From an uncultured Bacilli bacterium (lineage in GTDB: Bacteria; Bacillota_I; Bacilli_A; RF39; UBA660): DNA of 50,419 nucleotides. The notes beneath the pieces were generated by a model that saw nothing but the letters and a program-made list of their open reading frames with translations, did no database searches and was not told the DNA's origin. The stretch is taken from NCBI GenBank assembly GCA_947628345.1, contig CANQZM010000004.1:1-50419 (forward strand). Direction: 5' to 3'. Position 1 is the stretch's first letter. Each line of letters begins with the position of its first letter. Shown here in pieces: positions 1 to 50,419 of the stretch. Made by a program: the position numbers and the translations under genes.

Positions 1-138
1 GGTGATTATAGAGATATTGCTCATCCAATTAATGCTGAAGTAAGAGCTATGTTTGAAGAAGCAATTATTGATGCATATAATAAAGCTGAAGATCCAGTAG
101 AATCTGAAAGTGATGATGAATTAACTGATGAAGAATAA
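1..138 (+). CDS. spoVG: SpoVG (C-terminal part; gene starts before the window)
   Basis: The open frame runs from base 1 to a TAA at 136-138 and gives 45 residues. It begins with the SpoVG signature GDYRDIAHPIN followed by a helix (AEVRAMFEEAIIDAYNK) and a very acidic tail. SpoVG is a small RNA/DNA-binding regulator that affects sporulation septation and, in other Firmicutes, capsule and virulence genes. The 5' two thirds are outside the window. An intrinsic terminator overlaps the stop codon. The family assignment rests on the conserved YRDIAHPI block, which is distinctive. Confidence 0.9.
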   Translation, partial: GDYRDIAHPINAEVRAMFEEAIIDAYNKAEDPVESESDDELTDEE

Positions 139-154
139 ACTTCATCTTTTTTTT
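127..154 (+). terminator. Intrinsic terminator of spoVG
   Basis: Stem GATGAAG (127-133) / CTTCATC (140-146) with a 6-nt loop, followed by eight T. It overlaps the last codons of spoVG. Confidence 0.85.
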
Positions 155-182
155 GCATATATTTTAAGCTTGTACATATTAT
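155..182 (+). promoter_or_regulatory. Possible sigma-E-type promoter before yabP
   Basis: GCATATA (155-161), 13 bases, then CATATTAT (175-182) resembles the mother-cell SigE pattern (ATA-type -35, CATAnnnT-type -10). It lies between the spoVG terminator and yabP, whose B. subtilis homologue is expressed during sporulation. The match is loose in AT-rich DNA. Confidence 0.25.
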
Positions 183-200
183 TTTATAGGAGGAATAAAT

Positions 201-491
201 ATGGAAAAGCAAGATAATATTGTAGGTTATACACATGGAGTAAATTTAGTTGAAAGAAAAAATTTATTAATAACAGGTGTTAAAAAAATAGAAAACTTTG
301 ACACAGAACAGTTTTTATTAGAAACTAATATGGGATTTGTTCTAGTTAAAGGAGAGGATCTAGAATTAATCAAATTGGACACGTTACAAGGCAATGTATC
401 AATTAGAGGAATGATTAAGGGAATAAATTATTTAGAAGAAGGTAATAAAAAAACAAAAGAAAATAGTATTTTTAATAGGTTATTTAAATAG
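201..491 (+). CDS. yabP: YabP-like sporulation protein
   Basis: A 96-residue protein of the YabP/YqfC family (small beta-rich proteins expressed in the mother cell during spore formation). It shows the family pattern: an N-terminal 'H-x-v-x-l-x-x-R-k-x-l-x-I-t-G-V' strand (HGVNLVERKNLLITGVKK), then F-D-t-e-x-f-x-l-x-T-x-x-G and a final L-x-G-x-v-x-I-x-G strand. The start ATG is preceded by TAGGAGGAATAAAT. The stop TAG overlaps the GTG start of the next gene by one base (TAGTG), the tight coupling also seen for yabP-yabQ in B. subtilis. The next genes, yabQ and divIC, complete the same conserved cluster. Its biochemical role is unknown in the family. Confidence 0.85.
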   Translation: MEKQDNIVGYTHGVNLVERKNLLITGVKKIENFDTEQFLLETNMGFVLVKGEDLELIKLDTLQGNVSIRGMIKGINYLEEGNKKTKENSIFNRLFK

Positions 492-820
492 TGGATTTAA
501 AGACACAAATATTATCACTAATTTTTTCTTTTGTTTTTGGAATTTTATTTTCGATAGGCACTAATCTTAATTATAGATTTATATTTTGTAAAAGAAAACT
601 CTTCCAAATTATTATTACGTTTATTTATATTATAGATGCTACCTTATTATACTTTTTAATTTTAAAAAAAATTAATGAAGGAGTTATTCATAGTTATTTT
701 TTATTCGCAACAGCTATTGGCTTTTTTTTAGGTTTTGTAAAATTAAGTAATTACATAAACTGGGTTAAAAAGAAAGTAAAAAAGTGTGTAAAAATGTCAA
801 ATAAACAGAAAAAAAAGTAA
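491..820 (+). CDS. yabQ: YabQ-like sporulation membrane protein
   Basis: A 109-residue protein with three predicted membrane segments (about residues 6-27, 36-57 and 67-88) and a strongly basic, lysine-rich tail. In B. subtilis YabQ is a membrane protein needed for spore cortex formation. The assignment rests on topology, size and position directly after yabP and before divIC. The GTG start overlaps the yabP stop, so translation is probably coupled. Sequence conservation in this family is low, so position carries much of the evidence. Confidence 0.75.
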   Translation: MDLKTQILSLIFSFVFGILFSIGTNLNYRFIFCKRKLFQIIITFIYIIDATLLYFLILKKINEGVIHSYFLFATAIGFFLGFVKLSNYINWVKKKVKKCVKMSNKQKKK

Positions 821-825
821 AATCC

Positions 826-853
826 TTGTTTTTCAAAAAAAGAATGTTATACT
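826..853 (+). promoter_or_regulatory. SigA-type promoter of divIC
   Basis: TTGTTT (826-831), 16 bases, TATACT (848-853) with an extended -10 TG at 845-846. Transcription would start near 860, which argues for the divIC start at 878 rather than the ATG at 860. Confidence 0.6.
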
Positions 854-877
854 ATATTTATGAAGGTAGGTGATGTT

Positions 878-1174
878 ATGGCAAGAAAAAAAAGAAAAAC
901 AAAAAAATCTATCAAGCGAATGGTGATTTTAGGTATGATGTCTCTTGCTATAATTATTGGAACTACCTATACAATAGGAAAGTATTGGATTGAAATTTAT
1001 GATAAATATCAGGAAAAGAAAGAATTGAAAAAAAAGTTGATATCTCTAAAAGAAAAAGAAGAGGAATTACAAGTAGATGCTAATAAACTTAAAGATCCTG
1101 ATTATATAGCAAGATATGCAAGAGAAAAATATTCTTATTCTAAGGATGGAGAGATAATTTTGAAAATGCCATAA
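878..1174 (+). CDS. divIC: Septum formation initiator DivIC/FtsB family
   Basis: A 98-residue bitopic division protein: a basic cytoplasmic N-terminus rich in Arg and Lys, one membrane segment (about residues 15-35), an extracytoplasmic coiled coil (QEKKELKKKLISLKEKEE) and the C-terminal family signature D-P-D-Y-I-A-R-Y-A-R-E-K. DivIC pairs with FtsL and DivIB at the septum to control cell-wall synthesis. I chose the ATG at 878 because AGGTGATGTT precedes it with normal spacing, while the ATG at 860 lies at the predicted transcription start. It follows yabQ as in B. subtilis but has its own promoter, as expected for a vegetative gene behind a sporulation pair. Confidence 0.88.
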   Translation: MARKKRKTKKSIKRMVILGMMSLAIIIGTTYTIGKYWIEIYDKYQEKKELKKKLISLKEKEEELQVDANKLKDPDYIARYAREKYSYSKDGEIILKMP

Positions 1175-1222
1175 AAACAAATAATGTAACTATGATGTAA
1201 AAAAGATAGGGATGAATAGAAA

Positions 1223-1879
1223 ATGAGACATGATAGAAGAATTAAAATGATAACAATTGTAATTTTAGTAGTTGTAGTCTTTGGTCTTTCGATAGGTTTT
1301 GCAGTATACTCAAAAAATTTAAATATATCAAATGCTCAAGCAACAGTAAAAGGTGATCCAACTAAATTTGATGTTGTGCTTTCAACATCTTCTACTAATG
1401 CTTCAACAGGAACAGTAACTGGTACATACAGTCGTACTAACAGTGATAGTACTGGTTCTGCAGGTACGGCCACATTAAGTGGTACGACTATTTCCAATCT
1501 TACAGCTACATTTACTAAAGGTGCAGGTTCTGTTAAATATACATTTTATGCTTATAATAAGGGTTCAATATCGGCATATTTAAACAGTGCTAGAATTTCT
1601 AATTCATCTTGCCACAGCAATGATGCTAGTGAAAGTTTAGTTAAGGAGGCCTGTAAAGATATCCAGATGGTTCTCTATCAAAACACTTCAATTGGTGTGG
1701 GAACCGAATTCAGTATACCATTTACTGGTAGTTCAGCTATAGCAACAGGTAAATCTCAAGAAATATCATTAACTATAAGATATTCTAATGAACATCCAGT
1801 AGATGGAGATTTTGTTGTAACATTGCCTGATGTTTCATATACTTTTAGCTCCCAGCCACTTGTACTTGGGCCTTCATAA
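1223..1879 (+). CDS. TasA/camelysin-like secreted protein
   Basis: A 218-residue protein with a positively charged N-terminus, one hydrophobic segment (about residues 9-28) ending in SIGFAVYSKNL, then a Ser/Thr/Gly-rich, beta-sheet-like exported part with two cysteines (C131 and C144, approximate). The layout (short signal, S-x-A-F/Y-S-x-x-L start, all-beta body of about 200 residues) resembles TasA/camelysin-type proteins that form surface fibres and are matured by the SipW signal peptidase. No sipW-like gene lies in the window. A terminator follows. The family call is by pattern only; it could instead be another small secreted beta protein. Confidence 0.5.
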   Translation: MRHDRRIKMITIVILVVVVFGLSIGFAVYSKNLNISNAQATVKGDPTKFDVVLSTSSTNASTGTVTGTYSRTNSDSTGSAGTATLSGTTISNLTATFTKGAGSVKYTFYAYNKGSISAYLNSARISNSSCHSNDASESLVKEACKDIQMVLYQNTSIGVGTEFSIPFTGSSAIATGKSQEISLTIRYSNEHPVDGDFVVTLPDVSYTFSSQPLVLGPS

Positions 1880-1918
1880 AATTTATTCTTAAATAAGTTT
1901 AGTATGCGTAACAATATT

Positions 1919-1945
1919 AGAAAGTATTTTAGGTACTTTCTTTTT
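1919..1945 (+). terminator. Intrinsic terminator after the TasA-like gene
   Basis: Stem AGAAAGTA (1919-1926) / TACTTTCT (1934-1941), 7-nt loop, followed by TTTT. Confidence 0.8.
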
Positions 1946-2015
1946 AATTGAGATTTTTTAAATTTTGATAACATAGTTTTAAATTTAAATTTATTAATGT
2001 GTTCAATGGTTTTTA

Positions 2016-2044
2016 TCGACAAAGTTAGTAAAATATTATATAAT
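2016..2044 (+). promoter_or_regulatory. SigA-type promoter of the DHH-rplI-dnaB operon
   Basis: TCGACA (2016-2021), 17 bases, TATAAT (2039-2044). Confidence 0.65.
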
Positions 2045-2081
2045 ATTAAATGAATAAGTTTATTAGGAGGACGAGGAATTT

Positions 2082-3071
2082 ATGGTAATAATTGAAACTA
2101 GAAAAGTCATCAATAAGTATATTAAAAAATCTAAAAATGTGTTTATCATGGCTCATAAAAATTTAGATTTAGATGCACTAGGTAGTTCAATTGGTATGTA
2201 TATATTACTAAAACAAAAAAAGAAAAATTGTTACCTTATAATAGATGATGTTGATCATGAATTAGGAGTTGAAAAAACATTAAAAGAACTAGAGGGATGT
2301 CTCTCAATTATTAAAAGTAAGGAAGTAAATAAAAAATTACATAAAAATAATAAAAAGAATTTACTTTTAATATTAGATACTAACAAAAAGGATTTAGTTC
2401 AAAGTAGTGATATTCTAAGTTTATTCTCTAGTAAAATGATTTTTGATCATCATGGTGTAGGTAAAACAACTATTAAGGATGCTTATTTAGTTCAAGATGA
2501 TAATGTTTCAAGTACTTCTGAGATGGTTGCCTCTTTGATTGAATCTTATGATGTTGAACTAGATCCATATTATGCAACTATTTTATTATCAGGAATTGTT
2601 TTAGATACTAATAATTTTACTTTAAAAACTACTGCAGAAACATATTATGCTGCGTATTATTTAGCATCATTAGGAGCCTCAGCAAAAAAAGTTCAATACT
2701 TATTAAAACAAGATTTATTAGAATATACAGAAAGAGAAAAGTTATTAACTAAAATAGAAGTTGTTAATAAAAAAATTGCAATTTCTAAAGCTTCATCATC
2801 CACAATTTACCGTAGAGAAGATTTAGCAAAAGTTGCTGATACTTTATTATTTTTTAATGATATTGAGGTTTCTTTTGTAATAGGGAAAATTGGTAAAAAC
2901 ACAGTTGGCATTAGTGCTAGAAGTTTAGGTGATTATAATATTTCTAATATTCTAACTAATTTAGGTGGCGGTGGCGATGATTGTAATGGCGCTGTTAAGT
3001 TTGAAAAAAAGACAATTTCTCAGGTTGAAGCATTATTAAAAAAAGAAATCCAAAAACAAGAAGGTGAATAA
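2082..3071 (+). CDS. DHH/DHHA1 phosphodiesterase (GdpP-like, catalytic part only)
   Basis: A 329-residue DHH-superfamily phosphodiesterase. Visible metal-binding motifs are [11 protein letters not shown] (H25, D29, D31), L-D-T-N, F-D-H-H-G and L-D-T-N-N-F; a DHHA1 domain follows. Position directly before rplI-dnaB matches gdpP (yybT), the c-di-AMP phosphodiesterase. But GdpP is about 650 residues, with two membrane helices, PAS and degenerate GGDEF domains, all absent here, so the protein would be soluble and unable to sense through PAS. In DHHA1 the usual glycine-run histidine (GGGH) is replaced by Asp (GGGG-DD, residues 295-300). It may degrade c-di-AMP or, like NrnA/PgpH-type relatives, nanoRNA or pApA. 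SD AGGAGGACGAGG precedes ATG. Confidence 0.75.
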
Positions 3072-3072
3072 A

Positions 3073-3513
3073 ATGAAAGTGATTTTCACAAAAGACGTTA
3101 AAAAACAAGGTAAAAAGGGTGAAATAAAAGAAGTTAAAGATGGTTATGCTCAAAATTATTTAATAAAAAATGGTTATGCAGTACCAGTTAATGAAAAAAA
3201 TTTAAATGAAATGAAACATGAAAAAATAAAAGCAGAAAAAGAAGACAATAAAAATAAAGCTGATGCAGAAGTATTGAAACAAAGACTAGAAAATGAAGTC
3301 TTGGAGTTTAAAGTAAATGCCAGTGCAGATGATCGTATTTTTGGTAGTATTAGTTCCAAACAAATAAAAGAAGCATTATTTGATAAAGGTTATAATATTG
3401 ACAAAAAGCAAATTGAAGTAATTAATGGTATTACTTCATTAGGTTACCATACAGTAAAAATAAATTTATATGCATCCATTTATGCAAACGTCAAAATACA
3501 CGTAGTAAAATAG
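3073..3513 (+). CDS. rplI: 50S ribosomal protein L9
   Basis: A 146-residue L9. The N-terminal rRNA-binding domain shows the expected [17 protein letters not shown] start and G-Y-A-x-N-Y-L-I-x-x-G-Y-A-V; a charged connecting helix and a C-terminal domain with the [10 protein letters not shown] block follow. I start at ATG 3073, three codons inside the longest frame, because the family begins with MKVIF and AGAAGGTGAATAAA is correctly spaced. It overlaps nothing but sits one base after the phosphodiesterase stop, so it is cotranscribed with the genes before and after it. Confidence 0.95.
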
Positions 3514-3523
3514 AGGTGATTAT

Positions 3524-4885
3524 ATGGCTGTTAAGTCATTACCAAACAATTTAGAAGCAGAACAATCTGTTCTTGGATCATGTTTTTTGTCTAAATATGC
3601 CTTACAAAAGACATGTGAAAATTTAACAGAAGAGTCTTTTTATAGTGATAAAAATGCCAAAATATTTGCAAGCTTATGTTCATTGATGGAGCAAAAAATA
3701 CCGATTGATTTAACTACAGTCACCAGTGATTTAAAAAACAAACAACTTTTAAGTGAAGTTGGGGGAGTTGAGTATTTAACAGAAATTCTTAACTTTGTGC
3801 CTACAGCTGCTAATATTGATTATTATATAAAGAGTGTGGAAGAAACAGCAATATTAAGAAATTTGATAGAAACTGCTACTCAAATTGCTACTGAAGGGTA
3901 TGATACTAGCGATGCAGTGAATGAAGTTTTGGATAATGCTGAAAAAAAGATTTTAAATATTGTAAAGAATCGTAAGTCTAGTGAATTCCGTTCTATTAAA
4001 GAAGTTTTAGCTAAAACAGAGGCTGATTTGGAAAGATTATCTCAGGCAAAAGAAGAAATAACAGGGCTAGCTACTGGATGGTATGACTTTGACTCTATTA
4101 CAGCTGGGTTACATGAAAACGAGTTTATTATAGTGGCAGCTCGTCCAGCCATGGGAAAAACGGCATTTGCTTTAAATTTGGCAACCAATATTGCAATGAA
4201 CAATGATAAATCTGTTGTTTTATTTAATTTGGAAATGAGTGCAGAGCAACTTGCTATGAGGATATTGTCATCTCTTGGTCAAATTGATGGTTATAAATTG
4301 AGAACTGGAAAACTTTTAAATAACGATTGGAAAAGAATTAATGAAGCTTCCAGTCAACTTTCTGATACTAATTTGTTTATAGATGATACTCCAGGAATTA
4401 CAATAGGTGAAATAAGAGCTAAGTGTCGTCGTTTAGCTAGTAGTGATAAAGGTTTAAGTGCTATTATTATTGATTATTTACAGTTGATTTCTGGTGGAAA
4501 AAATTATGGTGCTAATAGACAACAGGAAGTATCTGATATTTCTAGAAGTTTAAAGACTTTGGCTATGGAGTTACATGTACCGGTAATAGCTTTAGCTCAA
4601 CTTTCTAGAGGGGTTGAATCAAGAGAAGATAAAAGACCTATTATGAGTGATTTGCGTGAATCAGGTTCAATTGAACAAGATGCCGATATTGTATCTTTCC
4701 TATATCGTGATGATTATTACAATAAAGAGGCTCGTAGAGAAGATGATATTAGTATTAGTGAACTTATTATTGGTAAGCATCGTAATGGACCAACTGCAAC
4801 TATAGAGTTACTATTTAAAAAGAACACTTCAACTTTTGTGAGTCTAAAAAAGGAACAAAGAGGAGCTGATGAAATTGAACAGTAA
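3524..4885 (+). CDS. dnaB: Replicative DNA helicase DnaB
   Basis: A 453-residue hexameric helicase that unwinds DNA at the fork (called DnaC in B. subtilis). The N-terminal helical domain (LPNNLEAEQSVLGS) is followed by a linker and the RecA-like domain with Walker A ARPAMGKT (residues about 206-213), H2 DYLQLI, the Q-x-x-E-V-S-x-I-S-R-x-L-K motif and the arginine-finger region (SDLRESG-SIEQDAD). Length and motifs are complete. It follows rplI as in B. subtilis. The start of the next gene overlaps its last 17 bases. Confidence 0.96.
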   Translation: MAVKSLPNNLEAEQSVLGSCFLSKYALQKTCENLTEESFYSDKNAKIFASLCSLMEQKIPIDLTTVTSDLKNKQLLSEVGGVEYLTEILNFVPTAANIDYYIKSVEETAILRNLIETATQIATEGYDTSDAVNEVLDNAEKKILNIVKNRKSSEFRSIKEVLAKTEADLERLSQAKEEITGLATGWYDFDSITAGLHENEFIIVAARPAMGKTAFALNLATNIAMNNDKSVVLFNLEMSAEQLAMRILSSLGQIDGYKLRTGKLLNNDWKRINEASSQLSDTNLFIDDTPGITIGEIRAKCRRLASSDKGLSAIIIDYLQLISGGKNYGANRQQEVSDISRSLKTLAMELHVPVIALAQLSRGVESREDKRPIMSDLRESGSIEQDADIVSFLYRDDYYNKEARREDDISISELIIGKHRNGPTATIELLFKKNTSTFVSLKKEQRGADEIEQ

Positions 4886-6368
4886 ACAAATTATTTATGT
4901 TATATTAGCTTTAATTATAAGTTTTTTACTAGTGAAGTTTAATTTTACTCAAGTAAAGGCACATCCCCAAGAAGTTTATAGAGTTTATTTGAAGGGTAAA
5001 TCATTAGGATTAATTAAGTCAAAAGAGGATTTGGAAGCTTATATTGATAGTGAACAAAGAAGTATTAAAGATAAATATAAAGTAAAGAAAGTATATGCAC
5101 CTGATGAATTAGATATTGTTAAAGAAGTAACATATAATGAAAAAATTTATACAACGAAAGAAATATATGAAACTATTAAGGATACAGAACCATTTACTAT
5201 TGATGGTTATGAAATAGTAATTAAAGGATTAACTAAAAAGAATAATGAAGGTAAAGAAGTAAAGGGTAAAGATACAAAAATTTATACTTTAGATGATAAA
5301 GTCTTTAAAAATGCTGTAACTAGTACTGTTAAATCTTTTATTACTAAGGAAAAGTATGAAGATTATGAAAAAGATAAACAGCCTGAAATTAAAGAAACAG
5401 GGAGTATTATAGAAAATTTATATATCAATAACACAATAATTATAAAGAAGAAAAAAATCCCTGTTGATCAAAATATATATTTAGAATCAGAAAATTTAAC
5501 TAAGTATTTATTATTTGGTACAACCAAAGAGCAACAAAAGTATACTGTTAAAGAAGGAGATACTATTGAAGAAATTGCTTTTAATAATAAGATTTCTTCA
5601 GAAGAATTTTTAGTAGCTAATACATCTTTTAAAGATAAAAATAGTTTACTATATGCTGGACAAGAAGTGACCATAGGTATTTTACATCCACAATTTGATT
5701 TGGTAGAAGAAGATCATACTGTTAGTGATGTAGATGTTAATTATGAAACAGAAACCAAATATGATAATTCGAAGAGGGTAGGTTTTACGCAAGTCGAACA
5801 AGCTGGCGTTAAAGGAAAAAATCGTGTGACTCAAAAAATTCAAAAAGTTAATGGTGAAACTACAAATGTGGTAACAGTTCAAACAGAACAGTTAGTGGCT
5901 CCAGTAAAAGAAATAATTGTAAAAGGTGGTAGAGAAGGCGGTTATGGAAGTGGCTATGGCTCTGTAGTATATACTAAAGGTGAATGGGGTTGGCCTGCAA
6001 CTTGTACTACTATTAGTAGTCCCTTTGGTTATCGTTGGGGAACTTTGCATGATGGTACTGATATTGCTGGTTGTGGTTATAATTCTAATATTTTTGCAGC
6101 CCAAAGTGGAACCGTTATGAAAATAGCGATGGACGGTATAAATGGGCAACATATTGTAATAGATCATCATAATGGATATTACACACAATATAATCATCTA
6201 TGTAGAGGATGTTATTATGTATCTGTTGGACAAAATGTTACTAAAGGTCAAGTTATTGGTGGTATGGGTATGACTGGTTATGCAACAGGGGTACATCTAC
6301 ATTTTAGTATCTGGAAAGGAGTCCCTTATAGGGGTGGTGTTGCCTTAAATGCCATGAATTTCTATTAA
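4869..6368 (+). CDS. Secreted M23 peptidase with LysM and G5 domains
   Basis: A 499-residue cell-wall hydrolase. It has a signal sequence or anchor (about residues 6-32), a YabE-like stretch, a LysM domain at about 224-268 (YTVKEGDTIEEIA ... GQEVTIG), a G5 domain at about 285-355, and a C-terminal M23/LytM metallopeptidase with H-D-G-T-D-I and H-L-H-F-S zinc motifs, both intact. LysM binds peptidoglycan and M23 cuts its peptide cross-bridges. It overlaps the end of dnaB and is followed one base later by yycJ. In Bacilli the walRK-yycHI genes occupy this place; WalRK controls exactly this class of hydrolase, so a hydrolase sitting in its place is noteworthy. Confidence 0.88.
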   Translation: MKLNSKQIIYVILALIISFLLVKFNFTQVKAHPQEVYRVYLKGKSLGLIKSKEDLEAYIDSEQRSIKDKYKVKKVYAPDELDIVKEVTYNEKIYTTKEIYETIKDTEPFTIDGYEIVIKGLTKKNNEGKEVKGKDTKIYTLDDKVFKNAVTSTVKSFITKEKYEDYEKDKQPEIKETGSIIENLYINNTIIIKKKKIPVDQNIYLESENLTKYLLFGTTKEQQKYTVKEGDTIEEIAFNNKISSEEFLVANTSFKDKNSLLYAGQEVTIGILHPQFDLVEEDHTVSDVDVNYETETKYDNSKRVGFTQVEQAGVKGKNRVTQKIQKVNGETTNVVTVQTEQLVAPVKEIIVKGGREGGYGSGYGSVVYTKGEWGWPATCTTISSPFGYRWGTLHDGTDIAGCGYNSNIFAAQSGTVMKIAMDGINGQHIVIDHHNGYYTQYNHLCRGCYYVSVGQNVTKGQVIGGMGMTGYATGVHLHFSIWKGVPYRGGVALNAMNFY

Positions 6369-6369
6369 T

Positions 6370-7125
6370 ATGAAAGTTAAAGTTTTTGCTAGTGGATCAA
6401 AAGGAAATGTATCTTTAGTTATTTGTGGTGATACTAAATTGTTAATTGATATTGGAAAATCATATTTAAACGTTCAAAGTCATTTAGCAGGAAACAATTT
6501 AAGTTATGAAGATATTACAGGGTTATTAATTACTCATAGTCATAGTGATCATATTAAAGGTTTAGAAACTTTTGTAAAAAGAACAAAGATAAATATTTAT
6601 ATTCCTAAGGCAATGTACCATGAGTTAAAAGACATAGTACCTGAAGAACGATGTATATTTATAGATGATAATTTTTCTATAAATGATGTAAATATAGAAT
6701 TAATACATACATCTCATGATACAGATTTTTCAGTAGGCTATATTATGGAGTATAATAATAAAAGTTTAGTTTATGTAACAGATACTGGTTATATTAATCG
6801 TAAATATTTAAGTAGAATGGTTGATAAAAATATTTATATTATTGAAAGCAATCATGATGAAGTAATGTTAATGGATGGAATATATCCAAGATTTTTAAAA
6901 GAAAGAGTCATTAGTGATAGAGGGCATTTATCAAATAAGACTACAGCGGGCTATTTAAAAAAAATAACTACTGATAATACTAAATATGTGGTATTAGCTC
7001 ATCTAAGTGAAAATAACAATACCAAGGAATTAGCATATAATGAAACTTATGAAGTAATAAAAGATAAAAATATTAAATTGTTAATTGCAGAGCAAGATTT
7101 TGAATCTGAATTAATAGAGGTATAA
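6370..7125 (+). CDS. yycJ: YycJ/WalJ-type metallo-beta-lactamase-fold hydrolase
   Basis: A 251-residue MBL-fold protein. The family start (ASGSKGN), the H-S-H-S-D-H zinc motif, the later H-T-S-H-D and Y-V-T-D-T-G segments, N-H-D and A-H-L-S-E-N-N are all visible. YycJ (WalJ) is a phosphodiesterase/exonuclease-like enzyme linked to mismatch repair (an exonuclease candidate in MutH-less Firmicutes) and to coordination of wall growth with replication. Spacing is one base from the M23 gene and one base to rlmH, so all are one operon. Start ATG lies just after the TAA of the upstream gene with no clear SD, which suggests translational coupling. Confidence 0.88.
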   Translation: MKVKVFASGSKGNVSLVICGDTKLLIDIGKSYLNVQSHLAGNNLSYEDITGLLITHSHSDHIKGLETFVKRTKINIYIPKAMYHELKDIVPEERCIFIDDNFSINDVNIELIHTSHDTDFSVGYIMEYNNKSLVYVTDTGYINRKYLSRMVDKNIYIIESNHDEVMLMDGIYPRFLKERVISDRGHLSNKTTAGYLKKITTDNTKYVVLAHLSENNNTKELAYNETYEVIKDKNIKLLIAEQDFESELIEV

Positions 7126-7126
7126 A

Positions 7127-7582
7127 ATGATTAAAATAATTTGTGTGGGTAAGCTTAAAGAGAAATATTTAATTGAAGCTGTTGATGAATATAGGAAAAG
7201 ATTAAGTAAATACACTAAAATAGAAATTATTGAAGTTGCAGACGAAAATTTTTTAGATATTCAAAAAGTTAGGGATTTAGAAGGTATAAAAATTAATAAA
7301 TTCATTAATGAAAAAGATTATGTTATTACATTAGAATTAGAAGGAGAACAATTAGATTCTATGAAATTAGCTAAAAAATTAGAATCTACTTTAGTAATTA
7401 ATAGTAATTTAGTTTTCGTTATAGGTGGTAGTTATGGACTTTCAAACGAAGTAAAGCAAAGAGCTAATTTTCATTTATCATTTTCAAAGTTAACGTTTCC
7501 TCATCAATTATTTAGAGTTTTATTATTAGAACAAATTTATCGTGCATTTAAAATTAATAATAATGAAAGTTATCATAAATAG
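7127..7582 (+). CDS. rlmH: 23S rRNA pseudouridine-1915 N3-methyltransferase
   Basis: A 151-residue SPOUT methyltransferase that methylates m3-pseudouridine 1915 of 23S rRNA in assembled ribosomes. Typical start (MIKIICVGKLKEKYL), then K-R-L-S-K-Y, the V-I-x-L-x-x-x-G-x-x-x-x-S/D strand, the SAM-knot F-V-I-G-G-S-Y-G-L and the C-terminal T-F-P-H-Q-L-x-R-V-x-L-x-E-Q-I-Y-R-A block. Complete; near the usual 155-160 residues. The gene is in its conserved place downstream of yycJ. Confidence 0.95.
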   Translation: MIKIICVGKLKEKYLIEAVDEYRKRLSKYTKIEIIEVADENFLDIQKVRDLEGIKINKFINEKDYVITLELEGEQLDSMKLAKKLESTLVINSNLVFVIGGSYGLSNEVKQRANFHLSFSKLTFPHQLFRVLLLEQIYRAFKINNNESYHK

Positions 7583-7593
7583 GAGTGGTATAT

Positions 7594-8256
7594 ATGATAG
7601 GTAATGATTGGGATGATTTGCTAAAAAAAGAATATGAAAAAGAATATTTTAAAGAGTTAATTAATTTTATAACCAAAGCATATCACGAATCGACCATTTA
7701 TCCTAAAAAAAGCGAGATATTTAGTGCTTTTAGATATACAAGTTATCAAGATACTAAAGTTGTAATTTTAGGACAAGATCCATATCATGGAAAAAATCAG
7801 GCCGAAGGCTTATCATTTTCTGTAAAAAATTGTGTTAGAAAACCACCTTCATTACAAAATATTTTTAAAGAATTGGAGTCTGACTTAAATATTCCTTTTC
7901 CTAAAAATAATTCCTTAATTCCTTGGGCTAAGGAGGGAGTTCTTCTTTTAAACACAGTTTTGACTGTTCAAGAGAGTCATCCTGCATCTCATAAAGATAA
8001 GGGATGGGAAAATTTTACTGATGAAGTTATTAAATTATTGAATCAAAAAAATACTCCTATAGTTTTTATTTTATGGGGAAGCTTTGCAAAAAGTAAAAAG
8101 AAATTGATTACAAATTCAATTCATTATGTTATAGAATCTGCTCACCCATCACCATTTTCAGCATATAATGGTTTTTTTGGAAGCAAACCTTTTTCTAAAA
8201 CTAATAAGTTTTTAAAAGAACATAATATAAAAGAAATAAATTGGAATGTAGAATAA
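7594..8256 (+). CDS. ung: Uracil-DNA glycosylase
   Basis: A 220-residue family-1 UDG that removes uracil from DNA. Visible: the water-activating motif G-Q-D-P-Y-H-G, A-E-G-L-S-F-S, W-A-K-E-G-V-L-L-L-N, F-I-L-W-G and the Leu-loop motif H-P-S-P-F-S-A-Y. I chose ATG 7594, preceded by AGGAG with 8-nt spacing; the GTG at 7585 would overlap that ribosome-binding site. It ends the operon that begins at the DHH gene; a bidirectional terminator follows. Confidence 0.95.
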   Translation: MIGNDWDDLLKKEYEKEYFKELINFITKAYHESTIYPKKSEIFSAFRYTSYQDTKVVILGQDPYHGKNQAEGLSFSVKNCVRKPPSLQNIFKELESDLNIPFPKNNSLIPWAKEGVLLLNTVLTVQESHPASHKDKGWENFTDEVIKLLNQKNTPIVFILWGSFAKSKKKLITNSIHYVIESAHPSPFSAYNGFFGSKPFSKTNKFLKEHNIKEINWNVE

Positions 8257-8285
8257 AAAATACGGATTAATTTAATCTGTATTTT
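8257..8285. terminator. Bidirectional terminator between ung and the lemA-like gene
   Basis: Stem AATACGGATT (8259-8268) / AATCTGTATT (8274-8283) with one G-U pair, an A-run to the left and T-run to the right. It serves ung (+) and overlaps the end of the convergent gene (-). Confidence 0.85.
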
Positions 8286-8814
8286 CTTCTTTTAATATTT
8301 CAAAAATTTCGTGTTTTTCATGGGAATAAAATTCTTTTTTCTTATATCTAAATAGTAATCTGATTATGTTAGATGGAAACGAAATAATTAGGCGATTATA
8401 TTCAACAACGGTGTCATTATAAAAGGTAATGCAAGCAATTAATTCTTCTTCATTTTCATTTAATTCATTTAACAGATTAGAAAGAGGTTTGCTTTTTAAG
8501 AGTTTTTCGTTTTCATCTATTATTTTAAACAATTCAGTGTAGAAATCAGTTAATACATTATTTAATTCAAAATGATTCAAATCTTCTATCGAAATGGAAA
8601 GTTTTTCTTCTAGAAGTTTTTTGTTTTTTAATGACTTTCTTATAATAGGAACCATTCTTGTTAATAAATCATATTTTTTGTGAAGAGTCATATCACAGTT
8701 TTCTTCTGCTTCATTGATTTTTATAATCGCAAATTGAAATTTATTATAAAAAATTACAATGATTAATAAAATAAGTGCTAATAAAGTTATCGATCCTACA
8801 ACAATGTAAAACAT
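8272..8814 (-). CDS. LemA family protein
   Basis: A 180-residue protein with one N-terminal membrane helix (about residues 3-24, outside-in topology expected) and a helical cytoplasmic body. Family marks: Y-N-K-F-Q at the membrane boundary, K-K-Y-D-L-L-T-R-M-V-P-I-I (classical R-Y-D-L-I-P-N-L-V), and F-Y-N-D-T-V-x-E-Y-N-x-x-I-x-S-F-P-S-N near the end. LemA proteins have no firmly established function. ATG is preceded on the minus strand by AGGAGATGTTCTT. It stands alone, convergent with ung and divergent from pduL. Confidence 0.85.
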   Translation of the reverse strand: MFYIVVGSITLLALILLIIVIFYNKFQFAIIKINEAEENCDMTLHKKYDLLTRMVPIIRKSLKNKKLLEEKLSISIEDLNHFELNNVLTDFYTELFKIIDENEKLLKSKPLSNLLNELNENEEELIACITFYNDTVVEYNRLIISFPSNIIRLLFRYKKKEFYSHEKHEIFEILKEENTD

Positions 8815-8936
8815 AAGAACATCTCCTAATCTTATATAATTATAACAGACTTCTATCTTCCAGACAATATTTTTAAAGTTGAAATTAAATTTTGTGATTG
8901 ATATTGTTTGAAACAGGAGATTAATTAACTATCATG

Positions 8937-8945
8937 TGTTATAAT
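8937..8945 (+). promoter_or_regulatory. Extended -10 promoter of the pduL-type gene
   Basis: TGTTATAAT (TG-n-TATAAT). No convincing -35 at 16-18 bp, but extended -10 promoters tolerate this. The ATG is 20 bases downstream, with GAGGAG SD. Confidence 0.6.
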
Positions 8946-8964
8946 AATTGAGGAGTGTGATAGA

Positions 8965-9528
8965 ATGAAGGTAAAATTAGGTATTTCTAATAAACATGTA
9001 CATTTAACTCAAGAGGATTTTAATATTTTATTTGGTAAGGATACTGAACTAAAAATTGTAAAAAAATTGGTTCAGCCCAGACAATTTGCATCTAATTTAA
9101 AAGTAACAATAAAAACAGATAAAACCTCTTTTACAAACGTACGTGTTTTAGGACCTATTAGAAATTATACACAAGTTGAATTATCAAAAACAGATGCTTA
9201 TCAATTGGGAATTGATCCTCCTATTAGAGATTCAGGGGATCTTGAGGGAGCATCTGAAATAGAAATTATTGGTTCAAAAGGCGCTGTCAAAAAAAAGTGT
9301 GCCATAATTGCTACACGTCATATTCATATTACTCCACAAATGCAACAAGAATATGGTTTGCTTGGGATAGATAGGGTTTCTGTCGCTCATGATGGAGAAA
9401 AAGGAGTAGTTTTTAAAGATGTTTATTTGAAAGTTCAAGATGAAGCAGACTTTGAACTTCATTTAGATACAGATGATGCTAATGGATCGTTGCTAAAAAC
9501 AGGGGATTATTTAACTATTATTAAGTAG
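8965..9528 (+). CDS. pduL: PduL-type phosphate acyltransferase
   Basis: A 187-residue protein with both PduL halves. The N-terminal half has S-N-K-H-V-H-L and R-x-Y-T-Q-V-E; the C-terminal half has T-R-H-I-H and H-L-D-T-D-D-A-N-G. The histidines of H-V-H, R-H-I-H and E-L-H-L are the zinc ligands of this phosphotransacylase. It interconverts acyl-CoA and acyl-phosphate. In Pdu microcompartments it handles propionyl-CoA, but lone copies replace Pta in acetate fermentation. No microcompartment shell genes and no encapsulation-type N-terminal extension are visible, so a housekeeping acetyl-phosphate role is more likely. Its end overlaps the convergent PBP gene by 8 bases. Confidence 0.9.
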   Translation: MKVKLGISNKHVHLTQEDFNILFGKDTELKIVKKLVQPRQFASNLKVTIKTDKTSFTNVRVLGPIRNYTQVELSKTDAYQLGIDPPIRDSGDLEGASEIEIIGSKGAVKKKCAIIATRHIHITPQMQQEYGLLGIDRVSVAHDGEKGVVFKDVYLKVQDEADFELHLDTDDANGSLLKTGDYLTIIK

Positions 9529-11485
9529 CAGTATGATCTTGTATTTTTTCATCGAAAACTTGAGTAGCAATACTAGGCTCAGTACCTTTAATAAAGTACA
9601 TAGCCTTTTTTTTGGTATCTGATTCTGTTGCTAACCGTCCTGAAATGGGTTCCACTAAAACCGTTGATATGTTTTCAGGAACTTCATACCAGCAATCATC
9701 TTTTCCTTTAAGAGATTCTTCCATTGAATTTAACCAAATATTTTGAGAATATTTATATTCTTTTGGTTGCAGTTTAGTATTATCATCATAACCAACCCAA
9801 ACAGCGGTTAAAAGTTCTGAATTAAACCCAATGTTCCAGTTATCTGTGTCTGTAGTTCCACTTTTTAAAGCGTATTTATGAGTCATTTTAGATGCAATTC
9901 CAATTGCTGTAGGATAATTATAATCAATATAATCTTTGTCATAAGTAGCTGTTAATAAATTATTTAAAATAAAACAAATACTTTTATTTAAAACTAACTT
10001 CTTAGTATCTTTATATTCATATAGCACATTACCATTTTTATCTTCTATTTTAGTTATTAAATGAGGAGTAATTTGATAACCCAAATTAGCAAAAGTTGAG
10101 TAGCCTCCTGCCATTTCTAAAATTCCAATTTCATTAGTTCCTAATGGAAGAGAAGGGATTTTTTCTAGTTTAGAAGTGATTCCCACTCGTCTTGCAGTAT
10201 TTATTAAAGCATCTTCACCTAAAAATAAATGTGTTTTGACAGCATAAATATTTTCAGAGTAAGCAATCGCAGTACCCATTGAAATAGGCTTATTTCCATA
10301 GGCATCATTATTATTTTTGGGTGTATATGATTGATTGTTTTCAAAATTAAAAGTTGTTTTTTCACTAGTAAAAGATGATGAAGAAGTAAACCCATTTTCT
10401 AATGCAGTATAGTATAAATAAGGTTTCATTGTTGAACCAACTTGTCGTTTAGAATCAATCGCTCTATTAAAGGATGATTCATTATAATTTTTGCCACCTG
10501 TTAGGGCTAAAACTTCGCCATTGTTAGGATTCATGATAACCGCAGCAACTTGGGCTTGAGAATCCTCAGGAATAGAATTTTTAATTGCAGTTTCTAAAAT
10601 TGATTGACTATTTAAATCTAAAGTGGTATAAATTTTTAACCCACCAGTTTCAATTAATGATCTAGGTATTGAATCTATTTTTTCTAATTCGCTCATAGCG
10701 GCATCTTGGTAATACATAATCGTTGATAAATCTTCTTCATCTGTTTTACCAACCAAGTTAAGCTGTTCATCATAGGCTTGAGCACTTTCTTCCTCGGTGA
10801 TAATTTTATTATCAACTAAGGCCTTTAATACCAAAGCTTGTCTTTTCTTTGCTGTATCAAAATCAACTAGAGGAGAATAATTCGATGGTGATTTAGGAAT
10901 ACCCGTAATCATAGTTGCTTCTGCTAAAGTTAAATCTTTAGCTGATTTATTAAAATAAAATTGGGCAGCGTTTTCAATTCCATACATGCCATGACCATAG
11001 TTAATAGTATTTAAATAACCTTCTAATATTTCATCTTTAGAATAATCATTTTCTATACGGATGGTATACCACATTTCTTTCCATTTTCTTTCCCAAGTTT
11101 TATCAAAATCTAAAAATAGGTTTTTAGCATATTGTTGAGTTATTGTAGAAGCACCTTGAGTGGTTTTTCCTTTAGAAATATTAATCATTCCAGCTTTTAT
11201 AATTCTTAAATAATCGAAACCCTTATGATTATAAAAATGTTTGTCTTCAGTATAAATAGTAGCGTCTTTTACATATTTAGAAATATTTTTTAAATCTACC
11301 CATTGTTTACTCTCATTACCTTGAAAGAACAATTTTTTTTTGCTATCATATAGTAATATATTGTTGACATCTCCGATTTCTAATGATGGAGTTGATTTTA
11401 AGTAAATAAATAGAGCACCTTTGAATAAGATGTAAGATATGATTAATACTAATATTAATTTAAAAGTTTTTTTTAAAAATTTCAC
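9521..11485 (-). CDS. Class A penicillin-binding protein (glycosyltransferase/transpeptidase)
   Basis: A 654-residue bifunctional peptidoglycan synthase. One N-terminal membrane helix (about 8-30); a GT51 glycosyltransferase with E-D-K-H-F-Y-x-H-x-G-F-D and G-A-S-T-I-T-Q-Q-Y-A-K-N; then a transpeptidase with S-T-M-K (catalytic Ser), S-E-N and K-S-G-T-T. It polymerises lipid II and cross-links the chains on the outer membrane face. GTG start is preceded by AGAGGTGG with 7-nt spacing. It is monocistronic on the minus strand and divergent from ywiB. All catalytic motifs are intact. It resembles PBP1A/PonA types; the exact subtype cannot be told by eye. Confidence 0.93.
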   Translation of the reverse strand: MKFLKKTFKLILVLIISYILFKGALFIYLKSTPSLEIGDVNNILLYDSKKKLFFQGNESKQWVDLKNISKYVKDATIYTEDKHFYNHKGFDYLRIIKAGMINISKGKTTQGASTITQQYAKNLFLDFDKTWERKWKEMWYTIRIENDYSKDEILEGYLNTINYGHGMYGIENAAQFYFNKSAKDLTLAEATMITGIPKSPSNYSPLVDFDTAKKRQALVLKALVDNKIITEEESAQAYDEQLNLVGKTDEEDLSTIMYYQDAAMSELEKIDSIPRSLIETGGLKIYTTLDLNSQSILETAIKNSIPEDSQAQVAAVIMNPNNGEVLALTGGKNYNESSFNRAIDSKRQVGSTMKPYLYYTALENGFTSSSSFTSEKTTFNFENNQSYTPKNNNDAYGNKPISMGTAIAYSENIYAVKTHLFLGEDALINTARRVGITSKLEKIPSLPLGTNEIGILEMAGGYSTFANLGYQITPHLITKIEDKNGNVLYEYKDTKKLVLNKSICFILNNLLTATYDKDYIDYNYPTAIGIASKMTHKYALKSGTTDTDNWNIGFNSELLTAVWVGYDDNTKLQPKEYKYSQNIWLNSMEESLKGKDDCWYEVPENISTVLVEPISGRLATESDTKKKAMYFIKGTEPSIATQVFDEKIQDHTAT

Positions 11486-11542
11486 GATAGGTCCACCTCT
11501 AACTTTAGTATGATTTTGTTGAAATAATTTATACTAAAAGAT

Positions 11543-11571
11543 TTGTAAAAAGAAAATTAATATGATATAAT
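11543..11571 (+). promoter_or_regulatory. Promoter of ywiB-argS
   Basis: TTGTAA (11543-11548), exactly 17 bases, TATAAT (11566-11571) with TG at 11563-11564 (extended -10). Confidence 0.8.
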
Positions 11572-11598
11572 TTGCCTAGAAATTTTATGGAGTAAAAT

Positions 11599-11934
11599 AT
11601 GGAAAAAAAAGCCTTAATTACAATTAAAAATCAAGATGGAAAACAAAGTGATAATGTTCAAATAATAAAACACAAAAACAAAATAAGTTATCAAGAAACA
11701 ACAGGTACAAGTGTATTATTCGATTTAGATAGTTTAGAATTGATTAGAGATAACAAACAAATATATATGGAACTTAATTTTAGTGTTAAAAATGCTTCTA
11801 TCTATATCAAAGAGTTAGGAAAAACTTTAGAATTAGAAATAGAAGTTAAGAAAGTGGAAGTAACTGAAAATAGAGTTATTTTAGAATATAAAATATCTGA
11901 TGATTTATATGAGTATAAGTTAGAAATGGAGTGA
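11599..11934 (+). CDS. ywiB: DUF1934 (YwiB-like) protein
   Basis: A 111-residue beta-barrel-like protein of the DUF1934 family (lipocalin-like fold in B. subtilis YwiB). It has alternating hydrophobic strands and the typical Y-x-E-T-x-G-T-S-V-x-F segment early in the chain. Function unknown in the family. It ends in TGA, 4 bases before argS, reproducing the ywiB-argS-rpoE order of B. subtilis; that order supports the call. Confidence 0.75.
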   Translation: MEKKALITIKNQDGKQSDNVQIIKHKNKISYQETTGTSVLFDLDSLELIRDNKQIYMELNFSVKNASIYIKELGKTLELEIEVKKVEVTENRVILEYKISDDLYEYKLEME

Positions 11935-11938
11935 TTAG

Positions 11939-13687
11939 ATGAGTATCATTAAAAGTATTGAACAGGAAATAGAAAATCATATTAGAAAAGCGGGTTATGA
12001 AATAGAAGAATTTACTTTAAAAATATCTGATCGACCTGATTTAGGAGATTATCAAATTAATGATAGTATGCCTTTAGCTAAAAAGTATCATAAAAATCCT
12101 AGGGATATTGCTGAAGACATTAAAAAGGAATTAGAAACTAATACTAAGTTTATAAATATTAATATTGCGGGACCAGGATTTATAAATATTAGTTTAGCCG
12201 ATGGTTTTTTAATTGATGCAGTTAATCAAATGAATATCGATATCAATAATAATATTGATAAAAAGCCTCCTAGGAAAATAATTATGGACTATGGTGGAGC
12301 TAATGTGGCAAAATCACTACATGTTGGTCATTTAAGAAGTGCTAATATTGGTGAAGCATTGAAGCGTTTAGCTAAAACATTGGGCTGTGAAGCTATTGGT
12401 GATGCTCACTTGGGGGATTACGGAAGACCATTAGGATTAGTACTATTAGAAATTCAAAAGCGATATCCTCTTCTTCCTTATTTCGATCCTAATTATACAG
12501 GAAGTTATGATGATATTAAGTTACCAATTACCAATAGTGATTTGGAACAAATTTATCCAGAAGCCAGTTTGAAGGCTAAAAATGATGAAAATTATCTAGA
12601 AGAATCTAGAATTATGACTTCAAGGTTTCAAAATCATGAAAGAGGCTATTACGATTTATGGAAAAAAGTGGTGGAAATATCTAAAGAAGATATAAAAACA
12701 GTATATGATCAACTTAATGTTTACTTTGAATTGTGGAAAGGTGAAAGTGACGCAGAAGAATATATTGAAGAGTTATTAAAAATTTGTAAAGAAAAGAAAA
12801 TAACACAAAAAAGTGAAGGAGCCCTAATTATAGATATTAAAAAAGAAGGAGAAACTTCACCAATGCCACCTTTATTATTATTAAAATCAAACGGAACAAG
12901 TTCTTATGAAACTACCGATTTAGCAACTATTATGGAAAGACAACAAAAATATAAACCAGATGAAATTTGGTATTTAGCTGATGCTAGGCAACAACTTCAT
13001 TTTGAACAAGTATTTAGAGCTAGTAGAATGGCAAATATTGTAGATGAGCATGTAAAATTAGAATATATTGGTTTTGGGACTATGAATGGTAGTGATGGAA
13101 AACCATTTAAAACTAGAGATGGGGCAGTAATGTCTTTAAAAAATTTAATTGATTTGGTTAAGGATGAAACTAGAAAGCATTTAAACTACGATATAGTAGA
13201 AAAAGATAAAGTTGAAGAAACGGTTTCCTTAATTGCGATGGCTACTTTAAAATATGCTGATTTATTACCATTTCGTAGTACTGATTATATATTTAATCCA
13301 GCTAAATTTTCAGATGTTGAAGGAAAAACTGGACCGTATTTATTATATTCAACTATTAGAATGAAGTCTTTATTAACTAAGGCTAGTGGTTTAAACCAAA
13401 ATAATTATAGTATAATTGGTAACTTAGACAGTAGAGATGTAATAATGACATTATTAAAATTACCTACTATATTGACAAAATCATTTGATTTAAAATCTTT
13501 AAATGACATTGCTGATTATGTTTATACTCTTACTAGTAAGTATAATAAATTTTATGCATCTAACAAAATATTAATTGAAAAAAATCAACAATTACAAGAA
13601 TCTTGGTTAGTATTAACTAATATAGTATATAAGACTAATTTGTTGTTATTAGACATATTAGGTTTAAAAGTACCAGAAAAAATGTAA
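11939..13687 (+). CDS. argS: Arginyl-tRNA synthetase
   Basis: A 582-residue class I synthetase that charges tRNA-Arg. The N-terminal Add1 domain is followed by the HIGH-type signature H-V-G-H-L-R-S (in YGGANVAKSLHVGHLRS), the D-x-A-R-Q-Q-L-H-F-x-Q-V segment, and G-S-D-G-K-P-F-K-T-R in place of KMSK, which is normal for many ArgRS. The C-terminal DALR helical anticodon domain closes the chain. GGAGTGATTAG precedes ATG. Cotranscribed with ywiB. Confidence 0.95.
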   Translation: MSIIKSIEQEIENHIRKAGYEIEEFTLKISDRPDLGDYQINDSMPLAKKYHKNPRDIAEDIKKELETNTKFININIAGPGFINISLADGFLIDAVNQMNIDINNNIDKKPPRKIIMDYGGANVAKSLHVGHLRSANIGEALKRLAKTLGCEAIGDAHLGDYGRPLGLVLLEIQKRYPLLPYFDPNYTGSYDDIKLPITNSDLEQIYPEASLKAKNDENYLEESRIMTSRFQNHERGYYDLWKKVVEISKEDIKTVYDQLNVYFELWKGESDAEEYIEELLKICKEKKITQKSEGALIIDIKKEGETSPMPPLLLLKSNGTSSYETTDLATIMERQQKYKPDEIWYLADARQQLHFEQVFRASRMANIVDEHVKLEYIGFGTMNGSDGKPFKTRDGAVMSLKNLIDLVKDETRKHLNYDIVEKDKVEETVSLIAMATLKYADLLPFRSTDYIFNPAKFSDVEGKTGPYLLYSTIRMKSLLTKASGLNQNNYSIIGNLDSRDVIMTLLKLPTILTKSFDLKSLNDIADYVYTLTSKYNKFYASNKILIEKNQQLQESWLVLTNIVYKTNLLLLDILGLKVPEKM

Positions 13688-13792
13688 AAAGTATTGTAAT
13701 TAATGTAAATATATGTTATAAGTTTATTTGTATTTATTGCCTATTCAATTTATCTAGTTATGCATATAATGCTTTGATTAAGGAGGTTTATC

Positions 13793-14230
13793 ATGGATGT
13801 TAGGAAAATGAGTAAGGAAGAACTTGAATTATTATCTTATAAAGATATAACATTCTATCTGCTAGAAGATAGTAAAAAATCAATGAATACTTCTGACTTG
13901 TTTAAAGAAATTATGACTCTTTTAGAATTACCAAAATCATCTTTTGAAACCAAAATTGGTGATTATTACACATCATTATCCACCGACAAAAGATTTATTT
14001 TATTAGAGGATGGTACTTGGGATTTAAGAAATCGTCATACCTCTGATAAAGTTGTTAAAATTGTAGAGGCTGATGAAGAAGATGATGGTGAAATTGCAAA
14101 GGAAGAATTTACTGAAGAAATCGAAGAAGATAATTATGATGATACAGATGACAATTTATATGATGATAAAGAAGAGGATTTAAAAGATTTAGTAGTAATT
14201 GATGAAGATGAACTAGAATTGGAAGAATAA
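13793..14230 (+). CDS. rpoE: RNA polymerase delta subunit
   Basis: A 145-residue delta subunit: an N-terminal winged HARE-HTH domain (about residues 1-80; S-F-E-T-K-I-G-D-Y-Y-T-S-L-S-x-D-x-R-F and D-G-x-W-D-L-R) and a long acidic, disordered C-terminus made almost wholly of Asp and Glu. Delta displaces nucleic acid from RNA polymerase and raises its recycling, a Firmicute-specific feature. AAGGAGG precedes ATG. A TATAAT at 13765-13770 is a likely -10. In B. subtilis rpoE also follows argS. Confidence 0.9.
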   Translation: MDVRKMSKEELELLSYKDITFYLLEDSKKSMNTSDLFKEIMTLLELPKSSFETKIGDYYTSLSTDKRFILLEDGTWDLRNRHTSDKVVKIVEADEEDDGEIAKEEFTEEIEEDNYDDTDDNLYDDKEEDLKDLVVIDEDELELEE

Positions 14231-14243
14231 TTCTAGTTTTTAT
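14211..14243 (+). terminator. Intrinsic terminator of rpoE
   Basis: Stem AACTAGAATT (14211-14220) / AATTCTAGTT (14229-14238), 8-nt loop, T-rich tail; it overlaps the rpoE stop. Confidence 0.8.
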
Positions 14244-14253
14244 ATTATGATTA

Positions 14254-14262
14254 TGGTATAAT
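14254..14262 (+). promoter_or_regulatory. Extended -10 promoter of prfA
   Basis: TGGTATAAT (TG-n-TATAAT), 27 bases before the prfA ATG; weak -35. Confidence 0.6.
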
Positions 14263-14288
14263 ATGAGTATTGAGAAAGGAAGAATGAA

Positions 14289-15353
14289 ATGATAAATCAT
14301 TTAGAGGCTATCTTAAATAAGTATCAAGAGCTTGAACTAGAATTGACTAAACCAGAAGTTTTGAGTGATATAAATAAAACAAAAGAATTATCTAAAGAGA
14401 TGTCAGATATAGAAGAAATAGTAACTTATTATAAAAGATATAAGAAGATTTTAACAGACATTACTGATATTTCAGAAATGACTAAAGATCCAGAATTAGG
14501 TGAAATGGCTAAAGAAGATTTAAAAAGATTGGAAGCAGATAAAGAAAAGTTAGAACAGGAACTAGAAATATTATTGATACCTAAAGATCCAAATGACAAA
14601 AAGAATGTTGTAATGGAGATTAGAGGAGCTGCTGGTGGAGACGAGGCTAATATTTTTGCGGGTGATTTGTTTCGAATGTATACTAGATATGCTGAAAGTA
14701 AAGGATTTAGTTATAGTGTTTACAATTCTATTGAAGGAAGTGCTGGAGGGTATAGCCAAATAGAATTTATAATAAAAGGAGAAGGTGCTTATTCTTTATT
14801 GAAGTATGAAAGTGGTTCTCATCGCGTTCAAAGGGTTCCTGTTACTGAATCAAATGGTCGACTTCAAACTTCTACTGCAACTGTTTTAGTTATGCCAGAA
14901 GTTGATGATGATGTTGATATTGTTATTAATCCAGGTGATTTAAGAATTGATATTTATAGATCTAGTGGTTGTGGAGGACAAGGTGTTAATACAACTGATT
15001 CTGCAGTAAGAATTACACATTTACCAACTAATACAGTAGTTACATGTCAAAATGAAAGAAGCCAAATTCAAAATAAGGAACAAGCAATGAAGGTTTTAAA
15101 AGCACGATTATATGAACAAAAATTACAAGAACAAGAAGCTTTGCAAACAGAAACTAGGAGAAGTAAAATAGGAACAGGTGATAGAGCTGAAAAAATTAGA
15201 ACTTATAATTATCCACAAAATAGGGTAACTGATCATCGTATTGGTTTTACAACAAAACAATTAGATAGGGTAATGGATGGTGATTTAGATGGAATTATTC
15301 AAGCTCTAATTTCTGAGGATCAAAAAAGAAAGTTGGAACAACAAAGTGAATAA
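14289..15353 (+). CDS. prfA: Peptide chain release factor 1
   Basis: A 354-residue class I release factor reading UAA and UAG. Domain 1 helices; the P-A-T-type specificity region in domain 2 (VTESNGRLQTSTATV; here the anticodon-like loop reads V-T-E-S-N-G-R-L-Q-T-S-T); and the catalytic G-G-Q loop (SSGCGGQGVNTTDSAV) that triggers peptide release. The C-terminal P-Q-N-R-V-T-D-H-R-I block is intact. The downstream genes prmC (which methylates this GGQ) and a small zinc-ribbon gene overlap or abut it. Confidence 0.95.
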   Translation: MINHLEAILNKYQELELELTKPEVLSDINKTKELSKEMSDIEEIVTYYKRYKKILTDITDISEMTKDPELGEMAKEDLKRLEADKEKLEQELEILLIPKDPNDKKNVVMEIRGAAGGDEANIFAGDLFRMYTRYAESKGFSYSVYNSIEGSAGGYSQIEFIIKGEGAYSLLKYESGSHRVQRVPVTESNGRLQTSTATVLVMPEVDDDVDIVINPGDLRIDIYRSSGCGGQGVNTTDSAVRITHLPTNTVVTCQNERSQIQNKEQAMKVLKARLYEQKLQEQEALQTETRRSKIGTGDRAEKIRTYNYPQNRVTDHRIGFTTKQLDRVMDGDLDGIIQALISEDQKRKLEQQSE

Positions 15354-15621
15354 AAGAAAAACGTTTAAAACAGATTTAATTTGTCCACAATGCTATAATA
15401 GAACCTTTATTCGTAGGATAATCGGAAGAGAGCGACCTTTTGCTCATAAAAAAAAACTATATTGTATTAAGTGTAAAGAAGAAGTTGATCATATAGAAGT
15501 AAGAGATATTGATTTATTAGAAAAAGATTTAGAGTTTTTAACAAAGAGAACTGAAAAAGAGGAAGAGATGTTAACCTTGGTAAAAAAAGTCAAGAGGAGT
15601 AATATTAGTGACCATAGATGA
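15346..15621 (+). CDS. Small zinc-ribbon protein between prfA and prmC
   Basis: A 91-residue basic protein with two CxxC knuckles (C13-P-Q-C16 and C40-I-K-C43), followed by an acidic/basic helical tail. It looks like a zinc-ribbon fold, but it is too long and differently spaced to be ribosomal protein L31 or L33. Its GTG start overlaps the prfA stop and its TGA stop overlaps the prmC start, so it is translationally coupled into a release-factor operon. A role in translation (ribosome or RNA binding) is a guess from context only; I do not recognise the family. Confidence 0.65.
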   Translation: MNKRKTFKTDLICPQCYNRTFIRRIIGRERPFAHKKKLYCIKCKEEVDHIEVRDIDLLEKDLEFLTKRTEKEEEMLTLVKKVKRSNISDHR

Positions 15622-16432
15622 AATGATTGTTTATGGCAAAAAATATTGTCATTCTGATCACGTAAAAATTTTAGTTGCTGAACTGTTAGGTAAGAATCCA
15701 TTAGAGTTGTTAACGTGTTTAAATGAAGAAGTTCCGTTAGATAAAATAGAACTTTATAAGCAAGAGATTGCTGCTTTGAAAGAAGGAAAACCACTTCAGT
15801 ATGTTATTGGTTATGTTAATTTTTTCGGATATAAATTTAAAGTTAATAAAAATGTTTTAATTCCTCGATTTGAGACTGAACAATTAGTTGAGACTACACT
15901 TAAATATATTGAAAATAATTTTCAAAAAGATGTTAAAATTCTAGATATTGGTTGTGGTAGCGGGGTTATCGGATTAACCTTAAAAAAGAAATTGCCTAAA
16001 GCCCAGGTTGATTTGTTAGATATAAGCAAGGAAGCTTTAGATGTGGCTAAAGAAAATGCTAAAAATTTAGATCTCGATGTTAATTTTATTCATAGTGATT
16101 GTTTTGCTAATGTATTAGATAAATATGATATAATTATAAGTAATCCTCCTTATATAGGATTGGAGGAAGAAATTGATTCTATCGTTAAGGAAAATGAACC
16201 TTATATAGCTTTGTATGCTGGACAAGAAGGATTGGATATTTATAAAAAAATCTTGAGAGAAATTCAAAATCACGTTAAAGAAAAATATTTAATTGCTTTT
16301 GAAATAGGATGTAATCAAGCACCTAAAATTATTGATATTGTGAATTGTTATCTAAAAAATGTAAATTTAGAAGTAAAAAAAGATTTAGCTGATAAAGATA
16401 GAATGTTGTTCATTTTTAAAAATAATGAATAA
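15608..16432 (+). CDS. prmC: Release factor glutamine methyltransferase
   Basis: A 274-residue PrmC (HemK), which methylates the GGQ glutamine of RF1 and RF2. The N-terminal helical domain is followed by the V-N-F-F-G substrate region, the SAM-binding I-L-D-I-G-C-G-S-G-V-I-G motif and the catalytic N-P-P-Y. I use the GTG at 15608 because GAGGAG is spaced 8 bases before it; no good ATG exists nearby. It overlaps the zinc-ribbon gene by 14 bases. The stop at 16430-16432 abuts a long inverted repeat that precedes spoIIR. Confidence 0.93.
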   Translation: MTIDEMIVYGKKYCHSDHVKILVAELLGKNPLELLTCLNEEVPLDKIELYKQEIAALKEGKPLQYVIGYVNFFGYKFKVNKNVLIPRFETEQLVETTLKYIENNFQKDVKILDIGCGSGVIGLTLKKKLPKAQVDLLDISKEALDVAKENAKNLDLDVNFIHSDCFANVLDKYDIIISNPPYIGLEEEIDSIVKENEPYIALYAGQEGLDIYKKILREIQNHVKEKYLIAFEIGCNQAPKIIDIVNCYLKNVNLEVKKDLADKDRMLFIFKNNE

Positions 16433-16436
16433 AAAA

Positions 16437-16482
16437 TTCAATTTAAAACCACTATCTATATGAAAGGTGGTTTTAAATTGAA
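16437..16482 (+). promoter_or_regulatory. Long hairpin covering the spoIIR translation start
   Basis: Perfect 16-bp inverted repeat, 16437-16452 against 16467-16482, with a 14-nt loop. The 3' arm holds the GTGG half of the Shine-Dalgarno AAAGGTGG (16463-16470) and the proposed TTG start (16478-16480). No T-run follows on the + strand, so it is not a forward terminator. Folded mRNA read through from prmC would hide the spoIIR start; a transcript starting inside the loop would not fold. The minus strand has a T-run beyond the stem, but no minus gene feeds into it. Confidence 0.7.
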
Positions 16483-17014
16483 AAAGATTATAATAGTATT
16501 AGTTATTTTAACTATTTTATTTTTTATTAGTAACAACAATGGTTGTAAGCAAGTTATTATTCCTAAAGAGGCAATTAGATTTAGAGTAATTGCAAATAGT
16601 AATCAAAAGAAAGATCAAGATAATAAGCAAAAAGTAGTGGTTAATTTAGAAAAAGAGATCCTTCCTATGTTAAGAAAAGCTAATAGTTTAGAAGATACTA
16701 GAAAAACTTTAAAAAGCAATCTTAATAAGTTTAAGACTAATATAGAAAATACTATGGAAACAAATAATATAGATAATAATTATACAATTAATTATGGGTT
16801 GAATTATTTTCCAGAAAAAACTTATAGAGGAGTAACTTATAAAGAAGGAGAGTATGAGTCACTTGTAGTTACTTTAGGTAATGGTTTAGGAGAAAATTTT
16901 TGGTGCGTTTTATTTCCACCGTTATGTTTACTTGAAGCTGAAGAACAAGAAGATGTAACAGATGTTGAGTACAGTTCATTTATAAAAGAAGTAATCGATA
17001 AGTATTTTTCATAG
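16478..17014 (+). CDS. spoIIR: Stage II sporulation protein R
   Basis: A 178-residue secreted signalling protein. A hydrophobic N-terminus (about residues 3-19) is followed by the family blocks I-R-F-R-V-I-A-N-S-N-x-x-x-D-Q and Y-x-S-L-V-V-T-L-G-x-G-x-G-x-N-F-W-C-V-L-F-P-P-L-C. In B. subtilis the forespore secretes SpoIIR to activate SpoIIGA, which processes pro-sigma-E. I choose TTG 16478 because AAAGGTGG is correctly spaced before it; the ATG at 16460 has no SD and lies in the hairpin loop. It follows prmC as in B. subtilis. Its presence is good evidence for a working or recent endospore pathway. Confidence 0.92.
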   Translation: MKKIIIVLVILTILFFISNNNGCKQVIIPKEAIRFRVIANSNQKKDQDNKQKVVVNLEKEILPMLRKANSLEDTRKTLKSNLNKFKTNIENTMETNNIDNNYTINYGLNYFPEKTYRGVTYKEGEYESLVVTLGNGLGENFWCVLFPPLCLLEAEEQEDVTDVEYSSFIKEVIDKYFS

Positions 17015-17045
17015 ATTAGAATAATAAAATATAGAAGGTGATTAT

Positions 17046-17582
17046 ATGTCTTCTATAATTTATTATTTTTTTATTGCGGTAGGATTAAGCATGGATGCAT
17101 TTTCTTTAGCTATTATTTATGGTATGAATAATTTTGCAAAAAAAAAGGCAATAATTTTATCAATAATTGTTGGAATTTATCATTTTGTTATGCCTAATTT
17201 AAGTGGGTTATTAGGAAATATATTTTTACTTAGTTTAACAAAATATAGTAATATTATATTAGGTATTGTTTTTCTTGTTTTAGCAATTGAAATGTTATTT
17301 TCATTAAATGATGAGGATAGTAAATATAAACTTGATAGCTTATGGGAAATGTTGTTATTCGGACTTGCAGTTAGTATAGATAGTTTTACTGTGGGGCTAG
17401 CTTTATCTTTAGAAAAAATCAATTTAATAATACCTGGAATAATTTTTACTATAGTAAGTGGAGTTTTTACCATGTTGGGGTTGTTGTTAGGTAAATTTCT
17501 AAGTGAAAGGGTTGGAAAAATTGCTAAGGTTGTTGGAATAATAATTTTATTTGTTTTAAGTTTTCGTTCAATATTTAAGTAA
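17046..17582 (+). CDS. mntP: MntP-like manganese efflux pump
   Basis: A 178-residue protein with six membrane helices and the two inverted-repeat acidic motifs S-M-D-A-F-S (near residue 17) and S-I-D-S-F-T-V-G (near 110), which bind Mn2+ in MntP (YebN). It exports manganese. SD GAAGGTGATTAT precedes ATG. In B. subtilis ywlD (mntP) also lies just after spoIIR with tsaC (ywlC) between; tsaC is missing here. An Mn-sensing yybP-ykoY riboswitch is not visible in the 31-base gap. Confidence 0.88.
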   Translation: MSSIIYYFFIAVGLSMDAFSLAIIYGMNNFAKKKAIILSIIVGIYHFVMPNLSGLLGNIFLLSLTKYSNIILGIVFLVLAIEMLFSLNDEDSKYKLDSLWEMLLFGLAVSIDSFTVGLALSLEKINLIIPGIIFTIVSGVFTMLGLLLGKFLSERVGKIAKVVGIIILFVLSFRSIFK

Positions 17583-17612
17583 AAATAGTATCTTTTTATT
17601 TAACAATTAATA

Positions 17613-17621
17613 TGATATACT
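17613..17621 (+). promoter_or_regulatory. Extended -10 promoter of cysS
   Basis: TGATATACT (TG-n-TATACT), 16 bases before the cysS ATG; weak -35 region. I see no T-box leader. Confidence 0.5.
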
Positions 17622-17637
17622 AACACTGGGTGATTAC

Positions 17638-19035
17638 ATGAAATTATATAATACTTTGACAAAAAAAATAGAAGAATTTATCCCTTTTGAAGATAATAAA
17701 GTTAGAATTTATACATGTGGGCCTACGGTATATAACTATGCACATATAGGAAATTTAAGAACATATATATTTGAAGATATTTTAGAAAAGGGTTTAAGAT
17801 ATTTAAATTATGATGTTATTAGGGCTATGAATATTACGGATGTTGGACACTTAACTAGTGATGCAGATACTGGGGAAGATAAGATGTTACAAGGTGCCCA
17901 ACGAGAAGGTAAAACAGTTACAGAAATTGCTGAATTTTATACAGAAGCTTTCTTTAAAGATATGGAAGATCTTAATATTAAGAAACCGGAAATTATCGAA
18001 AAAGCAAGCGATAATGTAGACCTTTATATTAAAATGATTCAAAAAATGATAGATGAAGATTATGCATATATTTCTAATGGGAATGTTTATTTTGATATTA
18101 GTAAGGCTAAAGATTATTATAAACTGTCTGGTAAGAACCCAGAAGATTTATTTGTAGGAGTTCGTGATACGGTTGAATTGGATGCAGCTAAAAGAAATCC
18201 TGCTGATTTTGTTTTGTGGTTTACATTATCAAAATTTGAAAATCATATTATGAAATGGGATTCTCCATGGGGAATTGGGTATCCTGGTTGGCACATTGAA
18301 TGTTCTGGTATTTCATATAAGACACTGGGGGAGCATTTAGATATTCATTGTGGAGGTATTGATAATATATTCCCTCATCACACTAATGAAATTGCTCAAA
18401 GTGAAGCATATTTAGGACATAAGTGGTGTAACTATTGGTGTCATGGGGCTCATTTAAATGATAATAGCGGAAAAATGTCTAAATCTAAAGGAGAGTTTTT
18501 AACAGTTTCTTTATTAAAAGAAAAGGGTTATAATCCATTGATTTATCGATATTTTTGTTTAAATAGTCATTATAGAAATTCGTTAATTTTTAGTTTTGAA
18601 TCACTAGATACAGCAAAAATAGCTTATAATAAATTAAAAAACAAAGTGTTGTCTTTAAATAGAGTAGGAAATATAGATTATCAATTTAAGTCAGAATATC
18701 AGAATAAATTTAAAGAAGCTTTAGAAAATGATTTAAATACATCTCTTATGTTAACAGTTACTTATGATGTTTTGAAGGACGATAGGTTAAATGATGCAAC
18801 TAAATTTGAAATTATTAAAGATTTTGATACGGTTTTATCATTGGATTTAACTAAAGAAGTTGATAAAAAAGTTAGTGATAATCTAGAACAAGAGATTTTA
18901 GAAAAAATAAAATTAAGAACAGAAGCTAAAAAGAATAAGGATTTTGAAAAAGCTGATGCTATTAGAAATGAATTGCTTCAAAAGGGTATAAGATTAATAG
19001 ATACTAGAGAAGGAACTACTTACGAAATAGTTTAG
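17638..19035 (+). CDS. cysS: Cysteinyl-tRNA synthetase
   Basis: A 465-residue class I synthetase. Zinc/active-site start Y-T-C-G-P-T-V-Y-N-Y-A-H-I-G-N (HIGH motif), W-H-I-E-C-S zinc ligand, H-C-G-G-I-D-N-I-F-P-H-H and K-M-S-K-S-K-G. The C-terminal helices (FEKADAIRNELLQKGI) are typical. It charges tRNA-Cys. In B. subtilis it is followed directly by mrnC and rlmB; here a nuclease gene is inserted between. Confidence 0.95.
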   Translation: MKLYNTLTKKIEEFIPFEDNKVRIYTCGPTVYNYAHIGNLRTYIFEDILEKGLRYLNYDVIRAMNITDVGHLTSDADTGEDKMLQGAQREGKTVTEIAEFYTEAFFKDMEDLNIKKPEIIEKASDNVDLYIKMIQKMIDEDYAYISNGNVYFDISKAKDYYKLSGKNPEDLFVGVRDTVELDAAKRNPADFVLWFTLSKFENHIMKWDSPWGIGYPGWHIECSGISYKTLGEHLDIHCGGIDNIFPHHTNEIAQSEAYLGHKWCNYWCHGAHLNDNSGKMSKSKGEFLTVSLLKEKGYNPLIYRYFCLNSHYRNSLIFSFESLDTAKIAYNKLKNKVLSLNRVGNIDYQFKSEYQNKFKEALENDLNTSLMLTVTYDVLKDDRLNDATKFEIIKDFDTVLSLDLTKEVDKKVSDNLEQEILEKIKLRTEAKKNKDFEKADAIRNELLQKGIRLIDTREGTTYEIV

Positions 19036-19106
19036 AATTAAAATTTCTAAATCTTGTTGTTAAATTAATAATTAGTAAAATTAAAAAAATAATTAAGGAA
19101 AAATAG

Positions 19107-19136
19107 TCCTCTTTACTAATAATAGAGTAAGGAGGA
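19107..19136 (+). promoter_or_regulatory. Hairpin occluding the ribosome-binding site of the Rpn gene
   Basis: 11-bp stem, TCCTCTTTACT (19107-19117) against AGTAAGGAGGA (19126-19136), one G-U pair, 8-nt loop. The 3' arm is exactly the Shine-Dalgarno AAGGAGG, 6 bases before the ATG. It would block translation of read-through mRNA, as found upstream of several transposase genes. Confidence 0.7.
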
Positions 19137-19142
19137 ATTTTT

Positions 19143-19997
19143 ATGGAAAAATTTTATACATGTAAATATGATAGAGCCTTTAAAGAAGTGTTCATGAAAG
19201 AAGAAAACAAAGATATCTTAGAAAAAGTATTGGAAACAGTATTAGGAGTAAAAATAGAAAAGATTCGGTTTTTAAATTTAGAAAGGAATGTAGATAATCT
19301 AAAAGTAAAAAGAAAACATCTAGATTTATATTTAGAAACCAATATAGGAAAAATACAAGTAGAAGTAAATACAGAAAATCCTAATTATTTAAATAGTAGA
19401 AATATGGCTTATATATGTGATATCTATTCACATCATACATTAGTAGGAGAAGAATATAATGAGAAGACCTTAATAATTCAAATAAACTTTAGTTATGATA
19501 TAAAAAATGAGGAAAGTATAAGAAAATATATGGTCCAAGATGAAAAAGGAAATAAGTATGTCAATAATTTAATAATCTATGAGATAAACATGGAAAAGTA
19601 TAAAAAATTTTGGTACAATAAAAACAAAGAAGAGATAGAAAAAAATAAATATATCTTAATGTTAGATTTAGGATTAAAAGAATTAGAAGAGCTATCAGAA
19701 AAAGATAAGGTGGTATCAAAATATATGGAAGAAATAGAAAGAGTAAATGAAAACCCGGAGTTTAGAGAGTACATGAGTGCAGAAGAAGATAATAGAAAGA
19801 TTGAGAACTCAATTAGAAGTGAAGGTTATGAATTAGGTGTTAAACAAGGTTTAGAAAAAGGATTAAAAGAAGGAATAGAGCAAGGTAAAAAAGAAGGCAT
19901 AGAAAAAATAGTTAAAGAAATGATGAAGCAAAATTATTCTATAGAGGAAATATCACAATTAACTGGACTAGATGAGCAAGAATTAAAAAAATTATAA
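19143..19997 (+). CDS. Rpn family PD-(D/E)XK nuclease (recombination-promoting nuclease / putative transposase)
   Basis: A 284-residue protein of the PDDEXK_2/Rpn group. The N-terminal Y-D-R-A-F-K-E-V-F is the family start (normally 'D-x-x-F-K-x-x-F'). The nuclease core has L-D-L-Y-L and I-Q-V-E-V-N, an E-x-N where the family usually has E-x-Q/K. The C-terminal third is the typical G-x-x-x-G helical repeat (YELGVKQGLEKGLKEGIEQG), then a small helical tail (YSIEEISQLTGLDEQEL). Rpn proteins are DNA endonucleases that promote RecA-independent recombination and are often domesticated or selfish. It sits alone between cysS and mrnC, with its own occluded SD and a strong terminator; no terminal inverted repeats were seen. 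Confidence 0.85.
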   Translation: MEKFYTCKYDRAFKEVFMKEENKDILEKVLETVLGVKIEKIRFLNLERNVDNLKVKRKHLDLYLETNIGKIQVEVNTENPNYLNSRNMAYICDIYSHHTLVGEEYNEKTLIIQINFSYDIKNEESIRKYMVQDEKGNKYVNNLIIYEINMEKYKKFWYNKNKEEIEKNKYILMLDLGLKELEELSEKDKVVSKYMEEIERVNENPEFREYMSAEEDNRKIENSIRSEGYELGVKQGLEKGLKEGIEQGKKEGIEKIVKEMMKQNYSIEEISQLTGLDEQELKKL

Positions 19998-20011
19998 ATA
20001 AAATGTGTTTT

Positions 20012-20037
20012 GAGAAATTAATTATTTCTCTTTTTTT
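20012..20037 (+). terminator. Intrinsic terminator of the Rpn gene
   Basis: Stem GAGAAAT (20012-20018) / ATTTCTC (20024-20030), then seven T. Confidence 0.85.
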
Positions 20038-20048
20038 AAAAATAAATT

Positions 20049-20079
20049 TTGAACTAATTAAATTATATTGTGATATACT
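20049..20079 (+). promoter_or_regulatory. Promoter of mrnC-rlmB-sigma
   Basis: TATACT (20074-20079) with TG at 20071-20072 (extended -10); TTGAAC (20049-20054) lies 19 bases upstream, slightly long. Confidence 0.5.
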
Positions 20080-20097
20080 TAAATTAGTGGTGATGTT

Positions 20098-20472
20098 ATG
20101 CAAACAAAAGAAATTAATGTCTTGGTTTTAGCTTACTTAGGAGATACAATTTATGAAGATTATATTAGGAAATTTTTAATAGATAAAGGTATAAATAATG
20201 TAAGTATATTACAAAAAGAAGCAGTTAATTATGTTAGTGCTGTAAATCAAAGTAAATTTTTATATGAAATGATAAATGATAATTTTTTAAGTGATGAGGA
20301 ATTATCTATAGTTAAAAGGGCTAGAAATTATAAAACAAACTCTCATCCTAAAAATTGTGATATTATTACATATAAATATGCGACAGGTTTAGAATGTTTA
20401 ATTGGTTATTTAGAACTGGAAAAGAAAAGAGAAAGGATTGATGAAATTATGAATTTCATCTTGAATAAATAA
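20098..20472 (+). CDS. mrnC: Mini-ribonuclease 3
   Basis: A 124-residue RNase III domain without a dsRNA-binding domain. The signature L-A-Y-L-G-D-T-I-Y-E and the later R-A-R-N-Y-K-T-x-S-H-P-K-N and Y-K-Y-A-T-G-L-E-C-L-I-G-Y blocks hold the catalytic acids. It matures 23S rRNA in B. subtilis. It lies one base before rlmB, as in that genome. Confidence 0.94.
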   Translation: MQTKEINVLVLAYLGDTIYEDYIRKFLIDKGINNVSILQKEAVNYVSAVNQSKFLYEMINDNFLSDEELSIVKRARNYKTNSHPKNCDIITYKYATGLECLIGYLELEKKRERIDEIMNFILNK

Positions 20473-20473
20473 T

Positions 20474-21169
20474 ATGATTGTATATGGAAAAAATGTGGCT
20501 AAAGAATTATTAAAAAAGCCATATTTAATTAAAAATGTTTATTTACAGGAGGGGTTTATCGATAAAAATATAATTTCTGGTCTAGAAAAAAATAAAATTA
20601 GAACAAAAATATTGACAAAAAAAGAAATTGATAATTTTGGTTTTAGACTTCATCAAGGTATAATACTAGATATTAAGGACTACCAATATCAAAATTTGGC
20701 TGATGTATTGGAAGATGGATCACAATTACTAGTAATTTTAGATCATCTAGAAGATCCACATAATTTTGGAGCTATAATTAGAACTTGTGAAGCAGCCGGT
20801 GTTGATGCTATTATAGTTCCAAAAGATAGACAGGTTTTAGTTAATGCGACAGTAATGAAAACTAGTGCTGGTGCGTTGACAAATATGAGAATAATCAGAG
20901 TAAGTAACTTGGTAAATACTATTGAAAAATTAAAAAAAGGCGGCTTTTGGATTATTGGCTCTGATATGAAAGGAACAGACTATAAAAATATTAATTATGA
21001 TGGAAAAATTGCTTTAGTAATAGGTAATGAGGGTTCAGGAATGAGTCAATTAGTAGCAAATTCGTGTGACTTTATAGCAACTATTCCAATGGTTGGAGAA
21101 GTTAATAGTTTAAATGCTTCCGTTTCAGCAGGAATTTTAATATATGAGGCAGTCCAAAATAGAAAGTAG
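20474..21169 (+). CDS. rlmB: 23S rRNA 2'-O-methyltransferase (TrmH/RlmB family)
   Basis: A 231-residue SPOUT methyltransferase. N-terminal substrate-binding domain (YGKNVAKELL), then L-D-H-L-E-D-P-H-N-F-G-A-I-I-R-T (motif 1), I-G-N-E-G-S-G-M (motif 2) and the S-L-N-A-S-V-S-A-G-I-L motif 3 with the SAM knot. By homology it methylates G2251 of 23S rRNA. It is positioned one base after mrnC. Confidence 0.93.
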   Translation: MIVYGKNVAKELLKKPYLIKNVYLQEGFIDKNIISGLEKNKIRTKILTKKEIDNFGFRLHQGIILDIKDYQYQNLADVLEDGSQLLVILDHLEDPHNFGAIIRTCEAAGVDAIIVPKDRQVLVNATVMKTSAGALTNMRIIRVSNLVNTIEKLKKGGFWIIGSDMKGTDYKNINYDGKIALVIGNEGSGMSQLVANSCDFIATIPMVGEVNSLNASVSAGILIYEAVQNRK

Positions 21170-21177
21170 GTAATATT

Positions 21178-21795
21178 TTGGAATATAAGAAAATTAATGA
21201 TTATGAAAAATTGTACTTAATAAAAGAAAATGATGATATAGCTATTGATACTATATTTGAGAAATATAAACCTATAATTTATTCAATAGCGAAAAAATAT
21301 TATTCAAAAATGAATTATCATTGTGGAGATTTAGAAGATTTTATCCAAGAAGGATATATTGGCTTAGATAACGCTATTAAGTCTTTTAATGAAAAACAGA
21401 ATGTTTTATTTTACACTTTTTCATTAATATGCATTGAACGACAAATTAGGGGTTTTTGTCGTAGTTTCTTAACTTTAAAGAATGAATATCTTAATAAATC
21501 TTTATCTATAGAACAAGAATTTGAAGAGAATCTAACTATTAAGGACATAATTAAAGATGAAACTATAAATAATAATCCTTATACTTATATAGAAGAAGTT
21601 CAATTATATAATAAACTTATAAAATTTAAAAATAATTTACCCCTAAGACAAAGTTTAATCTTTGAATTAAGATTTAATGGATTTAAATATAGAGAAATTG
21701 CTATATTATTAGATATACCCATGAGTTCAGTTGATAATTGTCTTCATTTATGTAGAGAAAAATTAAAAAATCAGTTTACATTTTTAAAAATTTAA
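21178..21795 (+). CDS. Sigma-70 family factor, SigH-like
   Basis: A 205-residue small sigma factor. Region 2 (about residues 25-90) has D-x-E-D-F-I-Q-E-G-Y-I-G-L-D-N-A-I-x-S-F; region 4 (about 150-200) has an HTH (F-K-Y-R-E-I-A-I-L-L-D-I-P-M-S-S-V-D-N). Region 3 is absent. Position after mrnC-rlmB corresponds to sigH in B. subtilis (with yacP/rae1 missing), which directs early stationary-phase and sporulation genes. TTG start at 21178, weak SD AGTAGGT. Identity as SigH is from position and size; ECF-type alternatives remain possible. Confidence 0.8.
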   Translation: MEYKKINDYEKLYLIKENDDIAIDTIFEKYKPIIYSIAKKYYSKMNYHCGDLEDFIQEGYIGLDNAIKSFNEKQNVLFYTFSLICIERQIRGFCRSFLTLKNEYLNKSLSIEQEFEENLTIKDIIKDETINNNPYTYIEEVQLYNKLIKFKNNLPLRQSLIFELRFNGFKYREIAILLDIPMSSVDNCLHLCREKLKNQFTFLKI

Positions 21796-21798
21796 GAT

Positions 21799-21827
21799 TT
21801 GTAATTTTCATGTAATTATGATAAAAC
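21799..21827 (+). promoter_or_regulatory. Promoter of the kinase-like gene
   Basis: TTGTAA (21799-21804), 17 bases, TAAAAC (21822-21827) with TG at 21819-21820. Confidence 0.5.
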
Positions 21828-21846
21828 TAAGATAGGTGAATGGTAT

Positions 21847-22509
21847 ATGAGTATAACATTAAAAGATTGGTTAGATGAGAATCACACTTTAGAAGAAAAA
21901 CAAAAATTATTTTATAATATGTCTAAAACTATGCATTATATTCATGATAACAATCATTATATAAAAAATTTTAATCCTAAACAAATAGAGATTGTAAACC
22001 CTGAGGCTCTTACACCTATAAAATATAAAACAGTTACAAAAATGCCTAACGAATATAGAGAACAGATAATTAACGAAGATATTTATAATTTAGCCTTTAT
22101 TCAAATTAGTACGTACGCAAATATTGATTTGAATATTTTGAAACCAACTTTTCTAAAAGAAAATTTTAATCTCTTTGCCCAATATTTGCCTGAAGAAGAT
22201 TGTAATTATTTACGAGGAGTTATTGAAAGTGGTTCTATTGTCTACTATTATCAATACAAAAATGCTGATAATGAAAGAAGACTTAATAAATTGGTTAGTG
22301 AAACAGGTGAAGAGGGTCTAAGTGCTACAACAGGTTACCAAAAAGCTAAGACCAATGGTAGATATACGGCAGATAAGGAAACTAAAGCTTTATATAGAGA
22401 TATTACAGATTTATCTCAATCCGCCTTTGTTAGTTTTTTGATATTCCCAATATCTATGGTAATTTTAGCAATGATAATAGCTGTTATTCTTCATTTAATG
22501 CAGTTTTAA
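21847..22509 (+). CDS. Tail-anchored protein with degenerate kinase-like N-terminus
   Basis: A 220-residue protein. Residues about 22-48 (M-S-K-T-M-H-Y-I-H-D-N-N-H-Y-I-K-N-F-N-P-K-Q-I-E-I) look like the catalytic-loop region of protein kinases (M-H-Y-L-H-x-x-x-I-x-H-R-D-L-K-P-x-N-I-L-I), with the HRD Asp and the metal-binding Asn replaced, so catalysis is unlikely. No ATP-binding lobe precedes it. A polar middle leads to one strong membrane helix at the very C-terminus (about 192-217), with only 2-3 residues after it: a tail anchor. It stands between the sigma gene and prfB. I do not recognise the family; the kinase resemblance is short and could be chance. Confidence 0.45.
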   Translation: MSITLKDWLDENHTLEEKQKLFYNMSKTMHYIHDNNHYIKNFNPKQIEIVNPEALTPIKYKTVTKMPNEYREQIINEDIYNLAFIQISTYANIDLNILKPTFLKENFNLFAQYLPEEDCNYLRGVIESGSIVYYYQYKNADNERRLNKLVSETGEEGLSATTGYQKAKTNGRYTADKETKALYRDITDLSQSAFVSFLIFPISMVILAMIIAVILHLMQF

Positions 22510-22597
22510 AATTTATATATTAAGAAGTATTGAAGTTAGTTTAATTTCAATATTTTTAATTTATAAAATAACAACTTGTTTTAAAAAGAATTAATAT

Positions 22598-22715
22598 AAA
22601 ACTAAAAAGGCATTTAGTACTGTTAACTAAATGCCAATCTATATACAGGAGATTTCACAATATTACATGAAGTATCTCCAATAATATAGTATGCATCTAT
22701 AGAGAAAATATACAA
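22598..22715 (-). ncRNA. Candidate small RNA, minus strand, upstream of prfB
   Basis: Read on the minus strand: TTGTAT (22715-22710), 18 bases, TACTAT (22691-22686). The first base 7 nt further (22679) opens hairpin 1 (GGAGAT-[AC]-TTCA with TGAA-ATCTCC, 10 bp with a 2-nt bulge, 10-nt loop, 22679-22648). After a short linker comes hairpin 2 (GGCATTTAGT / ACTAAATGCC, 22635-22609, 7-nt loop) followed by TTTTT-AG-TTTT. This promoter, two hairpins and terminator predict an RNA of about 80 nt. No minus-strand gene follows. Together with the sequence up to the prfB start, this accounts for the 270-base gap 22510-22779. Confidence 0.45.
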
Positions 22716-22779
22716 TATTATTTAAAAATATTTATTATATATGACCTTTTGTGTATAATATAAATAAAAGGAGATTTAT

Positions 22780-23878
22780 ATGAGTGCAAATGATAATAAA
22801 AAGAAATTAGAAGAATTTAATATTGAAGTAAATGAATTATGGAGGTCACTTTGACTGCGATAGTAAACAACAAGAATTAACCGAACTCGAAAAAAGGAGT
22901 GTTTCGGATAATTTTTGGAATAATAAAGAAGATGCAGAAAATATTATCAATAAGATAAATGATTTAAAAAAATTAGTAGAACCTCTAATAAAGTTAAAAG
23001 AATCCATAAAAATAAATTTAGAAATGTTACAGTTATTAGAAAATGAAGAAGATGATGATATATTAGAAAGCGTTTCAAAAGAAGTTCAAACTATGGAAAA
23101 AGATCTTGAAAATCTTCAATTATTATTGTTGTTAAACGGAAAATATGACAGAGAAAATTGCCTTTTAGAAATTCATCCTGGGGCAGGAGGAACTGAATCA
23201 TGTGATTGGGCTTTAATGTTATATAGGATGTATATAAGATGGTGTGATAGGAAAAACTATAAAGTAGAGATTTTAGATTACCAAGCAGGTGAAGAAGCTG
23301 GAATCAAAAGTGTTTCTATATTAATAAAAGGAATGAATGCATATGGTTATTTAAAAAATGAAAAAGGAATACATAGATTAGTACGATTATCACCGTTTGA
23401 TTCTAATAATAGAAGACATACATCTTTTGCTTCTGTGGAAGTGATTCCTGATATCAAAAAAGATATAGATATTGTTATAGATGAAAAAGATTTGAAAATA
23501 GACGTTTATCGATCAACAGGTGCAGGAGGGCAAGGGGTTAATACAACTGATTCAGCGGTAAGAATTACTCATATACCTTCTAAAATTGTGGTTACATGTC
23601 AAAATGAACGAAGTCAAATTCAAAATAAAGAACAAGCTATCAAAGTATTAAAGACAAAATTATTTTTGTTAGAAGAAGAAAAAAAAGCAAATGAATTAAA
23701 TTCAATAAAGGGAAAGCAAGAAAATATTGAATTTGGATCACAAATTAGAAGTTATGTTATGCATCCATATTCTTTAGTAAAAGATCATCGAACTAATGTA
23801 GAAACTAGTAATGTTTCAAAAGTATTAGATGGTGATATCGATATATTTATAGAGAGTAATTTAAAAAGGGGCCAATAA
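22780..23878 (+). CDS. prfB: Peptide chain release factor 2 (with programmed +1 frameshift)
   Basis: Reads UAA and UGA. The first 24 codons (22780-22851) end at an in-frame TGA (22852-22854); shifting +1 to GAC at 22853 continues for 341 residues to the stop at 23878, giving 365 residues in all, normal for RF2. The specificity tripeptide S-P-F (RLSPFDSNNRRHTS) and the G-G-Q loop (GAGGQGVNTTDS) are present. SD AAAAGGAG precedes ATG 22780; a TATAAT at 22754-22759 is a plausible -10. In B. subtilis it also lies near yvjA and ftsEX. The apparent split is regulation, not damage. Confidence 0.96.
22840..22855 (+). promoter_or_regulatory. RF2 autoregulatory +1 frameshift site
   Basis: TGGAGG-TCA-CTT-TGA-C: an internal Shine-Dalgarno (GGAGG) 3 bases before the slippery CTT, then the TGA stop in a poor C context. 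When RF2 is scarce the ribosome slips from CTT to TTT and reads GAC. Same architecture as in E. coli (AGGGGG-TAT-CTT-TGA-C). Confidence 0.95.
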
Positions 23879-23879
23879 T

Positions 23880-24761
23880 ATGCGTTTTTTGAATACTGCA
23901 AAATTATATTTAATTGATAAGAAAGTAGAAAGTAAATCAAGAGGTAAGAGATATATTCAATTTTGTTTTGGATGTTTTATTGCCTCTTTATCTTTTAATT
24001 TATTTTTAGCAAATAATGATATAGTTCCAGGCGGTTTTAGTGGACTTTCTATTATTTTAAATCATTTATTTGGTATTAATAAATCTTTGTTTATTCTATT
24101 TATGTCTCTTCTTTTATTAATAATGAGCTATATTTTTTTAGGTGCTAATAAAACTAGTGGTTCCATCTTGGGAAGCTTATTGTATCCATTATTTATAGAG
24201 GCAACTGCTCGTCTTAGTACTTATTTGAGTGTAGATAATTCTCAATTGTTACTATCAACTATATTTGGTGGATTATTGTATGGCTTTGGAATTGGAATAA
24301 TTTTTAAAGCTGGATTTTCAACAGGAGGAACTGATGTTTTAAATCAAATAATTTCTAAATATTGTAAAATAGGAATTGGTAAAAGTATGTTATTTATAGA
24401 TGGTAGTATTGTTCTTTTATCAGGTTTTGTTTTTGGTACAACAAAATTAATGTATTCAATTATCGTTTTGTATTTAGTAAGTTATATGTCTGATCGAGTT
24501 ATTTTAGGTATATCAGATAGTAAGGCATTTTATATAATTACAGAAGAAGAAACTAAAATTAAAGAATATATAATGAAATGTTTAAATCATGGTGTAACTG
24601 TATTTCCAGCTAAAGGTGGGTATAAAAAACAAAAACAAACCGTTCTTTTAACAGTTTTGCCTACTAAAGAATATTATCGATTAAAAGAAGGTATAAAAGA
24701 AATAGATAAAAATGCATTTTTTGTTGTGACTGATGCATATGAAGTTGTTGGAGGGGAATAA
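23880..24761 (+). CDS. YitT family membrane protein (first of two)
   Basis: A 293-residue YitT/DUF161 protein. About five or six membrane helices with the family motif D-I-V-P-G-G-F-S-G-L-S (near residue 50), then F-K-A-G-F-S-T-G-G-T-D-V-L, and a cytoplasmic C-terminal DUF2179 domain (about 205-290). The molecular role is not settled. It starts one base after the prfB stop and its stop overlaps the ATG of its paralogue (TAATG). Corresponds to yvjA beside prfB in B. subtilis. Confidence 0.88.
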   Translation: MRFLNTAKLYLIDKKVESKSRGKRYIQFCFGCFIASLSFNLFLANNDIVPGGFSGLSIILNHLFGINKSLFILFMSLLLLIMSYIFLGANKTSGSILGSLLYPLFIEATARLSTYLSVDNSQLLLSTIFGGLLYGFGIGIIFKAGFSTGGTDVLNQIISKYCKIGIGKSMLFIDGSIVLLSGFVFGTTKLMYSIIVLYLVSYMSDRVILGISDSKAFYIITEEETKIKEYIMKCLNHGVTVFPAKGGYKKQKQTVLLTVLPTKEYYRLKEGIKEIDKNAFFVVTDAYEVVGGE

Positions 24762-25618
24762 TGAGAAATATAAAATTAATGGATAAGAAGCAAACTATAT
24801 TAATAAGATATACTATGTTAATTTTAGCTTTATTAGTAAATGCCATAATTTTTAATCTTTTAATAGTACCAACAAAAATAGTAACAGGTGGAGTTAATGG
24901 TATTGCTTTAATTATTAATTATTTAACTAATGTAGATAATTCTATAATTATTTTGTTTACATCAATTTTTTTATTAATACTAAGTTTTATATTTTTAGGA
25001 GTAGAAAGAACATCTGGAAGTATAGTAGCTACTTTTGTATATCCTTTATTTGTAAAACTAACATCACTTTTTACAGCAAATATCATTATAGATACGTCAG
25101 ATGTTATTTTAATCGCAATATTTATTGGGGTAATTGGAGGATTTGCTAATGGTATTATGTATAAGACAGGTTTTAGCAATGGTGGACTTCCTATCATTAG
25201 TCAAATTATTTATGAAAAGTTTAAAATTCCAATTGGAAAAAGTTCATTTATTATCAATGGATTTATAGTGCTTTTAGGTGGCTTTTATTTTGGTTTGACG
25301 ATGGTTATGTATGCATTAATAATTTTGTTTATTAATAGTTTTGTTTTAGATAGGGTAATATTAGGAGTTTCAAAGAACAAAGCATTTTATATTGTTACTA
25401 CTGAAACAAATTTAGTTAGAAAATATATTATAGAACAACTACATCATAGTGCAACGGTGTTTGATGTAAAAGGGGGATTTAAAGGCAAAAGAAGGGAAGT
25501 TATTTTAACAGTTATTCCTTCTAGGGAATATTTTAGAACTACAGAGGGAATTAAAGAAATAGATCCAAACGTTTTCTTTTTAGTTTGTGATGCATATCAA
25601 GTCCATGGTGGAGAATAA
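24761..25618 (+). CDS. YitT family membrane protein (second of two)
   Basis: A 285-residue paralogue of the preceding gene with the same domain order: K-I-V-T-G-G-V-N-G-I-A near residue 47, Y-K-T-G-F-S-N-G-G-L-P and a DUF2179 tail ending V-C-D-A-Y-Q-V-H-G-G-E, against V-T-D-A-Y-E-V-V-G-G-E in the first copy. The copies are clearly diverged, so the duplication is old. They overlap by one base and are followed by a terminator, so prfB-yitT-yitT form one unit. Two subunits of a hetero-oligomer are possible but not shown. Confidence 0.87.
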   Translation: MRNIKLMDKKQTILIRYTMLILALLVNAIIFNLLIVPTKIVTGGVNGIALIINYLTNVDNSIIILFTSIFLLILSFIFLGVERTSGSIVATFVYPLFVKLTSLFTANIIIDTSDVILIAIFIGVIGGFANGIMYKTGFSNGGLPIISQIIYEKFKIPIGKSSFIINGFIVLLGGFYFGLTMVMYALIILFINSFVLDRVILGVSKNKAFYIVTTETNLVRKYIIEQLHHSATVFDVKGGFKGKRREVILTVIPSREYFRTTEGIKEIDPNVFFLVCDAYQVHGGE

Positions 25619-25660
25619 CACTTAAAAATTTGAATTAAATATGGCTAATAATAATTATAG

Positions 25661-25700
25661 AAGACTTATTTAACTTAATTTATTAAAGAAGTCTTTTTTT
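25661..25700 (+). terminator. Intrinsic terminator of prfB-yitT-yitT
   Basis: AAGACTT (25661-25667) pairs with AAGTCTT (25689-25695); inner TTTAA/TTAAA extends the stem; T-run to 25700. Confidence 0.75.
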
Positions 25701-25730
25701 ATTGGTAAAAAATACATTATTAAATGCTCT

Positions 25731-25758
25731 TTTGTTCTGTCGAAATTTATGTTATACT
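25731..25758 (+). promoter_or_regulatory. Promoter of ftsEX
   Basis: TATACT (25753-25758) with TG at 25750-25751 (extended -10). The -35 is weak: TTGTTC at 25732-25737 with a 15-base spacer. Confidence 0.55.
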
Positions 25759-25782
25759 GTATATACTAAGGTGGTTGATAAG

Positions 25783-26481
25783 ATGGATTTAATTAGACTA
25801 AAAAATGTTTATAAGCGTTATAAAAATGGTGTTACCGCTATTTATAATATGACTTTATCAATAAAGAAAGGATCCTTTGTCTTTGTAATAGGTGGATCTG
25901 GAAGCGGAAAATCAACTTTAATAAAAATGCTTTATAGAGAAGAAAAACCTACAAGTGGTCAAATTGTAGTAGGTGGAGTTGATGTTGCTAGATTAAGAAA
26001 TAAAAAGGTTTATAAATTGCGTCGTAAACTAGGAATAGTATTTCAAGATTATAGATTATTACCAAAGTTAACTGTGTATGAAAATGTGGCTTTTGCTATG
26101 GAAGTTATTGGTGCTACTAAAAATGAAACTAGAGTAAAAACACTTAAAGCTATTGAATTAGTTGGGTTAAAAAATAAAGTTCATAATTATCCGGATCAGT
26201 TGTCCGGTGGGGAACAGCAGAGAGTAGCTATAGCTCGAGCTATTGTAAATAACCCTAAACTTTTGTTATGCGATGAACCAACTGGTAATCTAGATCCTGA
26301 TATGAGTATGGAAATTATGAAAGTATTAGAAGAAATTAATCAAAAACGGGGTACCACAATTTTAATGGTTACTCATGATAAGGATATTGTTAATAAAATG
26401 AAAAAACAGGTAGTGACGTTAAAAGATGGAAGGCTAGTTAATAACCAAGAGAAAGGAACATATGACGATGAAGATAATTAG
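25783..26481 (+). CDS. ftsE: Cell division ATPase FtsE
   Basis: A 232-residue ABC ATPase. Walker [11 protein letters not shown]-loop F-Q-D-Y-R-L-L, signature L-S-G-G-E-Q-Q-R, Walker [13 protein letters not shown]. FtsE powers FtsX to activate peptidoglycan hydrolases, not to transport. I use the ATG at 25783 (AAGGTGG SD; family start M-D/I-x-L-x-N-V-x-K-x-Y), not the longer frame from 25702, which begins before the promoter. It overlaps ftsX by 20 bases. Confidence 0.95.
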
Positions 26482-27367
26482 AATGTTAGGTAGAAGCATT
26501 AGAGATGCTTTAAAAAGTGTATGTAGAAATTTTAGTTTATCCTTGGCCTCAATATCATGTATTACTATTACCTTAATAATAGTGGCACTTTCTATTTTAG
26601 CTTCATTTAATGTTCAGAATTTTACTAAAGAAATAGAAAGTGATTTAACCATAATTGCCTTTATGGATAATGATGCTACAGAAGAAGATATTTCAACTAT
26701 GAAAAAAAATATCAAACAGATAGAAAATATTGATAGTTATATTTATGAAGATAAAGAAAAAGAAAAAGAAAATATGGCGGAAACTTCCGATGTTTTTGCA
26801 ACTGTTACAAAAGGGTGGAGCAAAGAAGAAAATCCATTACGTGATAAATTCGAAATAAAGGTAAAAAATATCCAAAAAATTGGTCAAACAGCTAAACAAA
26901 TTCAAAAGCTAGATAAAGTTGCTGTAGTTCGATATGGAGCAGGGTTGGTAGAACGCCTAGTTAAAGCCTTTGCCTCAATTCAAAAGATAGCATATGGTGT
27001 AGTTTTAGCTTTAATTTTAGTAACGGTATTTTTAATTATTAATACTATTAAGTTGACTATTTTTTCAAGAAAAAGAGAAATTAGTATTATGCGTTTAGTT
27101 GGTGCTAGTAATTTTTCAATAAAAACACCATTTATTATAGAAGGTATGATCTTAGGATTAATTGGATCAATTATTCCAGTAATTTTAACTACTTTTGGTT
27201 ACTTGGCTTTTTACGATCATTTTAATGGATATTTATTTACTAAAATTATTCAACTAATTAGTCCAGAACCATTTATATATCAAGCTTCAGGAATAATAGT
27301 TATTATTGGTATAGTAGTAGGTATGATAGGTAGTGCTAGTGCCGTTAGAAAATACTTAAAGGTTTAA
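26462..27367 (+). CDS. ftsX: Cell division protein FtsX
   Basis: A 301-residue permease-like protein with four membrane helices (about residues 25-47, 175-197, 222-245, 270-292) and the extracytoplasmic loop between helices 1 and 2 that contacts the hydrolase partner. The F-S-R-K-R-E-I-S-I-M-R-L-V-G-A coupling helix is diagnostic. Start ATG 26462 has AGAAAGGA correctly spaced. The next gene, 3 bases downstream, encodes that partner. Confidence 0.94.
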   Translation: MTMKIIRMLGRSIRDALKSVCRNFSLSLASISCITITLIIVALSILASFNVQNFTKEIESDLTIIAFMDNDATEEDISTMKKNIKQIENIDSYIYEDKEKEKENMAETSDVFATVTKGWSKEENPLRDKFEIKVKNIQKIGQTAKQIQKLDKVAVVRYGAGLVERLVKAFASIQKIAYGVVLALILVTVFLIINTIKLTIFSRKREISIMRLVGASNFSIKTPFIIEGMILGLIGSIIPVILTTFGYLAFYDHFNGYLFTKIIQLISPEPFIYQASGIIVIIGIVVGMIGSASAVRKYLKV

Positions 27368-27370
27368 TTG

Positions 27371-28573
27371 ATGACTAAGAAAATAGGATTTATTTTCTTA
27401 ATAATAATAATATTTTTTGTAGCACTACCGAAAAATATTAAAGCCAAAACTATTAAGGAATTTGAAAATGAAATAGCCAAATATACTAATGAATTGCAAG
27501 AGAAGAAAAACAAACTAGCTAAAAATAACGAAGAAGTTGCCCAAATAAAGAAAAGAATTACAGAAATAGAAAATGAAATAAAACAAGCAGAAGATGAAGT
27601 AACTAGGTTACAAAAAGAAATAGATGAAAGCAATAAAAAAATAAAGGAAAAAGATGCTGAAAGTAAAAAATTAATGAAGTACTTTCAAGTAGTAATGAAT
27701 GATAATGCTTATTTAGAGTATATTTTTGGTGCTACCAGTATCAAAGATATGATTTATAGAATATCAGTTGTAGAACAATTAACTGAATATAATGATAATT
27801 TAATGAAAGAACTACAAAGATTAATTGATGAAAATAATAAGAAACAAAATGAATTAAAACAAAAACAAGAAGACTTAAAAAGTTTAAATGCTGATTTAAA
27901 AGATCAAAAGGCTAGAATAGATGCAGATAGTAATATCATCAGAGAATCTATGCCAAGCATTGAAGAACAAATAAAAGAAGCAAAAGCTAATGTTGAATAT
28001 TTTAAACGTTTAAATTGTGGAGTAAATGAGGATATTTTAGCATGTCAATATAGACAATCACAAAGTTCTTCAGGAAGTTTACCTAGTGTAGGGACATTCT
28101 CAAGACCAATTTCTAATGGTTATATTGTTAGAGGATTTAGTAGCGGTCATATCGGATACGATATGAGTAGTAGTAATAAATCAATAGAAGTGTATCCTAT
28201 CGCGACTGGTTCAATTCATGCAATTTATGAAGATAATTGTACTAGTTCTTATTGGTGTAGAAATATGGGATTTTCTTGTAATGGTAATGCTAAAATTGTG
28301 GTTGTAAAACACAGCTATAACGGACGATATATCTATTCTTCATATATGCATTTAAGAGGTTATGGTAGAATAAGTCAAGGAATGTTTGTTACTAAGGATA
28401 CTGTTTTAGGATATATGGGAACCACTGGATGTTCCACTGGACCGCATTTACATTTGGAAATTTCTTATTGTCAATGGAAAAATAATGGTGGTTGTTCATA
28501 TAATGGTTATACAAGTAATATGATTAATCCTGGAAATTTGGTGACCTTCCCATCTAGTTGGAATAATCGTTAA
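27371..28573 (+). CDS. Coiled-coil M23 peptidoglycan hydrolase activated by FtsEX
   Basis: A 400-residue secreted protein. Signal peptide (about 1-24, ending near I-K-A-K), long coiled coils (about 27-215) rich in K, E and Q, a short Ser/Gly linker and an M23/LytM domain with both zinc motifs intact (G-H-I-G-Y-D and G-P-H-L-H-L-E). This is the EnvC/CwlO/PcsB type arrangement, in which FtsX binds the coiled coil and FtsE ATP cycling releases the enzyme. Unlike E. coli EnvC, its active-site residues are present, so it probably cuts directly. ATG 27371 sits 8 bases after AAAGG. Confidence 0.88.
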   Translation: MTKKIGFIFLIIIIFFVALPKNIKAKTIKEFENEIAKYTNELQEKKNKLAKNNEEVAQIKKRITEIENEIKQAEDEVTRLQKEIDESNKKIKEKDAESKKLMKYFQVVMNDNAYLEYIFGATSIKDMIYRISVVEQLTEYNDNLMKELQRLIDENNKKQNELKQKQEDLKSLNADLKDQKARIDADSNIIRESMPSIEEQIKEAKANVEYFKRLNCGVNEDILACQYRQSQSSSGSLPSVGTFSRPISNGYIVRGFSSGHIGYDMSSSNKSIEVYPIATGSIHAIYEDNCTSSYWCRNMGFSCNGNAKIVVVKHSYNGRYIYSSYMHLRGYGRISQGMFVTKDTVLGYMGTTGCSTGPHLHLEISYCQWKNNGGCSYNGYTSNMINPGNLVTFPSSWNNR

Positions 28574-28639
28574 TATTAGAATAGGTGATTTTGTATAAAA
28601 TAAAGAAAACTTCTAATAATAAAATTAGGAGGAATAAGA

Positions 28640-29077
28640 ATGGAAGAAAAATTCGAATTATTAGAACAAATTCACCACGATGCGTCAATGGGTGGTTATA
28701 CTATTACAAAATTACTAGAATCATTAAAGGATAAAGATAACAAAATTAAAGCTTATTTGGAAGAAATATTACAAGATTATCAAAAATATGCTGAAGATGC
28801 AAAAGCAATATTAGAAAAGGCGGATAAAAAAGTAAGTAGTCCAAGCATGATGGCAAAAATGGGCTCTTCCATGGGCATTAATAAGGAAGTAAAGGAAGAT
28901 AATAGTGATGCTGCGATCGCTGATATGATGATCCAAGGTGTATCAATGGGTTCAATTGAAATTGAAAAAAAACTAAAGCAATATGAAAAAGATTTGGATA
29001 AGGAATACAAGAAAATAGCAAGGGAATATTTGAAATTTCAGGAAAAAGCAATTCAGCATTTAAAATCTTATTTATAA
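28640..29077 (+). CDS. Predicted four-helix-bundle protein, function unknown
   Basis: A 145-residue soluble protein with long amphipathic helices and a short Met/Ser/Gly-rich break (S-P-S-M-M-A-K-M-G-S-S-M-G-I) in the middle. The layout (helix pair, flexible link, helix pair) recalls ferritin-like DUF2383/PA2169-type proteins, but the E-x-x-H metal ligands of ferritins are not clear, so I leave function open. SD TTAGGAGGAATAAG before ATG is strong. It follows the ftsEX operon and opens the accessory island. Confidence 0.6.
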   Translation: MEEKFELLEQIHHDASMGGYTITKLLESLKDKDNKIKAYLEEILQDYQKYAEDAKAILEKADKKVSSPSMMAKMGSSMGINKEVKEDNSDAAIADMMIQGVSMGSIEIEKKLKQYEKDLDKEYKKIAREYLKFQEKAIQHLKSYL

Positions 29078-29098
29078 AAATTATTTTTGCTTATATTA

Positions 29099-29197
29099 TA
29101 TAATCTAAGATAAACAAGGCACATGTAGATATGTAATCTAGTTACAGTGATTTGCTTGGTAATTAGGTGTAAGTATTACATGTGTTTTTGCTTTGTT
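29099..29197 (+). ncRNA. Candidate structured RNA with a long closing helix
   Basis: A TATAAT at 29099-29104 is followed 8 bases later by AACAAGGC-ACATGTA (29113-29127), which pairs with TACATGT-[6-nt bulge]-GCTTTGTT (29177-29197): 15 bp with one G-U. Inside are a hairpin TGTAA/TTACA (29132-29136/29142-29146) and a weaker TTGC/GTAA stem, giving a three-way junction. A competing pairing of ATGTAAT with ATTACAT exists. TTTTT follows the inner helix, so part of this may terminate the preceding gene. I match it to no known riboswitch. It occupies most of the 241-base gap. Confidence 0.35.
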
Positions 29198-29284
29198 AAA
29201 TATAAAAATAATAGATACAAAACTTAACCAAGTGTAGGCAAATAATAAGTATGCAATATAATACTAGCTTTTTTATAACTTTTG

Positions 29285-29293
29285 TGGTATAAT
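29285..29293 (+). promoter_or_regulatory. Extended -10 promoter of the 687-residue protein gene
   Basis: TGGTATAAT (TG-n-TATAAT), 26 bases before ATG 29319; SD AAAAAGGGG. Confidence 0.6.
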
Positions 29294-29318
29294 ATGCCTA
29301 CAAAAAAGGGGAAAAAGT

Positions 29319-31382
29319 ATGGATAGATATGGAATATTACAAATTATATGTAACGAAGCTGATATAAAAATTCAAAAGGAATATTATAATTATCTAAATA
29401 AGTTAATAGATGGTATATTATTATATAAATATAGTAAAGAAAAATTTTATAAACCCGTTTTCAGTGTGAATCAAATAAATGATATAATATTTAAATTCTT
29501 AAATAAACATCCATTAGTATCTAAGGAAATGTTTACTTCAACTATGGTTGGTAAATTTAGCAGTATTACTAAGACTTATACTAAAATTGAAAAATATTAT
29601 AATCAATTCAATATGATTTATGATGAATATAAAGATATGAAATTTAGAGATAAAAAGTATACAGCATTTTATAATGAAATTTTAAATGATCAGCAATCGT
29701 TTTTTATAAAGGCTAATAAAATAAAAGAAACGAAAAAATTGATACAGCAGTTTTCTTTGACAGATAAAAAGTATCAGTGTTTAATTAATAAACAAAAATT
29801 AGCAATATTATTAACTAGTATTAGAAACAATACTTTAAAAAATTATAATATATCAGAAGAACAACTAAATAACAATTTAGCAAATGTACATGATGTTCTT
29901 TCACATAAAAGAAGTATTTATAAAACTTTTAGGCTCAATTCTACCGATTATGATGGGTTAGATAAGTTGTTTCTTTCAGGAGAATTAAATAAAGAAATTT
30001 TAAAAGATAAATTTCCAATTTACAATAAAAGACAATGTCAGGTAATTGTTAATGCCTATAATAAAACTTTATTTCCATATTTTGATAATGTTAAATTAGA
30101 AACTGAAGAAATTTCTAAAGATAATATAAAGTTTAATTGCCATGATTTGAAAATATATGAAATAAATAGAACAAGGCAAAATAGTATGGACTTTTTAGTG
30201 TCTTTAAGTGATGAACAAAAAAAGTATGTAAGGGCTCATAAAGAAGAGTTAAAAGGGATAATAAAATTATTACCACTAGTCAATGTTTTTTCTGAATTTA
30301 ATTCGGATGCTTTTATAAATATAATAATTTATTTTGATAAAATTAAGGAAAGATTAGGCGTAAGTAAATTGACCACAGATTATATTCTTAATAAATTTCC
30401 TAAAATTTTAGAATTATCAAATGCATATTCAACTGCACAAAACGAAACTTTATCTATATTAGGAGAAAAGACGGTTTTAACCATATTGAGAAATTATGCA
30501 ATTAGCTATGATCCTAATGATTATATATTGCCATATTTAAATATGCTTAATTTATCTAGTAGTTTTATACCACCTATTTCGGGAGAATATAAGAAATATG
30601 TTTATGAATCAGGAACAGCGGAAATACAAAGACTATTAATTGGAAGTCTTAGTTGTGACAGCTGTATTGGAATTGATGGAGCAGGTAGGGATGCATATCA
30701 AGAAGCTATTAATAGTGAAACAGGTGATGTTTTATTTATAAAGAATAGTTCTGATGATAAAGTCGTAGGAAGATCAATCATTTTAAGAAGAGGTAATTTT
30801 ATAATTATGGCTCCTATAATGGGAGAAAGAGGAGTTAATGAAAATTTATATGAAAAAGACTTTTTAAAACAAATTGCTAGTCAATTTTTAACAGCTTCCC
30901 AAAATAATGGTGATAATTTAGAATATGTATTTTTATCATATGAATTTAATATGGATAGGGGAAATTTTAAAATTATGAACGATTTAGATTTTTATACTAA
31001 TTTACCCCATTGTGATATTGCTTCTCAGGTGTTTGTAATTGGTAAATCTAAGTATGCTAAAAAAATAGAGTGGACACATGACTATAATTGTAGGTATTTA
31101 AGAACTAGAAAACCTGTAATTATGAAGGACCAAGATTATCAAAAAGATATTGAAAGAATTGATGCTTTGGAGACTTTACAAAAACATCAATCTAAAGAAA
31201 AAAATACTCCGTATAACAAAGTATATTTAGGTCAGGATTGGTATATTGGCCTAAATGAAGATTCTATGGATTTAGGAATATACGAAGTTAATGATATGAG
31301 ACAACAATATGAAATTAATGATACCTTGGATAAAATTAAAGGTAATCAAAAAATGAAAATTAAAAAAATTGACAAAAATTAA
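29319..31382 (+). CDS. Large cytoplasmic protein of unknown function
   Basis: A 687-residue protein without signal or membrane helices. The first 430 residues are helical, rich in Lys, Asn and Tyr. At about 445-510 lies a compact, probably conserved block: a C-x-x-C pair (C-D-S-C), then I-D-G-A-G-R-D-A-Y, D-V-L-F-I-K-N and V-V-G-R-S-I-I-L-R-R-G-N-F. The C-terminus is mixed alpha/beta and ends in a Lys-rich tail. I recognise no named domain. The Cys pair and the Gly/Arg pattern suggest a binding or catalytic site, but that is inference. It has its own promoter, and the promoter of the next gene lies inside its last codons. Confidence 0.6.
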   Translation: MDRYGILQIICNEADIKIQKEYYNYLNKLIDGILLYKYSKEKFYKPVFSVNQINDIIFKFLNKHPLVSKEMFTSTMVGKFSSITKTYTKIEKYYNQFNMIYDEYKDMKFRDKKYTAFYNEILNDQQSFFIKANKIKETKKLIQQFSLTDKKYQCLINKQKLAILLTSIRNNTLKNYNISEEQLNNNLANVHDVLSHKRSIYKTFRLNSTDYDGLDKLFLSGELNKEILKDKFPIYNKRQCQVIVNAYNKTLFPYFDNVKLETEEISKDNIKFNCHDLKIYEINRTRQNSMDFLVSLSDEQKKYVRAHKEELKGIIKLLPLVNVFSEFNSDAFINIIIYFDKIKERLGVSKLTTDYILNKFPKILELSNAYSTAQNETLSILGEKTVLTILRNYAISYDPNDYILPYLNMLNLSSSFIPPISGEYKKYVYESGTAEIQRLLIGSLSCDSCIGIDGAGRDAYQEAINSETGDVLFIKNSSDDKVVGRSIILRRGNFIIMAPIMGERGVNENLYEKDFLKQIASQFLTASQNNGDNLEYVFLSYEFNMDRGNFKIMNDLDFYTNLPHCDIASQVFVIGKSKYAKKIEWTHDYNCRYLRTRKPVIMKDQDYQKDIERIDALETLQKHQSKEKNTPYNKVYLGQDWYIGLNEDSMDLGIYEVNDMRQQYEINDTLDKIKGNQKMKIKKIDKN

Positions 31383-31397
31383 AGTTTGTGTTATACT
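31369..31397 (+). promoter_or_regulatory. Near-consensus SigA promoter
   Basis: TTGACA (31369-31374), exactly 17 bases, TATACT (31392-31397), with extended TG at 31389-31390. It overlaps the end of the upstream gene and drives a 103-residue orphan. Confidence 0.88.
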
Positions 31398-31427
31398 CTA
31401 AGGACTATTAGGCGAAGGGGGAAAATA

Positions 31428-31739
31428 ATGTCTATTACATTGAATCCAGAAACAATTTGGGTCTTAAAAGAAGATTATAGTCTAAAAAAATCTCAAATTA
31501 GTTATATTAAGAAATTTATAGAATTGTATGATGGAATAGCAGAAGAATATACTGATACAGTTGCCTTAACTTGTGGTGATGCTTATGCTGAGGCATTAAA
31601 TTATAATGAGTATAATGCAGAAGATATTGCCGCTGGGAAAGTAGAACGTATGAGTATAATGAAAAATATGGAAAAAAATTTACATCGCTATTATGAAAGT
31701 ATAGCTAAGACAGTTCCAAAGAAAAATGTTAAAAAGTAG
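31428..31739 (+). CDS. Small protein of unknown function
   Basis: A 103-residue soluble, mostly helical protein, starting MSITLNPETIWVLKEDYSL. I choose ATG 31428 (SD AAGGGGG, 31 bases after the -10) and not the upstream ATG at 31386, which lies within the promoter. The very strong promoter and a strong private terminator mean it is a separate, probably highly expressed gene. No family recognised. One cysteine (C41, approximate). Confidence 0.65.
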   Translation: MSITLNPETIWVLKEDYSLKKSQISYIKKFIELYDGIAEEYTDTVALTCGDAYAEALNYNEYNAEDIAAGKVERMSIMKNMEKNLHRYYESIAKTVPKKNVKK

Positions 31740-31767
31740 ATTGTGATTTTATACAATTTACTTTTTT
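31731..31767 (+). terminator. Strong intrinsic terminator
   Basis: 14-bp stem (31731-31744 / 31753-31766) with one G-U pair and an 8-nt loop; the T-run is part of the 3' arm. It overlaps the stop of the preceding gene. Confidence 0.85.
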
Positions 31768-31768
31768 C

Positions 31769-31798
31769 TTGCAAAAATTTTATTAATAAGTATATTAT
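31769..31798 (+). promoter_or_regulatory. Promoter of the GH25 lysozyme gene
   Basis: TTGCAA (31769-31774), 18 bases, TATTAT (31793-31798). Confidence 0.6.
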
Positions 31799-31834
31799 AG
31801 TAATAGAATTTGTACTAGGTAGGTAGGTGATAAT

Positions 31835-33034
31835 GTGAAAAGAATAAAAATAATTATTGTGGTAGTATTAAGTATCATGGGTATTATCGGTATAGTTTGC
31901 CTATATAATTATATTCGTATAAAAACAGCTAAGATTGAAGTTACATTGGTAAAAGATAGAAAAGTAGAATTTAATAGTGATGTTAAAGTGTCTGATTATA
32001 TTAGAAGTATTAACGGTAAAATTGAAAAAGATAGAAAAATAGATACAACTACTTTAGGTAAAAAGATAATTAAATTTAGTTATATAAATGATGATAAAAT
32101 TAAAGTTAAGTATCAATATGATATAGAAGTAGTAGATACGGTAGAACCCCTAATTTGGTTAAATGATACATATAGTGTAGAAGTTGGTAGTGATATTAAT
32201 TTAACTGATAAAATTTTATGTGGTGATAATTATGATAGTAATCCTAAATGTTATATTGAAGGAGAATATGATTTAAATCAAGAAGGAAATTATTCATTGG
32301 TTTTTAAAGCTGAGGACAGTAGTGGTAACAAAGAAGAACACCCATTTATCTTACAAGTTTATGCTCCAAAACAAACTAGTTCAAATCAAGAAAATTCTGC
32401 AGAAAACTATATTAATTTTGGTGACATTGTTAAAAATTATAAAAATAAAAATAATCAAATAGGAATTGATGTATCAAAATGGCAAGGTGATGTTGATTTT
32501 GACAAACTAAAACAAAGTGGAGTTGAATTTGTTATGATTAGAGTAGGTGGAAGCCTGGGAAAAGATGGACAATATTTTCTAGATGATAAATTCAAAATAA
32601 ATATGGAAAAAGCCAAAAAGGCTAAAATGCCAGTAGGTGTTTATTTTTATTCATATGCTAATTCAGTAACCAAAGCAAAAAAAGATGCTAAATGGGTTCT
32701 AAAACAAATAAAAGATTATGACTTAAAATTACCTATTTCATTTGATTGGGAGGAGTGGCAAGATTTTAATTCATATCATTTAAGTTTCTTTGGTCTTACT
32801 TCTATGGCTGAAGAATTTGTAAAAGATATAGAAAAGAAAGGTTATAGTGGATTGATTTATAGTAGTAAAGCATATTTAGATAATATATGGTTAGAGACTA
32901 AATATGATATATGGCTTGCCCATTATACTAGTGTTACAAATTATGAAAAACCATATAAAATGTGGCAATTGTGTAATAACGGAAGAGTTGATGGAATTAC
33001 AGGTGATGTTGATATAGATATTTATTATCCTTAA
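31835..33034 (+). CDS. Membrane-anchored GH25 lysozyme (muramidase)
   Basis: A 399-residue exported protein: membrane anchor (about residues 5-28), two beta-rich Ig-like segments (about 35-185; the second has D-x-x-E-P-x-I-x-L-N and A-E-D-S-S-G-N-K, typical of bacterial Ig/HYR-like folds), a linker, then a GH25 domain from about 208 (I-G-I-D-V-S-K-W-Q-G-D-V-D-F) with the catalytic F-D-W-E-E-W and the closing D-I-D-I-Y. GH25 cuts the MurNAc-GlcNAc bond of peptidoglycan. GTG start with TAGGTAGGTGATAAT upstream. It may remodel the cell's own wall or attack competitors. It lies just before the peptide cluster but has a separate promoter. Confidence 0.9.
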   Translation: MKRIKIIIVVVLSIMGIIGIVCLYNYIRIKTAKIEVTLVKDRKVEFNSDVKVSDYIRSINGKIEKDRKIDTTTLGKKIIKFSYINDDKIKVKYQYDIEVVDTVEPLIWLNDTYSVEVGSDINLTDKILCGDNYDSNPKCYIEGEYDLNQEGNYSLVFKAEDSSGNKEEHPFILQVYAPKQTSSNQENSAENYINFGDIVKNYKNKNNQIGIDVSKWQGDVDFDKLKQSGVEFVMIRVGGSLGKDGQYFLDDKFKINMEKAKKAKMPVGVYFYSYANSVTKAKKDAKWVLKQIKDYDLKLPISFDWEEWQDFNSYHLSFFGLTSMAEEFVKDIEKKGYSGLIYSSKAYLDNIWLETKYDIWLAHYTSVTNYEKPYKMWQLCNNGRVDGITGDVDIDIYYP

Positions 33035-33111
33035 TAATTAAAAAATTACTTTGAAATATCTAAATATTAATATGAGTATTTATTATTTTGTTAAATCATA
33101 GCAAATTTAAG

Positions 33112-33140
33112 TTGACATGATTTTTCCAATACTATAGAAT
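33112..33140 (+). promoter_or_regulatory. Strong promoter of the RiPP operon
   Basis: TTGACA (33112-33117), exactly 17 bases, TAGAAT (33135-33140), followed by the SD AGAGGAGGT before the peptide ATG at 33164. The 77 bases between the lysozyme stop and this promoter show nothing else. Confidence 0.85.
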
Positions 33141-33163
33141 AATTTATTAGAGGAGGTATGATT

Positions 33164-33298
33164 ATGAAAATAATTCAAGTTAATAGTTCTCAGAATAATG
33201 CACATTCTAGTATAAAAACATCTATGAATGGTAAATTTGAAATTGCAGTACGCAATAATTTAGATGCCTGTGGTTGTACAGGAAATGGTAATTGCTAA
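33164..33298 (+). CDS. Candidate RiPP precursor peptide, CxCx5C core
   Basis: A 44-residue peptide gene not picked up by length-limited gene finding. It has a perfect SD (AGGAGG, 33151-33156) and a strong promoter. The leader (residues 1 to about 33) starts MKIIQVNSSQNN and contains K-F-E-I-A-V-R; the end is N-N-L-D-A-C36-G-C38-T-G-N-G-N-C44. Cys, Gly, Asn and Thr cluster only in the last 10 residues, as in sactipeptide and ranthipeptide precursors. The adjacent gene is a radical SAM/SPASM maturase, the enzyme type that makes Cys thioether bonds. There is no double-Gly leader motif; the cleavage site is unknown. I match it to no named precursor family. Confidence 0.8.
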   Translation: MKIIQVNSSQNNAHSSIKTSMNGKFEIAVRNNLDACGCTGNGNC

Positions 33299-33321
33299 AG
33301 AAGTGATTTTTCACTTCTTTA
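33296..33321 (+). promoter_or_regulatory. Hairpin between precursor and maturase genes
   Basis: Perfect 11-bp stem TAAAGAAGTGA (33296-33306) / TCACTTCTTTA (33311-33321), loop TTTT. It starts in the peptide's stop codon. The following AGGTTTATTTGG has only a weak T-tract, so it should act as a leaky terminator or 3' mRNA stabiliser, leaving much more precursor than enzyme mRNA. Confidence 0.8.
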
Positions 33322-33340
33322 GGTTTATTTGGAGGTTTTT

Positions 33341-34603
33341 ATGAAAATAAGTAATTATAATATTATAAAGAAATATGGTGACGAAATTTTAGTTTATAAT
33401 TCTTTTTCCAAATCTAGTCTTTTTTTAGATAAAAATTCAGATACAGCTGCTTTTGAAAATATTGAAGCTTTTAAAAAGTTATCTAAAAAAGAACAAAAGA
33501 TATTAATTGATAACGGATTTGTTATTGACGATAATCGTGATGAGTTTTCTGAAATAAAATATATTTATCAACAAAAATATTTTGAAACAAATTTCTTTAA
33601 TATTGTTTTAGTTCCTTCATTGTCATGTAATTTTAAGTGTCCATATTGTTGTGAAAAAGACTATACTTGTGGTAAGCAAAATATAAAAAAATATTTTTCA
33701 GGTCTAAAAAACTATGCAGCAAAAAATTTTCATTTACATAATGTAGTACAAATAAGTTTGTTTGGTGGAGAACCATTACTTTATGTTAAAGAATGTCTTG
33801 AATTTTTGGATTGGGTAAAACAAGATGCTGAAAAATATGGTTATCAATATTTTACTAGTGTAGTTACTAATGGGTCTCTTTTAACTGAGGAAAATTTTAC
33901 AGATTTACTAAACCATAATCTTTATTCTTTACAAATAACAATTGATTCTGATAAAACAAATCATGATTCAATGAGAATTTTCAAAAATGGAGAAAAAACT
34001 TTTGATTTACTTATTGAAAAAATTAATAAACTAATACCTATATCAAAAGATTATGAAAAATTTAAATTTGTTTTACGTATAAATTTAAATAATACAACGG
34101 TAGATAAAGTTAAAACAACATTAGAATGTATAGAGAAGGAAAATAGAAAGTATGTTCATTTATTGATACGTGCTATTTATAATACTCATGCTTATAATGA
34201 AAAAAATAGTAATAATGTAAATGCCTTAAAAGAGTATTTTGATTTGGGTATGCAATTAGGGTTTCCTGTTTTAAAAGAAAAATATAATTATCAAACATGT
34301 GAAGCTTGTGCGGATAGAAAATTTTTCTATTTAATGCCAGATTTATCTATTTGGAAGTGTATTAACGATATAGGCTATGAAAATTGTAAAATAGGGAACT
34401 TAACTGATAGTGGAGAAGTAGAGTTAATTCCAGAAAATATAGTTGATTGGTATAATAGTTGTATGTCTGCTTTTTCAGATCCTGAGTGTATAAAATGTAA
34501 ATTGTTACCAGATTGTTTAGGTGGATGTCCTCTCCATAAGTGCAAAAACCATAAAAAATCTTGTCGAACATTTGATATGGCCTGTTTGCCTTTTATATAT
34601 TAA
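33341..34603 (+). CDS. Radical SAM/SPASM peptide maturase
   Basis: A 420-residue enzyme. The N-terminal region (about 1-80) looks like a peptide-recognition segment ending L-I-D-N-G-F-V-I. The radical SAM motif C-N-F-K-C-P-Y-C puts the [4Fe-4S] ligands at C96, C100 and C103; the F-G-G-E-P GGE motif follows. The C-terminal SPASM domain carries many cysteines (C-E-A-C ... W-K-C ... N-C-K-I-G-N-L ... C-I-K-C-x5-C-L-G-G-C-P ... C) for auxiliary clusters. Such enzymes form Cys-to-carbon thioether bonds on ribosomal peptides. GGAGG is spaced 5 bases before ATG 33341. It lies 43 bases after the precursor stop, behind the hairpin. Confidence 0.9.
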   Translation: MKISNYNIIKKYGDEILVYNSFSKSSLFLDKNSDTAAFENIEAFKKLSKKEQKILIDNGFVIDDNRDEFSEIKYIYQQKYFETNFFNIVLVPSLSCNFKCPYCCEKDYTCGKQNIKKYFSGLKNYAAKNFHLHNVVQISLFGGEPLLYVKECLEFLDWVKQDAEKYGYQYFTSVVTNGSLLTEENFTDLLNHNLYSLQITIDSDKTNHDSMRIFKNGEKTFDLLIEKINKLIPISKDYEKFKFVLRINLNNTTVDKVKTTLECIEKENRKYVHLLIRAIYNTHAYNEKNSNNVNALKEYFDLGMQLGFPVLKEKYNYQTCEACADRKFFYLMPDLSIWKCINDIGYENCKIGNLTDSGEVELIPENIVDWYNSCMSAFSDPECIKCKLLPDCLGGCPLHKCKNHKKSCRTFDMACLPFIY

Positions 34604-34614
34604 TATGGTGAGTT

Positions 34615-35502
34615 ATGAATAATAATCAAAATAGAAATTCTAAGTATGATGTTTTATATCATTTACAAGCTAAGTTAAAACATGCTTATTATCAATTAAA
34701 TGATATGAGTGCCTGCATAGATATTGGGAAAAATAGAAATGATCAACAAGATGGAGTTTTAATTATAAGGCATCCTCTTAATCATCAATTTAAAATGTTA
34801 GCAATTGCTGATGGTATGGGAGGATTAAGTAATGGTGCCTTAGCAAGTAATATAGCCTTATGTCAACTAATATATTGGTTTGAACAATTACCTATAAATT
34901 ATTTTAAATCCGAGTCAAATATATACACGCAGGTTGAAAATAAAATAAAGGAGATAAATGCACTCATTAAAAAATATTGTAATGGTGGTGGAACAACATT
35001 ATCCATAGCTATTATCAGTTCCTGTAATACCTTTTTATTGAATATTGGCGATTCACGAATTTATTTATCTAATAAAAATAAATTAGAACAAGTTAGTATA
35101 GATCACTCGATTGTGTGGAATTTATATATGCAAAAGAAAATTATGAGTAAAGATGATATGAGATATCATAGATTAAATCATCTTATTACCTCAAGTTTAG
35201 GTGGTTCTAATAAAAAGTTACTTATTAATGAATTAATTGTGTCTAATCAAGATTATGAAAGGATTTTTCTTTTTACGGATGGTGTTACAGATTGTTTATC
35301 TGATGATCAATTACAAACAATAGTCAGTAATAATAATTCAGAAAGTGTTGCTAATCAAATTGTAGAATATGCATTACAAAGTAATTCGAAAAATTGTGAG
35401 TTATCTGTAAAAGACTATTATAATAGTATATTAGGAGGAAAAGATAATACATCAGCAGCTGTATTAGTAAAAAAAGGAGCTTTTTATGGAAAAAAAATAT
35501 AA
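34615..35502 (+). CDS. PP2C-type Ser/Thr protein phosphatase
   Basis: A 295-residue metal-dependent phosphatase. All motifs are present in order: a D-I-G-x-x-R-N-x-Q-D start, A-I-A-D-G-M-G-G, G-G-T-T-L-S-I-A, N-I-G-D-S-R-I-Y-L, F-T-D-G-V-T-D and G-K-D-N-T-S. It is probably active and cytoplasmic (no membrane helix). It starts 12 bases after the maturase stop and its end overlaps the kinase-like gene by 17 bases, so it belongs to the operon. Its substrate may be the peptide, the maturase or a host regulator; none is shown. PP2C normally partners a Ser/Thr kinase (PrkC), but the neighbour here is a phosphotransferase of another family. Confidence 0.9.
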   Translation: MNNNQNRNSKYDVLYHLQAKLKHAYYQLNDMSACIDIGKNRNDQQDGVLIIRHPLNHQFKMLAIADGMGGLSNGALASNIALCQLIYWFEQLPINYFKSESNIYTQVENKIKEINALIKKYCNGGGTTLSIAIISSCNTFLLNIGDSRIYLSNKNKLEQVSIDHSIVWNLYMQKKIMSKDDMRYHRLNHLITSSLGGSNKKLLINELIVSNQDYERIFLFTDGVTDCLSDDQLQTIVSNNNSESVANQIVEYALQSNSKNCELSVKDYYNSILGGKDNTSAAVLVKKGAFYGKKI

Positions 35503-36382
35503 ACAGTGGCGTGATTTGATTTTGGATCCTTTTGAAATTAAATTTAAAAAAATCAAATTAAATAAAATTATTAATTATTTTCCTGCTGGAAATGATGTTT
35601 TAGAGTGTGAGTGTTATATTGATAATATTTCATCCATTGTTGTTTTAAAAATTGAACGAAGTAAAATGGCTGATTTTGACACTGAAGAAAAAAACTTGAA
35701 GTTATTATACAAAAATAATTATATAAATTTTATCCCTAAAGTTTATGAGTCTGGTAAGGTGCAAAATAGAAAATATCTTATTTTAGAAAAAATTGAAGGT
35801 AACAGATTATCAGATATTGTTGAGCAAAAGTTATCTAAATTCGAATTACAGGTATATTTAAAAAAATATGGTAAAATGTTAGCAAAAGTTCATAAAATTC
35901 CTATAGATGGATTTAATATGGCAAAGCAAAGAATTATTAATGATGTTCCTAAAATTGAAGATTATCCTCAAATTGATAAATTTATTCAACCATATATTAC
36001 ATATTTAAAAGATAATAAACCTGTTATAGAAATGAATACTTTTATACATGGAGATTTTCATTATGCTAATGTTTTATGGAAAAATAAAGAAATTATTGGA
36101 TTGTTAGATTTCGAATATAGTGGAAAAGGGTTTAAGGAGCAAGACATTGCTTGGGCATGTGTATTAAGGCCTAATCAACAATTTATGAATAATGTAGGAG
36201 ATATTAAAGCCTTTTTAACGGGCTATTTAGAGGATGGAAAATTTGATTATGAAAAATTAAAATGGTGCCTTATTAATGCTTATTGTCATTTTTATTTGAT
36301 GAATATTGATGATACAAATTATATAAAACAAATAGACTTGTTGTTAAATTCTATAAAAAATGATAAAATAAGAATCAATTAG
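35486..36382 (+). CDS. APH/choline-kinase-like phosphotransferase
   Basis: A 298-residue kinase of the aminoglycoside phosphotransferase superfamily. Visible: a lysine strand V-V-L-K-I-E-R, hinge Y-L-I-L-E-K-I-E-G, the Brenner motif H-G-D-F-H-Y-A-N (catalytic Asp, metal Asn) and L-L-D-F-E-Y-S, whose D-F-E form is common in choline/ethanolamine and thiamine kinases. It transfers phosphate to a small molecule or peptide; the substrate is unknown. Antibiotic resistance is not implied. ATG 35486 has AAAAGGAGC upstream, inside the phosphatase gene. The coupling and overlap with a phosphatase suggest opposing steps. Confidence 0.85.
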   Translation: MEKKYKQWRDLILDPFEIKFKKIKLNKIINYFPAGNDVLECECYIDNISSIVVLKIERSKMADFDTEEKNLKLLYKNNYINFIPKVYESGKVQNRKYLILEKIEGNRLSDIVEQKLSKFELQVYLKKYGKMLAKVHKIPIDGFNMAKQRIINDVPKIEDYPQIDKFIQPYITYLKDNKPVIEMNTFIHGDFHYANVLWKNKEIIGLLDFEYSGKGFKEQDIAWACVLRPNQQFMNNVGDIKAFLTGYLEDGKFDYEKLKWCLINAYCHFYLMNIDDTNYIKQIDLLLNSIKNDKIRIN

Positions 36383-36411
36383 TTTTGTTTCATACAGGGA
36401 GGTGATTAAAA

Positions 36412-38466
36412 ATGTCTATGGATCAATCAGAATTAAAAAAAGAAAAAGAATACTTAGAAAAAGTAAAAGAAGTGTTGAAATCTATAATTGATGAAGCTAA
36501 AAAACATGTTGAGTATAGTGTTAAGGATATAAATGGTTTAAAACGTTTTATGTGGGATAACTTATCAGACTATACAGATGAGGAAAGAGCTTTGGCATTA
36601 TATGAAGTTGATCATAGTGTAGATATTACAAATCAGCAAATTAGTTCTATTTCAAAATATGAAAAGGCACTAAATTCTCCCTATTTTGGTAAAATTGTTT
36701 TTAAAGAAGAAAATGATGATGAAGAATTAGATATATATATTGGTTTAACTTCTGTTCAAAATAAAATACAATTTTATGTCTATGATTGGCGAGCTCCTGT
36801 TTCTAGTATGTTTTATAATTATGAATTAGGATCTGCTAGTTATAATACTCCTGGCGGTAAAGTTTGTGGAGAAATTTTATCAAAAACACAATTTAAAATA
36901 GTTGATGGTAAGATGGTAAGATGTTTTTCTAGTGATATCAATATTGATGATGAATATTTGCAGGAAATTTTAGTTACCTCTTCTAGTGACAAAATGAAGA
37001 ATATAGTTAGTACTATTCAAAGAGAGCAAAATACGATAATTCGTAATGATAAAGATAAATACTTAATAGTTCAAGGGGCAGCCGGTAGTGGAAAAACTTC
37101 GGTAGCATTACATCGTATAGCTTATCTTCTATATAAAGATATATATTTAAAGTCTAATAATGTTTTAATATTGTCTCCTAGTGATGTTTTTTCTGATTAT
37201 ATTTCTAATGTGTTACCAGAATTAGGAGAACAAAATGTTTTAACCTCTACATTTAGTGAATTTGCATCTTCATATTTAAAACCCTATAAAAATATTGAAA
37301 ATTATAGTCAATTTTTAGAAAGAGTATATAATAAATCAGCCCAGGAGAACCATATAATTGAATACAAGATGTCTACTCAATATGAGAAGGATCTTAATGA
37401 TTTTATAAAATTGTATGAGAACAGCATATCTTTTTCATATAATATAAAAATGGGTAATAACTGTATTAGTGCACAAGAATTAAAAAAATTATTTATGGAT
37501 AAATTTAAAAAATTCCCTTTTAAGGAAAGACTTGAGTTATTGTCTGAATATGTGTGCAATCGTTTAGGATTGGCAAAAAAAACATATATGAATAGAATAA
37601 AAAAACAATTACAAGAATCTAGTGGTCTTGAATTGGATTATTATAATTTATATTTGCTTTTTCTAAAAAATCAATTTAAGAATCAACCTTCTAGTATTTT
37701 AATGACTAATAATCAAGTTCCATATGAAGATATTTCAGGATTGTTATATATGTATTTTACAATCAATGGTTATCCAAATTACAATCATATTCGTCAGGTG
37801 GTAATAGATGAAGCTCAGGATTACACATCATTTCAAATTAATATAATGAAAAATATATTTAAAAATTCAGCTTTTACCGTTTTAGGAGATATAAATCAGG
37901 GCTTAAATCCATTTAATAATGAAACCCTTTATGATATTTCAAATTTATTTTCATCTGCTAAATATATAGAATTAACTAAAACGTATAGATCTAGTCAAGA
38001 AATTATTGATTATTCTAATCAAATTTTAAACATAAACAATGCTTGCTCTGTCAGAAGACCTATAGATATTCCTGTTGAAATTAAAACGTGTTCAAAGCAA
38101 GACATATTTTCCAATCTACGTGAAGATATAGAAAATATGAAAAATAATCGCATGAATAAGATTGCCGTTATTACTAGAACAAATAATCAGGCAAAAAAGA
38201 TATTTAAAGAATTAAGTAATTATGAATTACCTGAAATACAATTAATTTCTTCAAGTGATACTCAAATAAAAGAATCTATTATTGTTATTCCTTCTTATTT
38301 ATCTAAAGGTTTAGAATTTGATGGGGTTATAGCCTATAACGATTTAGATGATAGTTATAGATCAGGAGATGAAAAGCTTTATTATGTAGTTTGTACAAGA
38401 GCCCAAAATCAATTAACCATATATAACGAACCTCAAAAGATCTTAAAACGAAATCCCAATAGATAG
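36412..38466 (+). CDS. helD: HelD-like superfamily 1 helicase/translocase
   Basis: A 684-residue UvrD-like protein with the HelD layout: N-terminal coiled coil (about 3-50, the arm that enters the RNA polymerase secondary channel), Y-D-W-R-A-P-V-S-S-M-F-Y, Walker A G-A-A-G-S-G-K-T-S, V-I-D-E-A-Q-D-Y, L-G-D-I-N-Q, T-Y-R-S-S-Q-E-I, L-S-K-G-L-E-F-D and Y-V-V-C-T-R-A. HelD frees stalled RNA polymerase from DNA; related HelR-type proteins protect polymerase from rifamycins. It is shorter than B. subtilis HelD (774) but complete in motifs. SD GGGAGGTGAT, 29 bases after the phosphotransferase stop; the operon terminator follows it. Confidence 0.9.
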   Translation: MSMDQSELKKEKEYLEKVKEVLKSIIDEAKKHVEYSVKDINGLKRFMWDNLSDYTDEERALALYEVDHSVDITNQQISSISKYEKALNSPYFGKIVFKEENDDEELDIYIGLTSVQNKIQFYVYDWRAPVSSMFYNYELGSASYNTPGGKVCGEILSKTQFKIVDGKMVRCFSSDINIDDEYLQEILVTSSSDKMKNIVSTIQREQNTIIRNDKDKYLIVQGAAGSGKTSVALHRIAYLLYKDIYLKSNNVLILSPSDVFSDYISNVLPELGEQNVLTSTFSEFASSYLKPYKNIENYSQFLERVYNKSAQENHIIEYKMSTQYEKDLNDFIKLYENSISFSYNIKMGNNCISAQELKKLFMDKFKKFPFKERLELLSEYVCNRLGLAKKTYMNRIKKQLQESSGLELDYYNLYLLFLKNQFKNQPSSILMTNNQVPYEDISGLLYMYFTINGYPNYNHIRQVVIDEAQDYTSFQINIMKNIFKNSAFTVLGDINQGLNPFNNETLYDISNLFSSAKYIELTKTYRSSQEIIDYSNQILNINNACSVRRPIDIPVEIKTCSKQDIFSNLREDIENMKNNRMNKIAVITRTNNQAKKIFKELSNYELPEIQLISSSDTQIKESIIVIPSYLSKGLEFDGVIAYNDLDDSYRSGDEKLYYVVCTRAQNQLTIYNEPQKILKRNPNR

Positions 38467-38493
38467 ATTTAATAATTATTTTAATATTATGAT

Positions 38494-38515
38494 AAAAACC
38501 TAGCAAGGTTTTTTT
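38494..38515 (+). terminator. Intrinsic terminator of the RiPP operon
   Basis: Stem AAAAACCT (38494-38501) / AGGTTTTT (38506-38513), 4-nt loop, T-run. Confidence 0.85.
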
Positions 38516-38529
38516 TAATAAAGAAAAAT

Positions 38530-38703
38530 TAGTATATGTGACAGAAAAATAGAACTAGAAGAGGGAAAAGCAAATATAATTTATCTAGAGAAAAACTTAA
38601 TAATTTAAATAAAAAAATTAGAAGAAAGATAAGCTAAATTAGAATTGTAAGGAAAACATGATTTAATACTATTGGGTTCAATTATTGCCTTAGTCTTTAA
38701 TTA
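38530..38703 (+). pseudogene. Possible remnant of a small gene
   Basis: No intact gene lies in the 322 bases 38467-38788. One frame reads R-K-I-E-L-E-E-G-K-A-N-I-I-Y-L-E, stop, I-K-K-L-E-E-R, stop, A-K-L-E-L, stop, then G-K-H-D-L-I-L-L-G-S-I-I-A-L-V-F-N, stop. The charged coiled-coil-like part followed by a hydrophobic run looks like a decayed small mobilisation or plasmid-type protein, but this is weak. It may be non-coding AT-rich filler. Confidence 0.25.
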
Positions 38704-38736
38704 ACATTATATTATCTTGAGCAAGATTATAACTAT

Positions 38737-38764
38737 TTGAAACATAGTTTTTTTATGGTATACT
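38737..38764 (+). promoter_or_regulatory. Promoter of the small membrane-protein gene
   Basis: TTGAAA (38737-38742), 16 bases, TATACT (38759-38764) with TG at 38756-38757. Confidence 0.7.
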
Positions 38765-38788
38765 GATTAAAGGAAAGTTGGCGTAAAT

Positions 38789-39223
38789 ATGTCTCAAAAT
38801 AAATTAATTAATAAAATAAAAAGAAAACAAAATGAAATATTTATTTTAAGTACATTTGTGATAATGACATTAATATTTATTAGTTCTCTTTACTATATTA
38901 AATTGCGCGATAATACGATTAACAACGATTTTTTGGTTGTATTTAAGGGAGAATTAAACAATAATGTTTACTCAACTTATTTGTATGAAAATAAAAAAAA
39001 GGTTGGTAATAAGACAAAAATTGAATATAAATATATCAATACTACACTTACAACACAATTAGACAGTACTAATTATGTTGAAAAAGTTACAAAAAAGGGC
39101 ACAATAAAGAAAAAGAGGAAAATATTTGAAATTGCAGAGAAAAATCATGCTAATTCTTATGTTGTATTAAATGATAATTTTAAGATTTATTCTATAGAGC
39201 AATTTAGGCAAATTTTTAAGTAA
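38789..39223 (+). CDS. Single-pass membrane protein of unknown function
   Basis: A 144-residue protein with a basic N-terminus (about 1-16), one membrane helix (about 18-37) and a basic extracytoplasmic domain of about 100 residues, with alternating strands and several Tyr and Lys. No domain recognised. It lies 17 bases before the acyltransferase gene and probably shares its promoter; a role beside it at the cell surface is plausible but not shown. Confidence 0.6.
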   Translation: MSQNKLINKIKRKQNEIFILSTFVIMTLIFISSLYYIKLRDNTINNDFLVVFKGELNNNVYSTYLYENKKKVGNKTKIEYKYINTTLTTQLDSTNYVEKVTKKGTIKKKRKIFEIAEKNHANSYVVLNDNFKIYSIEQFRQIFK

Positions 39224-39240
39224 GTAGTAAAGGAGAAAAA

Positions 39241-40230
39241 ATGAAACAGACGAGAGAATATTCTTTTGATATACTTAGGGCAATATCCATGGTAATGGTA
39301 ATAATAATTCATGTATCAAATATTTATTGTAGAAAATATGGATTAATAAGTTCTAATTCATATGTTTTTTCATTAATATTTAATACTATTTCACGTGTAA
39401 GTGTTCCAATTTTTTTTATGATAAGCGGAGCTCTTTTATTAAATAGAAACTTTGATAAAAGTAAATATATAAATAGGATAATTAAATTTATTATTTTAAT
39501 TGTTGCTTGGGATATTATTTATTTAATTTGGGAATATTTATATTTGGGAATAAAATATGATAAATTATATATGTTATTAGTTAGCCCTTATCGAGCTCAT
39601 TTGTGGTTTTTATATACTATTATAATTTTGTATCTTATTCAGCCAATCTTAAAGTACATTTTAAATAAGGCAAATAATTTAATAAAAATATGTTTATTTA
39701 TTCTTTGGTTTATTTTTTCTACACTAAGTATGTATAATTATACAATTGCCCAAATTTTTACTATTTTTTGTTATATAGGTTATTTTGTTATTGGTTATTA
39801 TTTATATAACTACATTAAAAATCAAAAACTTAATAAATATAATATAATTGCAATACTAATGCTTTTAATATCTTATAGTGCTAGTATATATTTAAATTAT
39901 AAATCAACACTTCAGTTTAATATGTTTTATAATAACTTTTTTGCCTATAGAGCTCCATATATTATTTTGTGTTCATTTGTTTTATTTACATTGATTTATA
40001 ATTGGTTTCATTCATCTAAGCCTCATAATATTATTATGTTTTTTTCTGATATATCGTTAGGAGTATATTTAATTCATGGTATTTTTTTAGATATAACTAC
40101 TAAAATATTTGATTATACTAAAATAAATGCTTTGATTGGTGTGCCATTATTTACAATTATTATTTTTATTTGTAGTATTATTTCTGTTTATATCTTAAGA
40201 AAAAGCAAAATATTATCAAAAATATTATAA
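39241..40230 (+). CDS. Membrane acyltransferase (acyltransferase-3 family)
   Basis: A 329-residue integral membrane protein with about ten helices. Family marks: an N-terminal R-E-Y-S-F-D-I-L-R-A-I-S, a catalytic-type H at I-I-H-V-S-N, R-V-S-V-P-I-F-F-M-I-S-G-A-L-L-L, and H-L-W-F-L-Y. These enzymes O-acylate surface sugars, lipids or peptidoglycan. There is no fused SGNH domain, unlike OatA. The substrate could be wall polymer or, speculatively, the neighbouring peptide. SD AAAGGAGAAAA. Confidence 0.85.
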   Translation: MKQTREYSFDILRAISMVMVIIIHVSNIYCRKYGLISSNSYVFSLIFNTISRVSVPIFFMISGALLLNRNFDKSKYINRIIKFIILIVAWDIIYLIWEYLYLGIKYDKLYMLLVSPYRAHLWFLYTIIILYLIQPILKYILNKANNLIKICLFILWFIFSTLSMYNYTIAQIFTIFCYIGYFVIGYYLYNYIKNQKLNKYNIIAILMLLISYSASIYLNYKSTLQFNMFYNNFFAYRAPYIILCSFVLFTLIYNWFHSSKPHNIIMFFSDISLGVYLIHGIFLDITTKIFDYTKINALIGVPLFTIIIFICSIISVYILRKSKILSKIL

Positions 40231-40356
40231 ATAATATTAGCTTAAATAAACATATAGTATGAAATATAAAGAAAGTTTAAAAAGAAAATACATTTTTAAT
40301 ACAAAAATTTGTCGAAATATGATACAATATAATCAATAAAATAGGAGTCGTTGATT

Positions 40357-43300
40357 ATGAATAAAAAAGGTAGAGGTATTTTACTTGTAATTTTGATTAT
40401 AATATGTATTTTTGGTTGTATTCATTTGAAATCTAATAAATTATTAAAAAATAATAAAAATGACTTAATTAATATTTCCTATCTATCTGAAGATTTTATG
40501 AACAATTATTTTAAAGCAATTGGAAAAGTTACTTCAGATGAAGAAAAAGCAAATATGCTTATTGTAATATCTAACACTGAAATTAGTAATTCATATGGGG
40601 CTAAAAATATTATTGAAGCACCAAATAATCAGTATATATTACAATATGATTCTAAAAATACTAAGAATAAGGCATTAGCTAAACTTAAAAATGATAAATC
40701 AATAAGTAGTGTTGAAGAAAATATTATTTATAAAACTGAAGAAGTAAATTATAATTCATGGGGAATTAAACAAATGTCATTAGATTATGCTACTGACATA
40801 GCAAATACTAATAATAATATTAAGGATGTTACTGTCGCAATAATTGATACAGGATGTGATCTTACTTTATTTAATAAAAATTATAGTGGAAGAATAATAG
40901 AAACATATAACGTCTTAGAAGAATCAGCAAATACTATGACTGATGAAAACGGTCATGGTACTCATATTGCTGGAACAATTGCTGAAGGAACACCTTTAAA
41001 TGTAAAGATACTCCCTGTTAAAGTTTCAAAAAAATCAACAATGTATAATACAGATATTGTCGCAGGAATAAATTATATTACTTATAATAAAAAAGCTGAT
41101 GTCATAAATATGAGTTTTGGAAGTTATTATAACAGTGAAGCTATTGCTCAAGCAATTGATGCAGCTAATAAACAGAATATAATTAGTGTAAGCGCAGCAG
41201 GAAATGATAATACAGATAAAAAGTGTTTCCCTGCAGCACTTGATAGTACAATTTCTGTTGCATCAGTTGATTCAGAATTAACAAAATCAAGTTTTTCAAA
41301 TTACGGTTCTGAAATTACATTTGCTGCTCCAGGGACTAATATTAAAAGTATTAATGGTACTAAAAGTGGAACTTCTATGGCTACTCCTCACGCTGTAAGT
41401 GCCGTTGCTATTTTGAAAAGTTATAATAAAAATTTAACTTTAAATAATGTTGTAGACATTTTAAAAGAAAATACTATTGACTTAGGTGAAGAAGGATGGG
41501 ATCCATATTATGGATATGGACTAATCTCTTTTAATAATGTGCAATTTTGTGATAATACTTATTGTGATGAATATGGTGTATATAAAAACTTAAATAAAAA
41601 CATTGATAAAATTGAATTAGTAGAGTTAAAATTTACAAAATATAATTATTATTCATTGACCAATATTATGGCTAGTAAAATTAGGGTCTATTATATTGAT
41701 GGTACTAATGAAGAAATGCTACTAAGCAAATTACCTAATTTAGAGGTTTTAAATTATGATTCTATATCTAAGCAAGAGCAAAATGTAACTATTAAGACAA
41801 ATGATGTAAGTATAAATATAAATGTTACAAATCCAGATAATTATGAAAGTGGCTGGGAATATAATGATCTTGATAATGGAAGAGTTGAACTAATTGGATA
41901 TAAAAATCATGGATTAAATGTTAATAGATTATACATTCCCGATACAATTGATGGAAAAACAGTAGTTTCTTTTGCTGATAATGTTCAATTTAGTAAGTTA
42001 GCTGATTTTTCATCATATGAATATTTATATTTACCAACGAATTTTATGCGAATTGGAACTTATTCTTTATCAGAAACAAGTATAAAAAATATATATGGCA
42101 GTAGCACAGGAATAGAGATAGGTTCACATGGATTAGAATCTAGTTCTATAGTTTCTTTAGATGTTCCTATAATTAAAATTGAAGATAATGCATTCAAAAA
42201 TGATTATGAATTAATCCGCATTAATGTATCAAAAAAAGTAAATGAAATAGGTGATTATGCATTTTATAATTGTAAAAAATTAATGGAAGTTAATAATTTA
42301 AATGATGTAGCATATCGATATGTTTTACGTGTTGGAGAATATGCATTTTATAATTGTAAAGCCTTATCACAATTTGAATTAGATATAAATGGAGTTATTG
42401 ATGAATATGCATTTGCAAATTGTTCTTCATTAACTACTATGAATTTATTAAATGTTGATTCAATTGGAGCATATGCATTTTATAGTAGTGGTATATCGAA
42501 GGCATCTTTTGGATCAAATTTAGAAGTACTATCAAAGTCTTCTTTTGAAAATTGTATGCACTTAACTTCAATTGATGTTATAAAAGGAAGAATTGAATCT
42601 CGTGCCTTTTGGAATTCTAATATTAGTCAAATTTCTATTACTAGTAGGGTAGAATATATTGCTGAAGATTCTTTCGCATATTCACCTATTAAAACACAAA
42701 CTGGAACTTTGAATGAAAACGGTATATATAAAGTAGTTCCTGGTTTAGGAATAGTAGAAAATGGTAATAAGTTATTAGTTGGTTTTACTAATGCTATAGG
42801 TGCAAGTAATACTAATATACCAGACTATATTACTGAAATAGGAAATTATGCATTTACAGGTAACAATACACTAGAAAACATAATTATACCAGAGAATGTT
42901 ACTAGTATAGGAGAGTATGCTTTTAAAGATTGTTATCAATTATCAAATGTTTATATGTTTGGAAATAGTATAAAGCTTGGAAAAGATACATTTAAAAGGA
43001 CATATGAGGGGGAAATTAAAAATAATGAATTAATAATATATGTTCATAAAGATTCAGACTTAAAGCAAACTGTTGCTAAACAAGGGTTAAATTATAGACA
43101 TATTGAACCAGATGAGATGGTAGTGATTGATCAAAAAGGTAAATATAAAGCATTTGAACAGGTTGATTATAATGATATTTCTGTAAAATTAATATATCAT
43201 GAAGCTACATATCGTGAGGAAATTCTTTCCACAATGAATTATGGTATTGTTACTCCTTTATCTAATGGTGTTGGCTATATTATATCTTATCAAGATGGTT

Positions 43301-44541
43301 CAAGTTTGAAATATAAAGATACATATTATACTATAAATGCCAAAAGTGCTATTGGGTATGCTATTAATAAAAATGTTGAAGTTAAAGTAGAAAAGGCAAC
43401 ACCAACATATACAACTCCAAGTGATTTAACTGCTAATCTTGGACAAAAATTGTCGGAAATAGAATTACCAGATGGTTTTGAATGGATGGATGATAACCAA
43501 ACTATTGAAGAAGTTGGTAATATAGTATATAAGGCTAAATATATTCCTAATGATACAAATAATTATGAAATAGTGGAAAATATTGATATTCATATTTTAG
43601 TAACTAGTACTAAATCTATAATTACTCCAAATATTACTATAAAAAACAAAATGTATGATGGAACAACAACCATATCTTTAGGTGATATAACTGTTTCTAA
43701 TTTGGAAATATCAGATTATAGTATTGTAAGTGCTGTAGCTTCTAGTGCTGATGCTGGTAAAACAACTGCCAAAATAAAATTAAAATTATCAAACGAAAAA
43801 TTTCATGATTATTCATTTAGCAATGGTAAACAAGAAAAAGAATTTATAGTGGATTTTGAAATACTTAAAGCTAATATAAATGTTATTGATTCTTCTAAAG
43901 ATGTAACTGTTAAATATGATGGACAACCTCATAGTGTTGAAATAGATTTAAAGTGTAGTCCACATGCAACTGTAAAATATATGGATGAAAATAATGGCTA
44001 TACACTAAGTAAAGTTCCTGAATATACAGGAGTTGGGACTTATGTAATTAAGTATAAAGTATATATTGATGATAATTATACCGAGTATTTCGGGCAAAAA
44101 ACTTTAATCATTGAAAATAGTGATGGATATGTAATTCATGATTATAGTGTTGATGAAATTAATAAATATATTAGTAAGATTATGGTAAATACAGATGTAG
44201 ATAAATTTATATCACATATCGATTTAAGTTACGGGTATGAAATAATAGTTGATTATAAACAAATAAATAATAAAAAACTACTATATACAGGAGGAAAAAC
44301 TAAAGTAACAAAAGATTCAGATCTATATAGAGAGTATATAAATATTGTAATTGGAGATATAAATGGTGATGGATTAATTAATTCTGCTGATTTACTAAAA
44401 ATAAGACAACATTTATTAGGAACAAATATTTTATCAGGGGCATATTATTTATCGTCTGATATAAATTATGACGATACAATTAATTCTGCTGATTTATTAA
44501 GAGTAAGACAACATTTATTGAATATTAAACCGATAGAATAA
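40357..44541 (+). CDS. Giant subtilisin-like protease with leucine-rich repeats and dockerin
   Basis: A 1394-residue exported protein. A signal sequence/anchor (about 6-25) and propeptide (to about 125) precede an S8 subtilase with D164 (A-I-I-D-T-G), H200 (G-H-G-T-H-I-A-G) and S340 (G-T-S-M-A-T-P-H), all intact. From about 490 come BspA-type leucine-rich repeats (I-G-x-Y-A-F-x-x-C-x-x-L), then from about 1010 beta-sandwich modules of MBG/YDG type, and last a dockerin with two Ca2+ loops (G-D-I-N-G-D-G-L-I-N-S-A-D from about 1333, and S-D-I-N-Y-D-D-T-I-N-S-A-D). ATG 40357 has TAGGAG spaced 9 bases. The dockerin should dock the protease to a cohesin; the next gene may encode it. Leader-peptide processing for the nearby RiPP is another, weaker possibility. 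Confidence 0.9.
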   Translation: MNKKGRGILLVILIIICIFGCIHLKSNKLLKNNKNDLINISYLSEDFMNNYFKAIGKVTSDEEKANMLIVISNTEISNSYGAKNIIEAPNNQYILQYDSKNTKNKALAKLKNDKSISSVEENIIYKTEEVNYNSWGIKQMSLDYATDIANTNNNIKDVTVAIIDTGCDLTLFNKNYSGRIIETYNVLEESANTMTDENGHGTHIAGTIAEGTPLNVKILPVKVSKKSTMYNTDIVAGINYITYNKKADVINMSFGSYYNSEAIAQAIDAANKQNIISVSAAGNDNTDKKCFPAALDSTISVASVDSELTKSSFSNYGSEITFAAPGTNIKSINGTKSGTSMATPHAVSAVAILKSYNKNLTLNNVVDILKENTIDLGEEGWDPYYGYGLISFNNVQFCDNTYCDEYGVYKNLNKNIDKIELVELKFTKYNYYSLTNIMASKIRVYYIDGTNEEMLLSKLPNLEVLNYDSISKQEQNVTIKTNDVSININVTNPDNYESGWEYNDLDNGRVELIGYKNHGLNVNRLYIPDTIDGKTVVSFADNVQFSKLADFSSYEYLYLPTNFMRIGTYSLSETSIKNIYGSSTGIEIGSHGLESSSIVSLDVPIIKIEDNAFKNDYELIRINVSKKVNEIGDYAFYNCKKLMEVNNLNDVAYRYVLRVGEYAFYNCKALSQFELDINGVIDEYAFANCSSLTTMNLLNVDSIGAYAFYSSGISKASFGSNLEVLSKSSFENCMHLTSIDVIKGRIESRAFWNSNISQISITSRVEYIAEDSFAYSPIKTQTGTLNENGIYKVVPGLGIVENGNKLLVGFTNAIGASNTNIPDYITEIGNYAFTGNNTLENIIIPENVTSIGEYAFKDCYQLSNVYMFGNSIKLGKDTFKRTYEGEIKNNELIIYVHKDSDLKQTVAKQGLNYRHIEPDEMVVIDQKGKYKAFEQVDYNDISVKLIYHEATYREEILSTMNYGIVTPLSNGVGYIISYQDGSSLKYKDTYYTINAKSAIGYAINKNVEVKVEKATPTYTTPSDLTANLGQKLSEIELPDGFEWMDDNQTIEEVGNIVYKAKYIPNDTNNYEIVENIDIHILVTSTKSIITPNITIKNKMYDGTTTISLGDITVSNLEISDYSIVSAVASSADAGKTTAKIKLKLSNEKFHDYSFSNGKQEKEFIVDFEILKANINVIDSSKDVTVKYDGQPHSVEIDLKCSPHATVKYMDENNGYTLSKVPEYTGVGTYVIKYKVYIDDNYTEYFGQKTLIIENSDGYVIHDYSVDEINKYISKIMVNTDVDKFISHIDLSYGYEIIVDYKQINNKKLLYTGGKTKVTKDSDLYREYINIVIGDINGDGLINSADLLKIRQHLLGTNILSGAYYLSSDINYDDTINSADLLRVRQHLLNIKPIE

Positions 44542-44559
44542 TAGTTTGGAGGAATAGAA

Positions 44560-46137
44560 GTGAAAAGAATAAGGAATTTAATAGTCATATTAATCTTAAT
44601 ATTTGTACTTAATATAAAGGTTTTTGCTGCTTCTAGTAATTTAACAGTAAGTTCTAATCAAGTTAATGTAGGTGATACCTTCACTGTAACAGTAGATATA
44701 AATGGGGCTGCAGCTTGGAATGTGCATTTAACCGCAACAGGTCCAGTAAGTGGTTGTTCTATTAATCAAGCAGATGCTACTGGGGATGCACTAGATACTA
44801 ATAAAACATTTAATACGACGTGTACCGCAACAGGTACAGGGACTATTACAATTAGATTGAATGGAGATATTACATCTGCATCAGATGGTAATGCAGTAAA
44901 TATTTCTGGGACTAAAACAGTATCAGTTTCTAGGAAACAGTATACACCTAACAACAACAAAAATAATACCAATACCAACAATACCAACAATATTACAGAC
45001 AATAAATCAAATAATAATAATATAAAGGAACTAACTGTAGAAGGATATAATCTAACTAAGATTGATAATAATAACTATTCTTTAGTGGTACCTAATGATG
45101 TAACTAGTATTAATATAAAGGCTATTGCAGAAGACTCAAAGGCTAATGTAGGTGGTACAGGTGTTCATAATTTAAATGTTGGTGAAAATAACTTTGAAGT
45201 TATAGTTACATCAGAATCTGGATTGCAAAATAAAATAAATTTAAAAGTTATAAGGAAAGACGGATATTTTTTAGAAGACTTAGATTCAATATTAAAAAAT
45301 GATAAGAACAATAATAACATAACTATAGATTCTAATACTAAAGTGAGTGCGAGTGATTTAGAAAAGATAAAAGATAGTAAAAAAACAATTAACTTTAATT
45401 ACTATGATGAAAATAAATCTTTAATATATAGTTGGATAATAAATGGTTCAAAAATAAAAAGTACTGATGATTTTATAACTACAGTTTGTTTTGATTCAAA
45501 AAATAAAAAGGACATGTTAAAATTATCAAATTATGCCGATGGTTTATTTATTTCTTTTGGGCAAACTAATTATTTTCCTAGCGGCACTAAAATAAGATTA
45601 TATGTAGGAAGCAAATATACTGATAAGGATATAGTAAATGTTTATTCATATATTAAAAATAGTAATAAACTTAATTTGGTAAAAAGTAAATTAAAAGTCA
45701 AAAATGGTTATATTGAGTTTGATGTAGTTGATGCGTCAGATTACTTAATAACAATGTCAACTATTTCGAATTCTACTCCAGTGACAACTCCCAATAATAA
45801 TACTTCATCGAATATTTTACCAATATTTATAATTATAATAATATTAATATTAATAATAGTAATAATGATTATATATATTTTGAAAAACAGAAAAGAAAAT
45901 AAAAATAAGGAAATAATTACAAATGATAATATCTCATCAATAATAAATAATAATAATTATAATAATCAAAATAATGGTAATGTATTAGTTAAACCTATTG
46001 ATGAAGATTATCCTGATACTAATAGTAATATTAATGATAATCAAAATAGTGATAATGTATTAGTTAAGCCTATTGATGAAGATTATCCTGATATTAATAG
46101 TAATATTAATGATAATCAAAATCCTCCTTTAATATAG
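44560..46137 (+). CDS. Membrane-anchored surface protein with cohesin-like and cadherin-like domains
   Basis: A 525-residue protein: signal peptide (about 1-23, ending F-A-A), a beta-sandwich at about 24-130 (V-N-V-G-D-T-F-T-V-T-V-D-I then G-T-I-T-I-R-L) with two Cys, an Asn/Thr linker, a cadherin-like beta-sandwich at about 155-235 (L-T-V-E-G-Y-N-L ... N-L-N-V-G-E-N-N-F), a further domain, one membrane helix (about 422-446) and a cytoplasmic Asn-rich tail with two 25-residue repeats. The first domain has the look of cohesins, but related Ig-like folds cannot be excluded. GTG start with TTTGGAGG. It is 18 bases after the dockerin protease and ends at a terminator. Confidence 0.8.
   Translation: MKRIRNLIVILILIFVLNIKVFAASSNLTVSSNQVNVGDTFTVTVDINGAAAWNVHLTATGPVSGCSINQADATGDALDTNKTFNTTCTATGTGTITIRLNGDITSASDGNAVNISGTKTVSVSRKQYTPNNNKNNTNTNNTNNITDNKSNNNNIKELTVEGYNLTKIDNNNYSLVVPNDVTSINIKAIAEDSKANVGGTGVHNLNVGENNFEVIVTSESGLQNKINLKVIRKDGYFLEDLDSILKNDKNNNNITIDSNTKVSASDLEKIKDSKKTINFNYYDENKSLIYSWIINGSKIKSTDDFITTVCFDSKNKKDMLKLSNYADGLFISFGQTNYFPSGTKIRLYVGSKYTDKDIVNVYSYIKNSNKLNLVKSKLKVKNGYIEFDVVDASDYLITMSTISNSTPVTTPNNNTSSNILPIFIIIIILILIIVIMIIYILKNRKENKNKEIITNDNISSIINNNNYNNQNNGNVLVKPIDEDYPDTNSNINDNQNSDNVLVKPIDEDYPDINSNINDNQNPPLI
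45979..46128 (+). repeat. 75-bp tandem repeat, two copies, within the surface-protein tail
   Basis: Copies at 45979-46053 and 46054-46128 differ at only a few positions. Each encodes N-V-L-V-K-P-I-D-E-D-Y-P-D followed by an Asn-rich spacer. Confidence 0.85.
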
Positions 46138-46170
46138 AACAAGGATATATTATAAATTCCTTGTTTTTTT
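46138..46170 (+). terminator. Intrinsic terminator before uvrB
   Basis: Stem AACAAGGA (46138-46145) / TCCTTGTT (46158-46165), T-run to 46170. Marks the end of the accessory island. Confidence 0.85.
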
Positions 46171-46235
46171 AGGGTAAAAATGTTAAAATAAATAAACAAA
46201 AAATTAAAAAGTAATTTATAGAAAGGAGGATAAAA

Positions 46236-48188
46236 ATGTTTGAAATTCATTCAAAGTATAAGCCCAGTGGAGATCAACCTCAAGCAATCGAAAAATTAGT
46301 TGAAGGAATTCAAGAAGGCAAAAAAGAACAAGTTCTCCTTGGAGCAACAGGAACAGGCAAAACATTTACAATTGCGAATGTTATTGCTAAAGTTAATAAA
46401 CCAACTTTAGTATTAGCTCATAATAAGACTTTAGCTGGACAGCTTTATAGTGAATTTAAGGAATTATTTCCAAATAATCATGTTAGTTTTTTTATATCAT
46501 ATTATGATTACTATCAGCCAGAGGCATATGTACCTTCGACAGATACCTATATTGAAAAAGATTCATCAATAAATGATGAAATAGATGAGTTACGACATGA
46601 GGCTACAAGTAATTTACTTTCTTATAATGATACCATTGTAGTTGCCAGTGTCTCATGTATTTATGGTATTGGTGAAGTTGATGAATATAAAAATAAAATG
46701 CTAACATTAAGTGTTAATGAAAAAATAGATCGCAATAAGGTTTTGACCAAGTTAGTTGAAATGTTATATGAAAGAAATGATATAGACTTTAAGCGTGGTA
46801 CTTTTCGTGTAAGGGGGGATATTTTAGAATTAATTCCAGCTTATCAAAATACTACGGGTTATAGAATTGAATTCTTTGGAGATGAAATAGATAGAATTAG
46901 TGAAATAGATACTCTAACAGGAGAAATTATTAGTAATAAAAAAACAATTAGTTTGTTTCCAGCCAGTCACTTTGTAGTTAGTGATGAAAAATTAAAATCA
47001 GCAATTAAAAGGATAAAAAGTGAATTAGAAGAACGATTAATAGAACTTAAAGCAGATAATAAATTATTGGCTGCGGAAAGATTAGAGCAAAGAACTAATT
47101 ATGATATCGAAATGTTAGAAGAAACAGGTTTTTGTTCAGGAATAGAAAATTATTCTGCTCCTATGGCAGGTCGAAAAAAAGGCGAGACACCAACTACTTT
47201 AATGGATTTTTTCCCAGATGACTATTTATTAGTTGTAGATGAATCTCATGTTACATTACCACAAGTTAGGGGAATGTATAATGGTGATAGAGCTCGTAAG
47301 ATGAACTTAGTAGAATATGGTTTTCGTTTGCCAAGTGCTTTGGATAATAGACCATTACAGTATGATGAATTTGAAAAAAAAATAAATCAAGTGATTTATG
47401 TTTCAGCTACTCCAGGAGATTTGGAATTAGCTCATACTAATAATCATTATGTAGAACAAATAATTAGACCAACCGGATTACTAGATCCAACAGTGGAAGT
47501 TAGAAAGACACAAGGTCAAATTGATGATTTAATTTATGAAATAAAAAGTAGAATAGCTAAAAATGAAAGAATTTTAGTAACTACATTAACTATTAAAATG
47601 AGCGAAGAACTTACTAATTATTTGAAAGATTTAGATATTAAAGTTGCATATTTACATTCAGAAATAAAATCGTTAGAACGATTACAAATTATTCATGATT
47701 TAAGAGAAGGAAAATATGATGTTATTGTTGGAATTAATTTGTTGAGAGAGGGATTAGATATCCCTGAAGTTTCCTTGATTGCTATTTTGGATGCAGATAA
47801 AGAGGGATTTTTAAGGAGTGGTAGAAGTTTAATTCAAACTATCGGTAGATGTGCTAGAAATGCTAATGGACACGTTATTATGTATGGAGATAAAATAACT
47901 GACAGTATGCGTTATGCCATGGATGAAACGTTTAGAAGAAGAAAAATTCAAGAAGAGTACAATAAGAAACATAATATTATTCCTCAAACTATTATTAAAG
48001 AAATTAGAACTGTAGTATCTAATGTTGATTTGGATCAAGATAAAAAATCTCCTAAAAAATTGAGTAAGAAAGAAATCGAAAAAAGAATGGATATTATTGA
48101 AACTGAAATGAAAGAAGCAGCAAAAAATTTAGATTTTGAAAGAGCTATGGAATTACGTGATATTTTATTTGAAATGAAAATAAAATAA
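46236..48188 (+). CDS. uvrB: Excinuclease ABC subunit B
   Basis: A 650-residue nucleotide excision repair helicase-like protein. Walker A G-A-T-G-T-G-K-T, the beta-hairpin [36 protein letters not shown] and Q-T-I-G-R-C-A-R-N are present. A C-terminal UVR motif ([14 protein letters not shown]) binds UvrC. It loads onto damaged DNA after UvrA and positions UvrC. SD GAAAGGAGG. uvrA does not follow directly, unlike in B. subtilis. Confidence 0.97.
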
Positions 48189-48193
48189 AATAC

Positions 48194-48222
48194 TTGCAAA
48201 ATTTAGTAAAATAATGTAAAAT
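48194..48222 (+). promoter_or_regulatory. Promoter of the J-like membrane-protein gene
   Basis: TTGCAA (48194-48199), 17 bases, TAAAAT (48217-48222). Confidence 0.6.
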
Positions 48223-48294
48223 ATAAGCACATTTATGAAGAAATGTTTCAACTTTGTTATATGTTGTGATAAAACGAAAATAGGAGGAAAGCTT

Positions 48295-50091
48295 ATGTCA
48301 AATCAATATAATGGTGAAAAAACTTTGATTTACAGAGTTTTAAGAGGTTTTTATTCTGATGAACAAATAGATAAGATAATTGATGTTTATGATGAAAGTG
48401 GAAATAACCAATATGCTTTGTGGCTAGCTATAGATAAAGATGTTTATCAAAATAGGGATTTTGATCAACATTTAGCTTTAATGAATGCATTAAAAGATTG
48501 TAATTATAATGAAGGAGCTTGTTTAATAGGATTGGATTCTCGAATTGCTAGATATAGAACTGTAGAAGAGCAAATAAAATTGATGCATGCTTGTGCTGAA
48601 CATGAAGGTAAATCTGGAATTTATAACATAGCTACTGATGTGAATTTTTTAAAAAATAAGACTACTGACGATCAAATTGAATATATGAATCTTCTAGAAA
48701 AATATAATTACAATAAAGGTGCTAGAGAAGTATTGTTGGATTCCAAAAATATTAATAAGAGTACGGAAGAATTAGAATCTTTAATAAAAAATAGTGTTGA
48801 AGATGATTATGATTATATAATGGAAAAACTTAAAAAAGATGTAAATGAAGCTTTAAATAGTGGTGCTAAAGAAACTAAAGATACTTCAAATAAAGAAGAA
48901 GAACATAATACTAAAAATGAAGAATCAGTAAATGAAGAAGAAGCAAATAGTGTCAGTGAAGAATATCAAGTTTTAGGTGTTAGTGAAGATGCATCATATG
49001 AAGAAATTCAACAAGCTTTTAAAACTAAAACAGAGCAATTATTATCAGAAGATAATGTAGATGCTGAACAATTGAAGAAACTTCAAAATAGCTTTATAAC
49101 AATTACTTATCAGTTAGGTAAGGAAATAACTTCGAAAGATATAGCAGATGAGATTTATAAAATGATGCAAGCTAAGAACATTCGTAGAAAAAATAATGAT
49201 GATAAAGTTATAACACCACCAAGAAATAGAAGATATGATGAGTCAACAAGTGATTATGAAAAATATTTAGAAGAGTATTATCAAAAACATTTCTCAATTG
49301 GTCTTAAAGAAAATAAAAATGAAAAAATTCTTGGAACTAATATATATAAGCCAAGAGATAGACGTCCATATGAAACTGATGAAGAGTATGAACAATTTTT
49401 GGAAAAATATTATAAAGATAAAGACTTTAGTAAGATTCCAACTGGTACTAAACACAAAATTAAAAAGCGTAGAAAAAATAGAAAACATAGATTATTGAAA
49501 AAGTTATTAACTATAGCTACTGTTGCTGCTATAGGGCTAGGTATATGGTTTAGTACAAAGTTTGGATTACATAAGGATCCAAAACCAACCCAAACAGTTG
49601 AACAACCTGTTGATTCTCCAGATTTTACTCAATCTGTAGATAATGACAATGAAGAATTTGAAAAACAATTAGGAAAAGAAGTAGATGAAATTCTTAAAAA
49701 TTATGATAACAAGGATATAACTAAATTAACAATTGGAGATACAATAAAATTAAAAGAAGGAACTAAATATTATTTTAATTCTCAAAAAGCATCACCAACT
49801 GGTACAATTGGTAATAAATATACATCACCTAAGAGTAATTATTTAATAAATTCAGTTGCTCTAGTTGATAAGAAAACTAAGCAAATTATTGGTGTTAGTT
49901 ATGATAGGTCGTTGTCTGTAAAAGAAATGATGGAAATGTATGGCGTTGAAAAAGATGATTGTAGAGTAGTTGGGTTAATTGGAAATAATGGTAAACTAAA
50001 TCCAAACGATGCTCTTGGTTGGGTAGTGTTAGCAAAAGACAATTTTACAAAAACAGGAACTATTAATAATCATAAAGGAAAGGTTAGATAA
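48295..50091 (+). CDS. Membrane protein with helical repeats and a degenerate J-like segment
   Basis: A 598-residue protein. ATG 48295 has AGGAGGAAAGCTT upstream; the longer frame from 48235 lacks an SD. Residues about 35-160 are three helical repeats of about 36 residues (D-x-x-x-H-L-A-L-M-N-A-L ... E-E-Q-I-K-L-M-H-A-C ... D-D-Q-I-E-Y-M-N-L-L). At about 222-275 lies E-Y-Q-V-L-G-V-S-E-D-A-S-Y-E-E-I-Q-Q-A-F, like DnaJ helices I-II, but the HPD motif is missing. Two motifs P-R-x-R-R-x-Y-[D/E]-[E/T] with E-x-Y-Y-x-K follow, then a basic stretch, one membrane helix (about 405-424) and an extracytoplasmic domain. No function can be assigned. Confidence 0.65.
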   Translation: MSNQYNGEKTLIYRVLRGFYSDEQIDKIIDVYDESGNNQYALWLAIDKDVYQNRDFDQHLALMNALKDCNYNEGACLIGLDSRIARYRTVEEQIKLMHACAEHEGKSGIYNIATDVNFLKNKTTDDQIEYMNLLEKYNYNKGAREVLLDSKNINKSTEELESLIKNSVEDDYDYIMEKLKKDVNEALNSGAKETKDTSNKEEEHNTKNEESVNEEEANSVSEEYQVLGVSEDASYEEIQQAFKTKTEQLLSEDNVDAEQLKKLQNSFITITYQLGKEITSKDIADEIYKMMQAKNIRRKNNDDKVITPPRNRRYDESTSDYEKYLEEYYQKHFSIGLKENKNEKILGTNIYKPRDRRPYETDEEYEQFLEKYYKDKDFSKIPTGTKHKIKKRRKNRKHRLLKKLLTIATVAAIGLGIWFSTKFGLHKDPKPTQTVEQPVDSPDFTQSVDNDNEEFEKQLGKEVDEILKNYDNKDITKLTIGDTIKLKEGTKYYFNSQKASPTGTIGNKYTSPKSNYLINSVALVDKKTKQIIGVSYDRSLSVKEMMEMYGVEKDDCRVVGLIGNNGKLNPNDALGWVVLAKDNFTKTGTINNHKGKVR

Positions 50092-50096
50092 AAAGA

Positions 50097-50306
50097 ATGA
50101 TAAAAGAAGGGGAAATAATTACTTTAGATAACGATGAAGAATATGCTGTTATGCAAGAAGTAACTATTAATAATCAACCATACTTTATTTTAATGACAGT
50201 AAAAAAACCGGTTAAGATAAAAGTATGTATCGCAGAAGATAATGATGAAATTACTTTAATTGATGATCAACAATTGATTATTGAAGCATTATCAAAATTA
50301 ATATAG
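50097..50306 (+). CDS. DUF1292-like small protein
   Basis: A 69-residue acidic protein that fits the DUF1292 pattern (I-x-L-x-D-E-x-E-Y-x-V, then Y-F-I-L-M-T and a short final helix), like B. subtilis YrzB. Function unknown. It starts 5 bases after the preceding stop with only a weak SD and is probably translated by coupling. Followed by a strong terminator. Confidence 0.65.
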   Translation: MIKEGEIITLDNDEEYAVMQEVTINNQPYFILMTVKKPVKIKVCIAEDNDEITLIDDQQLIIEALSKLI

Positions 50307-50341
50307 AAAATATTGAAAAATCTCAATATTTTTCTTTTTTT
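50307..50341 (+). terminator. Intrinsic terminator
   Basis: Stem AAAATATTGA (50307-50316) / TCAATATTTT (50323-50332), 6-nt loop, T-run to 50341. Confidence 0.85.
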
Positions 50342-50356
50342 GTGACATTCTAAGAT

Positions 50357-50385
50357 TTGTCAATAATAAATTTTTATGATATTAT
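50357..50385 (+). promoter_or_regulatory. Promoter of a gene beyond the window
   Basis: TTGTCA (50357-50362), exactly 17 bases, TATTAT (50380-50385) with TG at 50377-50378. No coding start before base 50419. Confidence 0.7.
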
Positions 50386-50419
50386 ATACACTACAAAAAG
50401 ACACGAAATTTCTAAATTT

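Follow-up and report, generated by a model that had tools for sequence, protein, structure and literature searches.

The question raised by this locus is whether a small peptide gene and the four genes behind it form a single modification system and, if so, what such a system might act upon. The locus occupies nt 33112–38517 of the window (the whole 50,419-nt stretch of DNA analysed, from an uncultured Bacilli bacterium with a small genome) and is arranged on the + strand as promoter, peptide gene, hairpin, radical SAM/SPASM maturase, PP2C, APH-fold kinase and HelD. A first-pass annotation had described these parts, together with a terminator, as a radical SAM RiPP operon of no named class, and all of them are present, the hairpin at the end being weak. 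Seven further genomes from the host's bacterial family also carry the cassette, and seven genera are represented in all; all of the genomes are draft assemblies, and one locus (G214) is divided between two contigs.

The promoter of the whole operon (TTGACA-17-TAGAAT, nt 33112–33140, + strand) was found by promoter scan with 11/12 matches, and in seven of the eight loci a TTGAC(A/T) box, spaced 17 nt from a -10-like box, occurs 48–53 nt upstream of the start codon. Between the peptide and maturase genes, the hairpin scan detected a 12-bp hairpin (nt 33295–33322, +), found 3' of the peptide gene in 8/8 loci but of unrelated sequence in several. It is probably a partial terminator or a 3' stabiliser that sets an excess of peptide over enzyme, an excess that the single promoter would also serve; both elements are conserved. 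At the other end, a short hairpin followed by a T-run (AAACCT-AGCA-AGGTTT, nt 38496–38517, +), read directly from the sequence, probably marks the end of the operon. With no more than two G-C pairs, this weak, terminator-like element falls under the threshold of the scan, which did not call it.

Precursor peptide and maturase

The precursor gene (nt 33164–33298, +) has 44 codons and encodes MKIIQVNSSQNNAHSSIKTSMNGKFEIAVRNNLDACGCTGNGNC. There is also an in-frame ATG at 33158, but as this lies just 1 nt from the Shine-Dalgarno sequence GAGGAGG, 33164 is the likelier start. The peptide ends in DACGCTGNGNC (nt 33263–33295, +), and alignment of the eight peptides gives the consensus DAC.CTGN..C in every one, with D34, A35, C36, C38, T39, G40, N41 and C44 invariant, three cysteines in CxCx5C spacing in most members, and a variable leader. 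Among the core codons, 113 of 157 pairwise differences are synonymous. Only two positions are Ser or Thr in all eight peptides, core residue T39 and leader residue S/T16. No double-glycine leader was seen, and searches against NCBIfam and Pfam families gave no match to the peptide. The peptide and its cysteines had been expected to be conserved in relatives, as indeed they are, and in eight genomes the gene directly before the maturase encodes a peptide with this core, more than would be expected by chance.

The maturase (nt 33341–34603, +) is 420 aa long from its ATG, or 424 aa if translation begins at TTG 33329. It has a CxxxCxxC motif at residues 96–103 and an RRE-like N-terminal segment, and this motif and the SPASM-type cysteines are conserved across the eight loci. 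Profile matches identify it as a radical SAM/SPASM peptide maturase, and its closest solved structure is CteB (5wgg/5why), both by sequence and by fold, the latter from a low-confidence model (pLDDT 63) that lends weak support only. The top NCBIfam models are the Clo7bot, TIGR04463, CefB and geopeptide families (E 1e-34 to 2e-48), yet the maturase clade scores far under every cut-off: 140.6 bits against 600 for Clo7bot (TIGR04334, for which there was no peptide match either), 160 against 525 for TIGR04463, 165 against 600 for CefB, 119 against 400 for geopeptide and 66.6 against 425 for SCIFF (TIGR03974). The clade is also separate from the Clo7bot, TIGR04463, CefB and geopeptide maturases, with support of 100/100. 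Known NCBIfam RiPP classes were rejected on these scores and on the lack of a peptide match. The earlier view of a system without a named class is supported to the extent that no NCBIfam class covers either the peptide or the maturase.

Judged by sequence, membership of the radical SAM RiPP family is well supported, since a short precursor gene, an adjoining maturase and a conserved core occur together in 8/8 loci, and the locus is very probably a radical SAM RiPP cassette. The product would carry a thioether crosslink; N41-x-x-C44 matches the crosslink spacing of the ranthipeptide NxxcA, a suggestive likeness.

Distribution and accessory genes

Every one of the eight loci has the peptide, maturase, PP2C and APH-fold kinase genes, and where a single contig covers them their order does not change. 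Sequence identities between pairs of loci covary among maturase, PP2C, APH and HelD (Spearman 0.61–0.84). Chance neighbours are ruled out by this conserved linkage and correlated divergence. The first-pass annotation had assigned all three downstream genes to the maturase pathway. Homologous maturases do lie beside them: PP2C and APH belong to the cassette in 8/8 loci, and HelD accompanies the maturase in seven and is missing from one (G001); a part for any of the three in peptide biosynthesis itself is hypothetical. In the literature searched, radical SAM RiPPs were not linked with PP2C or APH in this sense, the HelD query being confounded by the common word 'held'.

Occurrence is patchy: the cassette was found in 7/386 genomes of the family and is missing from four genomes of the same genus. 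The pcsB–uvrB interval is variable in those four, and the three that have it on one contig contain no cassette there; the flanks differ too much among same-genus genomes to fix the insertion ends. Flanking genes are unlike in every locus. Spread by phages or plasmids was considered and rejected, as only distant maturase homologues (<30% identity over most of the length) occur there, those in viral contigs being weak or partial.

Distant relatives of the maturase (22–28% identity) in three further genomes of the host family adjoin a gene resembling ABC-F ribosomal-protection proteins (266–293 bits against a family cut-off of 380), and these loci include small Cys peptides beginning MKIIRK, MKIVKK or MIIIKK. 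This suggests a shared logic of target protection, directed at another target. A distant maturase relative at L054 adjoins an ABC exporter.

The PP2C-type phosphatase (Stp1/IreP-like, 295 aa; nt 34615–35502, +) exceeds the Pfam gathering thresholds of PF00481 and PF13672 (46.5 vs 20.3 and 41.5 vs 24 bits) and keeps the metal-site aspartates. It is a cassette-specific paralogue, present in 8/8 carriers on top of the genome-wide housekeeping PP2C. Relatives with 34–37% identity in G016, G029, G021 and G214 lie amid ordinary housekeeping genes. The APH-fold kinase gene (298 aa; nt 35486–36382, +) overlaps that of the PP2C by 17 nt. Its catalytic motifs HGDxHxxN and DxE are intact, and the best PDB matches of its AlphaFold model (pLDDT 87) are APH(3') enzymes; against APH_3p it scores 49 bits for a cut-off of 205, the fold and catalytic motif being common to both. 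It is found in 8/8 carriers vs 1/29 non-carriers. That single non-carrier (G715) has a fragment pair, possibly a remnant, with no peptide or maturase nearby. The usual substrates of APH-fold kinases are small molecules; that this kinase and the phosphatase act instead on the peptide or its partner is conceivable, the chances being a little short of even.

HelD (684 aa; nt 36412–38466, +) is a class I RNA polymerase recycling factor, scoring 493 bits against the model NF041464 (cut-off 419). It matches Bacillus subtilis HelD (6wvk), with which its N-terminal arm aligns, and this arm carries the acidic tip DNLSDYTDEE, as expected of the class I channel arm. Together, the operon HelDs and a second copy lying shortly upstream in each of G147 and G214 group apart from 11 housekeeping HelDs (support 99/99); they have an acidic N-terminal tip region and an intact Walker A motif. 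A housekeeping HelD placed beside the cassette by chance is ruled out by this separate clade. Members of the clade occur in 7/8 carriers. The G001 genome, which has peptide, maturase, PP2C and APH, has no HelD anywhere at 98% completeness, so HelD is not obligatory. HelD is best known for the rescue and protection of RNA polymerase, and more plausibly acts on that enzyme than in the chemistry of the pathway. In B. subtilis, its N-terminal domain protects RNA polymerase from rifampicin (PMC12802891).

A proposed mechanism and its alternatives

The enzyme–peptide system is well supported, and its target and phospho-switch are proposed here as the reading of the whole: a compact, autonomous RiPP cassette with an RNA-polymerase-directed peptide, gated by phosphorylation, and HelD as dedicated protector (probability roughly 0.4). 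Its own promoter, together with the attenuating hairpin, would ensure that the peptide is produced in excess. The maturase would bind the leader through its RRE-like segment and cross-link the core, most simply by one or more Cys thioethers; the first candidate is C44 to N41, because NxxC is the spacing in NxxcA. The mature peptide may then act on RNA polymerase, where the cassette HelD, by analogy with HelD/HelR and rifampicin, might enter the polymerase channels and displace the peptide or rescue stalled enzyme. Kinase and PP2C would toggle the peptide, or a direct partner of it, between a silent and an active state, with T39 and S/T16 as candidate sites. The assignment of RNA polymerase as target and HelD as protector is tentative, the links of the peptide to the polymerase and to both phospho-enzymes being indirect. 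That the core hardly varies, unlike many arms-race antimicrobial peptides, counts against the model as a whole. A bolder version, in which this is a new RiPP class whose thioether-type peptide hits RNA polymerase in the producer, checked by a peptide-specific kinase/PP2C switch and a co-evolved HelD immunity parallel to the sister ABC-F clusters, is rather doubtful.

As the annotation had noted for this operon, the cassette is not accompanied by a transporter or leader peptidase: exporter, leader protease and immunity membrane protein are all lacking beside the eight copies, and the peptide therefore probably either acts inside the producing cell or is released by some general pathway. The same absence, and the almost invariant core under a variable leader, would suit a non-toxic RiPP with a regulatory or signalling role inside the cell, in which a cofactor-like or signal peptide is read by kinase and PP2C while HelD tunes transcription as output rather than immunity. 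Such a role would resemble that of SCIFF, whose wide spread argues against antimicrobial activity and which is linked to quorum sensing (PMC8326336). The phospho-enzymes are also more constant than HelD. We regard this alternative as unlikely though not negligible, as the patchy spread, even within the genus, is more what one would expect of an accessory trait than of a core regulator, and the best-known role of HelD speaks against it. A conventional bacteriocin, exported and processed by proteins encoded elsewhere in the genome, would find parallels in the ABC exporters beside distant maturase relatives (L054; the Clo7bot plasmid locus), and secreted hydrolases are encoded in the window region; it is improbable given eight cassettes without adjoining exporter or protease, their dissimilar flanks and the lack of a visible double-glycine leader. 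The patchy occurrence, changing surroundings, absence of export and toxin-plus-restraint gene set are compatible with an anti-phage or abortive infection system, in which infection would release the peptide as a transcription toxin that kinase, phosphatase and HelD otherwise restrain, but the PADLOC matches were weak and confined to generic superfamilies, and no defence island was noted around the window cassette, making this more improbable still. An unmodified metal-binding peptide or spurious ORF amid unrelated enzymes, conceivable for a short ORF with three cysteines, is contradicted by eight conserved copies with synonymous drift, a promoter, a Shine-Dalgarno sequence and enzymes repeatedly linked in seven genera.

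Should the RNA-polymerase-directed cassette prove correct, a ribosomal peptide would be tied to HelD, whose known roles so far are rifampicin tolerance and the rescue of stalled RNA polymerase; HelD would gain a case of dedicated self-protection. The purpose of specialised HelD copies beside housekeeping ones, and whether a reversible phosphorylation pair can switch RiPPs, become open to test. With the sister ABC-F clusters, the protection gene might serve to predict the target, which would be a useful mining rule for small-genome bacteria.

Comparison with known systems

The maturase shares with SCIFF/ranthipeptide maturases (CteB, TIGR03974) the radical SAM/SPASM fold and an N-terminal leader-binding segment, but the peptide has three cysteines rather than the six of SCIFF, and the cassette adds PP2C, APH and HelD genes. 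NxxcA of Streptococcus orisratti has the same Asn-x-x-Cys spacing (Asn20–Cys23, as against the invariant N41 and C44; PMC8326336); the comparison covers residue spacing, the crosslink here is predicted, and the cassette peptide has two further invariant cysteines. Small Cys peptides upstream of the maturase are also typical of the Clo7bot, TIGR04463, CefB and geopeptide families. The Clo7bot plasmid locus differs in its many peptides and ABC transporters, and that of TIGR04463/CefA in having a large precursor and a radical SAM methyltransferase, with no HelD, PP2C or APH. For phosphorylation of a RiPP precursor by a cluster kinase there is precedent in paeninodin PadeK; like PadeK and ThcoK, the lasso-peptide precursor kinases (PMC9266682), the kinase is encoded in the RiPP cluster, but it has an APH fold and is paired with a PP2C. 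Finally, set beside B. subtilis HelD (6wvk) and the rifampicin protection by HelR, the cassette HelD is of class I and retains the channel-entering N-terminal domain and the motor, and it differs in belonging to a peptide-linked paralogue clade apart from the housekeeping copy.

The cassette and its precursor peptide

Every part of the operon named in the first-pass annotation was found in the window, on the + strand. A promoter identified by scan (TTGACA-17-TAGAAT, 11/12; nt 33112–33140) is followed by a Shine-Dalgarno sequence, GAGGAGG, a 44-codon gene (33164–33298; product MKIIQVNSSQNNAHSSIKTSMNGKFEIAVRNNLDACGCTGNGNC) and a 12-bp hairpin (33295–33322). Next come genes for a radical SAM/SPASM protein of 420 residues, the putative maturase (33341–34603), a PP2C (34615–35502), an APH-fold kinase (35486–36382, overlapping the PP2C gene by 17 nt) and HelD (36412–38466), with a weak hairpin and T-run 3' of the last (38496–38517). 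The host genome is a draft (1.3 Mb, 105 contigs), and since its uvrB is 85–87% identical to those of four genomes of the same genus, the window belongs to that lineage and contamination is unlikely.

In the alignment of the peptides from all eight carriers of the cassette, the residues I3, I17, D34, A35, C36, C38, T39, G40, N41 and C44 never vary, and most pairwise differences in the core codons are synonymous (113 of 157). At seven of the eight loci a promoter (TTGAC(A/T), 17-nt spacing) lies 48–53 nt 5' of the start codon, and a hairpin follows the peptide gene at all of them. Together these features argue that the peptide ORF is a real gene with its core under selection. The proposal of a RiPP operon called for conservation of the peptide and its cysteines in relatives, and this was found (C36, C38 and C44, 8/8); the accompanying suggestion to search RiPP families with the peptide yielded no match in NCBIfam (all eight peptides) or Pfam (window peptide).

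Distribution and history

Profile and protein searches of samples drawn at family, order, class and phylum level recovered maturases of the window's clade in eight genomes, which come from one family and represent seven genera. Seven came from one search of 386 family genomes and the eighth, G214, from another; three loci of a separate collection are, judged by their lengths, the same contigs as those of G021, G001 and G147 and were counted once. The peptide gene is directly 5' of the maturase gene in every carrier. The expected association with related maturases holds for PP2C and APH in 8/8 (in G214 two contigs together hold the whole set) and for HelD, after APH, in 7/8; the exception, G001, has no HelD anywhere in its genome. 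Identities of maturase, PP2C, APH and HelD co-vary between genomes (Spearman 0.61–0.84), shared ancestry alone accounting for part of this.

Four genomes of the window's genus lack the cassette. Maturases of the other carriers are 57–76% identical to the window's enzyme, a divergence similar to or somewhat above that of uvrB (69–72% identity in G021, G147 and G001). This absence and the uvrB-like divergence would fit an old transfer as well as old inheritance followed by frequent losses. The genes around the cassette differ from genome to genome, and in the window it sits in the pcsB–uvrB interval (28574–46235), which is variable in relatives (7.5–18 kb, contents varying by species within the genus) and is bounded by conserved cell-division and repair genes. 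The window also encodes a 1396-aa protein (40351–44541, +) that joins BspA-type leucine-rich repeats to a subtilase domain and has a type I dockerin at its C-terminus, unusual for so small a genome.

Kinase, phosphatase, HelD and a possible target

Both motifs of the APH-fold kinase, HGDxHxxN and DxE, are intact, and its model is good (pLDDT 87), with APH(3') enzymes as the best PDB matches. Its score against the APH(3') family is 49 bits (cut-off 205), so it does not count as a known resistance enzyme. The gene is present in 8/8 carriers vs 1/29 non-carriers, the latter (G715, L090:5907–6786) having a homologue of 55–58% identity in two ORFs adjoining uvrA, with no peptide or maturase alongside; it is possibly a remnant or an assembly error. 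The cassette PP2C, which keeps the metal-site aspartates, is a second copy, a housekeeping PP2C being present in nearly all genomes. If the kinase/PP2C pair acts on the peptide, T39 or S/T16, the only positions with a hydroxyl in all eight peptides, would be the candidate sites.

The window HelD scores 493 bits, above the class I cut-off, and aligns with Bacillus subtilis HelD from the N-terminal arm through the motor. Operon HelDs form a group apart from 11 housekeeping HelDs (99/99 in the tree); the host also has a housekeeping HelD (contig 7) and a divergent copy (contig 29). The sister genomes G147 and G214 have two HelD genes per cassette, the second directly 5' of the peptide gene (L017:5494–7485; L059:1525–3489). 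In B. subtilis, HelD shields RNA polymerase from rifampicin by means of its N-terminal domain (PMC12802891), and HelR is described as doing so in Actinobacteria (PMC10719064).

At three loci of the host family (L051–L053, in G836, G740 and G873), distant maturase relatives, that of G836 with an interrupted reading frame, adjoin ABC-F ribosomal-protection-like genes and genes for small Cys peptides that begin alike. Such clusters, not found described in the literature searched, are possibly ribosome-directed RiPP clusters with target protection. The analogy suggests that each cluster may carry protection for its own target, HelD here and ABC-F there. What we infer of target, phosphorylation and site of action can be drawn into one model, to which we give a probability of roughly 40%: the peptide would target RNA polymerase, HelD would protect the polymerase from it, and the kinase/PP2C pair would switch its activity. 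Target and protector are favoured by the ABC-F parallel and the rifampicin protection by HelD and HelR. An intracellular regulatory role of the peptide, which we consider somewhat less probable, stays in play because G001 lacks HelD and the peptide core is near-invariant.

The maturase and known systems

The best NCBIfam models for the maturase (CefB, TIGR04463, Clo7bot and geopeptide) give 119–165 bits against cut-offs of 400–600. The eight window-type maturases form one clade (100/100), well separated from Clo7bot and TIGR04463 representatives. Another radical SAM family, its members closely related and about 450 aa long (best NCBIfam match CefB, 146 of 600 bits), is found at L055–L058 (G021:C25, G833, G890 and G842). 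In L055 and L057 a ~670-aa gene comes next, as it apparently does in L056 and L058; no precursor peptide was identified at these loci. Neither the family libraries nor the open-access literature searched contained this family of peptides, this clade of maturases or their association with APH, PP2C and HelD; for HelD, confusion with the everyday word 'held' hindered the search.

A radical SAM RiPP is itself of a kind already known. The closest solved enzyme, by sequence and by fold, is the SCIFF maturase CteB, the fold comparison lending weak support as it used a model of mean pLDDT 63. From the maturase family and the invariant cysteines, thioether formation on the peptide would be the default expectation. 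The Asn-Cys bond of NxxcA (PMC8326336) has the same spacing as N41-x-x-C44 of the window peptide, where a similar bond may be formed.
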